A stretch of 52,544 nucleotides of DNA, taken from a virus. The DNA lies in the IMG/VR virus record IMGVR_UViG_3300021076_000027, positions 1-52,544 of that record. One strand, given 5' to 3'. Numbering within the stretch: the stretch's first letter is position 1; every line of letters starts with the position of its first letter. Position numbers and translations under genes: made by a program. The notes beneath the pieces were generated by a model. It was not told the origin of the DNA. It did no database searches and worked only from the letters and a program-made list of their open reading frames with translations. Below are positions 1 to 52,544 of this stretch, one piece after another.

Positions 1-101
1 CAGATGAACCACAGAGACACAGAGAACGCAGAGGAAAAACAAAGACTTTGTAGAACAACTCTCGTCACCTTTCGGGTGAGTCTGCGGGTTTCCGCAACAC
101 T

Positions 102-443
102 TTGAAAATGTGCGATGAGGATGTTGTCAGTCGTGCCCATCACATTACGGGTCTCGGGAGGGTGACTGGGCCATTCATTCCTGGTAACCCGAAGTGGTCG
201 CCTGTCTGGACTTGGCAGGTCAACAAGCGGGATGACGTGTTTGCCTTGTGTAAAGCTCTCGAACCGTGGATGGGAGAACGCCGTACTGCCAAGCTTCACG
301 AGATCTACGATGCCTATGCGGCGACAGGTCGACCGCAGTGGCGTCACGGTACTCGGCAAGGATACGAAGTCCATAAGTGCAAGTGTGATCTGTGCACAGC
401 AAGTAACACACTACGCCACAAGAATCTTCGGGAGGCTGCATGA
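102..443 (+). CDS. LAGLIDADG-type homing endonuclease remnant with Cys tail
   Basis: Residues 1-65 look like the C-terminal half of the LAGLIDADG-like endonucleases of actinophages: a CDEDVV segment, ITGLGRV, a Trp-rich WTWQV strand, then ALEPWMGERR. The N-terminal catalytic part is absent. The frame stays open back to position 54, where there is a TAG, and that stretch also reads like the family, so this is probably a truncated or decayed gene rather than a complete enzyme. A TTG start at 102 (or ATG at 108) is the only available start. The last 35 residues (HGTRQGY, then CKCDLC) form a small Cys motif seen in many phage small proteins, so this may be a fusion. It overlaps the next gene by ATGA. 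Function is uncertain; residual DNA binding is possible. Confidence 0.5.
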   Translation: MKMCDEDVVSRAHHITGLGRVTGPFIPGNPKWSPVWTWQVNKRDDVFALCKALEPWMGERRTAKLHEIYDAYAATGRPQWRHGTRQGYEVHKCKCDLCTASNTLRHKNLREAA

Positions 444-784
444 GTTGGCTCACGGAGAAGTGGCACTCGGTCCGCACCGCTGGATCATGGCGTGGGCTGA
501 GTGCCTCTGACTTCTGGAACGAGTACGATGCGTGCATCGCCACGACCGAGCAGGGCCGTGGCGGGAGAGGAAACAGTTTTGAGGTATGGACTTATGGAAC
601 CCTCATCGCTACTCGACCGACTCTTGAGGAGGCTCAGGGAATGGTCGAAGAGACGTATGGCCCTCTCCGTTGGGAGACGGTGAAGCCGAAGGACGTAGCT
701 GTAGTTCACAACTACTTCGGACCGACGACGGAGTTTACCGATCCCGTGACGCTTCACGTCATACGAAAGCTGCCGAGACTTTGA
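440..784 (+). CDS. hypothetical protein
   Basis: A 114-residue protein I do not recognise. It has no signal peptide, membrane segment or Cys cluster. Composition is mixed alpha/beta with several Trp and Tyr. The ATG overlaps the stop of the upstream gene (ATGA) and its own stop overlaps the TTG start of the phosphoesterase (TTGA), so the three genes are translationally coupled. That tight coupling is the main evidence that it is real. Confidence 0.6.
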   Translation: MSWLTEKWHSVRTAGSWRGLSASDFWNEYDACIATTEQGRGGRGNSFEVWTYGTLIATRPTLEEAQGMVEETYGPLRWETVKPKDVAVVHNYFGPTTEFTDPVTLHVIRKLPRL

Positions 785-1566
785 GATTGCTAATCGTCGG
801 AGACTTGCACGCTGACGTACAGTCCATGAGGAATGTCTTTGCGCACGCCTGCCGTGTCGAGGCCGAACAAATCATCCAAGTGGGCGACTTTGGGTATGGC
901 TTCGATCGTAAGCAGTACAAGGGTGGCGACAGCTTACTCGAATGTGTCTTCGTCCGGCATGTCGAGAAGATGGTGGAGAAGACGGGCATCCCCCTCTACT
1001 GGCTTCCGGGCAACCACGAGAACTATGACCTCCTCGGCTACGCCATCGAGGGGGAGGGCACGGCGCTGGCCGCTCCCATCACACTTCAGGACGATGGCAC
1101 CTACGAGTGCCGTCCCGGCGTCTTCTATATCCCGAGGGGGACCGTGCTCGAACGGGGCGAGAAGAGCATCCTCGTCTGCGGTGGCGCCGCCTCTGTCGAC
1201 AAGGCCCGACGCCAGCCCTTCATCTCGTGGTGGCCGCAGGAACTCATCACCGACGAAGACGTTCAGAAGTGCGCCGACGCCGGTCGGGTCGACATCCTCT
1301 TGACTCATGATCTACCACTCGAAGTCACGGTGATTGATCGACATCTAGACCCCTACTGGGGTCAGGAGGCTAGCGACAACACCTACATGAACCGGGTCAA
1401 GGTCTCGGAGATCCTGAAGAACTGTGGAGCGACGTTGCATCTGCACGGCCACTTGCATCATGGATATACTGAACGGGTACGCATCAACAACCAGATGGTG
1501 AAGGTCATCGGTCTCGACCAGGGAACAGCGCCGATGTATGACTCAACGCACCTCTTGAACGTCTGA
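781..1566 (+). CDS. metallophosphoesterase (calcineurin-like)
   Basis: All motifs of the calcineurin-like fold are present in order: GDLHA (D-x-H metal ligands) near residue 8, GDFGYG near 37, GNHEN near 78, LTHD near 176, and HGHLHHG (G-H-x-H) near 221. The family hydrolyses phosphomono- or diesters with two metal ions; phage members include nucleotidases and RNA or DNA phosphatases. Length (261 residues) is normal. The reading frame extends further upstream, but conservation begins at RLLIVGDLH, so I choose the TTG at 781, which makes a 4-base TTGA overlap with the previous stop. The exact substrate cannot be read from sequence. Confidence 0.85.
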   Translation: MRLLIVGDLHADVQSMRNVFAHACRVEAEQIIQVGDFGYGFDRKQYKGGDSLLECVFVRHVEKMVEKTGIPLYWLPGNHENYDLLGYAIEGEGTALAAPITLQDDGTYECRPGVFYIPRGTVLERGEKSILVCGGAASVDKARRQPFISWWPQELITDEDVQKCADAGRVDILLTHDLPLEVTVIDRHLDPYWGQEASDNTYMNRVKVSEILKNCGATLHLHGHLHHGYTERVRINNQMVKVIGLDQGTAPMYDSTHLLNV

Positions 1567-1760
1567 TGTGTGAATCTCGGCACCCCGAGATATTGGCCGA
1601 GTGTCGACTTGATGGCCCTCACCCGGATCACCTCTCAGGCTACGGTAAGGCCACAACCACCTGGCCGAATCCCGATTTCAGACCCCTTGTGCAGCGCATT
1701 CCACGCAATAAGCTGGTCGAACTGGCTCAGCGGACCCGAGAGTTCAACGCCTCTTCTTAG
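1566..1760 (+). CDS. small Cys/His protein
   Basis: A 64-residue protein starting one base into the stop of the phosphoesterase gene (TGATG). The first 26 residues have a C...H...C...H...H pattern ending in SGYG. This resembles the C-x-GHxGxH modules in other small proteins of this window (for example at 47512 and 48806), which may bind zinc. Its last 17 bases overlap the 3' end of the reverse-strand GIY-YIG gene, so its C-terminus may have been altered by that insertion. No function is assigned. Confidence 0.5.
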   Translation: MCESRHPEILAECRLDGPHPDHLSGYGKATTTWPNPDFRPLVQRIPRNKLVELAQRTREFNASS

Positions 1761-2238
1761 ATGCACTAATCTTGGCTCTCGTGGCAGCAGTGTGGGGTCT
1801 TCCCTTGTTCCAAGGAACCTGACCCTTCCGAGCCGTACTCATCTTGGCTTTGGCTTCAGCAGTATGAGGCCGACCTACATGAGGAATCTGCTGTTGAGCT
1901 TTGCTTACCTTCGCTCTAGCCTCAGGACTATGAGTCTTGCCCTTCATGCCAGATCCCCAACTCCCCGGACGCTTTCCGTTGAGGGTCTGGCGAGAGTCGT
2001 TGGCGAGATACCAGTCATACCAGCGCTGCTCAGCCTCGATGGGGTCTCCGTTATCCTGTTCTAGGATAGTGGATGAGAATGCCTCCCACCCAAGTTCTTG
2101 GATCTTGGCTTTGAGAATCGGAGCATGACCTTGACCTGAAGCGTGCAGCTTGAACCGATTACGAGCACCAATCGTGGTTGACCCGACATACCAGTACCCC
2201 GGTGCTGTGAGGAGGTAGATCTCGTAGTGCACGTACAT
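1744..2238 (-). CDS. GIY-YIG homing endonuclease with NUMOD3 repeats
   Basis: A 164-residue free-standing endonuclease. The GIY-YIG domain is at the N-terminus: YEIYLL then WYVGSTT (the two GIY/YIG strands), followed by the catalytic Arg-containing helix and the Glu in IEAEQRWYDWYL. The C-terminal half has three NUMOD3-type DNA-binding repeats (SPEARAKVS, TAEAKAKMS, TAATRAKIS). I choose the ATG at 2238, not the upstream ATGs, because a TATAAT lies exactly 6 nt before it. It is transcribed against all neighbours. Codon use and base composition are more AT-rich than the flanking genes, consistent with a mobile gene. Confidence 0.9.
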   Translation of the reverse strand: MYVHYEIYLLTAPGYWYVGSTTIGARNRFKLHASGQGHAPILKAKIQELGWEAFSSTILEQDNGDPIEAEQRWYDWYLANDSRQTLNGKRPGSWGSGMKGKTHSPEARAKVSKAQQQIPHVGRPHTAEAKAKMSTARKGQVPWNKGRPHTAATRAKISASKKRR

Positions 2239-2244
2239 ACAGAG

Positions 2245-2250
2245 ATTATA
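2245..2250 (-). promoter_or_regulatory. extended -10 promoter for leaderless GIY-YIG mRNA
   Basis: On the reverse strand this reads TGGTATAAT: a TGn extension plus a perfect TATAAT. The ATG begins 6 nt downstream, where transcription should start, so the mRNA is predicted to be leaderless. No -35 box is visible, as is usual for extended -10 promoters. Confidence 0.75.
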
Positions 2251-2328
2251 CCATCGCCCTGTCATACCCCGCCAGTGTCCCAACTAAGGGGTGATGATGA
2301 GGTACCGCCCGCAAAGGACTTGCTCACT

Positions 2329-3882
2329 ATGATCTCCGGCTTCGAAATAGTCTCTACGAAGACTGCCACTCCTCGCAAGTGCGTTCACTGCCACCAGCCG
2401 ATTGTACGAGACAAGGATAATGGTGGTCTAGGATTCACATACCACCACAAGGAAACGAACCAGCAATGGGGGCCAGAGCCTTCCATCCTGGGTGACGACT
2501 CTCACTACGCAGAGCCGCATGATGGCTACTCTGCCGAGGAAATGCATAGCCGCACCGCCGCCCTGACCTTGACCGCCAAGGAGGTCGGCTACTACGTCGT
2601 CTCCCGCAACGGTGTCCCGATCTCCGGCCCCTACGCCACCCGCAGCGATGCAGCCCCGAACATGATCGAGCAGCGTGGCGCCGCCGTCATGTTCATCGGC
2701 CCCGGCAACAGCGCCGAGTGGGACTCCCTCAAGGCCAAGACCTTCCCGGTTGGCTCGAACACCGTCAACGGTTCTAAGCAGGATCGGGACTGGGATGACG
2801 ATGAGGACCCATGGGCAGGCGAGCAACACACCGCATCATCTTACGGTCAGCCCCAACCCGCAGCCAATCGTGCACATAAGTTCGTAGAAGACCCAAGATG
2901 GGGCGATGAGTCTAGCTGCGTTAGGTGTGGGCAGCCGAAGGGTGATGTATCTCACACCGACCGTGCACAGGCCACTACCGCTGGTTCGATGCAGGAGCGC
3001 TACATCGATGGCCAGCGCCTTGCTAGCCTCCGCCACACCGCAGAGGACCAGGCGTACTGCCGTGGCTGCGGACTCTTCGGCGCCCCGACGCACGGTAGCC
3101 TCTGCTGGCAGTGCAAGGAGAAGCGCTCGAATGGCCAGCCGATCGAGTGGCGCCGCACCGACAAGCCGAAGCCCCGCAACCACAAGGCCTCCCTCGAAGC
3201 CCTAGCATGGGGACCCGACCAGCACAACCCCGAGGTCGGTCTCGACTTCCACGAGTTCCCTGAGGACCCGGAGTACATCGACCCGCACAGCGAGGACGAG
3301 ATCTACGACGACGATGACGAAGAAGAGTGGGATGTTCCGCAGCGCTGGGAAGCTGCCCGTCGCCACAAGTTCGTTGAGGACAAGAACTGGGGCGACGAGA
3401 GTAGCTGCATGACGTGCGGCAAGCCGAAGGGTGACAACAGTCACACCGATCGTGCACAGGCCACCAGCTTGCTCGAAGAGCGCTACGCTACCGTCCGTCG
3501 ACTGAGCAGCCTCCGCCACTTCGCTGAGGATGAGGACGAACTCGGCTACGAGAAGCAGCCGAAGGGCCTCGGAGATCAGGTCGACACTGGCATGGCTCCG
3601 TCGTCCGAGATCCAAGACCCGAACCCGCTAGCCGGTCAGGACTTGGAGCGTGTACCCCGCAACCTCGCAGAGGCCGCTCGCATGTACGCTGCCTGGGATT
3701 GCGAGACCGGAGGTCCGTGCAACTGGACTCCTGGTCGAGGATCATGCCCGCTCTGTGGGCAGTACCCGGAAGACAACCCCGACTACCCGCAGGACACTCC
3801 CCATGACCAACTCGATGACCCGTGGAACGGTCAAGAGAATCCTCTCGGAAGAGGTTGGGGCGACCCGCCCCTCGGATACTAG
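2329..3882 (+). CDS. zinc-ribbon repeat protein, probable virion/head component
   Basis: A 517-residue acidic, linker-rich protein. Start at ATG 2329 is supported by AAAGGA about 10 nt upstream. It begins with a CVHC ribbon, then holds two copies of a ~60-residue module. Each copy starts HKFVED, continues WGDESSC and CGxPKGD, then SHTDRAQAT, and ends in a basic helix with SLRHxAED (around residues 182-245 and 346-400). A further CRGC/CWQC ribbon lies between them and a CNW/CPLC ribbon near the end. No enzymatic motif is visible. It opens the head block ahead of the portal, and the SLRHxAED junctions resemble the SKTA-type junctions of the neighbouring proteins. A virion role is inference. Confidence 0.7.
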   Translation: MISGFEIVSTKTATPRKCVHCHQPIVRDKDNGGLGFTYHHKETNQQWGPEPSILGDDSHYAEPHDGYSAEEMHSRTAALTLTAKEVGYYVVSRNGVPISGPYATRSDAAPNMIEQRGAAVMFIGPGNSAEWDSLKAKTFPVGSNTVNGSKQDRDWDDDEDPWAGEQHTASSYGQPQPAANRAHKFVEDPRWGDESSCVRCGQPKGDVSHTDRAQATTAGSMQERYIDGQRLASLRHTAEDQAYCRGCGLFGAPTHGSLCWQCKEKRSNGQPIEWRRTDKPKPRNHKASLEALAWGPDQHNPEVGLDFHEFPEDPEYIDPHSEDEIYDDDDEEEWDVPQRWEAARRHKFVEDKNWGDESSCMTCGKPKGDNSHTDRAQATSLLEERYATVRRLSSLRHFAEDEDELGYEKQPKGLGDQVDTGMAPSSEIQDPNPLAGQDLERVPRNLAEAARMYAAWDCETGGPCNWTPGRGSCPLCGQYPEDNPDYPQDTPHDQLDDPWNGQENPLGRGWGDPPLGY

Positions 3883-3885
3883 AAT
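3880..3885 (+). promoter_or_regulatory. -10 element of HNH gene overlapping host stop codon
   Basis: TAGAAT lies 7 nt before ATG 3893. Its first three bases are the TAG stop of the preceding gene. Predicted transcription start is at or next to the ATG, so the transcript would be leaderless. Confidence 0.6.
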
Positions 3886-3892
3886 GGACTCT

Positions 3893-4474
3893 ATGAGACA
3901 TTGCGGTCAAGGACACGAGATGAAGCGGGGCAAGAATCGCTGGATCTGTCCACCTTGTCTAGCTGAGGCTCGGGATCGCCATCGTACCTTGAATCCTGGT
4001 CAGGATGCGGAGCAGCAGAAGGCTCGGTACTGGGAGAATCACGACGCAACCCTGGCAAGCATCCGAGATTACCGACGTAAGGGACGAGGACACGTGAACG
4101 ATGTCGCTCGGGCTTGGGCCAGGGCGAATAGTGCACATATCATGGAACTGCGTCGTCAGCGCCATGAAGCAGATGAAGCCAAGACATATAGGATCGCCCA
4201 AAGAGTTTGGGAGAACCGCAGGCGAGCGTTGGAAGTCAGCGCCGCAGGCGAATGTAGTAAGGAACAGTGGAAGGCACGAGTTGAGTTCTACGGAGGCCAA
4301 TGTTGGTTGCAGCTTGAGGGTTGTACTGGCGAGGCCGATACGATGGATCACGTCATCCCGCTCTCACGGGGCGGTTCTAACTGGCCATCTAACCTACGAC
4401 CAGCGTGTAAGTACTGCAACAGTTCTAAAAAAGACAAGTCCCCATGGGATCTACTAACAAAGGTAGCAGCATGA
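3893..4474 (+). CDS. HNH homing endonuclease
   Basis: A 193-residue free-standing HNH enzyme. An N-terminal CxxGH...CxxC finger (residues 4-28) precedes a basic helical spacer. The HNH domain follows at about 145-185: CWL, then DHVIPLSRGG, then NLRPACKYCN, with His of DHV, the Asn and the closing CxxCN. An in-frame ATG also exists at 3884, but the -10 at 3880-3885 favours 3893. The gene ends with an ATGA overlap into the next structural gene. It is more AT-rich than its neighbours, as expected for an inserted gene. Confidence 0.88.
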   Translation: MRHCGQGHEMKRGKNRWICPPCLAEARDRHRTLNPGQDAEQQKARYWENHDATLASIRDYRRKGRGHVNDVARAWARANSAHIMELRRQRHEADEAKTYRIAQRVWENRRRALEVSAAGECSKEQWKARVEFYGGQCWLQLEGCTGEADTMDHVIPLSRGGSNWPSNLRPACKYCNSSKKDKSPWDLLTKVAA

Positions 4475-7083
4475 GTAATCATACCGAGGCCGAGCTTCTA
4501 GAGGCTATGGCACATGCCACATTGCCGGAACAGCGTCGGATCTCAGCCGAGCTAGATGACTTGCGGGCTATTGCAGCTTTCAACAAGGTAGCCGATGCGG
4601 AGAATGATCTGGCGAATGCGATCATTGAAGATCATCTCACTCCTGTGCTCGTACATGGGTTCCACTCGACTGCTACCGACTGGCTGGACGAGCAGGTTCC
4701 CGACTACACCACCGCCGACCTCCACACGATCGGTACCACCATGCGAGCCGAGGCTTCCGTGTGGTTCTCGTCCGTCCCCGAGGGCGTCAAGGCCAACAAG
4801 TCCGAGCTTCGTGAGCAGGCCCGAGGGATCGCTCGTCGCCTCGGTAGCCAGTACGGACAGGTCGCCAACCAGGCTGCCGACATCTTCTTGGAGTACGTGA
4901 GCCGCCTCGTCGTGGCTGACGGTACCGACATCGCTGGCGACTCTTCCGCAGCCGGTCCGACCGGTCGAGAGGGTGGCGAGGACTGGTCCGCTGGTGCGCC
5001 GACCCTCCCCGTCGCTGACGGCTCGACCGCTCCCGAGGATGACGCCGAGGGCCTCAACGCCCCTGACCCGTCTGTCTCTGGCCCGGCGCCGGACTCTCCG
5101 TCCGACTCTGCTCCCACGCCGACCCGATCGCTCCCCGAGGAAGACACCCACAACAACCCCGGCGATGCCGCAGCTACCGGCGAGATCCCGCCTGCGACCG
5201 CCTTCCTCTCTGCTCAGCAGCGTGCCAATCTTCAGTACCTCGGTACTGAGGAAGGCCAGGACTTCCCGGTCCCCGGCGAGCGAGATCCCGAGCAGGACGG
5301 CGAGGCTGCCTCGTCACTCCCTGTCGGCGTGAACGTCACCGACGCACCCGACAGCTTCCCGAGCTTCATGCCCGACACGCCAGCCGCACCCGCTCCGTCC
5401 ACTCGTGCACCGAACGTGCAGGGGTCTCGTCGCACTGCTGGGGATGATGAGAAGAGTCGTCCATTCTACTACGATGAGGATGACAAGAAGGTGTTCTACG
5501 AGGATGGAGATGACAACCCTGAGCGTAAGCCGGGAGAACCTACCCTTTCCTCTCGACGCCAAGGTATCGCAACCGGCCCCAACCCTCAGGGTTCCTACAT
5601 CTACGCTGACCGTGACCCGTGGGCGCAGCCGGATGAGCACGAGCGTTGGCCCGAGCCAGGCGAGGGATACCCGCCGACGACCTCTGGTGACAGCCAGAAG
5701 CCGAAGCACAAGCGTTGGCCGGAGCCGGGCGAGGACTACCCGCCCACCACTTCCGGTGACAGCCAGAAGCACGACTCACGTCGCCACGAGAGCGTCTCGA
5801 CTGGCCCCAACCCTCAGGGTTCCTTCGTCTACGACCCGATTCAGGTCGAGGCCAAGGGCTACGAAGAGGGCTTCGCCTACGCACTGACGTGGAGTCCCGG
5901 CAAGCCCGTCCCGGCTGCCCTGACCTCGGCTGCAACCATCGGCAACAAGTACAACGCCGAGTACGTCACCGGCTACAAGGCTGGCGTCGGAGAAGGAATC
6001 GCTACTCTTTCCTCCGACTTCCAAGCAGCGTTCGCTTCTGCGCACAAGCAGCAGGTGCTCTCGACTCGTCACGAGTCCGTGAAGCGAGAGGCTCATCCCT
6101 TCAAGGCAGGCACAGGCGTCTGCACGGAGAAGGGTGTCGAGGGCGAAGGCGTCGAGCCGCATTGCTACTGGTGCAACGAGCACTGGAACCACCCGAACCA
6201 CAAGGCCAGCGAGGTCGAGAAGAACCGCAAGATGTGGGCCAGCAAGACTGCTGACGCCAACACCCGCCAGTTCGATAAGCTCGATCAGGAAGTCGCCTTC
6301 CCGTTCACGTGGAGCACCGACTCCTCTGGTGGCGGTAAGGGCGCAGCCGACGTGGCCAACGTCCCGACGCCTGGGAGCCAGGTAGCCAACTACCCGCAGC
6401 CCGGTAGCGGTTCGCAGGAGCCTGCTGTCGGGACCGAGGTAACGGCCACTGAGCCTGTACTCGACACTGAGGAGGACGTTCCTCAGGTCGTCGCCAATGC
6501 GAGAAGGCTAGCGGCTGCCCAACGTGCCGTTGCGAGCCGCCTGGGTTTTAGACGACGAACGGCTGAGTACGAAGACAACGATGGTCTTCGTCCCGTCATC
6601 GACATCTATGATGAGGCTCTCTACGAGGCCCTATATCGTGGTCTGCCGATGGAAGAGGCTGAGCGCTTCGCTGAGCAGGTGGTCAACCGCACTGCTTCGA
6701 AGACGGCTGAGCAGTTCATCATCAAGGACTGGATGGGCAAGACCCTCTTCGATGGTCAGGAGTTCCCTTCGTTCGAAGACGGATGGGACCATATCTACAC
6801 CACCGATCCTCAGACCGATGACGATGAGCACTACTACGACGACTACTACGTCGAGCCAAAGACTGCATCACGTACCGCTGGCGAGTACGGTGACACCCGT
6901 CCTCACCAGGAAGACTGGCGCAAGGAGCTAACTGTACTCCGAGCAGAGACTCAGGACTGCCGCCACTGCAAGTCTGCACAGACTCGCACCGGTAACCCGG
7001 AAGCCATCTGCGGTCCGCACCGTGACAAGATCAACTTGCGTTATCGCACCCACCCTGCCAGCGAAACCTACTGGGCCTCGTAA
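4471..7083 (+). CDS. large modular head-region protein with disordered linkers
   Basis: An 870-residue protein coupled by ATGA to the HNH gene. It has a helical N-terminal ~150 residues, then a long Pro/Asp/Ser-rich stretch. Two WPEPGExYPPTTSGDSQK repeats follow, flanked by two TGPNPQGS blocks. Next come a glycine-rich middle section, a C-x-HCYWCNEHWNHPNH zinc site, and C-terminal modules separated by basic junctions (GSRRTAG near 5424, NRTASKTA near 6685, KTASRTAG near 6856), ending in a CRHC/CGPH ribbon. No catalytic motif is recognised. Its place in the portal operon and shared junction motif suggest a virion protein that is processed. That function is inference. Confidence 0.7.
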   Translation: MSNHTEAELLEAMAHATLPEQRRISAELDDLRAIAAFNKVADAENDLANAIIEDHLTPVLVHGFHSTATDWLDEQVPDYTTADLHTIGTTMRAEASVWFSSVPEGVKANKSELREQARGIARRLGSQYGQVANQAADIFLEYVSRLVVADGTDIAGDSSAAGPTGREGGEDWSAGAPTLPVADGSTAPEDDAEGLNAPDPSVSGPAPDSPSDSAPTPTRSLPEEDTHNNPGDAAATGEIPPATAFLSAQQRANLQYLGTEEGQDFPVPGERDPEQDGEAASSLPVGVNVTDAPDSFPSFMPDTPAAPAPSTRAPNVQGSRRTAGDDEKSRPFYYDEDDKKVFYEDGDDNPERKPGEPTLSSRRQGIATGPNPQGSYIYADRDPWAQPDEHERWPEPGEGYPPTTSGDSQKPKHKRWPEPGEDYPPTTSGDSQKHDSRRHESVSTGPNPQGSFVYDPIQVEAKGYEEGFAYALTWSPGKPVPAALTSAATIGNKYNAEYVTGYKAGVGEGIATLSSDFQAAFASAHKQQVLSTRHESVKREAHPFKAGTGVCTEKGVEGEGVEPHCYWCNEHWNHPNHKASEVEKNRKMWASKTADANTRQFDKLDQEVAFPFTWSTDSSGGGKGAADVANVPTPGSQVANYPQPGSGSQEPAVGTEVTATEPVLDTEEDVPQVVANARRLAAAQRAVASRLGFRRRTAEYEDNDGLRPVIDIYDEALYEALYRGLPMEEAERFAEQVVNRTASKTAEQFIIKDWMGKTLFDGQEFPSFEDGWDHIYTTDPQTDDDEHYYDDYYVEPKTASRTAGEYGDTRPHQEDWRKELTVLRAETQDCRHCKSAQTRTGNPEAICGPHRDKINLRYRTHPASETYWAS

Positions 7084-7448
7084 TGACAACCACCACATCC
7101 ATCGTCGTCAACGGCTCACTCGTGCCGGTGAACAACCAGCTTGCCTTCACCGCCACTCCGCTGGCAGCTAACGGAGACTTCACGTCTGGTGTCTTCACCA
7201 ACGACAACATCGGCGGCATCTCCGTCCGGGTCGACTCCGACCATAGCGGATCGCTGGCGCTCGAAGCCTCCGACGATGGCGTCATGTGGGACACGGTAAG
7301 CACCACCGCTGTCACTGGCGGAACTGTGGCGGAAGTCACCCTAGCTCCCTACGGAGGAGTCATGCGCTTCGTCTACACCAACGGTGGAACGATCCAAACG
7401 TCCTTCCGCTTCAGTGCCTACAGCACGGCAGTAAGGGCAGACGTATAA
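7083..7448 (+). CDS. small beta-rich structural protein
   Basis: A 121-residue Thr/Ser/Gly/Val-rich protein without Cys or charge clusters, typical of phage decoration or adaptor beta-sandwich proteins. It is coupled at both ends by TAATG overlaps to large head-region genes. I cannot name the family. A virion surface or connector role is inferred from composition and position. Confidence 0.65.
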   Translation: MTTTTSIVVNGSLVPVNNQLAFTATPLAANGDFTSGVFTNDNIGGISVRVDSDHSGSLALEASDDGVMWDTVSTTAVTGGTVAEVTLAPYGGVMRFVYTNGGTIQTSFRFSAYSTAVRADV

Positions 7449-9124
7449 TGAATCTCTGGACCACCGCATCGGAAGCGACCGAAGAGGTCAACCACCGCAA
7501 GCTCACTGCCACCCTCCGCATTGAGTCCGTGCAGTATTGGCCGTTCCTAGCCGAGGCCGAGTCGTCAGCGGACTTCGAGAACCGCATGGCGCTCGTGTCC
7601 CCGGATCTCGATAGCATCGTCCGACGCTGCACCAAGGACGCCGCTACCTTCATCACCGCCCGAGCCGAGCTTGAGGAGTCCTTCAAGAAGGACTTCGAAG
7701 TCCTCGCCTCCGAGCGCTACACCACCGATAGTCGTGGCGTCCGATACGTCGGTAAGGGCCGCTCCGCCCCGAAGTCCTTCAAGGCCCCCGTTACCTGTGG
7801 TAGCTGTGGTCGCACGTGGGACGATGGTCATGTCACTGGGGTTACTCCGGCGCCATCTGCTCGCTGCCCGTTCGAGCACATGCGTGGTCATTCCTCTTCG
7901 AAGACCGCCGCCGAGAAGTGCACCGTATGCGGCAAGCCCGCCACCAAGTACGTCGGTGGACAGGAGGGCTACAGCGCCTCCGGTCACCACGTCTGCGATG
8001 CTCATGCTGACCACTTCTCCAAGAGTGCCGAGTACCACTACGTGAAGCCCGCTGGTGGCGGCAAGTACAAGATCGTCCAGAAGGGCACCGGCAAGACGCT
8101 CTCGGTTCATGACTCCAAGGAGCAGGCCGAGTCTGCCTTCCGTGCTATGGAGACTCACATGCACGGAGCTAGGGACACCTCCTACAACCGTGATGTCGAG
8201 TGTCACTACTGTGGTGAGAAGCTGACCAAGGGTCCCGGCGCCCACGGCTCGAACGGCTGGACCGACAAGGGCGGCTCGAAGAACTGCTCCGGTGGTCATG
8301 ACCCGCACGTCCCGTGGCTCGATGAGGGTTCGCCCTCTCGCAGCGAGTCATCCCGCAAGGTCGCCTTCCCCGGTGACGAGTGCTTCAGTTGCGGCTACCG
8401 TGGCGGCGAGGGTGGACACGACTGGGACTACTCGACAGGCGGAGCCAAGTGCCCGTCGTGCGGTTCGTATGAAGTCCACGACGCATCTCTAGGCCACCCT
8501 AACCCCGACTACACGAAGGCCTCGAAGACCGCCACCCCGGCCAAGTTCTGCGGCGCCTCGTGCAGGTCGAACTTCCATAGCGCTACGAGCGGTGGCCTGC
8601 TCGATCCCCACAGCGGACCTCAGAAGAACGCCAAGGGCAACTGCGGCTACTGTGGCCGACCGATGCACCACAGCGCCTCTGTCACCGCTTCCGAGGGTCT
8701 GACCGATGACGACCTCCGTGAGTTGGCTGCCAAGGGCAACTGGATCAACTACTTCTGCGACGAGTGCGGCAAGCAGCACGAGAAGAACAAGCACCACAAG
8801 CACCACGGTTCTGCCGACTACACCGGCTGGACTCCGCAGAATGGCTCGGATGCCAACGGCTACGGCAAGGACGGCGTGTGGGTCGGCAAGGTCTTCGAGA
8901 ACAACTACGGTGACGGCAAGGACTGGCTCGTCCACTTCAAGGACGGCGGCGCCATCGACACGCAGGCCTTCGCCACCGAGGACGAAGCCCTCAGCTTCGC
9001 TCAGAGTCACTTCGTGACCGCCTCGAAGAAGACGTACTGCCCCTGTGGAAGTTGCGGTAAGCCCTGCGAAGTAGTGGGTAAGATCGCATCTCGCTATGAG
9101 TGTGACGAATGCCGAGGACGCTAA
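7448..9124 (+). CDS. multi-zinc-ribbon head-region protein
   Basis: A 558-residue protein starting at ATG 7448 inside the previous TAA. After a helical N-terminal ~115 residues it is a string of at least six Cys4-type ribbons: CGSCGRTW, CTVCGKPA with CDAHADH, CHYCGEKL, CFSCGYRG with CPSCGS, CGASC/CGYCGRP, CDECGKQH and CPCGSCGKPC with CDECRGR. They are separated by junctions such as SSSKTAAEK, KASKTATPAKF and TASKKTY. One module (KTLSVHDSKEQAESAFRAMETH) looks like a small alpha/beta domain. Many treble-clef ribbons in one phage protein is unusual. DNA or protein binding inside the head is a guess. Confidence 0.7.
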   Translation: MNLWTTASEATEEVNHRKLTATLRIESVQYWPFLAEAESSADFENRMALVSPDLDSIVRRCTKDAATFITARAELEESFKKDFEVLASERYTTDSRGVRYVGKGRSAPKSFKAPVTCGSCGRTWDDGHVTGVTPAPSARCPFEHMRGHSSSKTAAEKCTVCGKPATKYVGGQEGYSASGHHVCDAHADHFSKSAEYHYVKPAGGGKYKIVQKGTGKTLSVHDSKEQAESAFRAMETHMHGARDTSYNRDVECHYCGEKLTKGPGAHGSNGWTDKGGSKNCSGGHDPHVPWLDEGSPSRSESSRKVAFPGDECFSCGYRGGEGGHDWDYSTGGAKCPSCGSYEVHDASLGHPNPDYTKASKTATPAKFCGASCRSNFHSATSGGLLDPHSGPQKNAKGNCGYCGRPMHHSASVTASEGLTDDDLRELAAKGNWINYFCDECGKQHEKNKHHKHHGSADYTGWTPQNGSDANGYGKDGVWVGKVFENNYGDGKDWLVHFKDGGAIDTQAFATEDEALSFAQSHFVTASKKTYCPCGSCGKPCEVVGKIASRYECDECRGR

Positions 9125-9127
9125 CAC

Positions 9128-10552
9128 ATGCCAACAGATCCCGCAGCAGCTACAGCAGCACCGACCGGTAACTCTGCACCTCAGGGTCAGACCGATACGA
9201 GTGCTGCGACGGCTCAGCCAGATGAACAGATGCTCAACTCTTCCGCCCCTTCGGGAGGCTCCGTGACCCCCGCCGCACCCGAGATGCCCACAACGTCATC
9301 CTACGCAGTAGCGTGCCTCGACTGCGGCCAGGACTACACCTTCGGTCGAGTGACGGCCAACATGCGCTGCTTCTGCGGCTCGGACAACCTCACCTACGAG
9401 GCTGCTGAGGAGCAGACCGGAGCCGAAGGCTACGTCGCCATACATTACCCGAAGGGCCTCCTCGGTCTCGTCGGGCCGGAGGGTCAGGGCTACCACTACT
9501 CACTCGCTCGTCAGGACGAAGGCATCCTCTACACCGCAGGGTGGGCGCCCGACGAGGACTCCGCCAAGAAGATCGTGGAGACGCTCGCCCCGGCCTACGC
9601 CGGAGCTACTCGTACTGCCACCCTCCTCGGTACCTGGGTAGCCGCTGACTTCCCGCCCAAGAAGGACGACAAGGACAAGAAGAAGGACGACGACGACAAG
9701 GGCGGCAACGAGACGCACCCGCCGTCCGGTGACTCTGGCGGCGAAGAGGCTCCCGCAGCCCCCGCTGAGGCCCCCGGAGAGGCCCCTCAGGCTGCTCCTA
9801 CGGCCCCCGGAGAGGTTCAGGTGGACCCTAACGCTCCTCCGGCCCCAGGAGCCGTACCGGGCGAGGTTGTAGATCCGCTCCTTCAGGTCATGGACACGGC
9901 ACAGCAGCAGGTTGACGCCGCCGTCGATCAGGCCAACCAGCTTGGCCATGATGCCAAGGAAGTTGCCTACGACGTGGATCAGTTGTTCTCGAACTGGCGC
10001 TGCCAGAACTGCCAGATCGAGGGCGAGGCGAACATCTCGGATGACGGTCAGGTAGACCTTCAGGGTGACCTCTTCGACAACCAGCCGTGCGCAGCCCCCG
10101 CAGCCCCCGAGCAGGACCCCAACCAGCAGGTCCCGCAACAGAACCAGCAGAACCAGCTTCCGCAGGGCGCACCGGCCACCAACGACCAGATCCCCGCCAC
10201 TCAGCAGAACCTCCCGAGCCAGACCGCCAGCCGCACGTGCAAGAAGTGCCACGGCAGCGGCAAGGTGCAGTCCGGTAACGACCGAGGCGAGAAGTGCCTC
10301 TCGTGCAACGGTCAGGGCCACACCTCGACCGGCGAGTCTCTCGACAAGAGGGCCAGCGACTTCGATGGTGACGACGCCGACCAGCGCAACGTGCTCGACC
10401 AGCAGGAGGGGACCAACCCCAACCTGGCGAAGGAAGAGCGACTGACCGCTATGGTCGAGCAGATCCTCGATACGAACCCCGGCATGAATGCTCAAGCCGC
10501 CCGACGAGTGGCCGAGACTACCCTCGCCAAGTTCCCGTCGCTGGCCTCGTAA
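9128..10552 (+). CDS. Pro/Gln-rich head-region protein with DnaJ-type zinc finger
   Basis: A 474-residue protein preceded by GAGGA 9 nt upstream of its ATG. A rubredoxin-like CLDCGQDYTF...CFCGS ribbon (residues ~58-82) precedes an alpha/beta module. A Lys/Asp run and long Pro/Ala/Gln linkers follow, including a segment rich in NQQ. Near residue 370 is a CKKCHGSGK...CLSCNGQGH repeat pair, which matches half of the DnaJ CxxCxGxG zinc finger. The C-terminal 50 residues form a helix bundle (MVEQILDTNPGMNAQAARRVAE) similar to a UBA-like or CUE-like fold. The junction QTASRTC precedes the zinc finger. It ends in a TAATG overlap. Confidence 0.68.
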   Translation: MPTDPAAATAAPTGNSAPQGQTDTSAATAQPDEQMLNSSAPSGGSVTPAAPEMPTTSSYAVACLDCGQDYTFGRVTANMRCFCGSDNLTYEAAEEQTGAEGYVAIHYPKGLLGLVGPEGQGYHYSLARQDEGILYTAGWAPDEDSAKKIVETLAPAYAGATRTATLLGTWVAADFPPKKDDKDKKKDDDDKGGNETHPPSGDSGGEEAPAAPAEAPGEAPQAAPTAPGEVQVDPNAPPAPGAVPGEVVDPLLQVMDTAQQQVDAAVDQANQLGHDAKEVAYDVDQLFSNWRCQNCQIEGEANISDDGQVDLQGDLFDNQPCAAPAAPEQDPNQQVPQQNQQNQLPQGAPATNDQIPATQQNLPSQTASRTCKKCHGSGKVQSGNDRGEKCLSCNGQGHTSTGESLDKRASDFDGDDADQRNVLDQQEGTNPNLAKEERLTAMVEQILDTNPGMNAQAARRVAETTLAKFPSLAS

Positions 10553-11028
10553 TGAGTTCCCGAATCCCCGAGGGAGAGCAGGTAGCATACGTCGGGGAAC
10601 CGGGCGGCAGCGGCATCAACATCGATGACCGAGGCCGAGTAATCCAAGCTGCTGGCGATGGCAGCCATGTCCAGTGGTCCACAGGACCAGCTAAGGGACA
10701 GATAACACTAGAGGCTAACAACGATCTCGTCAGCATTCGCTCCCGTGGGGGCAATGATGATACACTTGACGGGCCGCTCGTCACGATCGCCGTGCGAGAT
10801 GTCTTCGACCGTGAAGGGACGACTGGCCTCCTGAACGCCCTGAACCATGACGGTCACCTAGCGTTCTTCGAACCGTTGGCCGTCGAGGCAGTAGAGATGA
10901 TCCGAGACAACATCCGCACAGATGCAAGCTTCCGACCAATCCTGGCGCAGCTAAGCGCCGTCGAAGCTCAAGAACTCGTCGCTCTCGCCACTTCGACCCT
11001 ACTGCGTGACGCTTTCGGAAGAAGCTAG
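10552..11028 (+). CDS. hypothetical head-region protein with SH3-like N-terminus
   Basis: A 158-residue protein. The first 75 residues are strand-rich with a EGEQVAYVGEPGG...GRVIQ pattern like a KOW/SH3 barrel. The rest is helical (VEAVEMIRDNI, AVEAQELVALA). It is coupled to the previous gene by TAATG and sits 3 nt before the next. No catalytic motif is visible. A minor head or adaptor protein is the likely role, by context only. Confidence 0.62.
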   Translation: MSSRIPEGEQVAYVGEPGGSGINIDDRGRVIQAAGDGSHVQWSTGPAKGQITLEANNDLVSIRSRGGNDDTLDGPLVTIAVRDVFDREGTTGLLNALNHDGHLAFFEPLAVEAVEMIRDNIRTDASFRPILAQLSAVEAQELVALATSTLLRDAFGRS

Positions 11029-11030
11029 AT

Positions 11031-11882
11031 ATGGCCAGGCAGTGCGATGGATGTGGACGCAAGATGACCCCGTTCGTTCCTCGCAAGAAGAACGGCTCTG
11101 GCGACATGCTCTGCGAGGGATGCAGCAATGGACGAGAGGGTAGGCCCTTGACTCGCTCAGCCGATGTTAACGACGAGTACGTCCAGTCTGTGAAGGACAT
11201 GACGGATACTGAGTTCGATGAGTTCATGCGCTCCCTCAAGGGCTACGGCGTCGAGCAGGGTCGCATCGATAACATGTACGAGACCCGACGCACAAGTCAG
11301 TTGATCCGGGCGCAGGCCCATCAGACTCCCGACGCTTCTGGCTACCTCGTGAAGGTGGCCCATGGCAACATGGATGGCGTCACCGTCTTCCATTGCCCCT
11401 TCTGCGGTTCGGGTCAGGTCGTCAACTCCGGTACCGCCATCGAGTGCGGCTTCTGCCACAGCGCCTTCACGGTGCTCGTGCAGCCGCAGTTCCCGATGAT
11501 GCCGCAGACGGTCGACGGTCAGCCCTACACACCGGGTCAAGCTCCTGGCGCTGCACCCACCGACCCAGGACCCGCTCCTGGTGTCACGGAGACTCCCGAG
11601 GAAGAGGACGGCTCCTTCGGTGGCGATCAACTATCCGAGAAGCTCCCTGACGACTCATCGGATGACGCTGCTGGTGGAGACGACAGCGGCAACCCGTTCG
11701 CCAAGAAGGACGATAGCGACAAGCCCCCGGCTCCGAAGGAGTCAGCGGTCCATGCTGCATACATCACTGAGGAGGGTATAGTGCTAACCGAGAGTGCCTA
11801 CATGGCCCATCTTGCCATCAAGTTCAGCCCCCGCAGGACCGAGACTCTCGCTGAGGTCAAGCAGCTTCACGGACGGGCATAG
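11031..11882 (+). CDS. zinc-finger protein upstream of portal
   Basis: A 283-residue protein. The N-terminus is a CDGCGRKM...CEGC ribbon (residues 5-32), and a second CPFCGSG...CGFCHSAF ribbon lies near residue 125. A Pro-rich linker follows, then an acidic SFGGDQLSEKLPDD segment that is clearly related to SFGGDSLSGKMPPGDD near the portal C-terminus. The final 50 residues are helical. It lies 3 nt from the portal gene. The shared acidic peptide suggests that both proteins meet the same partner (scaffold or protease); that is inference. Confidence 0.65.
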   Translation: MARQCDGCGRKMTPFVPRKKNGSGDMLCEGCSNGREGRPLTRSADVNDEYVQSVKDMTDTEFDEFMRSLKGYGVEQGRIDNMYETRRTSQLIRAQAHQTPDASGYLVKVAHGNMDGVTVFHCPFCGSGQVVNSGTAIECGFCHSAFTVLVQPQFPMMPQTVDGQPYTPGQAPGAAPTDPGPAPGVTETPEEEDGSFGGDQLSEKLPDDSSDDAAGGDDSGNPFAKKDDSDKPPAPKESAVHAAYITEEGIVLTESAYMAHLAIKFSPRRTETLAEVKQLHGRA

Positions 11883-11885
11883 CCG

Positions 11886-14819
11886 ATGCCGGAACTGTGG
11901 ACGCCCTCAGGCTCCCGCCAGGTGCAGGCCGACGCCGATGTCTTCGGCGCCCTCGCTGACGCCACCGGACATCAGGACTACCACGCCCTAGCGAAGACTG
12001 CTCTCGCCAAGGGCAAGCAGGGCGCTGTCGATACGTCGGATGTCGTCGCTGAGATGCGAGCCAACCGCCGCATCACCAAGAACGCCTCTGGTGGCGTCAA
12101 CAGCGGACAGGGCATGGGTGGAGTAGGCCAGTTCTCGTTCGCTACCGCACGCCCTCGTGACCCGCTCTTCTACTGGCGCCAGAACAACCTCCCCTACGAC
12201 GTAGCGAAGGACGAGGAGCTAGAGAAGATCCGTGCGTTCTGCAATACACCAGATGCCCCGGTGTGGATGGCTGATTACTCGTTCAAGCCGATGGGTCAGA
12301 TTGTTGAAGGGGATGAGGTCATCGGCTGGGAGTATCGCACGGGACCACAGGGCGAGGTACGTAAGGTACTTGTCCGCACCCCCGTTCTAGCTATTCAACG
12401 TCGGATCGCCCCCGAGATTGTCAAGGTGACCTTCGAGTCTGGTGAGGTTATCCATTGCACACCGGACCACCTATGGGCCAATCCACATTACTCCCCTAAC
12501 CAAACTACCGGCTGGAAGCAGCCGGAATATCGGACGGCTGAGGTTGGACGAGAACTTGTTCGGATGGTTACCCCCACTCCCGAGTTGAGTTCCGAAAAGG
12601 AGTTGATAGTGGCCGCATGGCTGGGGGGCGTTTATGACGGTGAGGGATGTGGAGAAGGGATTGCTCAAAGCCAGAGTCATAATCCTGGGGTATGTCAACG
12701 GATCGCTGACTCACTGGACTTCCTGGGGATTCCATATACGCAGACTCCCGAGTCATTTTGGTTGCGGGTGCCTGGTCGTCGTCAAGGGGCCGCACAAGAC
12801 CTAGTGGACTTCTTGAACTGGACCAATCCGACAAGGCGGGTGACTGCGGCGATTGACAAGAGGTTGCTGGCTACACCGAATGGTGGACGAGAGAAGATCG
12901 TCAGTATCGAATCAGAAGGCTCCGGCGAAGTAGTTTCGATACAGACGGGAACTGGTAACTACACCGCTTGGGGTATTGCTTCCAAGAACTGCCGTCTGCT
13001 CTACATCACACACCCCGTCATCGCCTCGGCCATCGACATCTTCTCGAAGTACCCGCTCATCGGGATGGAGATGACCGGCAAGGACGACGAACTCAACGAC
13101 TTCTACGGCGACCTCTTCTTCGACCAGCTTGACTACGAGGAGTTCCTACTCGACGTGGGTCGAGAGTATTGGACCGTGGGCGAGGCATGGCCGCTCGGCA
13201 CCTTCAACGACACGCTCGGCGTGTGGGAGTCCGACGAACTCATCAACCCGGACGACGTTGAGGTCATTCGCTCACCGTTCCTCAAGGAGCCTCGCTTCAA
13301 GATGAAGCTCCCCGAGACGATCCGCAAGATCATCTTGGAGCGTGAGCCGAAGTGGGAGTACGAAGCCCTCATGAGGGTGTACCCCGAGCTTGCTCACTTC
13401 AGCCGTGAGGAGTCGAAGATGGATGTCTCCGGCGTCCTCCTCAAGCAGTTGAAGTTCAAGGCCGACAGCTTCCACCCCCGAGGCATCCCGATCCTGATGC
13501 GTGGCTTCCGTGCCGTCATTCAGGAAGAGATGCTCAACGCCGCCCAGGATGCCATCGCTGAGCGCCTCTACACCCCGATGATCGTGGCCAAGCTCGGTGC
13601 CTCCGCATCCGACCTCGGTACCACGCAGCCGTGGGTCCCGAACCAGGGCGACCTCGAAGCGTTCGAGGCATCGCTCGACGCCGCCCTCGCTGGCGACTTC
13701 CGAGTCCTGATCCACCACTTCGCCCTCGACATCTCGCAGGTGTTCGGCAAGGAGGCCATGCCGGACTTCAGCCCGGACTTCGACCGCCTCACCGACCGTC
13801 AGCTTCAGGTGTTCGGTCTGTCCCGCACGATGCTCAACGGCGCTGGCTCCGGTGAGACCTACGCCGCCGACGCCCTCAACCGAGACATCGTGACGCAGTT
13901 GCTCTCGACCTACCAGCGTAAGATCCAGCGCTTCTGGAAGAGCCGGGCCATGGTCGTGGCCGAGGCCCAGGAGCACTACGACTACGAAGAGCGCAACGGC
14001 ATCAAGTACCCGATCATGGAAGAGATCCTCGAAGTCAACGAGGAGACCGGCGAAGAGCGCATCGTGGAGCGACCGAAGCTCCTCATCCCCGACCTCACCT
14101 TCAAGACCATGAGCCTGGCCGACGAGGACAGCAACCAGCAGTTCATGGAAACCGTCCGTGCCTCTGGTGTGCCGATCTCGATGAAGACCCGACTGGTCAA
14201 CGTCGACATCGATCTGGACGAGGAAGTCGAGAAGGTCAAGGAAGAGCAGATCGAGCTTGCTGTCGCCGCACAGGAGACCCGCAAGGAGACCTACCTTGCC
14301 CTCCTCGCCGCTGGTCTGCCGATCCCCGACGACCTCAAGGAAGACTTCCAGCCGGTCGCTCAGACTCAGGGTCCCGTCGATGCTGCCGGTCAGCCGGAAG
14401 GTCCGCAGGTGCTCCCGGCCCTCGGACTGGACGAGCCTGCCCCGACCGACGCTCTGGCCCCGACCGACGAGGACATCGCCGCAGCCGAGGACGCAGAGGC
14501 CGATGAGGGTGAGGACCCCAACTCCTTCGGTGGTGACTCCCTCTCGGGCAAGATGCCTCCGGGTGATGACGATCAGACTGATGACGCTAGCGGCAGCACT
14601 ATCCCTCTTCCCCGCAACCAGCACGCTTCTCGACCGCCCGAGAGCGACGAGCAGCGAGGCAAGATGCCCAAGGGTTCTAGCCTCTCGACGGGTCCTCGCC
14701 ACGTCGGCGCCCGCAAGTTCCGCACCCTCGACCGAACTCAACCCCTGGCAGATCAGCTACGTGCGCCTGTCTGGCCCCATGAAAATGCAACTAAGGAACG
14801 TAATGAGACGACAGACTAG
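11886..14819 (+). CDS. portal protein precursor containing an intein
   Basis: A 977-residue precursor. Removing residues 119-368 leaves a 727-residue protein reading IRAFCRLLYITHPVIASAIDIFSKYP across the join, which looks like the conserved portal segment of large actinophages. Later portal-like features are FYGDLFFDQLDYEEFLLD, the long central helices, a GLSRTMLNGAGSGETYA loop, and the helical C-terminal region with DEEVEKVKEEQIE. The C-terminal ~130 residues are acidic and disordered, containing SFGGDSLSGKMPPGDD and STGPRHVGARKFR. The portal forms the dodecameric DNA gate and docks the terminase. It overlaps the next gene by 17 bases. Confidence 0.85.
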   Translation: MPELWTPSGSRQVQADADVFGALADATGHQDYHALAKTALAKGKQGAVDTSDVVAEMRANRRITKNASGGVNSGQGMGGVGQFSFATARPRDPLFYWRQNNLPYDVAKDEELEKIRAFCNTPDAPVWMADYSFKPMGQIVEGDEVIGWEYRTGPQGEVRKVLVRTPVLAIQRRIAPEIVKVTFESGEVIHCTPDHLWANPHYSPNQTTGWKQPEYRTAEVGRELVRMVTPTPELSSEKELIVAAWLGGVYDGEGCGEGIAQSQSHNPGVCQRIADSLDFLGIPYTQTPESFWLRVPGRRQGAAQDLVDFLNWTNPTRRVTAAIDKRLLATPNGGREKIVSIESEGSGEVVSIQTGTGNYTAWGIASKNCRLLYITHPVIASAIDIFSKYPLIGMEMTGKDDELNDFYGDLFFDQLDYEEFLLDVGREYWTVGEAWPLGTFNDTLGVWESDELINPDDVEVIRSPFLKEPRFKMKLPETIRKIILEREPKWEYEALMRVYPELAHFSREESKMDVSGVLLKQLKFKADSFHPRGIPILMRGFRAVIQEEMLNAAQDAIAERLYTPMIVAKLGASASDLGTTQPWVPNQGDLEAFEASLDAALAGDFRVLIHHFALDISQVFGKEAMPDFSPDFDRLTDRQLQVFGLSRTMLNGAGSGETYAADALNRDIVTQLLSTYQRKIQRFWKSRAMVVAEAQEHYDYEERNGIKYPIMEEILEVNEETGEERIVERPKLLIPDLTFKTMSLADEDSNQQFMETVRASGVPISMKTRLVNVDIDLDEEVEKVKEEQIELAVAAQETRKETYLALLAAGLPIPDDLKEDFQPVAQTQGPVDAAGQPEGPQVLPALGLDEPAPTDALAPTDEDIAAAEDAEADEGEDPNSFGGDSLSGKMPPGDDDQTDDASGSTIPLPRNQHASRPPESDEQRGKMPKGSSLSTGPRHVGARKFRTLDRTQPLADQLRAPVWPHENATKERNETTD
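12240..12989 (+). other. intein with LAGLIDADG endonuclease, in portal
   Basis: 250 residues inserted in frame in the portal. The N-terminal splice residue is Cys (CNTPDAPVWMAD, block A), and block B is VTFESGEVIHCTPDHLWA with the conserved TxxH. A LAGLIDADG-like helix (AAWLGGVYDGEG) marks an endonuclease of reduced size, as only one such motif is clear. The C-terminal splice block is NYTAWGIASKN followed by extein Cys, giving the N|C junction. The penultimate residue is Lys rather than the usual His, a known but less common variant. Base composition is more AT-rich than the flanking portal exteins. Confidence 0.9.
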
Positions 14820-15840
14820 CTACCGACGCCTTGATGCAGAGCTTCCCGCCTTCGGGACCCTCGCTACCACCCGTAGCGGTGAGGTGGGCGAGGTCATCGC
14901 TCATGAGGACGGACAGGCCCGCCTTCAGTTCGCCGGACACGTCCAAGGTCTCTACGCCCCGGACGAGATCACCTGGCAGCACGTTGGCGCACAGACCGAG
15001 GGCAAGTGGCAGACCGAGGGGTCCGAGCTTCACCTCGCTGACCGTGACTACCCTGAGCTAGCCGACATCCTCACCAAGCCCGCTCCCGCCATCGTGCAGG
15101 AGGGCAACGAGTGGGGCCGCACCGCCTCGAAGACAGCCAAGTATAGCTGTGACAACCCGAACTGCAAGGACACGGGACCGCTGAACCCTGAGCCGGGTGG
15201 TGGCAACACGATCGGACGTTGCCCCTCGTGCAACTCTCGGTGCTGGGCCGGATCTGCTAGCAGCGGTCAGCGCCCCATCAAGACAGCCAAGACCGCAGCC
15301 TCGCACTACCACTGTGGCAAGTGCCAGGAGACGCTGACCCGAGGCTCGAAGGAGCAGTTCGACAGCCCGACGTGCCCGAAGGGTGGCAAGCACACCTGGG
15401 AGGAAGGTGTCGGCGTCGACCCCAACCAGGGCAGCTTCAGTCTAGCCGCCTCGAAGACCGCCTCCGATGAGGTCGACGTGTTCGGCTACCCCTTCTCACG
15501 TGAGCAGGCTCAGAAGCTCCACGACTACCTCGACGGTCTCCCGAAGAACAAGATCGACTTCCGTCCGATGGACGACCTACTCAACGAGTCGAGTGCGTAC
15601 ACCGCTGACGGCTGGGGCATCAGCGACTACAACGATGACTGGAACGACGCTACCCGCTCACGTGGTGGTGGCTCCGGCTACACCGAGACGGTCTACGATC
15701 CTTTCAACGCCTTCACGCCGAAGGCTGGCGAGTGCCCGACGTGCTTCGGTGAGGGCGCCTTCAGCGAACTCAACCCTGACGGCAAGGGCTTCGGGGAAGA
15801 GAAGACCTGCCCCGACTGCGGTGGAACTGGTAAGGCATAG
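14803..15840 (+). CDS. zinc-ribbon head-region protein
   Basis: 345 residues. I choose ATG 14803 because AAGGA lies 5-6 nt upstream; it overlaps the portal by 17 bases. An N-terminal beta domain (ATTRSGEVGEVIAHEDGQARL...) is followed by three zinc modules: CDNPNCK...CPSCNSRC, YHCGKCQE...CPKGGKH, and a C-terminal DnaJ-like CPTCFGEG...CPDCGGTG. Junctions RTASKTAKY, KTAKTAASH and AASKTASDE separate the modules almost exactly. The domain after the third junction (VDVFGYPFSREQAQKLHDYL) is not recognised. Likely packaged or head-associated, by context. Confidence 0.68.
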   Translation: MRRQTSYRRLDAELPAFGTLATTRSGEVGEVIAHEDGQARLQFAGHVQGLYAPDEITWQHVGAQTEGKWQTEGSELHLADRDYPELADILTKPAPAIVQEGNEWGRTASKTAKYSCDNPNCKDTGPLNPEPGGGNTIGRCPSCNSRCWAGSASSGQRPIKTAKTAASHYHCGKCQETLTRGSKEQFDSPTCPKGGKHTWEEGVGVDPNQGSFSLAASKTASDEVDVFGYPFSREQAQKLHDYLDGLPKNKIDFRPMDDLLNESSAYTADGWGISDYNDDWNDATRSRGGGSGYTETVYDPFNAFTPKAGECPTCFGEGAFSELNPDGKGFGEEKTCPDCGGTGKA

Positions 15841-15845
15841 CCCCG

Positions 15846-18800
15846 ATGCGCATCGGATGGACGATAGCATCGGGCGACATCGCTAACCTCTCGAACGACG
15901 AGCAGCAGGACCCGGATCAGGACAAGCTCGACGGCTTCACTGACACGAACGCCGAGCCGGACTTCGCCGCTGGCGCCGTGCAGGCTGCCTACGCAGGTGC
16001 GTGCCCCGGATCGCAGCAACCCGCCGAGCGCTTTGCCTTCATCCCTAACTGGGGATCCGCCAAGACTCGGATCGCTCACGCCTGTCCCGCTTGTGGCAAG
16101 GTGCTCTCTCCTCAGCGCAGCAAGAGCGACGAGGTGCACACGACGGCTCACAAGCCCGCCGACGAGACCTATCACGTGCGTATGGTCAACAAGCTCATGA
16201 ACGAAGGCTACGAGGCGAGTAACCCGCTAGTCGATCACCACGAGGGATGGGTCGGCAAGCTGAACCCCGGCGCCCACACCGCCGCCAACTCCGACGAGTT
16301 GGCCACCGAGCCGATGGGCTACGACGACAACGACATGGACGACTTCAACACCGGTACGACCGGCCCGACTGTCACGCAGACCGACATCAACCCCGACAAC
16401 TCCTTCTCCGGTTCGAGGAAGCTAGCGAGCGGCATTGTGGTTGAGGGATCGTGGACCGACGTGCAGTCGAAGGCGCAGCGCATCTACAAGGATGGCGGCG
16501 TCCGCATCATCTCCGTCACTGGCCCCTATGTCGCTGGGAACGTCAAGGGTTCCGAGGGGGTCTACGAGACGACCCTACAGCGAGGCCCGTCCGGTAGCAT
16601 CGATCAGTGGACCTGCTCGTGTCCGTGGTTCGCCTACTCCTTCGGTCGCTCGGGCCGCTGGAAGAAGTACGAAGGTCGCATGTGCTCGCACGCACTCGCC
16701 TTGCAGTACAAGGCGCAGAGCGAAGGCATGTTCGGTCGAGAGATCAAGGAAGACACGCAGTCGCCGGGCTGGGACAAGGAGATCACCCGCTACGAGGCCC
16801 CGCCGCCGAAGGACTGGCGTGCTAGCAAGACTGCCCTCTCTGGCAAGGTCTATCGAGGGGTCTCCTCCGAGCTAGACGTGCAGCGCACGATCAACGGCGA
16901 CGTGGACTTCTCGAACCCGTGGCTCAACACCTCCGGCGTCGGCATCTACGTCACCCTCGACCGCCAGCGTGCGCAGTCGTTCTCTCGGGGCTTCCTCATG
17001 ACGGGTACGATCCCCGGCAACCCTAAGGTTCTAGTTGAGAGTCACTACTGGGACGACATCGCCCGTCACGTCGACTCCCCGGAGTGGAAGCGCCTCAAGA
17101 GCCTCGATCAGGGAGACCCATCGTCATACGCCCGACACAACGGCTACGACATCGTTGCCTGTGACATGGACGGCAACCCTGACCTCGTTATCATCAACGC
17201 CAAGGTCGTGCACTGGGAGCCAGCACAGAAGATCTCTGCTCTAGCTGCCGTCCTCCCGACCCCGGCTACCAAGGCCTACCTTCGCCTCTTCGCCTCTTCG
17301 ACCGACGACGAGCCTCGTGCATCGGATGGTACGTGGACCAAGGGCATGGGCGACAAGAGCGACACCGGCTTCGGCAAGATCACGCCGGGTGAGGCCCGTG
17401 GCGACTCGAAGAAGGTCACCCCGGAAGAGTTCGATGAGCTTGCGGCGAAGGGCAAGGAGCACTATGATCGCCTCCTCGCTGACAAGCGTCCGACGACTGC
17501 CTTCAACGATGAGGACCAGTGGAAGGACATCTGCTCCGGCGCCTACAAGGCGGCTCAGGAGTCATGGGGTGGCCAGACTATCGACCCGGCCACCGGTAAG
17601 GCCATCGAGCGCTCTAAGGGCTTCTCCCTTCAGGTGCGTGCCCCTGGCGAGAAGCAGCTAACCGTTCCCGAGGATGCGTCCGAGGACGAGTTCAACGAGA
17701 TGATGGAGCGTGCCCGCAAGGAGTACGCCGAGAAGCTCAAGGGCAAGGAAGTCTACCTCGGCGTCTTCCGTGACGACGATAACAACCGCATCGACTTCGA
17801 CCCGGTGACCATCGTGGACACGGAGGCAGAGGTCGACTCGCTCGGAGCCTACACGCACGCAGTCGGCGGAGCCTACGACTTCGCCACCGGTAACGGCCAC
17901 TTCCCTCCGCACGTCGCCTCGCTGTCGTCGGACATCAAGGACGCCGTGCACGTCTGGTCAAGCATCAAGGTGAACAATCAGAAGTCCCTCCCGAACCCGG
18001 AGCACGACGGCTTCCGCTACGCCTTCCATCAGATCCTCGGTGACGTGGGCAGCTTCCGCTACAACGCCAGCAACCCGGAGTTCATGAAGGGTGAGCACGA
18101 GGCCACCGTCTTCCTCAAGGCCTTCATGGACAACCAGACCCCATCGCACCGCCCGCTCTACCGAGCCATCGGTCTGCACCCGGCTGCCTACATGGAGATC
18201 CTCTCTGCCGCTACCGCTGGCAGTCTCGATCTCCCCCCGGCTAGCTGGTCAGCCAACAAGAAGCTGACCGAGCAGTTCGGCCTCGACTACATGCAGGGCA
18301 CCAAGAAGTATGAAGAGCGCATCATCTTCGTGACCCGCCCCGGCACGAAGTCGTGGGCGCTCGGTCGCACGAGCATGACGGGCTACGAGCGAGAGCATAT
18401 CGTCGGTGGCCGCTTCCACGTTGTGAGCATCAAGTTCCCACCCGAGACGGACAACACCACGGTCATCACCCTTCAGGAGACGGAGGGCTGGCCTGAGGAC
18501 TTCGCCTCGACCGGCGACATGATCGAGCATATGGCCTTTGACTCCGCCGTGGTCAGCCCGCAGGATTCGAAGACAGCGGCGAAGGAACCCTATGGCTGGT
18601 GGCTGGCACCCGATGGCACGTTGATCGATGTCGCCAACTCCATGGACCACTTCTCGACTCCTCACCCCAAGGGGTCGATCCACCTCACCAACGAGTTGTG
18701 GGGGCTGGGAGGAGAGCAGGTTCGACTTCTGTCGGCGGGGGTCTACGGCTCCATCTCTACCGAGCAGATGAAGGCCCTCTACCGTCTCGTCTACTCCCAC

Positions 18801-20093
18801 GACTTCAAGCGCTTCTGCGGCTCGATCTACAGCGAGGATGGCGAAAGCCTCCCCGGCTTCCCCGGCATCTCGGCGTCGATGCAGAACCTCTCGAAGCAAG
18901 AGATCATCGACCAGCTTCGCAACCTTGGCCAGTTGGCTTCTCGTACCGGGCGCTACCTCACCATCGATGAGGCTCGTGCCGGTGCGATCGACTACTCGCT
19001 CCCGATGACCGCAGCCGACCACGTTGATCCGCACAAGGGCACGATGATCGCTGTCCGTCCTCCCGAGTCTGTGTGCCAGAGCCTTGCGCTTCCTGACTCC
19101 GGCGCCGAGCCGGTCGAGCAGCTTCACGTGACGCTGGCCTACATCGGCCCGGAGGCTTCAGAGGATCTCGACCTCGACCTTCTCCGCCAGATCGTAGATG
19201 CGCAGTCGCAACTCTCTCCTTACATCGCCGGGACCCTCTCCGGCCACGGCACCTTCGAGAACCCGGACGGGGATGTCTCCGTCGTCCTGGTCGACTCCGA
19301 GGAGCTACAGGTCGCCCGTGCGCTCCTGGTCGACGCCCTCGAACGAGCGGGCATCGAGGTCAGCCGAGAGCATGGCTTCGTTCCCCACATCACCCTGACC
19401 TACGGCGAGCACGGCCCGTTGCCCGCAGTCGACAAGGACGTGTTCTACTTCACCGAGTTCATCATCTCTCCGCCGTCCGGCGTGTGGGAACGCTACGAGC
19501 TAGCGACCAACATCTCGTTGGCCGCTTCCGTGGTGGTGGCCGATCAGGAGAACCCGCTCCCTCCGATCCACAACGCCGAGCCGTCCTGGGGGTCTAGCCC
19601 GATCAGTCAGGACGACCCCACGGGTAGCCCGCTCGATGCGGACGGGGAGACTAACACGGTACTCCCAGGAGCGCAAGCTGTCCTCGATGAGGAGCCAGAA
19701 GGCGCCCTCCCGAGCACTGATGGGGAAGCCGGAGCAGACGGAGCACAGTCCGATCAGGACTATTACCCCACCGACGAACAAGACAACACGCACCTGTACG
19801 GAGGTGAGGGAGCGGCTCCGAGCACGATAGCCTGGCTAGACCCTCGAATCTCCAACAAAGGAGTGAAAGGTAACGACGACATGGACATAGCCGCCGCCGC
19901 ACGCAACTTCTTGATGACCTCAACCGCTGTGAAGACATTCACGTATGCGGAGCAGCAGGAGATCATCCTCGAAGGCGAGGGAGTCACGGCATCCAACTTG
20001 GATCGTCTGAACCTCACTGGCACTCACTACGAAGCTTTGGAACAACAGCTTGCTACAGCCGAAGCCCTTGGAGAGCCTGTCGTCTGGTGGTAG
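15846..20093 (+). CDS. virion polyprotein: SWIM finger, two ADP-ribosyltransferase-like domains, 2H phosphoesterase
   Basis: A 1415-residue multidomain protein. A CPAC ribbon lies near residue 80. A SWIM zinc finger spans residues 257-282 (CSC...CSH). An ART-like domain spans ~334-460 (VYRG, GIYVTLD, HNGYDIV...VIINAKVV). A second, clearer R-S-E type ART spans ~690-865 with Arg773 in LYRA, SWS at 800-802, and the E-x-E pair E848/E850 in YEREHIVGGRF. A 2H phosphoesterase domain spans ~1064-1218 with HVT at 1094 and HIT at 1181. SKTA/SRKLA/SRTG junctions separate the modules. The ART family transfers ADP-ribose from NAD to proteins (compare T4 Alt, packaged in the head). 2H enzymes open 2',3'-cyclic phosphates or cleave cyclic oligonucleotides. 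Delivery with the DNA is inferred. Confidence 0.8.
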   Translation: MRIGWTIASGDIANLSNDEQQDPDQDKLDGFTDTNAEPDFAAGAVQAAYAGACPGSQQPAERFAFIPNWGSAKTRIAHACPACGKVLSPQRSKSDEVHTTAHKPADETYHVRMVNKLMNEGYEASNPLVDHHEGWVGKLNPGAHTAANSDELATEPMGYDDNDMDDFNTGTTGPTVTQTDINPDNSFSGSRKLASGIVVEGSWTDVQSKAQRIYKDGGVRIISVTGPYVAGNVKGSEGVYETTLQRGPSGSIDQWTCSCPWFAYSFGRSGRWKKYEGRMCSHALALQYKAQSEGMFGREIKEDTQSPGWDKEITRYEAPPPKDWRASKTALSGKVYRGVSSELDVQRTINGDVDFSNPWLNTSGVGIYVTLDRQRAQSFSRGFLMTGTIPGNPKVLVESHYWDDIARHVDSPEWKRLKSLDQGDPSSYARHNGYDIVACDMDGNPDLVIINAKVVHWEPAQKISALAAVLPTPATKAYLRLFASSTDDEPRASDGTWTKGMGDKSDTGFGKITPGEARGDSKKVTPEEFDELAAKGKEHYDRLLADKRPTTAFNDEDQWKDICSGAYKAAQESWGGQTIDPATGKAIERSKGFSLQVRAPGEKQLTVPEDASEDEFNEMMERARKEYAEKLKGKEVYLGVFRDDDNNRIDFDPVTIVDTEAEVDSLGAYTHAVGGAYDFATGNGHFPPHVASLSSDIKDAVHVWSSIKVNNQKSLPNPEHDGFRYAFHQILGDVGSFRYNASNPEFMKGEHEATVFLKAFMDNQTPSHRPLYRAIGLHPAAYMEILSAATAGSLDLPPASWSANKKLTEQFGLDYMQGTKKYEERIIFVTRPGTKSWALGRTSMTGYEREHIVGGRFHVVSIKFPPETDNTTVITLQETEGWPEDFASTGDMIEHMAFDSAVVSPQDSKTAAKEPYGWWLAPDGTLIDVANSMDHFSTPHPKGSIHLTNELWGLGGEQVRLLSAGVYGSISTEQMKALYRLVYSHDFKRFCGSIYSEDGESLPGFPGISASMQNLSKQEIIDQLRNLGQLASRTGRYLTIDEARAGAIDYSLPMTAADHVDPHKGTMIAVRPPESVCQSLALPDSGAEPVEQLHVTLAYIGPEASEDLDLDLLRQIVDAQSQLSPYIAGTLSGHGTFENPDGDVSVVLVDSEELQVARALLVDALERAGIEVSREHGFVPHITLTYGEHGPLPAVDKDVFYFTEFIISPPSGVWERYELATNISLAASVVVADQENPLPPIHNAEPSWGSSPISQDDPTGSPLDADGETNTVLPGAQAVLDEEPEGALPSTDGEAGADGAQSDQDYYPTDEQDNTHLYGGEGAAPSTIAWLDPRISNKGVKGNDDMDIAAAARNFLMTSTAVKTFTYAEQQEIILEGEGVTASNLDRLNLTGTHYEALEQQLATAEALGEPVVWW
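19851..19870 (+). repeat. start-associated palindromic element, copy 1
   Basis: TCCAACAAAGGAGTG plus AAAGG, with CTCC/GGAG complementarity. It lies 10 nt before an in-frame internal ATG (19881) inside the polyprotein gene. Confidence 0.6.
19881..20093 (+). CDS. possible nested product: C-terminal helical module of the polyprotein
   Basis: An in-frame ATG at 19881 is preceded by GGAG and AAAGG inside repeat copy 1. It would yield a 70-residue helical protein (MDIAAAARNFL...EALGEPVVWW) from the 3' end of the 15846 gene. The upstream linker is highly acidic and disordered, so a separate product is plausible. There is no independent proof, and it may simply be the terminal module of the long protein. 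Confidence 0.3.
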   Translation: MDIAAAARNFLMTSTAVKTFTYAEQQEIILEGEGVTASNLDRLNLTGTHYEALEQQLATAEALGEPVVWW

Positions 20094-20096
20094 ACT
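20068..20096 (+). promoter_or_regulatory. promoter of leaderless HNH gene
   Basis: TTGGAG (-35-like, 20068-20073), a 17-nt spacer and TAGACT (-10, 20091-20096), then 6 nt to ATG 20103. The first three bases of the -10 are the TAG stop of the polyprotein gene. Confidence 0.6.
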
Positions 20097-20102
20097 GGTG
20101 GT

Positions 20103-20609
20103 ATGTCACGAGGCTCTACTAACTCTGCGAACGCCGCCAAGACTCGGTGTCCCAATGGCCATGCGTATACGCCAGAGAACACCTACAGCAATCACGGCAA
20201 ACGAGAGTGTCGCACTTGTAAGCGAGAGCGCAAAGCTGCGTGGGATGCGACTCACAAGGCCGAACAACGAGCGTATTTCCTAGCCTACTATCCTCTGCAT
20301 CGAGAGGAGATCCTCGCCAATAACTATCGGTGGATGCGAGTAGATCCCGAGCGAACCAAGCTGAAGAACCAGATCAGCAATGCTAGACGCAAGGAAGCTC
20401 CTGGTCATTGTACTCCTGAACAGCTAGCCGCTCGGATTGCCTTCTTCGGAGGGAAGTGTTGGATGTGTGGCGCTCCCCGGGAACATATCGACCATGTGAA
20501 GCCCCTGGCCAAGGGTGGCTCCAACTGGCCAGCCAATCTCCGACCAGCGTGTAGTACGTGTAACCTTCGGAAGTCGGACCAATGGCCCCTTCCGTCCCTG
20601 GCAGGCTAG
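20103..20609 (+). CDS. HNH homing endonuclease
   Basis: 168 residues. An N-terminal CPNGHAYTPENT...CRTC finger is followed by a basic helix and the HNH core at ~119-160: CWMCGAPREHIDHVKPLAKGG, NLRPACSTCN. The core is closely similar to that of the HNH gene at 3893 (GGSNWP, NLRPAC). Leaderless start from the -10 at 20091. It is inserted exactly after the polyprotein stop. The 3' end runs into a second copy of the start-associated element. Confidence 0.88.
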   Translation: MSRGSTNSANAAKTRCPNGHAYTPENTYSNHGKRECRTCKRERKAAWDATHKAEQRAYFLAYYPLHREEILANNYRWMRVDPERTKLKNQISNARRKEAPGHCTPEQLAARIAFFGGKCWMCGAPREHIDHVKPLAKGGSNWPANLRPACSTCNLRKSDQWPLPSLAG

Positions 20610-20616
20610 CTGAATC

Positions 20617-20635
20617 TCCAACGAAGAGGTGAAAG
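20617..20635 (+). repeat. start-associated palindromic element, copy 2
   Basis: TCCAACGAAGAGGTG plus AAAG, 30 nt before ATG 20666. The preceding bases GGCTAG...GAA are also shared with copy 1 at 19851. The HNH gene therefore sits between two similar elements, which could reflect how it was acquired. Confidence 0.6.
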
Positions 20636-20665
20636 AACTTCTTCAACAGGGATGGCTAGCTGAGT

Positions 20666-21592
20666 ATGGGAATCCGCAACTTCAATAATGTGTCGGTACC
20701 GCAGACGATCCTCAACTCTGGCGGCATCGACAACAACCCGCTGACCGTGGGCATCACGGTGGGCGATGCTTCGTCATATCCTGCGGTCCCCTTCACACTG
20801 GGGATTGAGCGAGGTACTCCCAACCAAGAGGTTGTCGAGTGCACGGCGCTGACCGGTTCTACCGGCTTCATCGTCACCCGTGGCTTCAACGGTTCACCGA
20901 TCGTCGCTCATCCTCAGGGCGCCTCCGTCGAGCTTACCTCGGCGGCTATCGACTACGCTGAGGCGAACGAGTTCATCAACATCATGACGACCAAGGGTGA
21001 CATCATCACCTTTGCGGCAGGCCCCGCTCGTCTCGGTGTCGGCGCCGATGGCACGGCCCTCACCGCTGACCACACGCAGATCTCGGGTCTCGCTTGGGTC
21101 CAGCCCGTCCCGCCTGGTGTCGTCTTCTACACCGCAGCTTCCGCCGCTCCGGCTGGCTTCGTCCTCGCCAACGGTCAGTCGCTTGCTTGTGCTGGTGTGG
21201 CCGCTGCCCTGTTCGCTCAGATCGGCACGACCTACGGCTCGGTCGACGGCGCTCACTTCAATGTACCGAATGCTGCCACTCGTACCATCCGTGGTAACGG
21301 TTCTGGCTACTCGCTTGCTGCTACCGGTGGCTCCGACACAGCGCCCGCCTCTGTCGCTCCCCACACCCACGGTAACTCGATCCTCATCGGTGGCACTCCC
21401 GTCACTACAGAGATCGTTGTCTACGATCCGGGCAGCACCATCCAGCTTGCCTCGGGCGCTCCGAGCACTCCGTTCGGCGTGTCTTACACGGTGACCCCTT
21501 CGCTCGTTGTGAGCATCGACTCGGCTGGTAGCAGCACCCCGATCAACATTGTGAACAAGTACATCGTCCTGACCCCGATCATCAAGCTCTAA
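20666..21592 (+). CDS. tail fibre with phage collar domain
   Basis: 308 residues. Residues ~150-210 carry the phage tail-collar signature: PPGVVFYTAASAAPAGFVLANGQS, then LFAQIGTTYGSVDGAHFNVPNAATRTIRG. APHTHGN follows, a His motif used for metal-stabilised trimers. The N-terminal part is beta-rich (SVPQTILNSGG...VECTALTGSTG) and probably attaches to the virion. No strong ribosome site is visible; a weak GGGATGG lies upstream. It overlaps the next fibre gene by one base (TAATG). Confidence 0.8.
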   Translation: MGIRNFNNVSVPQTILNSGGIDNNPLTVGITVGDASSYPAVPFTLGIERGTPNQEVVECTALTGSTGFIVTRGFNGSPIVAHPQGASVELTSAAIDYAEANEFINIMTTKGDIITFAAGPARLGVGADGTALTADHTQISGLAWVQPVPPGVVFYTAASAAPAGFVLANGQSLACAGVAAALFAQIGTTYGSVDGAHFNVPNAATRTIRGNGSGYSLAATGGSDTAPASVAPHTHGNSILIGGTPVTTEIVVYDPGSTIQLASGAPSTPFGVSYTVTPSLVVSIDSAGSSTPINIVNKYIVLTPIIKL

Positions 21593-22770
21593 TGACGACC
21601 CCGGTTGAAGTATGGGCAGACAATGCCACCGGAACCTTCGGTGCACCTGGGACACCGGGTGACACGACGATCAGTGTGGCGCAGACGGCGGGAATCTTCC
21701 CGACGCTGAGTGCTGGCCAGGTCTTCCACCTCGTCATTGACTTCGATACGGTCAACGCAGAGATCGTTGAGGTCACGGCGACCTCCGGCTCGCACATCCT
21801 CGGCTGGGTCTTCACTCTCGCCTCCCCCGGCCTCGTCAACGCCCACAACGGTCCTCCCGGTGGCGCTCAGTGCGCCCTCGTCATCACGAAGGAAGGCCTC
21901 GACAATATGCTGGCCGAGTCCGTCGTGCTCTCGACGTTCACGACCGCAGGTGACACCATCTATGGTACCGGCGCCTCTGCCGTCACCCGCCTCCCCATCG
22001 GCACGAACGGCTACGTCCTCACGGTAGTGAGCGGTGTCCCCGCATGGGTGGCCCCTGGCGCACCTCCGACCGGTGCTGCTGGCGGAGACCTCGGTGGCAC
22101 GTACCCCAACCCATTGGTCGACTCCATTCAAGGCGTCGTCATCTCCGGCACTCCGGTCGCAGGCGATGGCCTCTACGCCACCGGAGCTTCGACCGCCGCC
22201 TGGTCAGCCCTCGACGTAGCACAAGTCTCTGAGGTCTTCAACTTGGCTGGCGACATCATCGTCGGTACCGGAGCCGCTACCGGTGAGCGTCTCGTCGCTG
22301 GCGCCGCTGGCACGGTCCTCACGGTTGGCGGTTTCGATCCCCCTGGACTTGAGTGGGTGCCTCTCGCACTGACTACAGATGTCGGCACTCTCGGTAGCGA
22401 TGCTGTCATCGGAACTTCTTCCGGGTCAGCTATCCTCACGACGGCTTCCTTGGACATCGGCTTCTGGTTGATTACCGTCACTGCGTTGGTGGAGACCACG
22501 GCGACAGCGACGGGTCGAGTCGGAATCGCACTCGCTGGTGGTGGAGCGACCGCAACCTTCTTGGGTCCTCAAGCCGTTCAAACTGCATTGCCATCGTCAG
22601 TTACCGATACGCAGGTTGTCTCTCTGACTTCTCTTGTTCAAGTCACTGCGGCTGGTACTCTGCTGGTCGTCGCCTTCAACACCGATACTGGACAGACAGC
22701 GACAGTCCTTCAACTCGATGCCGTGCAGAGCGAGAGCGCTACCGGGTACACGGCGGTGAAGGTCGCATGA
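21592..22770 (+). CDS. tail fibre/adhesin protein
   Basis: 392 residues. The N-terminus resembles that of the preceding collar protein (DTTISVAQTAGIFPTL, VNAEIVEVTATSGS), suggesting a shared attachment domain. The middle has the GGDLGGTYPNPLV motif typical of phage fibres and repeated GTGA-x-A loops. The C-terminal ~130 residues form a jelly-roll/TNF-like head (TASLDIGFWLITVTALVETTATATGRVGIAL). Role: receptor contact or baseplate decoration. Coupled to its neighbours by TAATG and ATGA overlaps. Confidence 0.72.
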   Translation: MTTPVEVWADNATGTFGAPGTPGDTTISVAQTAGIFPTLSAGQVFHLVIDFDTVNAEIVEVTATSGSHILGWVFTLASPGLVNAHNGPPGGAQCALVITKEGLDNMLAESVVLSTFTTAGDTIYGTGASAVTRLPIGTNGYVLTVVSGVPAWVAPGAPPTGAAGGDLGGTYPNPLVDSIQGVVISGTPVAGDGLYATGASTAAWSALDVAQVSEVFNLAGDIIVGTGAATGERLVAGAAGTVLTVGGFDPPGLEWVPLALTTDVGTLGSDAVIGTSSGSAILTTASLDIGFWLITVTALVETTATATGRVGIALAGGGATATFLGPQAVQTALPSSVTDTQVVSLTSLVQVTAAGTLLVVAFNTDTGQTATVLQLDAVQSESATGYTAVKVA

Positions 22771-23255
22771 TAGATGCAACGGGCTTCACTTCCTTCGCTC
22801 AGAGTCTCGGTGGACTTGCCACCTTCGTCGCTGTCCTCGTCATCCCCGGCGCATGGCTGTTCCACCGCAAGGTCATCCGCCCCCTCTCCTTCGTGCTCGG
22901 CCTGAAGCAGGAGGACTCCCCGACCGGCGAGCCGATCCCTTCCATCCCCGTACAGCTTGCCGAGATGCGCAAGAACCAAGAGGTCTTCAAGGAGCAGGTG
23001 CGTACCATCAATGCGGAGGTACACCCCAACGGTGGGAACTCGCTGAGGGATGCAGTTGACAGCAACGGCAGGAACACTCGTGAACTCAGCATGAAGGTCG
23101 TGGATCTTCAGGGCACCTTGGATTCGCATCTCGCAGAGGAGCGCAGAGAGCGAGAGAAGATCGCTGCCCTGGCGCTCAAGACCGCCGCCGACTTCGCCGC
23201 TCTCACCGAGAAGACCGCAGCCCAACTAGCGAAGGACAACCGTGCTCAAGGTTAG
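22767..23255 (+). CDS. membrane-anchored coiled-coil protein (DUF2746-like)
   Basis: 162 residues with one N-terminal membrane segment (GGLATFVAVLVIPGAWLF). A charged helical region follows with the EVHPNGGNSLRDAV signature seen in actinophage DUF2746-type proteins, then a coiled-coil tail (LDSHLAEERREREKIAALALK). Such proteins sit next to lysis or fibre genes and are often suggested to be holin-like or tail-linked, without proof. ATGA overlap upstream and a 14-base overlap with the GTG-started gene downstream. Confidence 0.7.
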   Translation: MIDATGFTSFAQSLGGLATFVAVLVIPGAWLFHRKVIRPLSFVLGLKQEDSPTGEPIPSIPVQLAEMRKNQEVFKEQVRTINAEVHPNGGNSLRDAVDSNGRNTRELSMKVVDLQGTLDSHLAEERREREKIAALALKTAADFAALTEKTAAQLAKDNRAQG

Positions 23256-23544
23256 GATCGGCAACGCCGAAGAGGTCACGACCCTCCTCATCCCGAGCGA
23301 GTTCGACCTTGAACGTCGGTTCGACAATGCTGTCGCAGCGCTGAGTCTCCACTTGGTTGAAGATGGGCCTCGGTGGATTGAATCAGAAGATCTAGCGCTC
23401 AATCTTTTGCTAGAAGAGCACTATGGCCCGTCTTGCGGAAGTGATGTCCCATCGCACCAGGATGACTCTCCATCCCGCAATCTTTGCAGATCCGTCGCAT
23501 CGACGCAACAGGTGGACGGCGACCTTGGAGTGCTTGCCGGATAA
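23242..23544 (+). CDS. hypothetical protein, 3' end probably displaced by an inserted endonuclease gene
   Basis: GTG start at 23242 overlapping the previous gene. The first ~52 codons (MLKVRIGNAEEVTTLLIPSEFDLERRF...LALNLLLEE) read like a normal small soluble protein. From about 23399 the frame runs antisense through the 3' end of the GIY-YIG gene and becomes Ser/Cys-rich. I think the native C-terminus was lost or replaced when the endonuclease gene inserted. Function unknown. Confidence 0.5.
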   Translation: MLKVRIGNAEEVTTLLIPSEFDLERRFDNAVAALSLHLVEDGPRWIESEDLALNLLLEEHYGPSCGSDVPSHQDDSPSRNLCRSVASTQQVDGDLGVLAG

Positions 23545-23917
23545 GTGTTCGATGCTGATCGGACATCGGCTGCATCTTCTGGCCACTGCGGGTCGCAGAG
23601 ATACGAGCATTGCGCTCAGGGGTAGGGAGCGGATAAGTCCGGGGACGCCGAGAGTTTAGTGTGCGACCCATTCCTCGCTCAACATAGAAGTCATACCAGC
23701 GAGCTTCTGCTTCGGCTCCATCCTGGGTGATCTCTAGGAGTTGGATATGAAAGGCTGATCTACCAAGCTCTGCGATCTTTGCTCGGAGAAGAGGACAGAG
23801 GCTAGTGGACTTGACATGACCTTTCCAGCGCTGTGCAAGCGAGTTGATCGTACATCCCACGTACCAGTCATCATCGACCGAGTTGGTGATGAGGTAGATG
23901 TTGGAAGTCCTGTCCAT
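23399..23917 (-). CDS. GIY-YIG homing endonuclease with C-terminal zinc finger
   Basis: 172 residues on the reverse strand. The GIY-YIG core is NIYLITN...WYVGCT, the basic helix is LAQRWKGH, and the catalytic Glu is in AEAEARWYDFY. The C-terminal CKDCGMESHPGAMGHHFRKTGH is a zinc-finger-like DNA-binding tail, not NUMOD3. The ATG at 23917 is chosen from the TATAAT 6 nt upstream. It is inserted between two tail genes, converging on the truncated 23242 gene. Confidence 0.85.
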   Translation of the reverse strand: MDRTSNIYLITNSVDDDWYVGCTINSLAQRWKGHVKSTSLCPLLRAKIAELGRSAFHIQLLEITQDGAEAEARWYDFYVERGMGRTLNSRRPRTYPLPTPERNARISATRSGQKMQPMSDQHRTLIRQALQGRRPPVASMRRICKDCGMESHPGAMGHHFRKTGHSALLAKD

Positions 23918-23923
23918 GAGTCC

Positions 23924-23929
23924 ATTATA
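23924..23929 (-). promoter_or_regulatory. extended -10 promoter, leaderless GIY-YIG
   Basis: Reverse strand TGCTATAAT: TGn plus a perfect TATAAT, 6 nt before the ATG at 23917. Confidence 0.75.
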
Positions 23930-23943
23930 GCACCTAAGAGATG
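23929..23943 (+). repeat. start-associated palindromic element, copy 3
   Basis: AGCACCTAAGAGATG, ending in the candidate ATG at 23941. It abuts the -10 of the reverse GIY-YIG gene. It is a more divergent copy than those at 26707 and 26799. Confidence 0.4.
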
Positions 23944-24375
23944 AGATCTCGTAGGTGTGACCCCACACAAGGTAAGGTGATTCCCATTAGGACGAATGCA
24001 GGAGCCGACTGGCAGGCCGGTGTCATGGCCGACACCGCCAACTCCAATACGGGCACTTACGCCCCGGCCAACTACATCGCTCTCACGGCAGACTCGGGTG
24101 CTCCGGTCGACACGGACACCACGTTGCCCGGCGAGCTAGAGACAGGCGGCTCCGGTACGCTGTCCCGCACGCAGGCCACCTACGCCCACACCACCGGTTC
24201 GAGCACCTACACGCTGACGAACCTCTTCACGTCGGACGCCTCTGTGACCGTCGCCAAGGTCGGGATCTTCAACGACCCGGACACTGGCACGCTCGTGTTC
24301 GAGGATCTCTTCGGCGTCCCGGCTGTGCTCTACTCCGGCGACCAACTTCTCGTGGTCAGCACCGTCAACTTCTAG
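23941..24375 (+). CDS. virion protein (tail/decoration type)
   Basis: 144 residues. The core from GADWQAGVMAD onward is a Thr/Ser/Gly-rich beta protein (TGTYAPANYIALTADSGAP...SRTQATYAHTTGSSTYTLTNLFTSDASVTVAKVGIFND). Its pattern resembles that of the protein at 35991. The start is uncertain: ATG 23941 abuts the repeat element, while GTG 23977 has AAGG just upstream. The 5' end may have been disturbed by the adjacent GIY-YIG insertion. The 3' end overlaps the reverse-strand kinase gene by 4 bases. Confidence 0.65.
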   Translation: MRSRRCDPTQGKVIPIRTNAGADWQAGVMADTANSNTGTYAPANYIALTADSGAPVDTDTTLPGELETGGSGTLSRTQATYAHTTGSSTYTLTNLFTSDASVTVAKVGIFNDPDTGTLVFEDLFGVPAVLYSGDQLLVVSTVNF

Positions 24376-24878
24376 CCGGTCCACTCGATCGAGAGGCCGG
24401 TGGTCGACTGATTGAAGTACACGAGCCGGTCGAACCCTTCGGGGGGCTTCGGGGCATCGAGCTTCTTCGCCATCCGGTCGATCACGAACTCTGGCACGGG
24501 TGCCGTGCGTTGAGCGTTGCGCACCTTCGCCACCTCCTTGGAGACCTGACCGATGAGCGCCACCGTGTAGTAGCCGCTCTGGTCAGCCATGACGAGCAGG
24601 CCACGCCGATCCTTCTCCGTCAGGTTGGTGGCATCGTAGGCGCACGGCAGTCCCTCCGTCATCCTCACGAGCAGCATGTGTCGAGCGGCCTCGTGGACGA
24701 TAGCGGGGTTGCCCTGAGTGGACACGTCACCGAACATGGTCCGGCGCACGTCGTCGGCCCCGTGCCGGAACCCGGAGTGAGGCAAGATCTGGCCCAGGAG
24801 GGTCGACTTGCCCGAGCCGGGCAGCCCCACCGGGACGATCAGAGTCTTGGTCGGGAGAGTCAGGTTGATCTCGTGCAT
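24372..24878 (-). CDS. P-loop kinase, polynucleotide-kinase-like
   Basis: 168 residues. The Walker A GLPGSGKST is at residues 18-26. HGADDVRR follows, a D-x-x-R-like substrate site as in the 5'-kinase domain of T4 Pnk, then YDATNLTEKDRRGLL, the conserved DATN/lid Arg region. The family phosphorylates 5'-OH ends of DNA or RNA and is used in tRNA and RNA repair; zeta-toxin-like or other AAA-type kinases are alternatives. It is the only non-endonuclease gene on the reverse strand here. It is transcribed divergently from the GIY-YIG gene at 24953 from its own leaderless-type promoter. Confidence 0.75.
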   Translation of the reverse strand: MHEINLTLPTKTLIVPVGLPGSGKSTLLGQILPHSGFRHGADDVRRTMFGDVSTQGNPAIVHEAARHMLLVRMTEGLPCAYDATNLTEKDRRGLLVMADQSGYYTVALIGQVSKEVAKVRNAQRTAPVPEFVIDRMAKKLDAPKPPEGFDRLVYFNQSTTGLSIEWTG

Positions 24879-24885
24879 GGATACA

Positions 24886-24915
24886 AGAGTATCACCACCG
24901 ATACTTCAGTATCAA
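24886..24915 (-). promoter_or_regulatory. kinase promoter overlapping a GATACTTCAGTATC palindrome
   Basis: Reverse strand: TTGATA (-35, 24910-24915), an 18-nt spacer and TACTCT with a TGA extension (-10, 24886-24891), then 7 nt to the ATG at 24878. The spacer holds the perfect palindrome GATACTTCAGTATC (24899-24912), with a further GTATC half-site at 24889-24893. This looks like an operator. Confidence 0.6.
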
Positions 24916-24917
24916 GC

Positions 24918-24946
24918 TTGACAGGCACGCACCCTCAGCGTAAGAT
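24918..24946 (+). promoter_or_regulatory. consensus promoter of leaderless GIY-YIG gene
   Basis: A perfect TTGACA (24918-24923), exactly 17 nt, then TAAGAT (24941-24946) and 6 nt to ATG 24953. Its -35 is 2 bp from the divergent -35 of the kinase gene. This is the best sigma-70-like promoter in the window. Confidence 0.8.
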
Positions 24947-24952
24947 GGAGCC

Positions 24953-25450
24953 ATGGTGCAAGTAGCTTACGAGATCTATCTTCTCTCTGCGCCGGGGTTC
25001 TGGTATGTGGGATCGACTTCCATAGGTGTCGAACGTCGCCTACAACGCCACCTTAGTGGTAGAGGAGGAGCTAAGAAGCTCTATGCCAAGATACAAGAGT
25101 TGGGCGCAGCAGCCTTTACCCTGACTGTCGTTGAGAGAGCACGAGGAAACCCGACCGAGGCCGAGCAATGCTGGTATGACTTCTTCGTAAGTGTTGGCTC
25201 TGGACAACCTCTTCAGCAACGACCGGGAGGTTACCCTGACCGTGCCGGTAAGCCCGCTTGGAACCGTGGCATCTCACCCACGCCGGAGACCGTAGCCAAG
25301 CGGCAGGCTTCCTGGGCGGCGACTAAACCCCCGGCGTGCCCTCGGGGTCATCTCTATGATGAGGAGAATACTCTCTTCTACCCTAATGGTCGGCGGTGTA
25401 GGCAGTGCAACATTGACCGTTGCAAAGCCCGACGCAGTAGGTTAGACTGA
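24953..25450 (+). CDS. GIY-YIG homing endonuclease with HNH-type zinc finger tail
   Basis: 165 residues. The GIY-YIG domain (YEIYLLSAPGFWYVGST, basic LQRHL helix, catalytic Glu in PTEAEQCWYDFF) fills the first 90 residues. The tail CPRGHLYDEENT...CRQCNIDRC is the same finger that opens the HNH gene at 20103 (CPNGHAYTPENT...CRTC), so a targeting module has moved between nuclease families. Leaderless from a TTGACA/TAAGAT promoter. Its stop overlaps the -10 of the next gene. Confidence 0.87.
   Translation: MVQVAYEIYLLSAPGFWYVGSTSIGVERRLQRHLSGRGGAKKLYAKIQELGAAAFTLTVVERARGNPTEAEQCWYDFFVSVGSGQPLQQRPGGYPDRAGKPAWNRGISPTPETVAKRQASWAATKPPACPRGHLYDEENTLFYPNGRRCRQCNIDRCKARRSRLD
25420..25448 (+). promoter_or_regulatory. 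promoter of leaderless DUF6011-like gene
   Basis: TTGCAA (25420-25425), a 17-nt spacer, TAGACT (25443-25448), then 6 nt to ATG 25455. The last T of the -10 is the first base of the upstream TGA stop. Confidence 0.6.
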
Positions 25451-25454
25451 CTCC

Positions 25455-26054
25455 ATGACCACAAACTTGTTGGAGAAGTTCAACTCCATCAAGGCCCAGT
25501 CCGACGCTCCTACGGCGCCCACTCCGGCCCCCGCCGCCTCAACTCCCGCCGTGCGTGGCGGCAACGTCAAGCCCAACCGCTATGGCGGCAAGTGCGAGAA
25601 GTGCCGTAGCTGGGTCGAGCCGGGTGCAGGGTCCTTCCGCAAGGGCGACACCGGCTGGATCGTCTTCCATGTCGAGTGCCCCGAGGCCGTTCCCTTCCGC
25701 ATCACCTCCACCGATCAGGCGGTGCCCGATGAGGGCCTCTACGTGCTGGATGATGAGCGGATCGTCAAGATCAAGAGTAACAAGGCAGGGACGGGTCGCT
25801 ACGCAAGCGTGTGGGTCGAGATCGGTGGGCATCGTCTCACTGAGGCTGGCGAGTACGTAAACGGTGAGTGGGAGTACGCTCCCGCACTGCGATCCTTCTG
25901 CAAGCCCGAGCGCCGCATGACGATCGAGCAGGCCAAGGCGTTCGGTGTCCTCTACGGCAAGTGTGCCAAGTGTGGGCGCCACCTGAGTGATGCTGAGTCA
26001 GTGGAGCGGGGTATCGGTCCCGTGTGCTTGAAGAGTTTCAGTGCCGTTGCTTGA
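25455..26054 (+). CDS. DUF6011-like zinc protein
   Basis: 199 residues. A Pro/Ala-rich N-terminal linker is followed by a CEKCRSWV...HVEC zinc site (residues ~50-76). A beta-rich middle precedes a C-terminal CAKCGRHLSDAESVERGIGPVC, which matches the DUF6011 pattern (CGRxLxDxxSxxxGIGPxC) common in actinophages. It is a nucleic-acid-type zinc protein of unknown role. It has its own leaderless promoter and is followed by an overlapping endonuclease VII gene. Confidence 0.78.
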   Translation: MTTNLLEKFNSIKAQSDAPTAPTPAPAASTPAVRGGNVKPNRYGGKCEKCRSWVEPGAGSFRKGDTGWIVFHVECPEAVPFRITSTDQAVPDEGLYVLDDERIVKIKSNKAGTGRYASVWVEIGGHRLTEAGEYVNGEWEYAPALRSFCKPERRMTIEQAKAFGVLYGKCAKCGRHLSDAESVERGIGPVCLKSFSAVA

Positions 26055-26499
26055 GAAGTGGTGTAATGGCTGCAAGCGGACTCTTCCCGAGTCCGCTTTC
26101 AGTCGTCACAAGAGTGGAGATCGCCAAGGGAGCCTGCGTGCTCGGTGCAAGGAATGCGATATTGTCGCTGCGAAGAAGTGGCAGCGGGCTAACCGGGACC
26201 GTATGCTGGCTCAGAAGACAGCCTACCGAGCCGCCCATCCAGAAGAGACTCGTCGGTATCAGCGCAGGAAGAACTGGCGAGTGATGGGTCTTGACCCGGA
26301 TGAGGTAGAGTCCTTACTTGAACGGAATGAGGGTCGGTGTATGATCTGCGGAGTCCAAGAAAAGCTTGTGCCCGATCATGACCACGAGACTCTAGAGCTT
26401 CGTGGGGTATTGTGTCACTGGTGTAACACCGGTCTTGGGATGTTCCGAGATGATCCATCCTCTCTGGCTGCTGCCATCGTCTATCTGAAAGGCGCCTGA
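26041..26499 (+). CDS. endonuclease VII-type HNH nuclease
   Basis: 152 residues. An N-terminal CNGCKRTLPESAF...CKEC finger is followed by a basic helix. The core is CMICGVQEKLVPDHDHETLELRGVLCHWCNTGLGMFRDDP, the recombination endonuclease VII signature (CxxC, DHDH, RGxxCxxCN, LGxxxD). Members resolve branched DNA or act as homing enzymes; the free-standing position and finger favour homing. A GTG at 26041 overlaps the previous gene by 14 bases; TTG 26047 is an alternative. Unlike most endonuclease genes here, no clear -10 is visible. Confidence 0.82.
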   Translation: MPLLEKWCNGCKRTLPESAFSRHKSGDRQGSLRARCKECDIVAAKKWQRANRDRMLAQKTAYRAAHPEETRRYQRRKNWRVMGLDPDEVESLLERNEGRCMICGVQEKLVPDHDHETLELRGVLCHWCNTGLGMFRDDPSSLAAAIVYLKGA

Positions 26500-26699
26500 T
26501 GCCAACTGAACCGCACGCCAAGTGGCTCATCGACTACGACGAGGGGAGCTTCAACGTCACCCGGAACACGAGGGCCTTCGCCTACGGGCTGGCCTCCGTC
26601 GAGGTGGCCATCGCCGCCATCAAGCGGTCCCGCCGCTACTCGACCGGCGACACGATCAAGGCCTTCGATGAGTTTGGCAATCGAGTCCTGGTGAGGTAG
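26499..26699 (+). CDS. small hypothetical protein
   Basis: 66 residues, starting in the stop of the nuclease gene (TGATG). It has a basic helix (VEVAIAAIKRSRRYSTGD) and a strand-rich end (GNRVLVR), which look like a small nucleic-acid or adaptor protein. No family is recognised. The first copy of the paired start-associated elements begins 8 nt after its stop. Confidence 0.5.
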   Translation: MPTEPHAKWLIDYDEGSFNVTRNTRAFAYGLASVEVAIAAIKRSRRYSTGDTIKAFDEFGNRVLVR

Positions 26700-26706
26700 C
26701 TCTGAA

Positions 26707-26721
26707 ACCACCTAAGAGGTG
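26707..26721 (+). repeat. start-associated palindromic element, copy 4
   Basis: ACCACCTAAGAGGTG, with a 5-bp CACCT/AGGTG stem and loop AAG, in the leader of the protease gene. Confidence 0.65.
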
Positions 26722-26750
26722 TAGCACGGGTGAAGGAGGTGAACGTATCT

Positions 26751-26807
26751 GTGACTCCGCCTCGGCTTTGGCCGGGGCGCTGTCACGAGCGCTCTGAGTC
26801 CACCTAA
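26751..26807 (+). CDS. putative 18-residue leader peptide before the protease gene
   Basis: GTG 26751 is preceded by GGAGGTGA 8 nt upstream, one of the strongest ribosome sites in the window. It encodes an 18-residue Pro/Arg-rich peptide whose TAA lies inside the second palindromic element, 8 nt before the protease ATG. The coding segment also contains a GTGAC...GTCAC stem (26751-26785). It may be a coupling or attenuating leader. Expression is unproven. Confidence 0.4.
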   Translation: MTPPRLWPGRCHERSEST

Positions 26808-26813
26808 GTGGTG
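26799..26813 (+). repeat. start-associated palindromic element, copy 5
   Basis: TCCACCTAAGTGGTG, with a CACC/GGTG stem, ends 2 nt before the protease ATG at 26816. Confidence 0.65.
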
Positions 26814-26815
26814 AG

Positions 26816-29800
26816 ATGAGCATCCTCAAGACTACCTCCTTCCAGATCTTGAGCGCTTCGATGGCTGGTCAGTCGGAACGCACGTTCAAGACCGCTCACC
26901 GGGCCGAGTTCGATCACGTCGAGCGCCGACCCGGCTACCTGTACGTCCGTTCCCGAGCCATCTCCTCTCGCATCAACGAGAACTTCGACGGCTTCGACGC
27001 TGACGAGATCGCCAAGGGCTACCAGACGTTCATGGGCAAGCCCGTGTTCGTCTCGCACCACAACTCGAACCACCGACGTGCCCGAGGCGCCATTGTCGCC
27101 GTGGCGCTCCACGAGGACCACCTAGCTACCGGCGAGCCGGATACCTGGGTAGAGGTTCTCATGGAGGTCGATGCGGTCAACTTCCCGAAGCTGGCCCAGG
27201 CCATCATCGCCGGAGAAGTCGCACGCACCTCGATGGGTTGCGACGTAGCCTACTCGTCCTGCACCTTCTGCGGCAACAAGGCCTACACCGAGGCCGAGTA
27301 TTGCAAGCACATCCCCCGCCTCAAGGGCAAGCGCATCCGTCGAGTGGACGCCAAGACCGGCGCAAGCTCGATGGTGCTCGTGGCCGAGCAGTGTTTCGGG
27401 TTGCATTTCTTTGAGAACTCCCTCCTGGTCGAGGAGCCTGCCGACCCTTCTGCTTTTTGCCTGGGCACAGATTGGGTGGATTCAGATATGACTCCACACC
27501 ATGCCAGTGCGAATAGCATGGATAGTTCCATCGCTTACGCCGAAGCGATTGCCAATATCCCTCAGCGTGAGTTGTCCACGACGAGTGCGTCCTCTCCCGA
27601 CCGCAACCTGGGGAAGCAAGTCTCGCTTGATGATGAGGACTTCTTCTTCGGTCAGCACGTGAGCAGCATTGCGTACACCGGAAGCGCTACGCCCCCGCTC
27701 CACCATGTCGGTCGAGTTGTCGGCGTTGGTACCGAGCAGCCAGTGGGCAGGATTGTGGCAGAGAGGAACATCGCAGGTATGGCGAACGACCAGTCCTTCG
27801 GGGATTGGGCCGACGATCTGCTCGTATCCCCATCTGTGGGAGCGGACGGAGCTTCGCTTAGCGTCGGACAGCGAGAAGCGTCCATAGCCCGAGTCGAAGA
27901 CACCCCCGGTCCAAAGCCAGCATTCGTCCTCACCACGGACGGCGACCTTCGACCAGTAGCGCTCAATCTCGGACATAGTGAAGCGGTCATTCCTAGCCAT
28001 GTGCCCCATCTTAGCACGTTCGAGGCAGGCTTCATCCTCACGGCTGACAGCAATGATCTCCCCGAACTGAAGATGCCACCGCCGCCGTACCGTGTGAACT
28101 GTCGCAACTGCGGCCAGCAGAGCGTGACGAACAAGAACCACCCGAAGTGCGAGTCCTGTGGCGACCTCCATGTGTCCCCCGTGCGCCGTGCATCGAAGGA
28201 AGCCGCCACCCAAGAAGAGGCCGAGCGTACCGGCCCGTGCCCTCACTGTGGTGGCAAGCTCTTCTCGAATGGCTTCCCCGGCACCTCCCCGTACTGCGGC
28301 TCGTGCCAGACCCACATCCCGCTGAAGCCCAAGGCATCGTCCTTCGGTGGCAAGCGTGTTGCTAGCCTCCACAAGCGTGCTGTCAATCAGTGCATCCGCC
28401 ACTACGAGCACGAGGTTGGACCCAATGACCTCACGTGTCCTGTATGCGAGTCCCTGATGTACTATGGGACTCCCACCACCAAGATGCCTGATGACCAATA
28501 TCTCGAATGGCTCTCCAAGCAGCCCTACGAGGCTCGTAAGCACGCCATCAACGAGACCATCGCTCCGCCCGAGGTCGACACCCTCCGTGCATCCGAGTGC
28601 CCTATCTGTGGCTCCGACGCCTACAACGGCGAGGAGTGCCCGGTGTGCATGTTCATCAAGCCGCCCGACATGTTCATGGACCCGGACCTCGAAGCTGCTC
28701 AGAATGCCGACCTCCGCCAGGATGAGGCCCAGGACGGTCTAGCCGTTGGCGACCAGGTAGGCAACGATCACCTACAGGGCCAGACCCCGGTGGGCGACGA
28801 CCTCATGGCTGCTGGCCAAGAGGGTGACCTTCAGTGCGACTCCTGTGGTGCCGTACAGCCCGGCCAGGCCTCCGCAGGGACCGACAACGCCGTCAACGGA
28901 GCACCCACTACACAGCCTACTTCACAGCCTCCTACACAGCCCGGAGCAGAGCCGCCGCCGCCCGTCAACGACGAGTCCATGCCGCTGGCTCAGGGACCGC
29001 CCGAGGCCGACGACGTGCCGCCCGCTGGCAAGGAGCTTCCGAAGCCGAAGGACGGCGAGAACGACGACGGCCAGGACGACGGCTCGAAGGCCGAGACCAA
29101 GCCGAAGGGCGACCCCGCCGACAAGGGCAAGGTCGAGTCCGACATCGATGCCGGGAAGTCCGACACCACCAAGCCGACCGAGGACGAGGCCGTCGACACC
29201 CTACAGAAGGATCTCAAGCCAGGCGACCCATGCCCGGTCTGCGACGGCAAGGGCAAGCTTCAGCCCAAGGCTGACGACAAGAAGGACGACCAGAAGGTCG
29301 AAGACAAGGATAGCAAGGACGACAAGGAGGACGGACCACCCTGGCAAAAGGGCGATAACTCCTCCAAAGAAGTGAAGGCTCAGTCGTCACTCAACCACGA
29401 CACCCCAGGAGTATCTGATATGGCAGCCCCCACCGTCAAGGTTCTAGCATCGCACCAAGCCGAGATTCGTCGCCTCAAGGCGGAGAACGCTCAGCTTCGT
29501 CGTTCCGTGAACTACATCGCCGCAGCCGTTGGCATCACCCGCTTCGCTGACGACCAGAACCCGGCAGAGCCGATCCCGCAGCCCGCAGGTGGCGCTCCGT
29601 CCGAGACCTCGGAAGAGGCCATGAACGCAGCTACTCGTGTCAACGTGCAGGAGATCGGCTCGACGCCGGTCAACGGTGTTGGCGCAGATGCGACCACCAC
29701 GGTGGATCAGGTCGGCGGCATCAATGCTGACACCCCGTACTCGATCAACACCGAGGTCACCACCCCGGTGTCTGGTACCGAGACCCGCATCCCTCTCGAC

Positions 29801-30232
29801 AAGGTTCGCACCTTGCCGGAGATCCAGTTCGGCAACCCCCTTGTGCCGGACACCGCCTTCCCTCTCGAAGGCCCCTTCGCTGAGAAGGCAACGCTAGGCA
29901 GCAAGGGCCGCACCTACGCCGCTCTTCGCCTCGCACGTCTCCGCAAGGCTGCGGGCGTCGATGAGACTGGCTCCGACGAGATCGTTGTTGCCAACGCCAT
30001 CGACACCAACGCATCGCTGAGCGACGGCGCCATTGCGCAGGAGATCGACATCCTCACGAAGGTCGTCACCGCCACGCAGGCACCGACGCCCCGCCAGGCA
30101 AGCCGTCGTCTCGTCCCGCAGTCCTCTGCTGGTGTCGAGCGCACGATCCCGTCCGTAGCAGTAGGTGAAGGTCTCACGTCATTCACGGCAGCAGCCGCAA
30201 GTGACGACGACGCATTCGCATTCTGCGACTAA
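26816..30232 (+). CDS. prohead protease fused to zinc-ribbon and scaffold regions
   Basis: 1138 residues. Residues 1-215 look like a prohead protease: GKPVFVSHHN supplies the likely catalytic His (81/82), ARTSMGCDV the Ser (139), and a CTFC...CKH zinc site follows (149-165). Residues ~216-400 come from DNA that on the other strand encodes an HNH endonuclease. Ribbons CRNCGQQ...CESCGD, CPHCGGK...CGSC and CPVCES follow, then a long acidic Pro/Lys linker and a helical C-terminus (from 29420) resembling a scaffold, with a coiled coil (VKVLASHQAEIRRLKAENAQLRR). The capsid genes follow directly. The long frame is intact, so one polyprotein is possible, cut at basic sites such as VRRASKEA. Confidence 0.75.
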   Translation: MSILKTTSFQILSASMAGQSERTFKTAHRAEFDHVERRPGYLYVRSRAISSRINENFDGFDADEIAKGYQTFMGKPVFVSHHNSNHRRARGAIVAVALHEDHLATGEPDTWVEVLMEVDAVNFPKLAQAIIAGEVARTSMGCDVAYSSCTFCGNKAYTEAEYCKHIPRLKGKRIRRVDAKTGASSMVLVAEQCFGLHFFENSLLVEEPADPSAFCLGTDWVDSDMTPHHASANSMDSSIAYAEAIANIPQRELSTTSASSPDRNLGKQVSLDDEDFFFGQHVSSIAYTGSATPPLHHVGRVVGVGTEQPVGRIVAERNIAGMANDQSFGDWADDLLVSPSVGADGASLSVGQREASIARVEDTPGPKPAFVLTTDGDLRPVALNLGHSEAVIPSHVPHLSTFEAGFILTADSNDLPELKMPPPPYRVNCRNCGQQSVTNKNHPKCESCGDLHVSPVRRASKEAATQEEAERTGPCPHCGGKLFSNGFPGTSPYCGSCQTHIPLKPKASSFGGKRVASLHKRAVNQCIRHYEHEVGPNDLTCPVCESLMYYGTPTTKMPDDQYLEWLSKQPYEARKHAINETIAPPEVDTLRASECPICGSDAYNGEECPVCMFIKPPDMFMDPDLEAAQNADLRQDEAQDGLAVGDQVGNDHLQGQTPVGDDLMAAGQEGDLQCDSCGAVQPGQASAGTDNAVNGAPTTQPTSQPPTQPGAEPPPPVNDESMPLAQGPPEADDVPPAGKELPKPKDGENDDGQDDGSKAETKPKGDPADKGKVESDIDAGKSDTTKPTEDEAVDTLQKDLKPGDPCPVCDGKGKLQPKADDKKDDQKVEDKDSKDDKEDGPPWQKGDNSSKEVKAQSSLNHDTPGVSDMAAPTVKVLASHQAEIRRLKAENAQLRRSVNYIAAAVGITRFADDQNPAEPIPQPAGGAPSETSEEAMNAATRVNVQEIGSTPVNGVGADATTTVDQVGGINADTPYSINTEVTTPVSGTETRIPLDKVRTLPEIQFGNPLVPDTAFPLEGPFAEKATLGSKGRTYAALRLARLRKAAGVDETGSDEIVVANAIDTNASLSDGAIAQEIDILTKVVTATQAPTPRQASRRLVPQSSAGVERTIPSVAVGEGLTSFTAAAASDDDAFAFCD
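27482..28000 (-). CDS. HNH homing endonuclease nested antisense in the protease gene
   Basis: 172 residues. Core: CWLWTGGVFDSGYGRF, RSHRWGYEQIVGPIPEG, VRHTCDVPLCHNPAHWLLGTNADNSTDM, the HNH_3-type pattern with His, Asn and His. A C-terminal helix-turn-helix (TLRDIGNRFGVSDGTIHAIRTG) probably recognises DNA. The ATG at 28000 is chosen from the TGCTAAGAT extended -10 placed 7 nt upstream. The opposite strand remains open in the protease frame throughout, so the insertion adds ~185 codons to that protein instead of ending it. Confidence 0.87.
   Translation of the reverse strand: MARNDRFTMSEIERYWSKVAVRGEDECWLWTGGVFDSGYGRFSLSDAKRSSVRSHRWGYEQIVGPIPEGLVVRHTCDVPLCHNPAHWLLGTNADNSTDMVERGRSASGVRNAAHVLTEEEVLIIKRDLLPQVAVGRGRTRRGQLTLRDIGNRFGVSDGTIHAIRTGMVWSHI
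28008..28013 (-). promoter_or_regulatory. extended -10 promoter of antisense HNH gene
   Basis: Reverse strand TGCTAAGAT (TGn extension plus TAAGAT), 7 nt before the ATG at 28000; leaderless transcript predicted. Confidence 0.7.
29360..29378 (+). repeat. start-associated palindromic element, copy 6
   Basis: TCCTCCAAAGAAGTG plus AAGG inside the protease/scaffold gene, 41 nt before the internal ATG at 29420. Its presence before an internal start mirrors the copies before ordinary gene starts. Confidence 0.6.
29420..30232 (+). CDS. nested scaffold protein (internal start in the protease gene)
   Basis: An in-frame ATG with AGGAG 8 nt upstream would give a 270-residue scaffold from the 3' end of the protease gene, as lambda Nu3 is nested in C. 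The product starts MAAPTVKV and has an immediate coiled coil (IRRLKAENAQLRRSV). Ala/Thr/Pro-rich regions and a helical C-terminal part (ALRLARLRKAAGVDE, EIDILTKVV) follow, ending in an acidic, aromatic tail, typical of scaffolds that grip the capsid protein. A repeat copy upstream supports a real start. It lies directly before the decoration and capsid genes. Confidence 0.55.
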   Translation: MAAPTVKVLASHQAEIRRLKAENAQLRRSVNYIAAAVGITRFADDQNPAEPIPQPAGGAPSETSEEAMNAATRVNVQEIGSTPVNGVGADATTTVDQVGGINADTPYSINTEVTTPVSGTETRIPLDKVRTLPEIQFGNPLVPDTAFPLEGPFAEKATLGSKGRTYAALRLARLRKAAGVDETGSDEIVVANAIDTNASLSDGAIAQEIDILTKVVTATQAPTPRQASRRLVPQSSAGVERTIPSVAVGEGLTSFTAAAASDDDAFAFCD

Positions 30233-30250
30233 TCATCCTCAACCCTGTCT

Positions 30251-30289
30251 ACTGGGCATCGACTCCTACAAAGAAGTAGAAGGCCCAGT
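30251..30289 (+). promoter_or_regulatory. hairpin in the leader of the decoration gene
   Basis: Outer arms ACTGGGC (30251-30257) and GCCCAGT (30283-30289) enclose repeat copy 7, which has its own CTAC/GTAG stem. It could be an RNA-processing or regulatory hairpin between the scaffold and capsid cistrons. There is no T-tract, so terminator function is less likely. Confidence 0.5.
30264..30283 (+). repeat. start-associated palindromic element, copy 7
   Basis: TCCTACAAAGAAGTA plus GAAGG, 32 nt before ATG 30316. Confidence 0.6.
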
Positions 30290-30315
30290 AACTTTCCTGA
30301 AAGGGAGCCTACAAC

Positions 30316-30870
30316 ATGTTCCGAACTAACCTCGCAACGAGCTACCTGAAGCGCACGCTCCGTCCGCTCTACGGTTGGACGCAGGCTACGCCGAAGTCGG
30401 GCTTCCTCGATCCGTCGTGGGACCGCACTGTCGGCCTGTACCCCGGCTTCGCACTGACGAAGACCGTGGGCAACAACTACGTCCCGCTCGGCACCGCCAA
30501 CGGCTCGGCCTCCAAGGCCAGCCAGCAGCCTGCCGGTCTCCTCGGCCAGTGGGTCGGCGGCGCAGGTATCGATGAGCTTCTCGAAAGCGGCGTCAACGCC
30601 CTCTCGGTGTGGGTCCTCGGTCCCGATGCTGAGTTCGAGGTTCTCGCTCCCGCCTTCGACGCCGTGACCGGTGGCTCATGGGCCACTGCCGATGTCGTCG
30701 GCAACGATGGTGTCGACACCCTCATCTACGCATACGTTGACACCGTTCCGGGTCAGCTTTGCCTCGCTGGTGGCTCTGGCGGAACGGTCTCGTCCTCACC
30801 GGTCGCCCGTCTCGTGCAGGTCGAGTCCACCAACTCCATCATCATCGCTGGCCTACGAGGCACTCACTAA
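30316..30870 (+). CDS. head decoration/capsid-associated protein
   Basis: 184 residues with a good ribosome site (AAAGGGAG). A basic N-terminus (FRTNLATSYLKRTLRPLYGW) is followed by a Gly/Ala/Val-rich beta domain (GFALTKTVGNNYVPLGTANG...LSVWVLGPDAEFEVLAPAFD). This fits a decoration protein of the type found just upstream of major capsid genes in actinophages. No Cys. Position between scaffold and capsid supports the role. The specific family is not identified. Confidence 0.65.
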   Translation: MFRTNLATSYLKRTLRPLYGWTQATPKSGFLDPSWDRTVGLYPGFALTKTVGNNYVPLGTANGSASKASQQPAGLLGQWVGGAGIDELLESGVNALSVWVLGPDAEFEVLAPAFDAVTGGSWATADVVGNDGVDTLIYAYVDTVPGQLCLAGGSGGTVSSSPVARLVQVESTNSIIIAGLRGTH

Positions 30871-30897
30871 GTCCTCGGACTAGGAAAGGTACACACC

Positions 30898-31890
30898 ATG
30901 TCATCCCTCACCGTTGCAGGTGGCCTCAAGCCACGAGTAGCTCGCAAGTCTGACGACTACGTGACCGAGATCCTCGCCCGTCGAGGTACCCCGGACGGCT
31001 CGTCACGCATGACGCACGAGTCCAAGGTCAAGAAGATGGCTCTCATCCTTCAGGATGAGGTCAACGGCATCCGTCGCCTCGGCGTCGGCATGATCGGCCC
31101 GATCCAGTTGAAGCTTCGATACCAGGGTATCGTCCGCAACGTCCTCGTGGAAGACCCGGTAACGCCGGGTACTCCGGTCGAGTACGACGTGTGGGACGAC
31201 CTCGGTCAGGCCTACATCATGAACGGCACCGATGGTGAAGTTCGTGTGACGCCGTTCGAAGGCAAGCGAGTTCCGATCTTCTTCTTCCGCATCGCCAGCC
31301 GCCCGGCTGTCCGTAAGGAAGACCTGTTCTACCTCCGCATCAACGTGGTCGAGCAGGCTCAGGACGAGACCAAGCAGGCCATCATGAAGCAGGAGGACAG
31401 CCGCCTCATCGTCCTCCTACAGGCTGCCGAGAACGACTACGCCACCCGACCCGATCACGTCATCACGCCTTACCACAACGTGACCGAGACGAGCGGCTAC
31501 TTCACCCCGCAGTCGTTCTACACCGCCGTCGCACAGACGGACATGCACGAGATCGTCTCCGGTCGAGTCCTGGTCAACCCGCTTGACTACCGTGACTTCT
31601 TCCGCTGGGACATCAACACGACCGGTTGGGCCTTCAAGGACCGAGTTGTCGCTGGTGAGCAGATCACGACCTACGGCGAGTTCCAGATCCAGCGCTCGAT
31701 CATGCAGACGCAGGGCGAGATGTTCCTGCTCCCGAACCCCGACTTCCTCGGTGTGTTCCCCGTCCTGTACTCGCTCGACGTGGAAGAGAACCACTCGGTC
31801 GAGGACTTCTGGAAGGGCTGGGTCTTCGATGAGATGGTCTCCATGGCCGTCCTCAACCCTCGTGGCATCGCCTCGATCACCAAGTCGTAA
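30898..31890 (+). CDS. major capsid protein
   Basis: 330 residues, preceded by AGGAAAGG. It is an abundant-protein type sequence with no Cys, beginning with a basic helical N-arm (RVARKSDDYVTEILARRGT...SKVKKMALILQDEVN). Strand/helix alternation follows (ILLR-type IVLLQAAENDYATRPDHVI, VSGRVLVNPLDYRDFFRWDINTTGWAFKDRVVAGEQI, LLPNPDFLGVFPVLYSLDVEE). This is compatible with the HK97 fold of large actinophage capsids. Context (protease/scaffold, decoration protein, hairpin after the next gene) makes the call firm, though I cannot run a structure comparison. Confidence 0.8.
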   Translation: MSSLTVAGGLKPRVARKSDDYVTEILARRGTPDGSSRMTHESKVKKMALILQDEVNGIRRLGVGMIGPIQLKLRYQGIVRNVLVEDPVTPGTPVEYDVWDDLGQAYIMNGTDGEVRVTPFEGKRVPIFFFRIASRPAVRKEDLFYLRINVVEQAQDETKQAIMKQEDSRLIVLLQAAENDYATRPDHVITPYHNVTETSGYFTPQSFYTAVAQTDMHEIVSGRVLVNPLDYRDFFRWDINTTGWAFKDRVVAGEQITTYGEFQIQRSIMQTQGEMFLLPNPDFLGVFPVLYSLDVEENHSVEDFWKGWVFDEMVSMAVLNPRGIASITKS

Positions 31891-31902
31891 GGAGACTTCA
31901 CA

Positions 31903-32241
31903 ATGCCTCGCTCAGTATCCATCCTCCCCGGCAACTACAACGTCGAGCTTCCCAACGGGATCTCGTACAGCGCCACCTATGCCACCACGACCGCTGGTCC
32001 GACCGTCATCCTCACGGATGAGGAGTTCGCCAAGGTCGGGGCTGTCGGTGCCGGTACGGGCCTTCAGGACAACGGCAACGTCGGTACCTCGGTAGTCACC
32101 GCACAGGGTGTCGCAGTCACGGCAGTCACCGCAGCTAACGCTACGGACGCTACCTCGGCTGTCACTCTGGCCAACGCCAACAAGGTCGTCATCAACAACA
32201 TCATCAGCAGCCTCTCGGTTGCCGGTGGCGCCCTGGCCTAG
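31903..32241 (+). CDS. small capsid-associated protein
   Basis: 112 residues with AAGGAG placed well upstream. An N-terminal strand-rich motif (SVSILPGNYNVELPNGISYSA...VILTDEEFAKV) resembles small phage head proteins. The C-terminal half is Ala/Thr/Val repeat-like (VTAQGVAVTAVTAANATDATSAVTLANANKV). It directly follows the capsid gene and precedes a 12-bp hairpin, so it is likely co-expressed with the capsid. A decoration or head-fibre protein is the best guess. Confidence 0.62.
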   Translation: MPRSVSILPGNYNVELPNGISYSATYATTTAGPTVILTDEEFAKVGAVGAGTGLQDNGNVGTSVVTAQGVAVTAVTAANATDATSAVTLANANKVVINNIISSLSVAGGALA

Positions 32242-32293
32242 TCCAGCCGACATCCTACTGCTTGGACTGCCCTCTCCCCCGTCCAGCAGTCTC

Positions 32294-32330
32294 GTGCCCC
32301 CACCCGGTTGTCCTCGCTGGGTGGGGGCAC
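32294..32330 (+). terminator. 12-bp perfect hairpin after capsid cluster
   Basis: GTGCCCCCACCC (32294-32305) pairs perfectly with GGGTGGGGGCAC (32319-32330) across a 13-nt loop. It sits after the capsid gene cluster and before a new promoter. There is no T-run, as is common for GC-rich actinobacterial terminators; mRNA stabilisation is the alternative. Confidence 0.65.
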
Positions 32331-32349
32331 ACCCATGTCTACGGTCTGC

Positions 32350-32355
32350 TATACT
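32350..32355 (+). promoter_or_regulatory. extended -10 promoter before GIY-YIG/glycosyltransferase pair
   Basis: TGCTATACT (TGn plus TATACT). Unlike the leaderless cases, a 28-nt leader with GAGGAACGAGG follows before ATG 32384. Confidence 0.6.
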
Positions 32356-32383
32356 AGATCGGCCCTAGAGGAACGAGGACACC

Positions 32384-32944
32384 ATGAGCAACGGCGAGAT
32401 CTATCTGATCGACAGTAGTGATTACTGGTATGTGGGATCTACCACTCGTGGTTGTGAACGTCGCTTCAAAGAACACATAGCTGGATACGATCCCTACAGT
32501 CTGGTGCAGGCTAAGATTCAGGAACTTGGTGCTGAGGCCTTTAGCTTCACGGTTGTTGAAGTCACTGAAGAGAATCCCATCGAAGTAGAGCAGCGATGGT
32601 ATGATTGGTATCTCGCCAATGACCCCCGTCAGACCTTGAACGGACGACGACCTGGGCTTTGGGACGGATGGAACAGGGGTAAGTCTCCATCTCTCACAAC
32701 ACGAGCTAAGCAGAGTATTGCGATGACCGGAAAGCCAGGTCCAAGAAAAGGCAAGACTCTCAGTGCGGAAACCCGAGCGAAGATTAGTGCCTCGCTGACC
32801 GGTAAAACTCAATCGAATGAGACACGAGCTAAGCGCAGTGCTGCACTCAAGGGACATTCCTATCAGGGAGTGCAACACCACACTGAAGAGACCAAAGCCA
32901 AGATTAGCGCATCTCTCAGAGCACGAAGAGGGGTATCATCATGA
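32384..32944 (+). CDS. GIY-YIG homing endonuclease with NUMOD3 repeats
   Basis: 186 residues. Core GEIYLIDSSDYWYVGSTTRG, basic helix CERRFKEH, catalytic Glu in PIEVEQRWYDWYL. The C-terminus has four NUMOD3-like repeats (TTRAKQSIA, SAETRAKIS, NETRAKRSA, EETKAKIS). It begins MSNG, identical to the first four residues of the glycosyltransferase it precedes, and uses a canonical leader. It has probably inserted behind that gene's original promoter and ribosome site. ATGA overlap with the next gene. Confidence 0.9.
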   Translation: MSNGEIYLIDSSDYWYVGSTTRGCERRFKEHIAGYDPYSLVQAKIQELGAEAFSFTVVEVTEENPIEVEQRWYDWYLANDPRQTLNGRRPGLWDGWNRGKSPSLTTRAKQSIAMTGKPGPRKGKTLSAETRAKISASLTGKTQSNETRAKRSAALKGHSYQGVQHHTEETKAKISASLRARRGVSS

Positions 32945-33588
32945 GCAATGGTGTAATGCTGGGGATTATTACTGCAGGGAGCCTTCAGACGCACTGCGTG
33001 CAGTCACTCTTGAAGGTGGTCGAGGCGAAGGCCGCAGAGGAGATCGTCATCCGCACGTGTGGTCCCTATCTCGACATGGGGCGCAACAACATGGTCGAGA
33101 TCTTCCGCAACGAGTACCCCCACTGCGACCGCCTCCTCTTCGTGGACTCCGACATCGGCTTCACACCCGAGCACGTCCAGCAGCTAGTGGACGATGACCT
33201 CCCCATCGTGGCCGGAGTGTACCACTCCCTCTACGAGACGGGCATCCATCCCATCGTGCACCAGTGGGTCGAGGAAGGTGGGCGCATGAGGCTCCCCCTC
33301 ATGAAGAAGTGGAACCGCCCGGAGGACGAGCACCTCGTGCCGGTCGATGGAGTGGGCGCAGGCTTCCTCATGATCCACCGCAGCGTGGTCGACAAGTTCG
33401 CCGCCATCTACGGTCCCCCGCAGATCTGGTTCGGCATCGACCACCGTGCTGGCGTCGAGCTAGGCGAGGATCTGACCTTCTGCGTCCGTGCCAACGACCT
33501 CGGCATCCCCGTTGTTGTCGATCGTCGGGTGCAGGTGGCCCACCAGAAGTCACTCGTCCTCCAAGGCCCCTACAACGAGCAGCCCTGA
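32941..33588 (+). CDS. glycosyltransferase, family-2-like
   Basis: 215 residues. A GT-A nucleotide-sugar fold is suggested by GIITAGSLQTHCVQSL near the N-terminus. LLFVDSDIGF (a D-x-D metal motif) is near residue 68, DGVGAGFLMIHRSVVDKF is the acceptor-side block, and ELGEDLTFCVRANDLGIPVVVD resembles the ED and distal motifs. These enzymes add sugars to proteins or DNA; the position next to the capsid and virion genes suggests virion protein glycosylation, which is inference. It is soluble with no membrane segment. Its start overlaps the inserted GIY-YIG gene. Confidence 0.8.
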   Translation: MSNGVMLGIITAGSLQTHCVQSLLKVVEAKAAEEIVIRTCGPYLDMGRNNMVEIFRNEYPHCDRLLFVDSDIGFTPEHVQQLVDDDLPIVAGVYHSLYETGIHPIVHQWVEEGGRMRLPLMKKWNRPEDEHLVPVDGVGAGFLMIHRSVVDKFAAIYGPPQIWFGIDHRAGVELGEDLTFCVRANDLGIPVVVDRRVQVAHQKSLVLQGPYNEQP

Positions 33589-33613
33589 TCCAGCCTGTCT
33601 TGACCCCCTAGTC

Positions 33614-33632
33614 TCCTACTAAGAGATGAAGA
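33614..33632 (+). repeat. start-associated palindromic element, copy 8
   Basis: TCCTACTAAGAGATG plus AAGA, with a TCTC/GAGA stem, 41 nt before ATG 33674. It overlaps a GACTC...GAGTC stem at 33631-33645. Confidence 0.55.
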
Positions 33633-33673
33633 CTCCATTGTGAGTCCCTACCCTGAGGAAAGGTACCACCGAT

Positions 33674-34231
33674 ATGAGCACCACCTTGCAGCAGCCGATC
33701 CTGATCCGCAACACCAAGCCCGGCCCGACCGTCTTCACCGACGCCAAGTCCGGTGCCGAGATCACGTGGGGCGGTGCCAACGACGCCATGGGCGACGACG
33801 TGCAGGCTGTCGACGCTGACCTCCTCAAGAACACCGAGTTCCTCCGCTCGCTGAGCCGTGGCACGTTCGAGGTCGAGTCAGCCCCCGATGATGTCATGCA
33901 GGCGCTTGCGGGCCATCTCGACTCCCCGGCGCTCCGTCGCCAGGCAGCCAACTGGGCAGCCAAGCAGGCCACTGAGGCAAGCACCTCGATCGAGAAGATC
34001 GAGCGCACCGACAAGAACGATATCGTGTCGGTCACGTGCGTCGGCCCGAACACTCGTGGCGACGGCGAGTGCGGCGAGCAGATCGCCGTCCGTGAGAACG
34101 CCAAGAACGAGAAGGCGCCTCTGTGCCCGACTCACTCGCAGCTTGCTCCGCAGTACGTGCCGACCGAGGACGGCGGCTGGGTCCGAGTGGGCCTCGCTGC
34201 ACGACAAACGCATCAGCCAGTGGTGTCATAA
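33674..34231 (+). CDS. virion-associated hypothetical protein with zinc site
   Basis: 185 residues with AGGAAAGG upstream. The N-terminal half is mixed (PILIRNTKPGPTVFTDAKSGAEITWGG, suited to a capsid-binding peptide). The middle is helical, and the end has a CVGPNTRGDGECGE...CPTH zinc-like site. The last residues (AARQTHQPVVS) may have changed when the adjacent GIY-YIG gene inserted 5 nt after the stop. No family is recognised. Confidence 0.6.
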   Translation: MSTTLQQPILIRNTKPGPTVFTDAKSGAEITWGGANDAMGDDVQAVDADLLKNTEFLRSLSRGTFEVESAPDDVMQALAGHLDSPALRRQAANWAAKQATEASTSIEKIERTDKNDIVSVTCVGPNTRGDGECGEQIAVRENAKNEKAPLCPTHSQLAPQYVPTEDGGWVRVGLAARQTHQPVVS

Positions 34232-34236
34232 CGATC

Positions 34237-34758
34237 ATGCAGTACGAGATCTACCTCATCACAGCCCCAGGATATTGGTACATTGGCTCTACTACAGTAG
34301 GCGCTAAGACAAGATTGCATCAGCATCTTGCTGGGTGGAGTGGAGCTAAGAAGCTGACTGCCAAGATCAAGATGTTGGGTGAAGATGCGTTTCAGATGAC
34401 AGTAGTTGAGAAGGGCAATGGCAATCCTATCGAAGCCGAACAGCGATGGTATGATTTCTACATCAGCATCTTCGGTAGCCATACCAGTCTCAATGGGAAG
34501 CGACCCTCTAACTGGGATGGTTACATGTTGGAGCATGGTCATACTGAGGATACCAAGCTCAAGATTAGTGCTGCACTCAAAGGTCGCCCACAATCATCAG
34601 AGTTGATTGCTAAGCGCAGCGCTGCTTTGATGGGTCATGCTACTTCAGCAGAGACCCGAGCTAAGATCAGCAATACTCTGACTGGTCACACTCAGAGCGA
34701 AGAAACCCGAGCCAAAAGAAGCGCATCTATGAAGCGCTATTACGCAGGAAAGAACTAA
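34237..34758 (+). CDS. GIY-YIG homing endonuclease with NUMOD3 repeats
   Basis: 173 residues. Core MQYEIYLITAPGYWYIGSTT, basic helix KTRLHQHL, catalytic Glu in PIEAEQRWYDFY. Four NUMOD3-like repeats follow (TEDTKLKIS, SELIAKRSA, SAETRAKIS, SEETRAKRS). It is strongly AT-rich compared with the flanking genes. It sits just after the stop of the 33674 gene. A CATAAC lies 4 nt upstream of the ATG, a poor -10 compared with the other endonuclease genes. Confidence 0.9.
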   Translation: MQYEIYLITAPGYWYIGSTTVGAKTRLHQHLAGWSGAKKLTAKIKMLGEDAFQMTVVEKGNGNPIEAEQRWYDFYISIFGSHTSLNGKRPSNWDGYMLEHGHTEDTKLKISAALKGRPQSSELIAKRSAALMGHATSAETRAKISNTLTGHTQSEETRAKRSASMKRYYAGKN

Positions 34759-34767
34759 GGGACCAGC

Positions 34768-35334
34768 ATGACAACTCCTTCCATCGATACCGACATGAGC
34801 GGTACGCTCATCACTACCGAGTGGGGCAACCCGCCTCAGAGCCAGCCCGCTGGTGTCGACAACTATCAGGGCTACGGCCTCGGTGGTCTTCAGCAGGTCT
34901 ACAAGTACCTCTACGACCCTGCCGACAACACGGCGCCCCTACTTGAGTCCGAGGGTGGCCTGGCCGCCCAGGAGCAGAAGTGGGTGGGCGAGGTCCAGAT
35001 CCTACAGCAGGCCGACCCGGCATTCCTCGCTGGCGAGATCGTAGCCGATGTCGTCTTCGAGAACCCCCTCAACACGCTCAACGAGGAGACTCGTGCCCGC
35101 AGCGCTGGCGAGAACGTGGTCGACTTCGATGCTGTCGTAGACCCGATCGTCCCCGACCCGATCGCCTACGGCGTGACGGAGGAGACCAAGGTCGAGGAGA
35201 CCCCCGCAGAGGCCCCTCAGGAGGTCGTAGAGGCCCCCGTCGTCGCAGAGACGCCCGTTGTCGCTCCTGAGCCTGTAGAGGCCCCTGTGGTCGATGAGGC
35301 CCCGGTCGAAGCCCCCGTCGAGAACCAGGAGTAA
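34768..35334 (+). CDS. virion-associated protein with Pro/Val/Glu tail
   Basis: 188 residues. The first 125 residues look globular (QGYGLGGLQQVYKYLYDPADN...WVGEVQILQQADPAFLAGEIVADVVFENP). The remaining ~60 are a low-complexity tail of APV/EAP repeats, likely extended and surface-exposed. No catalytic motif. It lies in the small structural-gene cluster after the capsid genes; head-to-tail or decoration function is inferred. Confidence 0.6.
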   Translation: MTTPSIDTDMSGTLITTEWGNPPQSQPAGVDNYQGYGLGGLQQVYKYLYDPADNTAPLLESEGGLAAQEQKWVGEVQILQQADPAFLAGEIVADVVFENPLNTLNEETRARSAGENVVDFDAVVDPIVPDPIAYGVTEETKVEETPAEAPQEVVEAPVVAETPVVAPEPVEAPVVDEAPVEAPVENQE

Positions 35335-35337
35335 CCC

Positions 35338-35649
35338 ATGCCGAACAACCCCGCATACTCAGCCGTCAACGGCGTCCCTGTCAACTACATCCCCGGCGAC
35401 TGGCCGGAGACCGCAGACCAGCGTGACTCCAACGAGAAGGCCTTCACCACGGGCGTCGGCCAGGAGCGTAGCTCCGCCGTTCAGGTGCCCGAGGCTGCTC
35501 AGGCCGCTCTCGAACTCTCGGGTGACGAGCGCCTGTACCCCGAGGAGATCGTGGCCATCGAGGTCGCCGCTCCTTCGGCACTCACGCCGGACATCGCTGG
35601 CAAGCAGGCATCGCAGACGCCCTACGTCAACTACCACCTCTTCCAGTAA
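35338..35649 (+). CDS. small structural-cluster protein
   Basis: 103 residues with AGGAGTAACCC before the ATG. It is acidic, without Cys, and has PAYSAVNGVPVNYIPGDWPETADQRDSNEK at the start and a hydrophobic aromatic end (YVNYHLFQ). I do not recognise it. Tight spacing in the cluster is the reason to call it real. Confidence 0.58.
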   Translation: MPNNPAYSAVNGVPVNYIPGDWPETADQRDSNEKAFTTGVGQERSSAVQVPEAAQAALELSGDERLYPEEIVAIEVAAPSALTPDIAGKQASQTPYVNYHLFQ

Positions 35650-35658
35650 GGACTCCGC

Positions 35659-35991
35659 ATGGCAGATCCCCTACAGCCGCCGCTTCCGCAGCCTCCCAAC
35701 TGGGGCGCCTACGTCGCTGGTGTCGACACGATCCAGTGGTACTACCTGACCGAGGCTGACGAGGCCGCTACGGCGACCTACTACTTCGCTCAGAAGATCA
35801 CCAACCCGACTGAGACCTCGATCCACCTCGGTGCGGTCGTCGCCAAGCCTTCGGGCAGCACCCCTGGCATCGGCCAGATCACGGGTGGCCAGAAGACTGG
35901 TGACACGACTCTCGGCGGAGCCAACACGGTGGCCACTCGTGGCGCCAAGGCCAACATCCCGAACTCGCTACCCGGAGGGTACACCCCGTAA
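35659..35991 (+). CDS. small structural-cluster protein
   Basis: 110 residues with AAGGAC upstream. It has a Pro-rich N-terminus (QPPLPQPPNWGAYVAG) and an aromatic beta segment (DTIQWYYLTEADEAATATYYFAQKI). A Gly/Thr-rich C-terminus follows. Composition fits a virion adaptor protein. It ends in a TAATG overlap with the next gene. Family unknown. Confidence 0.58.
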   Translation: MADPLQPPLPQPPNWGAYVAGVDTIQWYYLTEADEAATATYYFAQKITNPTETSIHLGAVVAKPSGSTPGIGQITGGQKTGDTTLGGANTVATRGAKANIPNSLPGGYTP

Positions 35992-36452
35992 TGAAAACCT
36001 ACAGCTTCCACGACCCCAAGATCGAGGAGATGGCGAAGGTCGCCTTCGACCTCAACGCCCTCATGTCCTTGACCTACCTGCCGAACGCTGTTGCCAACAA
36101 CATGCTCGGCAACATCACCACGACCGGTCTGTTCATGTCGATCCACTCGGCCTCGCCGGGTCAGACCGGTGCGAGCGAGCTTGTCGCTGGTACTGCGTAC
36201 ACCCTCGTGTCCGGTGGTCGTCCTCCGATCGGATGGGCCGCTGCGTCGGTTGGTGTCGTAGTCTCGAACACTACGCAGACCTTCGCCATGTTGGTCACGC
36301 AGGCTGGTGGTATCCCCTACTTCGGTCTGTGGACTGCCAACTCCGGTGGTACCTACCTCGGCGGTGGCCCGACCTCTGGTCTGTCCGGCTCGATCCCGTC
36401 CGGCGCTAGCGTGATCTTCACGAACGGCGTCACCTTGACGGTCGCTGGCTAA
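35991..36452 (+). CDS. virion protein, tail/decoration type
   Basis: 153 residues. After an N-terminal helical 35 residues the protein is a Gly/Ser/Thr beta domain (NNMLGNITTTGLFMSIHSASPGQTGASELV...YFGLWTANSGGTYLGGGPTSGLSG). Its pattern resembles that of the protein at 23941. Such proteins decorate tails or heads in actinophages. Coupled on both sides by TAATG. Confidence 0.62.
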   Translation: MKTYSFHDPKIEEMAKVAFDLNALMSLTYLPNAVANNMLGNITTTGLFMSIHSASPGQTGASELVAGTAYTLVSGGRPPIGWAAASVGVVVSNTTQTFAMLVTQAGGIPYFGLWTANSGGTYLGGGPTSGLSGSIPSGASVIFTNGVTLTVAG

Positions 36453-36574
36453 TGGGTCTTCAGTTGGGGGTCACTGGCCATGCCGTTGCGACGGTCGTGC
36501 TGCCTACCCCCGCTGCGAGCGATGAGGATGATGAGAGTGCCGATCACAAGGATGCAACTAGCGACGACGAGTAG
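36452..36574 (+). CDS. 40-residue acidic peptide
   Basis: The ATG overlaps the previous TAA (TAATG) and the frame runs 40 codons to a TAG 8 nt before the next gene. The second half is almost all Asp, Glu and Ser (ASDEDDESADHKDATSDDE). A small acidic tail-like protein coupled to its neighbour is plausible. Its short length keeps confidence moderate. Confidence 0.5.
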   Translation: MGLQLGVTGHAVATVVLPTPAASDEDDESADHKDATSDDE

Positions 36575-36582
36575 GAACAACG

Positions 36583-38208
36583 ATGAGTAACACAACTGGT
36601 ACCATCGTCAGCCCGGCCACTCCGGCATTCGCTATGTACGAGCGCATTGCCCGCTTCCTTCAGACCGGTTCCCTAACCCCGATCTTCTCGTCAGCCCCGG
36701 CCTTCCGTGCGTCGTCGGCAGTCACGGCTTCCCCCGGCGCTGCCACTACGGGAGCCATAACCCTGTCGGCTAACATCGTCGCTGGTGACCTGATCCTGGC
36801 GAACGTGGTCGTCGCCTCCCAGGGATACCTCTTGACCCCGCCCGCTGGCTGGTCTCTCTACACCCGTAACCTGACGACTGGTGTCGGTCACCATGTCTTC
36901 TACAAGATCGCCGTGGCCGGTGACATCGGGGCGAGCGTCACCTTCACCTCGGGCACCTCGACGGCCTGGTCGATCTCGACGTGCTCCTACTCCGGTGTGT
37001 GGGCAGCGTGCCCCTTCAACGGTGGTGGCCAAGGATTCACGGTCGCAGCGTCGGAGAACACGATGACCGCCCCCGCCGTCACGACCACGGTGACGAACAC
37101 GCTCGTCATCCAGGCTAGCTGCATCTCCAACAACGGAGCGGGCCTGAGCGTCCCGGCGACGAACCGAGCCGCTGACACTGGCGGCACCCTCTCGGGGTGT
37201 ATCAGTGAGCAGGCCCAGCTGACGCCAGGAACCACCTCAGGTCAGACGATCAGTTGGACGACCGCTGCCGTCGCCTGTACCGTCCAAGTTGTACTTCAAG
37301 GAGTTCCGACTACGGTCTCGGCTCCCGCTGGCAACTGGGCCTACATCGACTCAGCACAGCAGGCCACCTCTACTAACGTCGTCACCTACATCTGGCAGAC
37401 CAGTTCCAACAACTCCGGCATCACCTGGTACTTGGTCTTCTTCCTCGGAAGCAACAACGGCTACGGCGGAGGCACGAGTCAGACCGACTTCCGCTTCTAC
37501 GCCTGCGAGACATACTCCACGTCCACTCGTGTCTGGAACGCACCGACGACTGCGTGCAACAACGCAGCCACCGGTAACGCCATCAGTTCGGGCACCTCGC
37601 CGCCGTGGGCGCAGGTATGGGGATCGAACCTCGGTGTCGGCAACCCCTATGCGTCACAGGTTCTCAGTGCCGTTACCATGGTCATCGGCACTACGAACCT
37701 CCTCGTCGCAGCTAACGCTGACGGCTTCTTCTTGTCTGTCTACACGACCTCGACCCTGGCTTCGTCCTACGTCGGCGCCTTCACATCGCTAGTCACGAAC
37801 CCGGCGTTGACCGATGGTGGGATCGTCCACTGCAACCTTATGGTCACGGCGGGACAGGGTGCATCCCGAGACCCCGGTCCGACCACCTTCACCTACTTCA
37901 GCTACTACAACCAGGGCACCTTCTGGCCGAACAGCCTCGCCTTCCAGGGTAACGTCAACGGGGCGAACACGTCTAACGACATCTATCAGGCTGCTGCCAC
38001 GACACTCATCACTTCCCGTGTCTCGCTGTCGAAGGGTCAGTCATCGGCAGTGACACTAGGCAACCTGCGTGGCTTGCTCCCGACGTGGCTTCAGTTGGTC
38101 CCGACGACGGGTATGGTTTGGGGCGACACCGTGACCGAGGGATCAGACACTTTGACCTACGTTCAGGGTATCAGCACCAACCTCTTCATCGACACGTCGG
38201 TTGCGTGA
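36583..38208 (+). CDS. large adhesin/tail-fibre-like protein
   Basis: 541 residues. After ~40 residues comes a module with VAGDLILANVVVAS...PAGWSLYTRN...GDIGASVTFTSGTS, an Ig/FN3-like beta domain also found twice in the next gene. The second half is aromatic and Gly/Asn/Thr-rich (YIWQTSSNNSGITWYLVFFLGSNNGYGG), suggestive of a jelly-roll carbohydrate-binding domain, and ends in beta repeats. No enzymatic motif. Exposed fibre or head-decoration role is inferred. Confidence 0.65.
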   Translation: MSNTTGTIVSPATPAFAMYERIARFLQTGSLTPIFSSAPAFRASSAVTASPGAATTGAITLSANIVAGDLILANVVVASQGYLLTPPAGWSLYTRNLTTGVGHHVFYKIAVAGDIGASVTFTSGTSTAWSISTCSYSGVWAACPFNGGGQGFTVAASENTMTAPAVTTTVTNTLVIQASCISNNGAGLSVPATNRAADTGGTLSGCISEQAQLTPGTTSGQTISWTTAAVACTVQVVLQGVPTTVSAPAGNWAYIDSAQQATSTNVVTYIWQTSSNNSGITWYLVFFLGSNNGYGGGTSQTDFRFYACETYSTSTRVWNAPTTACNNAATGNAISSGTSPPWAQVWGSNLGVGNPYASQVLSAVTMVIGTTNLLVAANADGFFLSVYTTSTLASSYVGAFTSLVTNPALTDGGIVHCNLMVTAGQGASRDPGPTTFTYFSYYNQGTFWPNSLAFQGNVNGANTSNDIYQAAATTLITSRVSLSKGQSSAVTLGNLRGLLPTWLQLVPTTGMVWGDTVTEGSDTLTYVQGISTNLFIDTSVA

Positions 38209-38264
38209 TGCGTGTCTGCGTTCTGTCTCGGCGGTAGCCGAGTAGCAGCTACAAGGGCTGAGCT

Positions 38265-41063
38265 ATGAGCCTGTCCTGGTTGACGGGTTTCTCTACGGGT
38301 GCCACTCTGGTCGCCTCGGGTACCGGCTATGGTTCCGGCTTCACTGCCGGTAACGCCATTCAGGCTGGCGACCTCATCATCGTCACTCTGCTCTGTGGTG
38401 GTGCGGCTGCCGGTGTGATCCCCACTGCTGTCGGCATGTCCGACAACCTCGGCGCTGGCGGTGCTCCATGGACCGCCATCGTCCCGGTCACCACCAGCGT
38501 CACTGGGTCTACGCAGTGGGCCTCCATGCAGATGTGGACGAAGCGTGCAGTCGGTGGCGAGACTACCTTCACGCCTACCTTCACGCAGACGACTCATACC
38601 CGCAACTCCCTGACGGTCGATGTCATCCGAGGGTCCGAGGGTCTCGCAACCATCGACCCGAACTGGGTCGGCAACTCTTGGACGACTGGCACCTCGAATG
38701 CCTCGACGGCTAATGACCAGTCCCTTGCGCTGGCTATGCCGAGCGGCACCACGGCTACTCAGTCGACCTCGATGGTCTATGCCTTCACTGGGCCGGGTAA
38801 CACCTTCGGTAGCATCCCCACGATCAACTCAGCCAACGTGGTGGGCGGTACGGCCACGGCTCTCACGGGTGGTGCCTCCACGAACATGGGTGCCTCGGCC
38901 TTCTACCTGACCGCAGGCACTCCTCGTGCCGGTAGTACGGCGAACGTCTGGCGCTCATGGACGACATCCTTTACCGTCGTCAGCGCCAATGTCACCCTCT
39001 TCGAGGCTTCGACAGTCGTAGCCAAGAACCCCTTCGGATCGTGGAGGCGCAGTCCGACCATCCACCAGTGGATCGTCAATCAGGTGGTTACGACTGCCAC
39101 CACCGGCACCAACCCCGCTGTCACGTTCGCCACCACTGGAACCAACTTCCAGCCCGGCGACATCCTCCTCTTCGTCGTCGGCAACGACGGTGGTACGGCT
39201 GCCCCAACTCTAGTCACTGACGGATTCGGCAACGTCGCTGCTGAGATGAAGGCCAAGGCTGCTTCAGCGTGTGCGATCTCCCTGTGGGGCTTCGTCATCC
39301 CCACGGGCGCCATCGTCAACACGAACATCGGACCTACATGGACGATCAACCAGAATAACTGCTCGGTCATCGCCTATGACCTCGCTGGCGGTACTGCCTC
39401 CGTCCCGATGACGACCTCCGGGGTCCCATATTTCGACACCTCTGCTCTCGGCTCCTTCACTGCCGCCACCGACTCTAGTGGAGCTACCTCGGTCACCAAC
39501 GGATTCGGTGGCGAGTTCATCCTTCATGGCTCTGCTGTCACCGCTGCTATCACGGCACCGAGCGTCACGCCGTCAACGAACCCGGCTCCGAACTTCAGAG
39601 GGTTCACTGCTATCGGAACGCCGGACTCTGCCTCCGCCAGCATCGTCACATTGTCGAGCTACGACCAGTTCGCCGCTGGCGGTAAGACTTACAACCCGAT
39701 ACATTCATGGACCACAAGCCGCATCGGCGCCTCGTTCACGTATGCTCTGCGTCAGCAGATCACAAACCAGTCGGCCGAACTGGACACCACCTTCAGTGCC
39801 GTCGCTACGGCTACCATCACTGTCGCTGGCACTGGCGCAGAGACAACCACCTTCACTGGATCTGCCGCTGGTGCGGTCACCGTCCCGTCGACTGCCACCA
39901 CCTCGATCACCTTCACCTCTGTTGCTGCGGGCATCGTAGGCTACCCCTCCACGGGCGAACTCGACACAAGCTTCACGAGCGTTGCCTCGGCCACGATCAC
40001 CGTACCGGCCACTGGCGAGGCTGACACCACCTTCAACGGCACGGCCTCGGGTACCGTCAATGTCTTCGGGTCCGGCGAACTCGATATCACGGTCACCACC
40101 TCGGCGGCAGGTCTGGTGGTCCTCACTGGTACCGGCGAGCTAGATGTCGCCTTCACGAGTGAGGCTGACGCAACTGTCTCGATCGCCTCCTCGGCCAACG
40201 CTGACGTAGCCTTCACCGGAGACTCCACGGCTACGGTCACAGTCAACGCTACGGGCGAACTCGACATCACCTTCACGAGCGCTGGTACGGCAACTGTCTC
40301 GATCGTCTCGTCAGCAGGACTCGACATCGGCTTCGTCTCCTCGGCTACCGCAACCGTCAAGATCCCGGCTACCGGAGAGCTTGACATCGGCTACTCTTCC
40401 GTCGCTGCTCCTGTGGACGTCGTGGTGGCAACAGGCGAACTCGACATCGGCTTCACTGGCGTGGCGGCAGGACAGCAGGAGCTTCCTGGTACCGGCACTC
40501 TCAACGTAGGCTTCATCTCTCTGGCCACGGCCACAGTCTCGATCGATGCCACCGCAGAACTCGACATCGCCTTCACTGACCTCGCAGCCGGTGCGGTCCA
40601 TGTCTCTGGTACTGGTGAACTCGACATCGCCTTCGAGGGCGTAGCCTCTGTCAACCTCAACAGGGATGGCTCTGGCGAGCTTGACATCGCCTTCGAGAGC
40701 TTGGCTACCTACTCTGTCGAGGATGACGGCGAGGCTGCCTTCGGTGCTGCCTTCACGAGCTTGGCGGTCGGCACCATCACCATCCCGGCCACTGGTGAGC
40801 TACAGATCGGCTTCGGCTCATCAGCGGCGAACCGTCGTGATGGCACATGCACAGTGGACATCGGCTTCACTAGCCTCGCTCGGGGCGCCTGGGTTACCGC
40901 TCCGGCAGTCCCCTTCGTAGAGCAGGGCATGATCTTCGGGGTCCCGGCCATCCTCGAAGTCTCACAGCCCGGCCCCGGCCAGGACAGAGACCCGGCCAAC
41001 TCCTCACAGCCTGTGGCCACGCAGACGTTCAAGCCCGGCAACGGCCCCTGGCCACCTGCCTAA
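38265..41063 (+). CDS. repeat-rich fibre/adhesin
   Basis: 932 residues. Two N-terminal beta modules (QAGDLIIVTLLCGG and QPGDILLFVVGNDGG) resemble the module of the preceding gene. From about residue 500 there are about nineteen tandem 20-residue repeats, consensus TGELDIxFTSxATATVxIxx, probably a beta-solenoid or stacked beta stalk. The end (residues ~885-932) is Pro/Gly-rich. Such repeats set fibre length and vary by recombination. A weak ribosome site precedes the ATG. The next gene starts after a further palindromic element. Confidence 0.72.
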   Translation: MSLSWLTGFSTGATLVASGTGYGSGFTAGNAIQAGDLIIVTLLCGGAAAGVIPTAVGMSDNLGAGGAPWTAIVPVTTSVTGSTQWASMQMWTKRAVGGETTFTPTFTQTTHTRNSLTVDVIRGSEGLATIDPNWVGNSWTTGTSNASTANDQSLALAMPSGTTATQSTSMVYAFTGPGNTFGSIPTINSANVVGGTATALTGGASTNMGASAFYLTAGTPRAGSTANVWRSWTTSFTVVSANVTLFEASTVVAKNPFGSWRRSPTIHQWIVNQVVTTATTGTNPAVTFATTGTNFQPGDILLFVVGNDGGTAAPTLVTDGFGNVAAEMKAKAASACAISLWGFVIPTGAIVNTNIGPTWTINQNNCSVIAYDLAGGTASVPMTTSGVPYFDTSALGSFTAATDSSGATSVTNGFGGEFILHGSAVTAAITAPSVTPSTNPAPNFRGFTAIGTPDSASASIVTLSSYDQFAAGGKTYNPIHSWTTSRIGASFTYALRQQITNQSAELDTTFSAVATATITVAGTGAETTTFTGSAAGAVTVPSTATTSITFTSVAAGIVGYPSTGELDTSFTSVASATITVPATGEADTTFNGTASGTVNVFGSGELDITVTTSAAGLVVLTGTGELDVAFTSEADATVSIASSANADVAFTGDSTATVTVNATGELDITFTSAGTATVSIVSSAGLDIGFVSSATATVKIPATGELDIGYSSVAAPVDVVVATGELDIGFTGVAAGQQELPGTGTLNVGFISLATATVSIDATAELDIAFTDLAAGAVHVSGTGELDIAFEGVASVNLNRDGSGELDIAFESLATYSVEDDGEAAFGAAFTSLAVGTITIPATGELQIGFGSSAANRRDGTCTVDIGFTSLARGAWVTAPAVPFVEQGMIFGVPAILEVSQPGPGQDRDPANSSQPVATQTFKPGNGPWPPA
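39771..40893 (+). repeat. tandem 60-bp coding repeats (20-residue units)
   Basis: About nineteen consecutive units of exactly 60 bp. Each encodes a 20-residue unit of the TGELDIxFTS type with conserved GEL, D and F positions. Spacing is strict, while unit sequences differ, so the array is old enough to have diverged. Confidence 0.85.
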
Positions 41064-41074
41064 CCCCCCGAATA

Positions 41075-41093
41075 TCCACCTAAGAGGCGGAGG
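41075..41093 (+). repeat. start-associated palindromic element, copy 9
   Basis: TCCACCTAAGAGGCG plus GAGG, 5 nt before ATG 41099; here the 3' GGAGG also serves as the ribosome site. Confidence 0.6.
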
Positions 41094-41098
41094 TACCA

Positions 41099-42844
41099 AT
41101 GTCAACCACTAGCCCTATCCTCAACCTGACGCTGCCCGCCAGCGATGGATCGGACCCGTTCAGCCTTGCCGATGACTTCCTCAACAACTGGGCCATCCTA
41201 GACGCCTCTCCTGGCGTCCTCATCACTGCGATCGCAGATCTGCCCACTCTCGACAACGACCAGATCGGTCGCCTCGCCTTCATCTCAGACATGGGCGCCG
41301 ACTTCCTACTGGTATGGGATGGAGTCGGCCCCGGATGGGTCCCGCCCAACGGTAACTTCGGTGACGTGGAGATCAACGGCTCGATGCAGGGCAACATCGA
41401 CATGGCTGGCTATCGCCTCAACAACCTCTCCGATGGCTCTGGTCAGCAGGCGGCTACCGCTGCTCAGCTAGCGACCGCAGTCGAGTTCCTTTCCACCGGA
41501 GCGAGCACGCTGGAGCTGTCGTACAACGGCAACGGGCCTACGGACTGTCAGGTGCTAAATGGCCTGTCGTGGAATCCTAGCCATGGTGGCCTCGTCTTCA
41601 TCGTCATTCCCGCTGCTCTCTGTGGCCTGGGCGAGGACGTACCGGCCTTCGCCTATGTCGATACCAGTGGCATCATCGAGTGGTTCTCGTACCTAGCGAG
41701 CGGCAGTCTCGTCGGCTACGATGCCAACGGCAACCAGATCGGCACATTCCTCTCCTCAGCCAACGGCAACGCCACCCTCGACCCAGACGGCAGCTTCGTC
41801 ATCGATGCAGTGAGCTACAACTGGGTCTTCTCGCCCACCGAGAACAGCTTGCAGTTCCCGACCGGCTACAAGCTCTGGTTCGCTAACCTCGTCAGCGACT
41901 TGGTTGGCAGCGGCCAGGCGGGAGACACGGCGGTGCTCTCGAACAACGGGCAACCGATCTTCGCTATCAACTTCGGTGGCACATGGGAGCAGTACGCTCC
42001 TGCGGCTGCTGGGGGGCCGACTGTGCGTGCCTTCCCGTTCGACTACACGACCGGTGATGTTAACTCCTTCTACACGCCTCAGTCGGGAGAGATCCTCTTG
42101 AACGCATGGGTCGAGGTCGACGTAGCATGGAACGGCACCACGCCTAAGGCCGACATCTTCCTGAGCCAGTCCTCCGTTGGGATGCTCTCGTCACTTGGGT
42201 TCACAATCGATCTGACACAAGCAGACTCCGACGCAGGACAGACACAACTCCTCAACAACTTGGTGACTTATGCCTCGCTCGATCTGGCTACTGCACAGGT
42301 CTACGCCATAGGCCCCTCTATTCCTGCTACTCCTGTGCGCTGCGTCCCCGCCAAGATCCTCGATGGCAACGTCTTCGAGATCGTAGTCTCGCAGGACGGC
42401 AACAGGGGTCATGCTGGCGAGGCTGTAGGCACTACAGTGACTCTCCCCGTCACGATCTCAGCCGGAGTGAATGACACTTTCGTAGTGACCTGCTCTACTG
42501 ACTCATCCTCACCCGAGACATTCACTATCCCACCCGGCACCTACAACACGATCTCCGAGCTATCCGACGCTGTGAACCTCGCTACTGGGACGACCAGTGA
42601 CAACATCACTACGGTTCTCAACCCTAGCGTGGCGACCTTCTCGCCCCCGGTACTCCGTTTCGATGAGGTCACCGCTGGCCTGTTCAACAACGCTGACACG
42701 ATCACGGAGGGCAACGGTGGTGCCGCAGCCATCGGCTTCATCGGCACTGTTCCCTTCACTGGCGGTACGGGTGGGGCCACTGGCTCTACACAAGGTTCGG
42801 GTGTCATCTACATCGAGACGGTTGTCCCGAAGGCAGGAGCATAG
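41099..42844 (+). CDS. tail fibre/receptor-binding protein
   Basis: 581 residues. The N-terminus (PILNLTLPASDGSDPFSLADDFLNNWAILDASPG) matches the virion-attachment signature of many phage fibres. Domains follow with GSMQGNIDMAGYRLNNLSDGSGQQAATAAQL, a shaft-like linker, then beta-rich C-terminal domains including an FTIPPGTYNTISELSDAVNLATG segment, seen in tail-tip and pectate-lyase-like proteins. No Cys cluster or catalytic motif is certain. The ribosome site is part of repeat copy 9. Confidence 0.72.
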   Translation: MSTTSPILNLTLPASDGSDPFSLADDFLNNWAILDASPGVLITAIADLPTLDNDQIGRLAFISDMGADFLLVWDGVGPGWVPPNGNFGDVEINGSMQGNIDMAGYRLNNLSDGSGQQAATAAQLATAVEFLSTGASTLELSYNGNGPTDCQVLNGLSWNPSHGGLVFIVIPAALCGLGEDVPAFAYVDTSGIIEWFSYLASGSLVGYDANGNQIGTFLSSANGNATLDPDGSFVIDAVSYNWVFSPTENSLQFPTGYKLWFANLVSDLVGSGQAGDTAVLSNNGQPIFAINFGGTWEQYAPAAAGGPTVRAFPFDYTTGDVNSFYTPQSGEILLNAWVEVDVAWNGTTPKADIFLSQSSVGMLSSLGFTIDLTQADSDAGQTQLLNNLVTYASLDLATAQVYAIGPSIPATPVRCVPAKILDGNVFEIVVSQDGNRGHAGEAVGTTVTLPVTISAGVNDTFVVTCSTDSSSPETFTIPPGTYNTISELSDAVNLATGTTSDNITTVLNPSVATFSPPVLRFDEVTAGLFNNADTITEGNGGAAAIGFIGTVPFTGGTGGATGSTQGSGVIYIETVVPKAGA

Positions 42845-42845
42845 G

Positions 42846-43817
42846 ATGCCCAACTACGGATCAGGACCCTACGGTGGTGGACCTTACGGCTTCGGCGCCG
42901 GACCGCTTGTGCCCGACTACGGGCTAGACCAGAGCGCACCTCAGCCCGACCCGACGACGCACCTTGTCGACCGCTACTACATGTCGCAGTTCGACACCTC
43001 GACTGTCGGCATCACTGTCTTCGTCGCTGGACAGCAGGGCGACCCGGACGGCGATGTGGTCACGGTGTCGATGTACGACATCAACGAGAACGTGGTCTTC
43101 AGCCAGGCGGCTCTCCGCAGCAGCGTAGGCAACTACCAGATGACCTTCACCACGGAGCAGTCTGCTGTTCCGGGCTTCTACACGCTCGCATGGGACTTCA
43201 CCATCGCATCGCAGCCGCAGGAGCTTCAGACCTACATCCAGATCGGCGCCACCAACCCGGCCTACGACAAGCTCGATGCTGGCATGAAGAACATCGTGGA
43301 GAGCGTGTGGATTCGCTTCGCTGACATGTTCGACAGTCCTCAAGGTGGACCTCACCTTCAGGTGTTCTTCCAGACCGCCTTCTCTCGTGGTCGCCTGGCG
43401 CAGCTTCTTCAGATCGCCCTCAACAAGATCAACCTCACCATGCAGCCCGCCTTCAGCTTCACGCTGACGCCGGGCAGTGAGTTCCCCTATCAGGACTGGG
43501 GCGGTCTGCTCGAACAGGGTCTCTACATCGAGACCATCCGCCACCTCATCCGCTCCTACGTCGAGATGCCGATGCCTACTGGTGTCACTGTCTCTCGTAT
43601 GGACCGTAGAGACTTCTCGGACCGTTGGCAGAACGTGTACGAGATGGAGAACGCTGACTACATGAACATGCTCAGCGACTTCAAGATCCAGATGATGTTC
43701 CTGTCCCGTCCTCGTGTCCTCGTCTCTGGTGGCGCCTACGGCAACTGGGGACCGACAAGGCTCCCGGGGTCCGCCGCTGCACGGGGCATCAATCGGGTCT
43801 GGGCGGCGTTTTACTAG
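42846..43817 (+). CDS. virion structural protein (minor)
   Basis: 323 residues; start ATG 42846 just after the previous TAG. The N-terminus is Gly/Tyr/Pro-rich (MPNYGSGPYGGGPYGFGAGP). A beta-sandwich (VGITVFVAGQQGDPDGDVVTVSMYDINENVV) is followed by a helical region (YDKLDAGMKNIVESVWIRFADMF...GRLAQLLQIALNKINLTMQP), characteristic of actinophage minor structural proteins near fibre genes. The exact role is unknown. An HNH gene follows 16 nt later. Confidence 0.65.
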   Translation: MPNYGSGPYGGGPYGFGAGPLVPDYGLDQSAPQPDPTTHLVDRYYMSQFDTSTVGITVFVAGQQGDPDGDVVTVSMYDINENVVFSQAALRSSVGNYQMTFTTEQSAVPGFYTLAWDFTIASQPQELQTYIQIGATNPAYDKLDAGMKNIVESVWIRFADMFDSPQGGPHLQVFFQTAFSRGRLAQLLQIALNKINLTMQPAFSFTLTPGSEFPYQDWGGLLEQGLYIETIRHLIRSYVEMPMPTGVTVSRMDRRDFSDRWQNVYEMENADYMNMLSDFKIQMMFLSRPRVLVSGGAYGNWGPTRLPGSAAARGINRVWAAFY

Positions 43818-43821
43818 ATGG

Positions 43822-43827
43822 TAAGAT
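43822..43827 (+). promoter_or_regulatory. -10 element of leaderless HNH gene
   Basis: TAAGAT, 6 nt before ATG 43834. No convincing -35 is seen. Confidence 0.55.
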
Positions 43828-43833
43828 AGAGTG

Positions 43834-44316
43834 ATGAAGAAGACATGTACTCGCTGTGGTGAAGAGAAGCCGCTTGAGGACTACCACCGCAATCACGTCG
43901 CCAAGGACGGTCGTAATCCTCGGTGCAAGAAGTGTGCCATCGAGGTAGCTGCCCAGTGGCAGAAGGACAACCGAGATCGCCATGCGGAGTTCGTCCGTGC
44001 GTATGCTCAGAGCAACCCTGTAGCAGTACGAGAGAAGAATCGCAGAGCTAAGATCAAGCGCAAGCGTCTCTTGGCTTCAGCCGAGCAGGACGACCATACG
44101 GCTCTAGAGATCTTTGAGCGAGACGCATGGATCTGTCAACTGTGCTTCGAGCCGATCGATGCTGCACTGAAGCACCCCAACGTGCGTGCCGCCTCTCGGG
44201 ATCATGTAGTCCCCATCTCGTGTGGTGGTGATGACACGAGAGAGAACGTACAGGCCGCTCACTACGAGTGCAACCTACGCAAGGGCAATCGTGTTGAGGA
44301 GGTCTCGTGTCTCTAG
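43834..44316 (+). CDS. HNH homing endonuclease
   Basis: 160 residues. The N-terminal finger CTRCGEEKPLEDYH...CKKC is of the type also found as an orphan at 50276. After a basic helix the HNH core is CQLCFEPIDAAL...ASRDHVVPISCGGDD...NVQAAHYECNLRKGN. The ATG at 43834 is preferred to GTG 43831 because of the -10. The gene ends 10 nt into the next CDS, which starts at GTG 44307. Confidence 0.87.
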   Translation: MKKTCTRCGEEKPLEDYHRNHVAKDGRNPRCKKCAIEVAAQWQKDNRDRHAEFVRAYAQSNPVAVREKNRRAKIKRKRLLASAEQDDHTALEIFERDAWICQLCFEPIDAALKHPNVRAASRDHVVPISCGGDDTRENVQAAHYECNLRKGNRVEEVSCL

Positions 44317-44567
44317 GCCGACAGATAGAACGGCACCTCCGATACCCCGTGGCGTGCGTGTGCGCCTACGAGACCTTCGCCATCATGACCAACAAGGTTC
44401 CCACAGTCTCTCACCTCTGCTGGAAGCAGAAGATCCTGATCCCCGTTATCCTCGGGGGTCTAGCTGCGCACCTCATCATCCCTCACAAGGTCGATGGCAC
44501 TAGCCCCCTGGCTGACTTCGATAGCCATCTCCCCGCAGGCCACCCGGACAAGATCATCGGTACCTGA
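44307..44567 (+). CDS. small membrane protein
   Basis: 86 residues from a GTG overlapping the HNH gene. The pattern GRQIERHLRYPVACVCAYETFAIMT...VPTVSHLCWKQKILIPVILGGLAAHLIIPH is a short protein with one clear membrane helix, of a kind common in actinophage late regions. Function is unknown; holin or membrane-remodelling roles are possible. TGATG junction with the next gene. Confidence 0.68.
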   Translation: MSLGRQIERHLRYPVACVCAYETFAIMTNKVPTVSHLCWKQKILIPVILGGLAAHLIIPHKVDGTSPLADFDSHLPAGHPDKIIGT

Positions 44568-44983
44568 TGCCTGTCGTCACTCCTCAACAGTACGAAGATG
44601 CCATCGAGACGGAGATGCGTGGGCATCCGAGATCTGGATTCCTTACCTACTATCCCGCTTCGAAGATCCTCTCTGAGCGCATGATCCCCATCCTTGAGCA
44701 TGATGGCCAAGCAGGCATCCTAGTGTGGAAGCACGATGGCCATATAGAAGCCGCTGGACTCTTCAACAACTCTGGTGTGCCCAACGCAGGCAAGGATCTC
44801 CTCAAGCGAGTCATCGACCAATATGGTGTCAACTATGTTGAGGCGTTCGAGCCACTCAACAAGATCTATGAGTCTCTCGGCTTTCACACTGAGAGCAAGG
44901 ACGCATGGGACGATCAGTACGCCCCGGCCTCGTGGAACTATGCTGCACACGGTACTCCGTCAGTGCACTACATGGTAAGATAG
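44567..44983 (+). CDS. GNAT-like acetyltransferase
   Basis: 138 residues. The C-terminal half (NAGKDLLKRVIDQYGVNYVEAFEPLNKIYESLGFHTESKDAWDDQYAP) resembles the helix-strand-aromatic end of phage GNAT-fold proteins, with LNKIYESLGF as the acceptor-side helix motif. The acetyl-CoA-binding Q/RxxGxG/A loop is not clear (GVPNAGKDLL is the nearest), so activity is uncertain. The stop codon overlaps the -10 of the next gene. Confidence 0.55.
   Translation: MPVVTPQQYEDAIETEMRGHPRSGFLTYYPASKILSERMIPILEHDGQAGILVWKHDGHIEAAGLFNNSGVPNAGKDLLKRVIDQYGVNYVEAFEPLNKIYESLGFHTESKDAWDDQYAPASWNYAAHGTPSVHYMVR
44976..44981 (+). promoter_or_regulatory. -10 element of leaderless AP2/HNH gene
   Basis: TAAGAT, 6 nt before ATG 44988; its last T is the first base of the upstream TAG stop. 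Confidence 0.6.
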
Positions 44984-44987
44984 ATTG

Positions 44988-45473
44988 ATGCGTGAGATCC
45001 CACTGACCCAAGGCAAGGTCGCCCTCGTTGATGACGAGGACTACGAATGGCTGTCACAGTGGAAGTGGTTCGCCTATCACGACCGTAGTGGCACGTGGTA
45101 TGCACGCCGCAACATCCGATTGCCCGATGGCCGCATGGGAATCTTGTCGATGCAGAATGCTGTCCGTGCTATGGATGCGGGGTATCTATGCGATCATGAG
45201 GACGGCGATGGTCTGAACAACCAACGCTATAATCTACGCAGAGCTACTAAGAATCAGAATGTACGCAACCGGAAGAAGCAGCGCAACAATACCTCGGGCT
45301 ACCGAGGAGTGAGTTGGGATGCGGAGAAGCAGAAGTGGCGAGCGCAGATCCGAGTCGATACTAAGGGCATCTCACTGGGACGCTTCAGTGATCCCGAGGA
45401 CGCCGCACGAGCTTACAATGCAGCCGCACTCAAGCACTTCGGTGAGTTCGCCCGCTTGAATGAGGTACCGTAA
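44988..45473 (+). CDS. HNH homing endonuclease with AP2 domain
   Basis: 161 residues. The N-terminal IPLTQGKVALVDDEDYEWLSQWKW strand is typical of AP2-associated HNH enzymes. The HNH core includes LCDHEDGDGLNNQRYNLRRATKNQNVRNR (His of DHEDGDGLNN and the N-R-NLR pattern). The C-terminal RGVSWDAEKQKWRAQIRVDTKGISLGRFSDPEDAARAYNAAALKHFGEFARLN is an AP2 DNA-binding domain. The ATG is chosen by the -10 6 nt upstream. The gene ends in a TAATG overlap with the zinc protein downstream. Confidence 0.9.
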   Translation: MREIPLTQGKVALVDDEDYEWLSQWKWFAYHDRSGTWYARRNIRLPDGRMGILSMQNAVRAMDAGYLCDHEDGDGLNNQRYNLRRATKNQNVRNRKKQRNNTSGYRGVSWDAEKQKWRAQIRVDTKGISLGRFSDPEDAARAYNAAALKHFGEFARLNEVP

Positions 45474-46687
45474 TGCTGACGATGGCCACGGTACACCAAG
45501 CAGAGACGGCCAAGGCTCCGTGCCCTCAGTGTGGCTCGAACGACGTGGAGCGCACACCTCTGCCCGACGAGCACGCAGACGGTAAGGAGCGTGTGGATAG
45601 TACATGCTCCGGCTGTGGTCTCAACAGAGGCGACAGCACCCGCAGCACGAACAAGCATCGAGTGCGTAACCATCCCCTCATCTACCCCGAGGGCCAGACG
45701 GCTCCCCATCACACCGCAGCCCCGGTGGACTACTACCTCATGGGCAACAATGGCCAGTGGGAAGCTCGCTGTGCTCATGGTGGCTGTGGCTTCCGAGTGC
45801 GTGAGGACGACAAGCGCACCGCCGAAGGCCGCATCGAGAACCACGTGCGTTGCCACAAGAGCGCCTCAAAGATTGCGGCCTCTGACGACATCCAGAAGAT
45901 CAAGGACGCCATCAACCACTGTGATGCCTATGACAGCGTGTCCATGTGGCTCGACCCACAGGGCAACATCAGCGTGGTCGCCTGGCATGGCGGCGAGAGT
46001 GCCATCTACTCGAAGTTCGATCAGGGGTACGTGCGTCTGCACTGGGACCCTCGCACCTTCATCGTCCACTTCAAGTCAGCGCTCACCCCTGCACAAGGCG
46101 TAGCGCTGTTCACGTTGCTCGAAGCCATCCACATGCCGAACGTCACCGTGCAGTCGCCTGGTGGTGGTGTCCATGTCGACACCTCTCGCAACCCGTCGAG
46201 CCAGATGAAGCTCATCCGCAATGCCCTCCTCAAGCAGGCCACACCATCACCTCAGGACATCAAGGCGGCGTGCTGGTCCAAGGGCTTCTTCGAACTGATG
46301 GCCAAGGAGTTCGGCGCACGAGGCAATGACCCTGTGCATGGTGCGTGCCGCCTCGTGATGGAAGCGCTCAAGATCATCTTCCCATCCGGCGAGAAGATGG
46401 CCACCGTCCTCGACCGAGGAGATAGCCCCGATGCCGTCGAGTTCTTCAAGACACACCAGCCCATCGTGCAGCACTACGTGCTCAAGATCGGCAACATGTA
46501 CCTCGACGGCAATGGCGCCCACACCGCTCAGGACATCACCACGGACGAGGAGCTAGGTGGGTGGCGTGAGATCCCCAACCTCATCATCCCTGCCACGCAG
46601 CAACTCATCGACAGCAACCGTGGCATCTCCTGCCCTCCTGGCGCTGCACAGCGTGCAGCCCAGTACATCCTTGACTACAAGGGCTAG
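45473..46687 (+). CDS. zinc-finger head-type protein with a SKIA junction
   Basis: 404 residues. N-terminal CPQCGSNDV...CSGCGLNR ribbon, then a CAHGGCGF...HVRCH finger, then the junction KSASKIAAS, the same kind of motif as in the portal-region proteins. The C-terminal ~270 residues form an alpha/beta domain (QKIKDAINHCDAYDSVSMWLDPQGNISVVAWHGGESAIYSKFDQGYVRLHWDPRTFIVHFKSA...) of unknown function. This outlying member of the modular group suggests that packaged proteins are not confined to the portal operon. Confidence 0.65.
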   Translation: MLTMATVHQAETAKAPCPQCGSNDVERTPLPDEHADGKERVDSTCSGCGLNRGDSTRSTNKHRVRNHPLIYPEGQTAPHHTAAPVDYYLMGNNGQWEARCAHGGCGFRVREDDKRTAEGRIENHVRCHKSASKIAASDDIQKIKDAINHCDAYDSVSMWLDPQGNISVVAWHGGESAIYSKFDQGYVRLHWDPRTFIVHFKSALTPAQGVALFTLLEAIHMPNVTVQSPGGGVHVDTSRNPSSQMKLIRNALLKQATPSPQDIKAACWSKGFFELMAKEFGARGNDPVHGACRLVMEALKIIFPSGEKMATVLDRGDSPDAVEFFKTHQPIVQHYVLKIGNMYLDGNGAHTAQDITTDEELGGWREIPNLIIPATQQLIDSNRGISCPPGAAQRAAQYILDYKG

Positions 46688-46700
46688 CCTCTGATACGCT
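46671..46700 (+). promoter_or_regulatory. promoter of leaderless ferredoxin gene
   Basis: TTGACT (46671-46676), an 18-nt spacer, TACGCT with TGA extension (46695-46700), then 6 nt to ATG 46707. The -35 lies within the end of the previous coding sequence. Confidence 0.6.
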
Positions 46701-46706
46701 GCATCC

Positions 46707-46982
46707 ATGAAGGTCTGGATAGATGATACGCTCTGCACTGGCGACGGACTTTGCATTCAGGACGTGCCCCGAGTCTTCGACTGGGGTGACGACGACCTCG
46801 CCTACGTCAAGGGCGATGCTGGCATCCTAGGCCCGAGGGACCTGGCCACCGTCCCGGCTGAGTTCGAGGATCGTGTGGTGGACGCAGCCATCCGCTGCCC
46901 AGGCCAGTGCATCTTCATCGAGGAGCACGACGAGATCCCCTACACGCCCGAGACTGAGGGCACCCGACCTCGCATCCGATAG
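46707..46982 (+). CDS. ferredoxin, actinobacterial 3Fe-4S type
   Basis: 91 residues. The pattern C10-x2-D13-x2-C16 ... C64-P places Asp at the second ligand, as in ferredoxins that hold 3Fe-4S clusters or Asp-ligated 4Fe-4S clusters. AAIRCPGQCIFIEE completes the fold. Host homologues pass electrons to cytochrome P450s. The phage copy may supplement or redirect host electron transfer; its partner is unknown. It is independently transcribed from its own leaderless promoter. Confidence 0.85.
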   Translation: MKVWIDDTLCTGDGLCIQDVPRVFDWGDDDLAYVKGDAGILGPRDLATVPAEFEDRVVDAAIRCPGQCIFIEEHDEIPYTPETEGTRPRIR

Positions 46983-46985
46983 GAC

Positions 46986-47014
46986 TTGCGCTGAGGCTCG
47001 AAGTGTAGTACGAT
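46986..47014 (+). promoter_or_regulatory. promoter with leader, upstream of 47045 gene
   Basis: TTGCGC (46986-46991), 17 nt, TACGAT (47009-47014), followed by a 30-nt leader with GAGGGAGAG before ATG 47045. It begins the small accessory-gene operon. Confidence 0.5.
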
Positions 47015-47044
47015 CTCCCCCGTTCCAGTGAGAGGGAGAGATCA

Positions 47045-47491
47045 ATGGCTAGGCAATGGGTCACACGAGAAGAGGTGGCGAAGCGCAACCAGTTGGGGGA
47101 CGCTGTAGCGAGCCTCAGCCACAAGGATGCGCCGAAGATCACAGTCACCATCGGTGACGCCACCGATGGTACCCCACATCAGTGGAAGAGTCGCAAGGCG
47201 GCTCGCAAGTGGGCCGAGGCCTTGGTAAACGTCCCCGTTTGGCGTGAGGGTGCCTACTACGACTACCTGTACGAGGGCGTGGCCCTGAAGCCTCATATCC
47301 GACCCCCGCTCGTCCCCGATGATGAGGTTGCGTTCGAGGGCGCATGGGAGCCGACCGATCCCTCGCTCGATGCGGCCACCACCTTCGAGGTGCCCACGGA
47401 GGCCTCACTGTCCGACCTCAAGTCCGATACGCATGTGGCCGTAGTCGATGCGCTGGGACTCACGAGGGACCCTCCCCACTCCCCAACCTGA
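47045..47491 (+). CDS. hypothetical protein
   Basis: 148 residues with a strong ribosome site. Basic N-terminus (ARQWVTREEVAKRNQLG), mixed alpha/beta middle, low-complexity acidic end. No family recognised. It opens a run of small accessory genes downstream of a -35/-10 promoter. Confidence 0.6.
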   Translation: MARQWVTREEVAKRNQLGDAVASLSHKDAPKITVTIGDATDGTPHQWKSRKAARKWAEALVNVPVWREGAYYDYLYEGVALKPHIRPPLVPDDEVAFEGAWEPTDPSLDAATTFEVPTEASLSDLKSDTHVAVVDALGLTRDPPHSPT

Positions 47492-47511
47492 CCACCCTCT
47501 CGGAGGGTGCA

Positions 47512-48108
47512 CTGACGTGCCAGGAGTCCGTCTACGTGGGTCCCGAGTTCTACCTGTGCTCCAAGTCGGAGGGTCATGGTGGCGCCCATCAGGACCAGCC
47601 GAAGAACTTCAGGTGGGGTGAGTCGAGGTACTTCCCACTCGATGATGAACCCTTCGATCCTCAGTGGCAGGAGAAGCTCGGAGTACAGCCCCACTTCGAG
47701 GTACCTGAGGCGCTCGATCCTGCCGACGTGGACTGGGAGGAGATGGCCGAGTTCCCCAAGATGCTCCTAGCTCAGGGACTCCCGGCCAGGTGTCAGAGTG
47801 TCTGTAGTGTCGATGGGTCCCAGTGCATCTTCCCCGACATCCACACCACCGAGATCAACGAGTACCCCGCATGGCATGAGAGCGACACCTGCAGGTCATG
47901 GAGGATCGGCCTGGCAGACATCACTCCCCAGGAGCACACCGACACCCTCAACGAGTTCCTCGATTTCCTCGATGCTCTAGAGGAGCTAGGAGTCCCCGAG
48001 AACATCGGTATCACGGTAGCCTACAAGGACAGCAACTACACGTGGAGAGGGTACTACTGGTCCCTCACACATGAAGTGGATCTCCTCTCTGCGGACGGAC
48101 TCTACTAG
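47512..48108 (+). CDS. hypothetical Cys/His protein, uncertain start
   Basis: About 198 residues. No ATG, GTG or TTG is usable: the first plausible codon is CTG 47512, with GGAGGG 4 nt upstream; a CTG at 47488 would overlap the previous stop as CTGA. The N-terminus has CQESVYVGPEFYLCSKSEGHGGAH, a C-x-GHxGxH zinc-like motif; a second C cluster (RCQSVCSVDGSQC) follows. The C-terminal 80 residues are helical and acidic. Function unknown. Confidence 0.5.
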   Translation: MTCQESVYVGPEFYLCSKSEGHGGAHQDQPKNFRWGESRYFPLDDEPFDPQWQEKLGVQPHFEVPEALDPADVDWEEMAEFPKMLLAQGLPARCQSVCSVDGSQCIFPDIHTTEINEYPAWHESDTCRSWRIGLADITPQEHTDTLNEFLDFLDALEELGVPENIGITVAYKDSNYTWRGYYWSLTHEVDLLSADGLY

Positions 48109-48115
48109 GGTACTA

Positions 48116-48164
48116 CCTGGGTATCCAATCTCTCTACCATATGGTAGATACTTAGATACCCAGG
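48116..48164 (+). promoter_or_regulatory. nested inverted repeats before GIY-YIG gene
   Basis: Outer arms CCTGGGTATC (48116-48125) and GATACCCAGG (48155-48164) are a perfect 10-bp inverted repeat. Between them lies the perfect 14-bp palindrome CTACCATATGGTAG (48134-48147). It follows the stop of the 47512 gene. It could be a terminator-like hairpin, an operator or a nuclease target. Confidence 0.55.
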
Positions 48165-48194
48165 TACACCAACATCGAATGAATATGCAGGTAG

Positions 48195-48809
48195 ATGTAT
48201 AATGACCCATCTAGGGACCTGAGGAAAGTGCGCATCAAGAAGTGCAAGAACGGCTGTGATAAGCGTGTGTGGCTCGATGGTGAGTGCCGCCCGTGTTGGC
48301 GCATCACGCAGAAGAAGCTCAAGCTCTCGAAGCCAGGACCACGTAGACCCGATGGGACATTCGTCAAGCAGTCGAGGTGGGTCAAGGAGACATCTGCCCG
48401 CTTCGAGATCTACCTCATTGAGGGACCCGGATGCTGGTATGTGGGGTCGACCTTCAAGACAACCGAGCAGCGGTTTCCAGAGCACATCAGAGCCGCCCGT
48501 CGAGGGAAGGTCAACACACGGTTGGCCCGTAAGATGAGAGAGCTAGGGCCGGAGAACTTCAGAGTCAGGGTACTCGAAGTTGGGTACGGAGATCCCGGTC
48601 CGGTCGAGCAGCATTGGATCGACCGCTATGAGCGCAGCAAGGGTGAGGGGGTGAATACGGTGAAGGCAGCTAGCCGCACACTCACTAAGTCGATTACCAC
48701 GTTGACAGTGCTCCCGTCGACTGCTAGAGTCGTTCCGCTCAGCCCCGCAGGGCAGAAGGCCTTGAAGATGGCAGAAGAGCGCCAGAGGAAGTACGGAAGG
48801 TCGATATGA
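48195..48809 (+). CDS. GIY-YIG homing endonuclease with N-terminal zinc finger
   Basis: 204 residues. An N-terminal CKNGCDKRVWLDGECRPC finger and basic linker precede a GIY-YIG core (RFEIYLIEGPGCWYVGSTFKTTEQRF, EQHWIDRYE with the catalytic Glu). Start is uncertain: ATG 48195 overlaps a TATAAT at 48198-48203, so GTG 48228, with GAGGAAA just upstream, may be the real start. The C-terminus ends in a TGA/ATG overlap with the next gene. Confidence 0.85.
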   Translation: MYNDPSRDLRKVRIKKCKNGCDKRVWLDGECRPCWRITQKKLKLSKPGPRRPDGTFVKQSRWVKETSARFEIYLIEGPGCWYVGSTFKTTEQRFPEHIRAARRGKVNTRLARKMRELGPENFRVRVLEVGYGDPGPVEQHWIDRYERSKGEGVNTVKAASRTLTKSITTLTVLPSTARVVPLSPAGQKALKMAEERQRKYGRSI

Positions 48810-49339
48810 ACCGACAGGACACATGGACACGGTTCGTCCGTGACATCACCGCATGGCAGGCCCGCAACGGTCATGGCCCCGTGGGACTCTCGACCGACCC
48901 CGAGGACTACGTGCGAACCCCCGTGTCCGCTGTGGTACTTCAGTGGCATGAGGAGGGTGTGTGCGGTGGCTCGTGTCAGTTCTGCTTCGTGCCCCCACGC
49001 TGCCCGTCCACGCCGCCGCCGTTCAAGTACGAGACGCAGCAGTGCGATCGTCCGGTCGGACACGAGGCTCCTCACTGGTTCGATGATGGCTGGTTCCGAC
49101 ACGAGTGGACCGAGAGCCACATGGAGTGGTGCGGCCTTGACACAGATCACGAGGGAATGTGTCACCCTCCTCGACCGTGGGAGACCGAGGGCGAGAAGGG
49201 CCAGCCGGAGGCAGAGCCAGAAGCCCCGCCAGAGGCCCCTGAGGCTTCGCCTGAGGCTCTACTCCGCCAGGGAGCGGTCATTGTCCTCAAGGAGATCCTG
49301 AGGGCTGTGACAGCCCTTCTAGAGGAGGTAGAGTCCTGA
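48806..49339 (+). CDS. hypothetical Cys/His protein
   Basis: 177 residues. Two clusters, CGGSCQFCFVPPRC and QCDRPVGHEAPHWFDDGW...HMEWCGLDTDHEGMC, resemble the C-x-GHxxPH zinc modules of other small phage proteins here. A Glu/Pro/Ala repeat (EAEPEAPPEAPEASPEA) precedes a C-terminal helix. It may be a host-protein-binding factor; no family is known. Confidence 0.58.
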   Translation: MNRQDTWTRFVRDITAWQARNGHGPVGLSTDPEDYVRTPVSAVVLQWHEEGVCGGSCQFCFVPPRCPSTPPPFKYETQQCDRPVGHEAPHWFDDGWFRHEWTESHMEWCGLDTDHEGMCHPPRPWETEGEKGQPEAEPEAPPEAPEASPEALLRQGAVIVLKEILRAVTALLEEVES

Positions 49340-49980
49340 TGGGTAAGTTGAGAGTCCATACTACAGTCATCGAGTCATGTCTTGACGAGGGCAACGGGAG
49401 ATGTTCGGAGGGTGCGGGAGCCGATGGACGGGTCATGAATCGTTGCGACATCCATTACCGCAAGCATAAGCGGGAGACACGCACCGATAAATGCAAGAAG
49501 CGAGGGTGCAAGGAGAGGGCACAGATCGTCGGGCGATGTCGAGAGCATGGCAATGAACATATGCGGCGACTGAAGAAGCGCAAGAACAAGAGAGTCTACA
49601 GCACCGGCACTCTTCGAGACAAGTTCTTCCAATGGGCTGACATCACGCAGACCGAGATCCTACCACACGAGTGGAGTGATGCCTGGCTGAGGGGTATTCG
49701 CACCCCGTGCTGGATATGGACGGGATACACAGCGGGCGGCAATCCTCGTGGCCAGATCAAGCACAACAACCAGAACTTCATGGCTTATCACGTGGCCTAC
49801 GAGTTGTATCGAGGTGCGATGCCTGATGGGCTGACCTACGATCACCTCTGCTACCGACCCCAGTGTGTCAATCCTTGGCATGGTGAGCCGGTTTCAAATG
49901 AAGAGAATCGCACTCGTGGTATCGCTGCGAAGAAGCGCAAGAAGGAGTGGCTCGCTCGCCACGGGGCGGCAGCAGCGTAA
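49339..49980 (+). CDS. HNH homing endonuclease
   Basis: 213 residues. N-terminal Cys/His cluster (SCLDEGNGRCSEG...CDIHYRKHK) and a CKKRGCKERAQIVGRCREH finger like the one of the GIY-YIG gene at 48195. The HNH_3-type core is CWIWTGYTAGGNPRGQI...AYHVAYELYRGAMPDGLTYDHLCYRPQCVNPWHGEPVSNEENRTRG. Start in the preceding stop (TGATG). The end overlaps the next gene as TAATG. Confidence 0.87.
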   Translation: MGKLRVHTTVIESCLDEGNGRCSEGAGADGRVMNRCDIHYRKHKRETRTDKCKKRGCKERAQIVGRCREHGNEHMRRLKKRKNKRVYSTGTLRDKFFQWADITQTEILPHEWSDAWLRGIRTPCWIWTGYTAGGNPRGQIKHNNQNFMAYHVAYELYRGAMPDGLTYDHLCYRPQCVNPWHGEPVSNEENRTRGIAAKKRKKEWLARHGAAAA

Positions 49981-50267
49981 TGGACACCCGACGTGTAGTG
50001 AAGTACGAGCTAGATACGGTCGAGCAGCAGATCATCGAGATGTCTGCCGAGTGCGACCTACTCACGATCCAAGAGCAGCAGGGCAAGCTCGTGCTGTGGG
50101 TCCTGGCGTGGGACGACGCCGACATCGAGGAGCGTGTCTTCTACGTGGTGAGGACGGGAGACACGGTGCCTGAGGTCGAGGGCTGGTCGACGCTGGCCTA
50201 CTGTGCTACAGTCCAAGGCAAGCGTGACCGAGAGTGGCACGTGTTCACGACGATCGACTTCTGGTAG
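49980..50267 (+). CDS. DUF7352-like protein
   Basis: 95 residues from ATG 49980 in the previous TAA. The pattern DTRRVVKYELDTVEQQIIEMSAECDLLTIQEQQGKLVLWVLAW...REWHVFTT matches a short beta-barrel-like family common in actinophages. I believe this is the one catalogued as DUF7352, but I cannot run the search. Function unknown. Confidence 0.7.
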   Translation: MDTRRVVKYELDTVEQQIIEMSAECDLLTIQEQQGKLVLWVLAWDDADIEERVFYVVRTGDTVPEVEGWSTLAYCATVQGKRDREWHVFTTIDFW

Positions 50268-50275
50268 GAGGATAG

Positions 50276-50647
50276 ATGACTTGGCCCGGACTAGGGTATA
50301 AGTGTTGGTACTGTCAGCAATGGGAAGATGTTGACGGCGAGACCCTACACTGTTGCTCATGTGAACAGCGCAAGCCGGAGGAAGACTTCAAAGCGGATAA
50401 GCGCTATCGTTCTCGGAACAACCGCAGCCGCCAGTGTCTAGAGTGCAAGGCCGCAGGAGCCGCTCTTCCGAGGGAGAGGATCTATGACGGTCTCGGGAAC
50501 TCAGACATTCCTGCCGTCCCGAAGGCCATGAGATGCGTCTTCGATAGCTTTGACTGTGGTACGGATCGAGAGCAGTTCGATGGTACCATCTACTGTAAGC
50601 GCCATCTAAAGATCTACATGCGCACATGTGCTAGAAGAGGAGCATGA
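50276..50647 (+). CDS. orphan endonuclease-type zinc-finger protein
   Basis: 123 residues. CWYCQQWEDVDGETLHCCSCEQRKPEEDF...CLEC matches the N-terminal finger of HNH gene 43834 (CTRCGEEKPLEDYH...CKKC). No HNH core follows; instead comes a C-terminal CVFDSFDCGTDREQFDGTIYCKRH finger. It could be a homing gene that lost its nuclease or a repurposed DNA-binding protein. ATGA overlap with the next gene. Confidence 0.55.
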   Translation: MTWPGLGYKCWYCQQWEDVDGETLHCCSCEQRKPEEDFKADKRYRSRNNRSRQCLECKAAGAALPRERIYDGLGNSDIPAVPKAMRCVFDSFDCGTDREQFDGTIYCKRHLKIYMRTCARRGA

Positions 50648-50793
50648 TGGACTGCCCCGCAACGACACCCCACGCCCACTCAGGTGAGCACAACTGCATC
50701 CTGGCCAAGGGCCATGAGGCTGAGCTACTGCTGACCGACCACCAATGCGAGTGCGGACGGAGGTGGCATGATGGAGAACCCGCTGACGGCTGA
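50644..50793 (+). CDS. small Cys/His peptide
   Basis: 49 codons starting ATGATG at an ATGA overlap. CPATTPHAHSGEHNC and CECGRRWH give a compact zinc-binding pattern. Its 3' end overlaps the next gene by 26 bases. Short but coherent. Confidence 0.5.
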   Translation: MMDCPATTPHAHSGEHNCILAKGHEAELLLTDHQCECGRRWHDGEPADG

Positions 50794-50977
50794 CAAGGCC
50801 CGCTCGATCGGTGAATGGCTTGCTGTGTGCGACAAGGTTGTGCTAGACATGCTAGAGCGTGACACCACAACCACCGAGGAGCAGAAGGCCGAGGCTCGTG
50901 AGTTCTTCGAGGGTCACGAGATGCAAGAGGATCTCAACGGCTACGCCGACTGGCTAGAGGCACAGGATGACGCCTGA
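50768..50977 (+). CDS. small acidic helical protein
   Basis: 69 residues, mainly helical (ADKARSIGEWLAVCDKVVLDMLERDTTTTEEQKAEAREFFEGHE), acidic. Starts within the previous peptide gene. No family is recognised. It overlaps the start of the membrane protein gene by 11 bases. Confidence 0.5.
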   Translation: MMENPLTADKARSIGEWLAVCDKVVLDMLERDTTTTEEQKAEAREFFEGHEMQEDLNGYADWLEAQDDA

Positions 50978-51380
50978 GACGGATGATCGAGTAGACACCG
51001 TGCCCGTGAAGGGCTACTGGGGTCTCGCCATCCTAGTGTGCGCCATCGTGTTCCTGCTCGTAGCGCTCGTGAGCATCCTGGGCAACTGGCACTGGCTCTA
51101 CACGCTACACTTCGGCTACCTCTGGCCGAGCATCAAGGGCAACGGTCCCGAGGCGCTAGCTCAGACCGTGGTGTACTTCATCATCGCTGCGATCTTCATC
51201 CCCGTGGTGCGGAAGTTCATCGCTCGGGAGTTCGCCAAGGTGCACCACTCGATCCATGTGCATGGCACCGAGATCACTGCGCACCTGCACCACATCGCCA
51301 AGTACACGGATGGCGTGCCGCCGTTCGAGCACTCGGACGAGTACAAGGCCCACATCGCCAACCATCAGGAGCCATCATGA
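50967..51380 (+). CDS. small membrane protein
   Basis: 137 residues with two membrane segments (GLAILVCAIVFLLVALVSILG and ALAQTVVYFIIAAIFIPVV), followed by a cytosolic-type His-rich tail (HHSIHVHGTEITAHLHHIAKY). A holin-like or membrane-modifying role is possible but unproven. Its stop overlaps the next start (ATGA). Confidence 0.62.
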   Translation: MTPETDDRVDTVPVKGYWGLAILVCAIVFLLVALVSILGNWHWLYTLHFGYLWPSIKGNGPEALAQTVVYFIIAAIFIPVVRKFIAREFAKVHHSIHVHGTEITAHLHHIAKYTDGVPPFEHSDEYKAHIANHQEPS

Positions 51381-51529
51381 CCGCCGAGCCGTTAGGCCAT
51401 GCCCACCTCATGCGTGTGTGCCAGCACGATGTCGTCGTGTTGCAGTGCAAGTGCGTCGGCCCGAAGACCAAGGTGCTCGTGCCGTGCCCGCCATCATGTG
51501 AGTTGACAACGGACCCCGAGAGCGAGTAG
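51377..51529 (+). CDS. small Cys/His peptide
   Basis: 50 residues, ATG in an ATGA overlap. CQHDVVVLQCKCVG...CPPSC gives a small zinc-like pattern. No family known. Confidence 0.5.
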   Translation: MTAEPLGHAHLMRVCQHDVVVLQCKCVGPKTKVLVPCPPSCELTTDPESE

Positions 51530-51538
51530 GGTCTGCCC

Positions 51539-51736
51539 ATGCCCACGTACATGAACCGCACGGAGCTTGCTGAGCACATGCGCCAGCACGACATCGAGGA
51601 CCCGATCCAGCCGGAGTACGAGTGGCACTACGACGACAAGGAGTGGTGGACGGACGCAGAGCTACGTGACGCTCACCGGACCGATCACAAGTACCAGCAT
51701 CAACTGAGCCATACCCACGAGGAGGGGACAATCTGA
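51539..51736 (+). CDS. small hypothetical protein
   Basis: 65 residues, very acidic and His-rich (MRQHDIEDPIQPEYEWHYDDKEWW...HRTDHKYQHQLSHTHEE). No family known. TGATG junction with the next gene. Confidence 0.48.
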   Translation: MPTYMNRTELAEHMRQHDIEDPIQPEYEWHYDDKEWWTDAELRDAHRTDHKYQHQLSHTHEEGTI

Positions 51737-51912
51737 TGAAGGTCGACCTGACTGACTACGAGATCGGTGACTTCACGAGCTACTACGCCTGGTGCACGGT
51801 CCCCGGCTGTGCGTTCATCACCCCCGACTACGACAACGAGCGGAAGGTCGTGGAGGACATCGAAGAGCACTACGCCGACGAACACGACGCCGAAGACAGC
51901 CAGGAGGACTGA
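51736..51912 (+). CDS. small zinc-ribbon-like protein
   Basis: 58 residues. YYAWCTVPGCAF is a CxxxxC knuckle, followed by acidic helices with a HY/EH pair (DIEEHYADEHDAED) that could complete a C2H2 site. Coupled at both ends by TGATG. Confidence 0.5.
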   Translation: MKVDLTDYEIGDFTSYYAWCTVPGCAFITPDYDNERKVVEDIEEHYADEHDAEDSQED

Positions 51913-52286
51913 TGGGGTACTACTCACGACTCGACGGATCGCTGATGTTCGAGCCACCTCTGTCGCATCAAGCCGCCAAGGACTACCAGCTAACGTGCAA
52001 GCCGGGCTGGCAGTCCGTCTACTTCGTGATCGACAAGGTGACCCGAGAGACAGTGGACGGAACACTCACGAGCCTCACGTCCTCCGTCATCATGCCGCAC
52101 GACGAGAGCGGCAAGTATTACGACATCGAGGACGACATCCGTCGCTTGCTGAGCTACCTGCCAGACCGCACCTTCACGGGGTACATCGAGCGTGATGGCG
52201 AGGAGCAGGGCGACATCGAGCGCTACACCGTCGAGGATGGCAAGCTCGTGACCAAGAAGGCAAAGGTCGTGTGGAGTGGGGAGTAG
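51912..52286 (+). CDS. hypothetical protein (DUF6205-like)
   Basis: 124 residues from ATG 51912. MGYYSRLDGSLMFEPPL followed by a mixed beta domain (RYTVEDGKLVTKKAKVVWSGE at the end) resembles a small family of phage proteins that start MGYYSR; I am not certain of the DUF number. Function unknown. Confidence 0.6.
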   Translation: MGYYSRLDGSLMFEPPLSHQAAKDYQLTCKPGWQSVYFVIDKVTRETVDGTLTSLTSSVIMPHDESGKYYDIEDDIRRLLSYLPDRTFTGYIERDGEEQGDIERYTVEDGKLVTKKAKVVWSGE

Positions 52287-52449
52287 GAAGAAGCTCCGAC
52301 GCATCGAGGCTGCCTCTAACAAGGCCAACTCCTCGCCGCCGAAGGACACGCTCCCCCAGGAGTGGTACGATGATGCGATGTACGAGATCGAGCACCGACC
52401 GGACCCGGACTACCCCGGCTTCTGTTGGTGCGGACAGGAGCTACACTGA
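52276..52449 (+). CDS. small hypothetical protein
   Basis: 57 residues from a GTG that overlaps the previous gene. Basic N-terminal helix and a C-terminal CWCGQELH motif. It ends with TGATG into the next gene. Confidence 0.45.
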   Translation: MGSRKKLRRIEAASNKANSSPPKDTLPQEWYDDAMYEIEHRPDPDYPGFCWCGQELH

Positions 52450-52544
52450 TGACCATCGTCAAGGAAGGCCCACCCCAACCAGGCCAGCACTCGTGCACCG
52501 TGCCGAACCCACGTGAGCACACCGCTGGCACGGTGTGGTGCTGC
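52449..52544 (+). CDS. partial small protein, cut by window end
   Basis: 32 codons visible from an ATG in the previous stop (TGATG). The frame is still open at the window edge. The visible part (HSCTVPNPREHTAGTVWCC) suggests another small zinc-ribbon protein. Confidence 0.45.
   Translation, partial: MTIVKEGPPQPGQHSCTVPNPREHTAGTVWCC

What the first reader, a model, noticed from the sequence alone, without database searches (positions are those of the whole stretch)
15846..20093. One virion-operon protein combines ADP-ribosyltransferase and 2H phosphoesterase domains
The 1415-residue protein has an R-S-E ART with E848-x-E850 and Arg773, a second ART-like domain at ~334-460, a SWIM finger, and a 2H domain with both H-x-T motifs. 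T4 Alt shows that ARTs can be packaged and injected. 2H enzymes include RNA end-processing and cyclic-oligonucleotide-degrading (anti-CBASS Acb1-like) types. Together these could modify host proteins and counter defence signals or process RNA at the moment of entry.
Basis: partly seen in the sequence, partly recalled or inferred. Interest (0 to 1): 0.85.

Follow-up and report, generated by a model that had tools for sequence, protein, structure and literature searches.

The report
Modular phage head protein with enzymes
A virus of actinobacteria encodes, among the genes that build its head, one long protein that carries a sure RNA-end-processing-type enzyme domain and a probable ADP-ribosyltransferase on a conserved zinc-finger core, which fits a known but little-tested idea that viruses load their heads with multi-enzyme cargo to inject with the DNA.

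Summary
The 1415-aa ORF (15846-20093) is real and lies between portal (11886-14819) and head-protease/scaffold (26816-30232) genes, the slot held by gp96 in phage Myrna. The 2H domain is certain (both H-x-T motifs, Pfam above cut-off), as is the SWIM finger (CxC...CxH). The main ART (R773, S800-W-S802, E848-x-E850) has no family hit, and AlphaFold gave no usable model. It is still probable: one actinophage head-operon protein shares the R/S/E pattern, and profile-profile alignment to 41 phage DRAT-like ARTs beats nearly all decoys. The second ART (334-460) is unsupported. Relatives share only the SWIM region and a C-terminal 'GTHYEA' element, with exchangeable modules (Nudix, GNAT, 2H) around them. 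Elsewhere the 2H is often fused to protease, portal or MuF; one such protein also carries an exotoxin-family ART with MuF and GNAT, another an ART-PolyVal. Best reading: a head-packaged, DNA-co-injected polyvalent effector, as Iyer et al. proposed (2017, 2022), on a SWIM carrier I found undescribed. Packaging, catalysis and targets are untested. A relation to anti-CBASS Acb1 is not supported; RNA cyclic-phosphodiesterase relatives score far better.

The parts
15846..20093 (+). 1415-aa modular head-operon protein (P0001)
   Evidence: ORF; syntenic with Myrna gp96, Pupper gp93, RedWattleHog gp12
16452..16721 (+). SWIM-containing conserved core (residues 203-292); C257-x-C259 ... C280-x-H282
   Evidence: PF04434 above cut-off; PHROG 30974/2940 E 1.9e-25/2.5e-21; invariant W203, C257, C259, W261, C280, H282 in 6 family members
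16845..17225 (+). claimed second ART-like module (residues 334-460); YRG 336-338, Y368, D435
   Evidence: no family, tblastn or profile support: unproven
17256..17910 (+). region of unknown function (about residues 471-688)
   Evidence: no match in Pfam, PHROGs, NCBIfam or fetched loci
18141..18443 (+). probable R-S-E ADP-ribosyltransferase (residues 766-866); R773, S800-W-S802, E848-x-E850
   Evidence: motifs conserved with DSL-LC01; hhalign to 41 phage DRAT-like ARTs above nearly all decoys; no HMMER or fold support
18561..19010 (+). region of unknown function (about residues 906-1055)
   Evidence: no match
19032..19460 (+). 2H phosphoesterase (residues 1063-1205); H1094-x-T1096 and H1181-x-T1183
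   Evidence: PF13563 E 2.8e-8 above cut-off; TIGR02258 E 6e-6 below cut-off; H and T of the first motif invariant and of the second nearly invariant in a 28-sequence alignment
19881..20090 (+). conserved C-terminal element (about residues 1346-1415) with GTHYEA
   Evidence: shared with L002/L015, L003, L014, L018/L023, L019-L022, L024, Myrna, Pupper, RedWattleHog
16275..16283 (+). candidate linker motif HTA (144-146)
   Evidence: function inferred
16827..16835 (+). candidate linker motif KTA (328-330), between SWIM and the 334-460 region
   Evidence: function inferred
18570..18578 (+). candidate linker motif KTA (909-911), after the ART
   Evidence: function inferred
14803..15840 (+). upstream ORF (345 aa) rich in KTA motifs and zinc-ribbon-like pieces; possible split-off N-terminal module of the family
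   Evidence: 5 [KRH]TA against 0.3 expected; weak similarity around DYPEL..IL to the L014 N-terminus (E 0.007)
11886..14819 (+). portal protein
   Evidence: phrog_2833 E 7.5e-149
26816..30232 (+). head maturation protease/scaffold-type protein
   Evidence: phrog_2774 E 1.4e-57 and phrog_18299 E 4.6e-18
30316..30870 (+). minor-capsid-type protein in the position of Myrna gp98
   Evidence: phrog_2783 E 2e-29; same slot as gp98; gp98 role from PMC7150772
30898..31890 (+). major capsid protein
   Evidence: phrog_2522 E 4.8e-98; 58% identity to RedWattleHog MCP

Best explanation
A head-packaged polyvalent effector of a Myrna/RedWattleHog-like actinophage. A conserved carrier (SWIM zinc-finger region plus C-terminal GTHYEA element) is made with the head proteins and taken into the prohead. 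It bears exchangeable enzyme modules; here a 2H phosphoesterase (shown by sequence) and a probable R-S-E mono-ADP-ribosyltransferase. On DNA ejection the modules, whole or cut at linker motifs by the head protease, enter the host. There the ART would modify host proteins (E-x-E suggests arginine) and the 2H would process 2',3'-cyclic-phosphate RNA ends or a nucleotide signal. Shown: ORF, 2H, SWIM, gene context, module exchange. Probable: ART2. Inferred: packaging, cleavage, injection, catalysis, targets.
For: Synteny between portal and protease/MCP genes. 2H and SWIM above Pfam cut-offs. ART2 motifs conserved in another head-operon protein and profile-profile global score above all 138 decoys and all 138 shuffles. 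Family relatives keep the SWIM and C-terminal core and swap Nudix, GNAT and 2H modules. Of 62 aligned viral-contig ORFs chosen by their 2H, 14 also match the XkdF protease, 9 portal and 9 MuF models. Same kinds of domain in one protein in L064 and L094. Published precedent: T4 Alt is packaged and injected; 2H, ART and Nudix fusions to head proteins (PMC5512222, PMC9503650).
Against: No virion proteomics found for any member of the SWIM family. No fold model. ART2 invisible to HMMER libraries and to hmmsearch with the DRAT-like profile; one decoy exceeded its local score; adding the DSL-LC01 relative lowered the profile score. The carrier role of the SWIM core is inferred from conservation only. 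In Myrna and Pupper the 2H is a separate gene next to the SWIM gene, so association does not require fusion.
Confidence: 0.6

Rival explanations
1. Structural or assembly protein whose enzyme domains act during morphogenesis or late infection, not after injection: for example, the 2H repairs tRNA or processes RNA in the producing cell and the protein never leaves with the DNA.
For: 2H proteins of this kind occur as separate genes near ThyX in Myrna and Pupper; the 2H best resembles RNA 2',3'-cyclic phosphodiesterases; PMC9503650 notes possible tRNA-repair roles for phage 2H domains.
Against: In most sampled viral loci the 2H sits in large ORFs, many fused to portal, MuF or protease, hard to explain for a purely cytosolic RNA-repair enzyme; PMC5512222 reports that these 2H versions never associate with RNA ligases.
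Confidence: 0.25
2. The 766-866 region is not an ART; the R, S and E motifs are coincidental, and the protein is a SWIM-2H head protein with unknown modules.
For: No Pfam, PHROG, NCBIfam or PDB match; hmmsearch with a 41-sequence phage ART profile scores only 1.5 bits for the best domain; AlphaFold uninformative.
Against: Conservation of LYRAIG, S-[WF]-[ST]-A and E-x-E-H with DSL-LC01 in a head-operon protein; hhalign global score 27.2 against at most 22.3 in 138 decoys and 9.1 in 138 shuffles, with R, S-W-S and E-x-E aligned.
Confidence: 0.2
3. The 2H domain is an anti-CBASS (Acb1-type) nuclease that destroys cyclic oligonucleotide signals at entry.
For: Acb1 is a 2H-type enzyme and weak similarity exists (Pfam Acb1 E 0.2; PDB Acb1 E 0.035 with the family profile); PMC5512222 and PMC9503650 propose nucleotide-signal degradation for head-fused 2H domains.
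Against: Acb1 model far below cut-off; cyclic phosphodiesterase relatives score many orders better.
Confidence: 0.12

Closest known systems
Polyvalent proteins (Iyer, Burroughs, Anand, de Souza, Aravind 2017, PMC5512222)
   Same: Several disparate enzyme domains in one polypeptide, encoded with virion genes; 2H and ART are among the listed domains
   Different: Carrier here is a SWIM/GTHYEA core, described in no paper found; the ART is of R-S-E type, whereas the 2017 paper places HYD2-type ARTs in polyvalent proteins and says the Alt/VIP2 family is not in genuine ones
T4 Alt (packaged, injected ART)
   Same: R-S-E motif pattern; late/head gene context
   Different: No significant sequence similarity detected in a two-row comparison with a T4-like Alt2 (a weak test); no 2H or SWIM module is reported for Alt in the papers read
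MuF/portal/protease fusions with ART, Nudix or 2H (PMC9503650)
   Same: Same enzyme families fused to head-assembly proteins; L064 joins 2H, MuF and ART
   Different: No MuF, portal or protease domain found in P0001
Myrna gp96 / Pupper gp93 / RedWattleHog gp12 (phrog_2940 and phrog_30974 regions)
   Same: Same position, SWIM region and C-terminal element
   Different: No ART or 2H found in them; 2H is a neighbouring gene in Myrna and Pupper
RNA 2',3'-cyclic phosphodiesterase ThpR/LigT type (PDB 1vdx, 5h7e, 1iuh)
   Same: 2H family with two H-x-T motifs; best PDB sequence matches
   Different: Stand-alone cellular enzymes; P0001 is below the TIGR02258 cut-off (26.2 of 65.7 bits)

Membership tests
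2H phosphoesterase superfamily | Two H-x-[TS] motifs | tested here: met
   H1094-V-T1096 and H1181-I-T1183; conserved in alignment of 28
2H phosphoesterase superfamily | Profile match above curated cut-off | tested here: met
   PF13563 34.4 bits, cut-off 27
Anti-CBASS Acb1 | Pfam Acb1 (PF23474) above cut-off | tested here: not met
   11.8 bits, cut-off 27
RNA 2',3'-cyclic phosphodiesterase (TIGR02258 equivalog) | Equivalog cut-off | tested here: not met
   26.2 bits, cut-off 65.7
R-S-E ADP-ribosyltransferase (766-866) | Arg, S-x-S and E-x-E motifs in order | tested here: met
   R773, S800-W-S802, E848-x-E850; R, first S and both E conserved in DSL-LC01
R-S-E ADP-ribosyltransferase (766-866) | Family-level sequence match | tested here: inconclusive
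   hhalign above nearly all decoys, HMMER negative
R-S-E ADP-ribosyltransferase (766-866) | ART fold | tested here: inconclusive
   AlphaFold pLDDT 32
Second ART (334-460), HYD2/ART-PolyVal type | His, Tyr, Asp active-site pattern | tested here: not met
   R337 where His is expected; Y368 and D435 present (pattern)
Second ART (334-460), HYD2/ART-PolyVal type | Profile match | tested here: not met
   Pfam none; hhalign to a three-sequence PolyVal set at decoy level (weak test)
SWIM zinc finger | CxC...CxH and Pfam cut-off | tested here: met
   C257, C259, C280, H282; 22.4 bits, cut-off 19.6
Polyvalent proteins | Several disparate enzymatic domains in one polypeptide | tested here: inconclusive
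   2H is sure and ART2 only probable, so the second enzyme is not certain
Polyvalent proteins | Encoded among virion/packaging genes | tested here: met
Polyvalent proteins | Packaged in the virion and injected | not testable with these tools
   no proteomic data found

The most novel reading that the evidence does not exclude
The SWIM + GTHYEA core is an undescribed virion cargo carrier of large actinophages onto which enzyme cassettes (ART, 2H, Nudix, GNAT, others) are swapped, and which the head protease cuts at recurring [KRH]TA-type linkers so that each module is released inside the capsid before injection.
Probability: 0.3. Interest if true: 0.75.

Novelty: new variant of a known kind. 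Interest (0 to 1): 0.5.

Why it matters
If true, Myrna-like mycobacteriophages and their relatives, many already sequenced and some easy to grow, carry a packaged effector platform that can be tested by proteomics in laboratory phages. It would extend the T4 Alt paradigm to actinophages and give candidates for entry-time modification of host proteins and of RNA or signal nucleotides. It also gives a possible role to a conserved head-operon gene that is usually annotated LysM-like or hypothetical.

Tried and rejected
AlphaFold of ART2 (two-row alignment) and of 334-460 (single sequence): both unusable; fold search was therefore not run. The search for related loci with the ART2 region and with 334-460 alone gave no relatives. 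Profile search of about 400 actinobacterial genomes with the ART2 pair alignment and the DRAT-like pair alignment found nothing; no positive control genome, so uninformative. hhalign with two-row alignments against T4-like Alt2/L064 and L037/SP-15 was too weak to score. The first decoy run timed out and two runs failed in scripting. An ART-PolyVal set of three sequences did not support 334-460. Acb1 assignment rejected. PADLOC gave only weak matches of no clear meaning.

Full report
Observation. The ORF at 15846-20093 on the + strand encodes 1415 residues with third-position GC of 0.80, like the other long window genes. I also note S800-W-S802, the S of an R-S-E pattern. Pfam finds the 2H (PF13563, E 2.8e-8) and the SWIM (PF04434, E 8.7e-5), both above cut-off, and no ART.

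Setting. The window is a 52.5-kb virus record. Its capsid protein is 58% identical to that of Gordonia phage RedWattleHog and 56% to Myrna. The order portal, P0001, protease/scaffold, minor-capsid-type protein, major capsid protein matches Myrna gp89, gp96, gp97, gp98, gp99 and the same slots in Pupper and RedWattleHog, apart from extra genes, including several in the window between P0001 and the protease. Myrna gp98 is the minor capsid protein seen by cryo-EM (PMC7150772). The virion mass spectrometry described in that paper's main text is on Rosebush bands, so gp96 is untested there; I did not read its supplements.

The family. P0001 shares with Myrna gp96, Pupper gp93, RedWattleHog gp12 and viral-contig proteins a SWIM region and a C-terminal element ending in GTHYEA. 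The rest varies. L020, L021 and L024 carry Nudix; L024 also GNAT and an intein-like insertion; L022 carries 2H and DUF7178. By eye, L002/L015 has an Arr-like stretch and L021 an ART-like one; I ran no profile test of these two, and Pfam gave no ART there. In Myrna and Pupper the 2H is a separate neighbouring gene. So the 2H and the SWIM protein are linked either as neighbours or as a fusion.

The 2H domain. tblastn finds relatives in 349 phage records, nearly all of actinobacterial hosts. From the viral contigs I aligned 62 ORFs containing it; all 62 match the Pfam 2H, 14 also XkdF protease, 9 portal, 9 MuF, 4 Mu-like protease, 4 S78 protease, 3 GNAT, one ADPrib_exo_Tox, one ART-PolyVal. These loci were chosen by similarity to the 2H, so the counts describe that sample. 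The profile of 28 2H domains matches solved proteins of the RNA 2',3'-cyclic phosphodiesterase type (1vdx E 1e-12, 5h7e E 5e-10, 1iuh E 1e-8) and Acb1 only at E 0.035. The substrate cannot be read from this.

The main ART. One phage record matches at E about 1: Actinomycetia phage DSL-LC01, inside a 3289-aa protein between portal and capsid maturation protease. The aligned 100 residues keep LYRAIG, S-[WF]-[ST]-A and E-x-E-H. A second route: L037, whose next gene holds 2H and Zeta-toxin domains, has a region with a sub-cut-off Pfam DRAT match (E 1.7e-4); 47 viral loci encode relatives of it or are the same locus. hhalign of P0001 756-880 to 41 of these gives a global score of 27.2 with R, S-W-S and E-x-E aligned. 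Of 138 segments drawn from other ORFs of the fetched phage loci none reaches it globally (best 22.3) and one exceeds the local score (28.3 against 24.1); 138 shuffles stay at or below 9.1 and 17.3. The first 60 decoys, drawn from window proteins, reached 10.4 and 20.3. Against this, hmmsearch with the same profile scores 1.5 bits for the best domain, the two-row window + DSL-LC01 alignment scored lower than the window alone, and AlphaFold failed. I call it probable, about 0.75. E-x-E is typical of arginine-directed R-S-E enzymes (general knowledge).

The second ART (334-460). The order Y336-R337-G338, Y368, D435 recalls the His-Tyr-Asp pattern described for ARTs of polyvalent proteins, but His is replaced by Arg, no family or tblastn match exists, and my small ART-PolyVal comparison is at decoy level. 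Not supported.

Precedents. L064 (2023 aa) joins 2H, MuF, GNAT, an ADPrib_exo_Tox ART (E 5.3e-10) and DUF3626; a stretch cut from its ART part finds T4 Alt-like proteins by tblastn at E 4e-3, over less than half of the stretch. L094 (1269 aa) joins ART-PolyVal, GNAT and 2H. Iyer et al. 2017 predicted that multi-domain proteins with ART, 2H and others are packaged and injected (PMC5512222), and the 2022 survey adds head-fused Nudix, ART and 2H (PMC9503650). A search for SWIM domain with bacteriophage and capsid found no description of this carrier; the library holds open-licence papers only, so this is weak evidence of novelty.

Linkers. [KRH]TA is enriched in window genes 2227-3882 (4 against 0.3 expected), 4444-7083 (7 against 0.9), 14803-15840 (5 against 0.3) and 45473-46687 (3 against 0.3), none of 1000 shuffles reaching these; it is absent from the capsid and tail-type genes tested. 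In P0001 itself it is 3 against about 1 (P 0.09), not significant. Across the SWIM family it is 41 against 11 expected, though members are related and so not independent. I picked the motif by eye from these same proteins before counting, so the P values are optimistic. In P0001 two of the three sites lie between recognised or claimed modules (328, 909). In L094 the peptide TATAFF or a variant recurs before modules and near the N-terminus. Head proteases of other large phages cut head proteins, ejected ones among them, at short motifs (PMC10052503), so cleavage is a reasonable guess; nothing here shows it.

Conclusion. A polyvalent-type head-operon protein on an apparently undescribed SWIM carrier: a new variant of a known kind. 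Its interest lies in the testable carrier and module exchange more than in the ART-2H pairing, which already has examples.

Noticed in passing
L094:4710-8519 and L104:4977-8498: A short peptide like TA[TA]xFFRQA recurs near the N-terminus and before several modules (31-nt repeats in L094, 3 copies; a similar stretch also at the start of the upstream gene at 3059); looks like a reiterated targeting or cleavage tag.
   Followed up: partly
window 2227-10552, 14803-15840, 45473-46687: Large proteins with zinc-ribbon-like pieces (by eye) joined by [KRH]TA linkers, enriched over shuffles in four genes and absent from the capsid and tail-type genes tested.
   Followed up: partly
window 11886-14819: Portal ORF of 977 aa matches its PHROG over 787 residues against 555 profile positions; an intein-like insert (by eye, GEVIHCTPDHLW and SKNC) seems to lie in it.
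   Followed up: no
window 1744-2283 (-), 23399-23968 (-), 24953-25450, 32384-32944: Several GIY-YIG-like small ORFs (YWYVGST and similar) scattered among head genes, by eye; with an HNH gene at 20103-20609 (Pfam).
   Followed up: no
L024:7844-11923: Intein-like Hint domain inserted inside the SWIM finger of a family member (Pfam, mostly below cut-off).
   Followed up: no
L007 (Salgado gp18) and L009 (Kovu gp20): Arthrobacter phage 'RNA ligase' genes carry the 2H next to a region that looks XkdF-protease-like by eye; annotations such as aldolase class I on relatives look wrong.
   Followed up: partly
L094:4710-8519, residues 969-994 of the ORF: Weak KptA/Tpt1-like match (E 0.21) shortly before the 2H, a possible RNA-repair pair.
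   Followed up: no
L013:4411-14280 (DSL-LC01): 3289-aa head-operon protein; besides the ART-like region it holds a kinase-like stretch by eye, unmatched in Pfam.
   Followed up: no

Follow-up and report, generated by a model that had tools for sequence, protein, structure and literature searches.

Background

The question raised by this locus is how a gene for an HNH endonuclease can lie wholly inside, and antisense to, a phage head protease gene whose reading frame stays open. The phage genes that homing genes target are conserved ones, critical to function (PMC2988022). A sequence-only reading of the window (the whole 52,544-nucleotide stretch analysed, IMG/VR virus record IMGVR_UViG_3300021076_000027) had proposed a complete reverse-strand HNH gene with its own promoter in a linker just behind the protease domain, and had described the arrangement as rare and as neither an intein nor an obvious intron. 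In this study we compare the locus with its relatives among viral contigs. The comparison makes it very probable, on sequence evidence, that a mobile HNH homing-endonuclease gene is nested antisense in the linker behind the head-maturation protease domain, has its own promoter and is read through by its host gene.

Methods

Relatives were collected from IMG/VR with a protease-domain profile (A1, later A3), which returned more than 100 relatives, and with a profile of the HNH protein (A2), which returned 80 HNH loci. Scans of viral contigs with single sequences yielded few relatives, the profile searches recovered more, and a scan of genome contigs found only distant HNH genes. Nested HNH genes were sought with a profile in all six frames of the DNA downstream of the protease, and an open sense frame was no precondition. 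For the sense peptide, HNH codons were redrawn in simulation among the synonymous codons used by the nested genes, and sense identity was then compared with the simulated level. Every carrier is a metagenomic contig and the evidence is computational throughout.

Results

The host gene, a protease-linker-scaffold ORF, occupies 26816..30232 on the plus strand and encodes 1138 aa (1138 codons) with no stop across the insert. Its N-terminus matches PHROG 18299, a head maturation protease (E 4.6e-18), and PHROG 2774 (E 1.4e-57), and the major head protein gene begins shortly downstream, at 30898. The protease domain (aa 1-219; 26816..27472, plus strand) ends in a conserved FFENSLLVEEPADPSA; its residues H81 and S139, which show no variation in 20 relatives, are presumably catalytic. 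Beyond the insert the ORF continues in unchanged frame at 28050..30232 (plus strand), a part homologous to positions 3422-5689 and 5751-6740 of relative L001 and containing two CxxC zinc-ribbon-like stretches, the SFGGKRVASLHK and VDTLR motifs and a scaffold-like C-terminus. The two CxxC...CxxC stretches (window 28093-28310) lie in the linker directly after the HNH insert and are missing from L001. The scaffold-like C-terminus (window 29400-30232) is fused to the protease ORF here and is a separate ORF in L001 (5751-6740) and several relatives. An endonuclease VII-type HNH gene lies directly upstream of the protease gene (window 26041-26499), and L001 has a different HNH gene in a comparable position (2821-3519).

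Among cultured phages, DNA and protein searches with the whole ORF and the HNH gene returned nothing closer than distant proteases (41%) and HNH genes below about 45% identity, mostly free-standing. The protease has its nearest cultured relatives in phages of Mycobacterium and Gordonia, so the host of the window phage is likely to be an actinobacterium.

The HNH gene is found on the minus strand at 27482..28000 (172 aa; ATG 28000-27998, TGA 27484-27482). Its product matches Pfam PF13392 (HNH_3; E 3.7e-9, 36.5 bits against a cut-off of 24.8) and PHROG HNH families down to E 2e-29, which, with the plus-strand ORF open throughout, bears out the earlier claim of a complete reverse-strand HNH gene inside the protease/scaffold ORF. 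PDB sequence searches found nothing, and the top Foldseek match in PDB, an I-HmuI type intron-encoded HNH endonuclease, was not significant (E 0.23). The minus codons stand exactly opposite the plus codons (register 0), each being the reverse complement of its partner, so that sense stops can come solely from the HNH codons TTA, CTA and TCA (Leu/Ser). At the left junction (27455..27484, plus strand) the codons FCLGTDWVD are followed by a sense TCA opposite the HNH stop; this stretch has the low-GC3 codons typical of carrier phages. The right junction, STFEAGFILTAD (28014..28049, plus strand), may hold a weak echo of AFCLGTD.

Nested HNH genes were found in seven further phages: L021 (=L087), L016 (=L089), L012 (=L096), L175 (=L088), L183, L195 (=L090) and L199 (=L091). 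In these the insertion lies 31-52 nt past conserved PADxxA codons, antisense, in register 0 and within an open sense ORF, and the HNH catalytic residues (H74, N83 and H86) are unchanged in all eight nested copies. The six-frame search downstream of the protease found no sense-direction HNH gene and no frame-broken copy. Carriers make up 8 of 80 distinct proteases, the other 72 distinct relatives being without HNH. The earlier interpretation holds with a qualification: a homing-type gene lies antisense and in frame inside a structural gene as described, but the case is not a one-off, since carriers are 10% of the sampled distinct relatives. The nested antisense homing-type gene is confirmed, at the level of sequence, as real and recurrent. 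Being related to one another, the eight genes do not count as fully independent cases; saturation of synonymous sites extends over the window, L012, L183 and L195 but not over L021, L016 and L175. Codon identity at shared residues is about random in most pairs involving the first four, which are therefore nearly independent at synonymous sites.

The insertion site had been placed directly behind the protease domain, in an apparent linker, and the relatives agree, since the protease-scaffold linker is hypervariable among them: one group has a protease gene that stops 8-11 residues past PADESA, and among the rest the linker measures 27 to more than 2000 aa. With a linker so variable in length and content behind the protease domain, about 177 extra residues appear tolerable. 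The linkers of L007-L051 and L167-L206, from the protease domain to VDTLR, are a hotspot of in-frame cargo domains, with DUF7178 in 32 of 54 linkers and also NUDIX, GNAT, Arr-ms ADP-ribosyltransferase and DUF6582, and the protease-scaffold linker product may be an internal-virion cargo polyprotein.

An extended -10 box, TAAGAT with TGC before it, lies on the minus strand at 28008..28013, 7 nt before the ATG, and is a predicted leaderless promoter; gene and box together account for the span 27482-28013 that had first drawn attention. We place the start at ATG 28000-27998 and the box at 28013-28008 because this spacing is common to the relatives: TANNNT stands exactly 7 nt before ATG or GTG in 8/8 nested HNH genes, against a baseline of 0.4% per start codon (chance of 8/8 about 2e-18, with the number of starts allowed for). 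A scan for -35/-10 consensus sequences missed this promoter. TANNNT serves as the -10 box in Mycobacterium tuberculosis, where leaderless transcripts are numerous (PMC3898074). The shared motif upholds the suggestion of a separate promoter and points to independent transcription of the HNH gene as a leaderless mRNA.

That the sense ORF runs stop-free through the insert is confirmed for the window (26816-30232) and for all eight nested cases. An open opposite frame is by itself weak evidence, and the case for something beyond chance depends on comparing nested with free-standing genes. A free-standing HNH gene might simply have dropped into a linker, its sense side being open merely through the frequency of open mirror frames in high-GC genes; free-standing HNH relatives do show an open mirror frame, in 10 of 32 (GC3 0.6-0.9) and in 9 of 21 when matched for GC3, and HNH-free linkers contain 244 out-of-frame ORFs of at least 130 aa. 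The 8/8 of the nested genes nevertheless exceeds both proportions (Fisher p 0.0006, and p 0.006 with GC3 matched), and strand and register are identical in every nested case. Neither of the remaining antisense frames is open in any of the 32 free-standing relatives. Stop-making codons account for none of 215 Leu and Ser codons in the nested genes, against 47/536 in free-standing relatives (p 1e-7) and 27/358 in the GC3-matched set (p 4e-6), and coincidence is on these counts unlikely. The carriers' own protease bodies also disfavour the critical codons (6/133), so general codon bias seems to account for some of the avoidance; it does not appear to account for all of it, 0/215 being low even against 6/133. 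Eighty out-of-frame ORFs from HNH-free linkers, taken as a control, had no Pfam or PHROG match, and long opposite-strand ORFs adjoining other HNH genes (L117, L110, L133 and others) matched no PHROG family.

Removal of the insert from mRNA or protein by a self-splicing intron or intein is very improbable. Patchy distribution and nuclease content are what such elements would also show, yet the HNH gene is antisense to the host transcript, and an open frame would be superfluous in an insert that is removed or bypassed. A search of Rfam on both strands of 26700-28700 gave no match up to E 1, hence no described intron, and the sense frame of the eight members contains no intein or other Pfam family. 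The earlier judgement that the insert is neither intein nor intron stands with these results.

The sense read-through segment of about 177 codons (27482..28013, plus strand) is stop-free, unconserved as protein and predicted to be disordered. A functional domain encoded here, with the antisense HNH frame secondary, would be in keeping with sense alignments of 48-51% identity that extend into the segment in L012, L016 and L021. These aligned relatives are all HNH-bearing, and codon bias tracks the HNH strand (GC3 0.65-0.81 in the HNH frame, 0.56-0.61 in the sense frame). Sense identity equals the simulated level in saturated pairs, such as window-L021, window-L183 and L183-L195, and exceeds it mainly in closer pairs, which retain common codons by descent. 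With the sense alignment of eight sequences as input, AlphaFold2 gave pLDDT of about 25 at residues 215-410, and the values for the protease body are mostly 40-74. The HNH catalytic residues are invariant, and the sense frame has no family match. The segment as a conserved domain was accordingly dropped, and we regard a functional sense domain as hardly credible; a case in which the same stretch (about 185 codons in the first estimate) is conserved as protein in the lack of an HNH frame was sought and not found. Read-through appears to be under selection and the peptide sequence apparently is not, the segment being probably held open and otherwise free in sequence.

Each carrier adjoins non-carriers on the protease tree, with 8 changes over 8 rows, and the test rejects a tree that unites the carriers in one clade (p-AU 3.9e-5). 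Such scatter is expected of a mobile gene, and the distribution, with 8/80 proteases occupied, is the patchy one at a conserved site that is looked for in homing genes. Were the insert instead the remnant of one ancient insertion, inherited vertically with many losses and immobile today, related HNH proteins would be no surprise: 7/8 fall in one clade, the test does not reject a common origin for all eight (p-AU 0.83), and HNH and protease identities are weakly correlated (r 0.49). Set against this are the nearest relatives of all carriers, which lack HNH, and the HNH proteins of the window and L183, which are closer (67%) than their proteases (64%). We give vertical inheritance a small but appreciable probability. 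The HNH of L012 is closer to a free-standing gene, L117 (53%).

Target codons (xPDARGL-like) are directly repeated on both flanks in L021, L016 and L175 only; the window itself has no clean target repeat. In L021 the right copy is identical at about 40 of 50 nt to the empty relative L017, and the left copy is recoded. GC3 of the last codons of the protease part is lower in carriers (p 1.4e-4). Flank repeats, recoded left target and GC3 drop are consistent with a break-repair insertion that brought in a recoded target. Codon identity along the protease drops clearly near the junction only in L195, and in L016 against L015, and the carriers do not resemble one another more closely there, so a shared conversion tract was not found.

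Discussion

The nested, mobile HNH gene may operate as follows. It would be transcribed on the minus strand from its own leaderless promoter, as the motif suggests, and the encoded enzyme would cleave HNH-free protease genes close to the site of insertion; repair off the carrier would then copy the HNH gene into the cut gene. Nuclease activity, homing and translation of the read-through are in this scheme inferred. Splicing would be unnecessary. Within a disordered, length-tolerant linker, the gene would occupy the sole antisense register able to stay open and avoid stop-making Leu and Ser codons, and ribosomes could then cross about 177 passive codons of the polyprotein. What the sequences carry of this is the position, the register, the stop avoidance, the scattered distribution, the promoter motif and, in three cases, the target repeats.

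The nearest known case is the ShiLan domain, a hidden HNH in an actinophage DNA methylase (PMC11855218, PMC9957025). ShiLan and the window share an HNH gene within a phage coding sequence whose host frame is open with no intron or intein, a patchy distribution, repeated flank residues, a proposed leaderless start and an actinophage setting. The ShiLan HNH lies on the same strand in another frame of a methylase gene, whereas the nested HNH described here lies antisense, codon on codon, in a head protease gene and has a promoter box to itself; the host frame is open with no splicing element. The ShiLan papers (PMC11855218, PMC9957025) do not mention antisense. Our literature search, whose coverage excludes most subscription journals and all preprints, found no antisense codon-on-codon HNH that combines a promoter box of its own with measured avoidance of stops. 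The same-strand hidden HNH is already published, and the antisense form appears to be a new variant of it.

Free-standing phage HNH homing endonucleases (HNH_3; T4 mob genes; T7-like gp7.7) resemble the window gene in being HNH endonuclease genes, here with a match to the HNH_3 profile, in having a C-terminal helix-turn-helix-like part and in being mobile with no intron. They lie between genes or interrupt them and typically cleave at distant sites, whereas the window HNH is wholly inside an open ORF. Endonucleases of the I-HmuI type are intron-borne, and the window HNH has no intron.

We propose, tentatively and aware that the claim may well prove too broad, a class of homing gene adapted to residence opposite the coding strand of a host gene, with a single register and orientation, its own leaderless promoter, stop-free codon choice and a recoded target copy, that invades an essential gene with no need of splicing. 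Mirror-codon overlap together with a measurable stop-avoidance signature is a sequence test applicable to all phage genomes, and annotation that drops antisense overlaps would overlook such nested genes. The locus is a natural case in which one strand would be selected for its sequence and the opposite strand only for openness. For phages it would represent a third route, besides introns and inteins, by which a homing gene can reside inside a needed gene: the host reads through it antisense.
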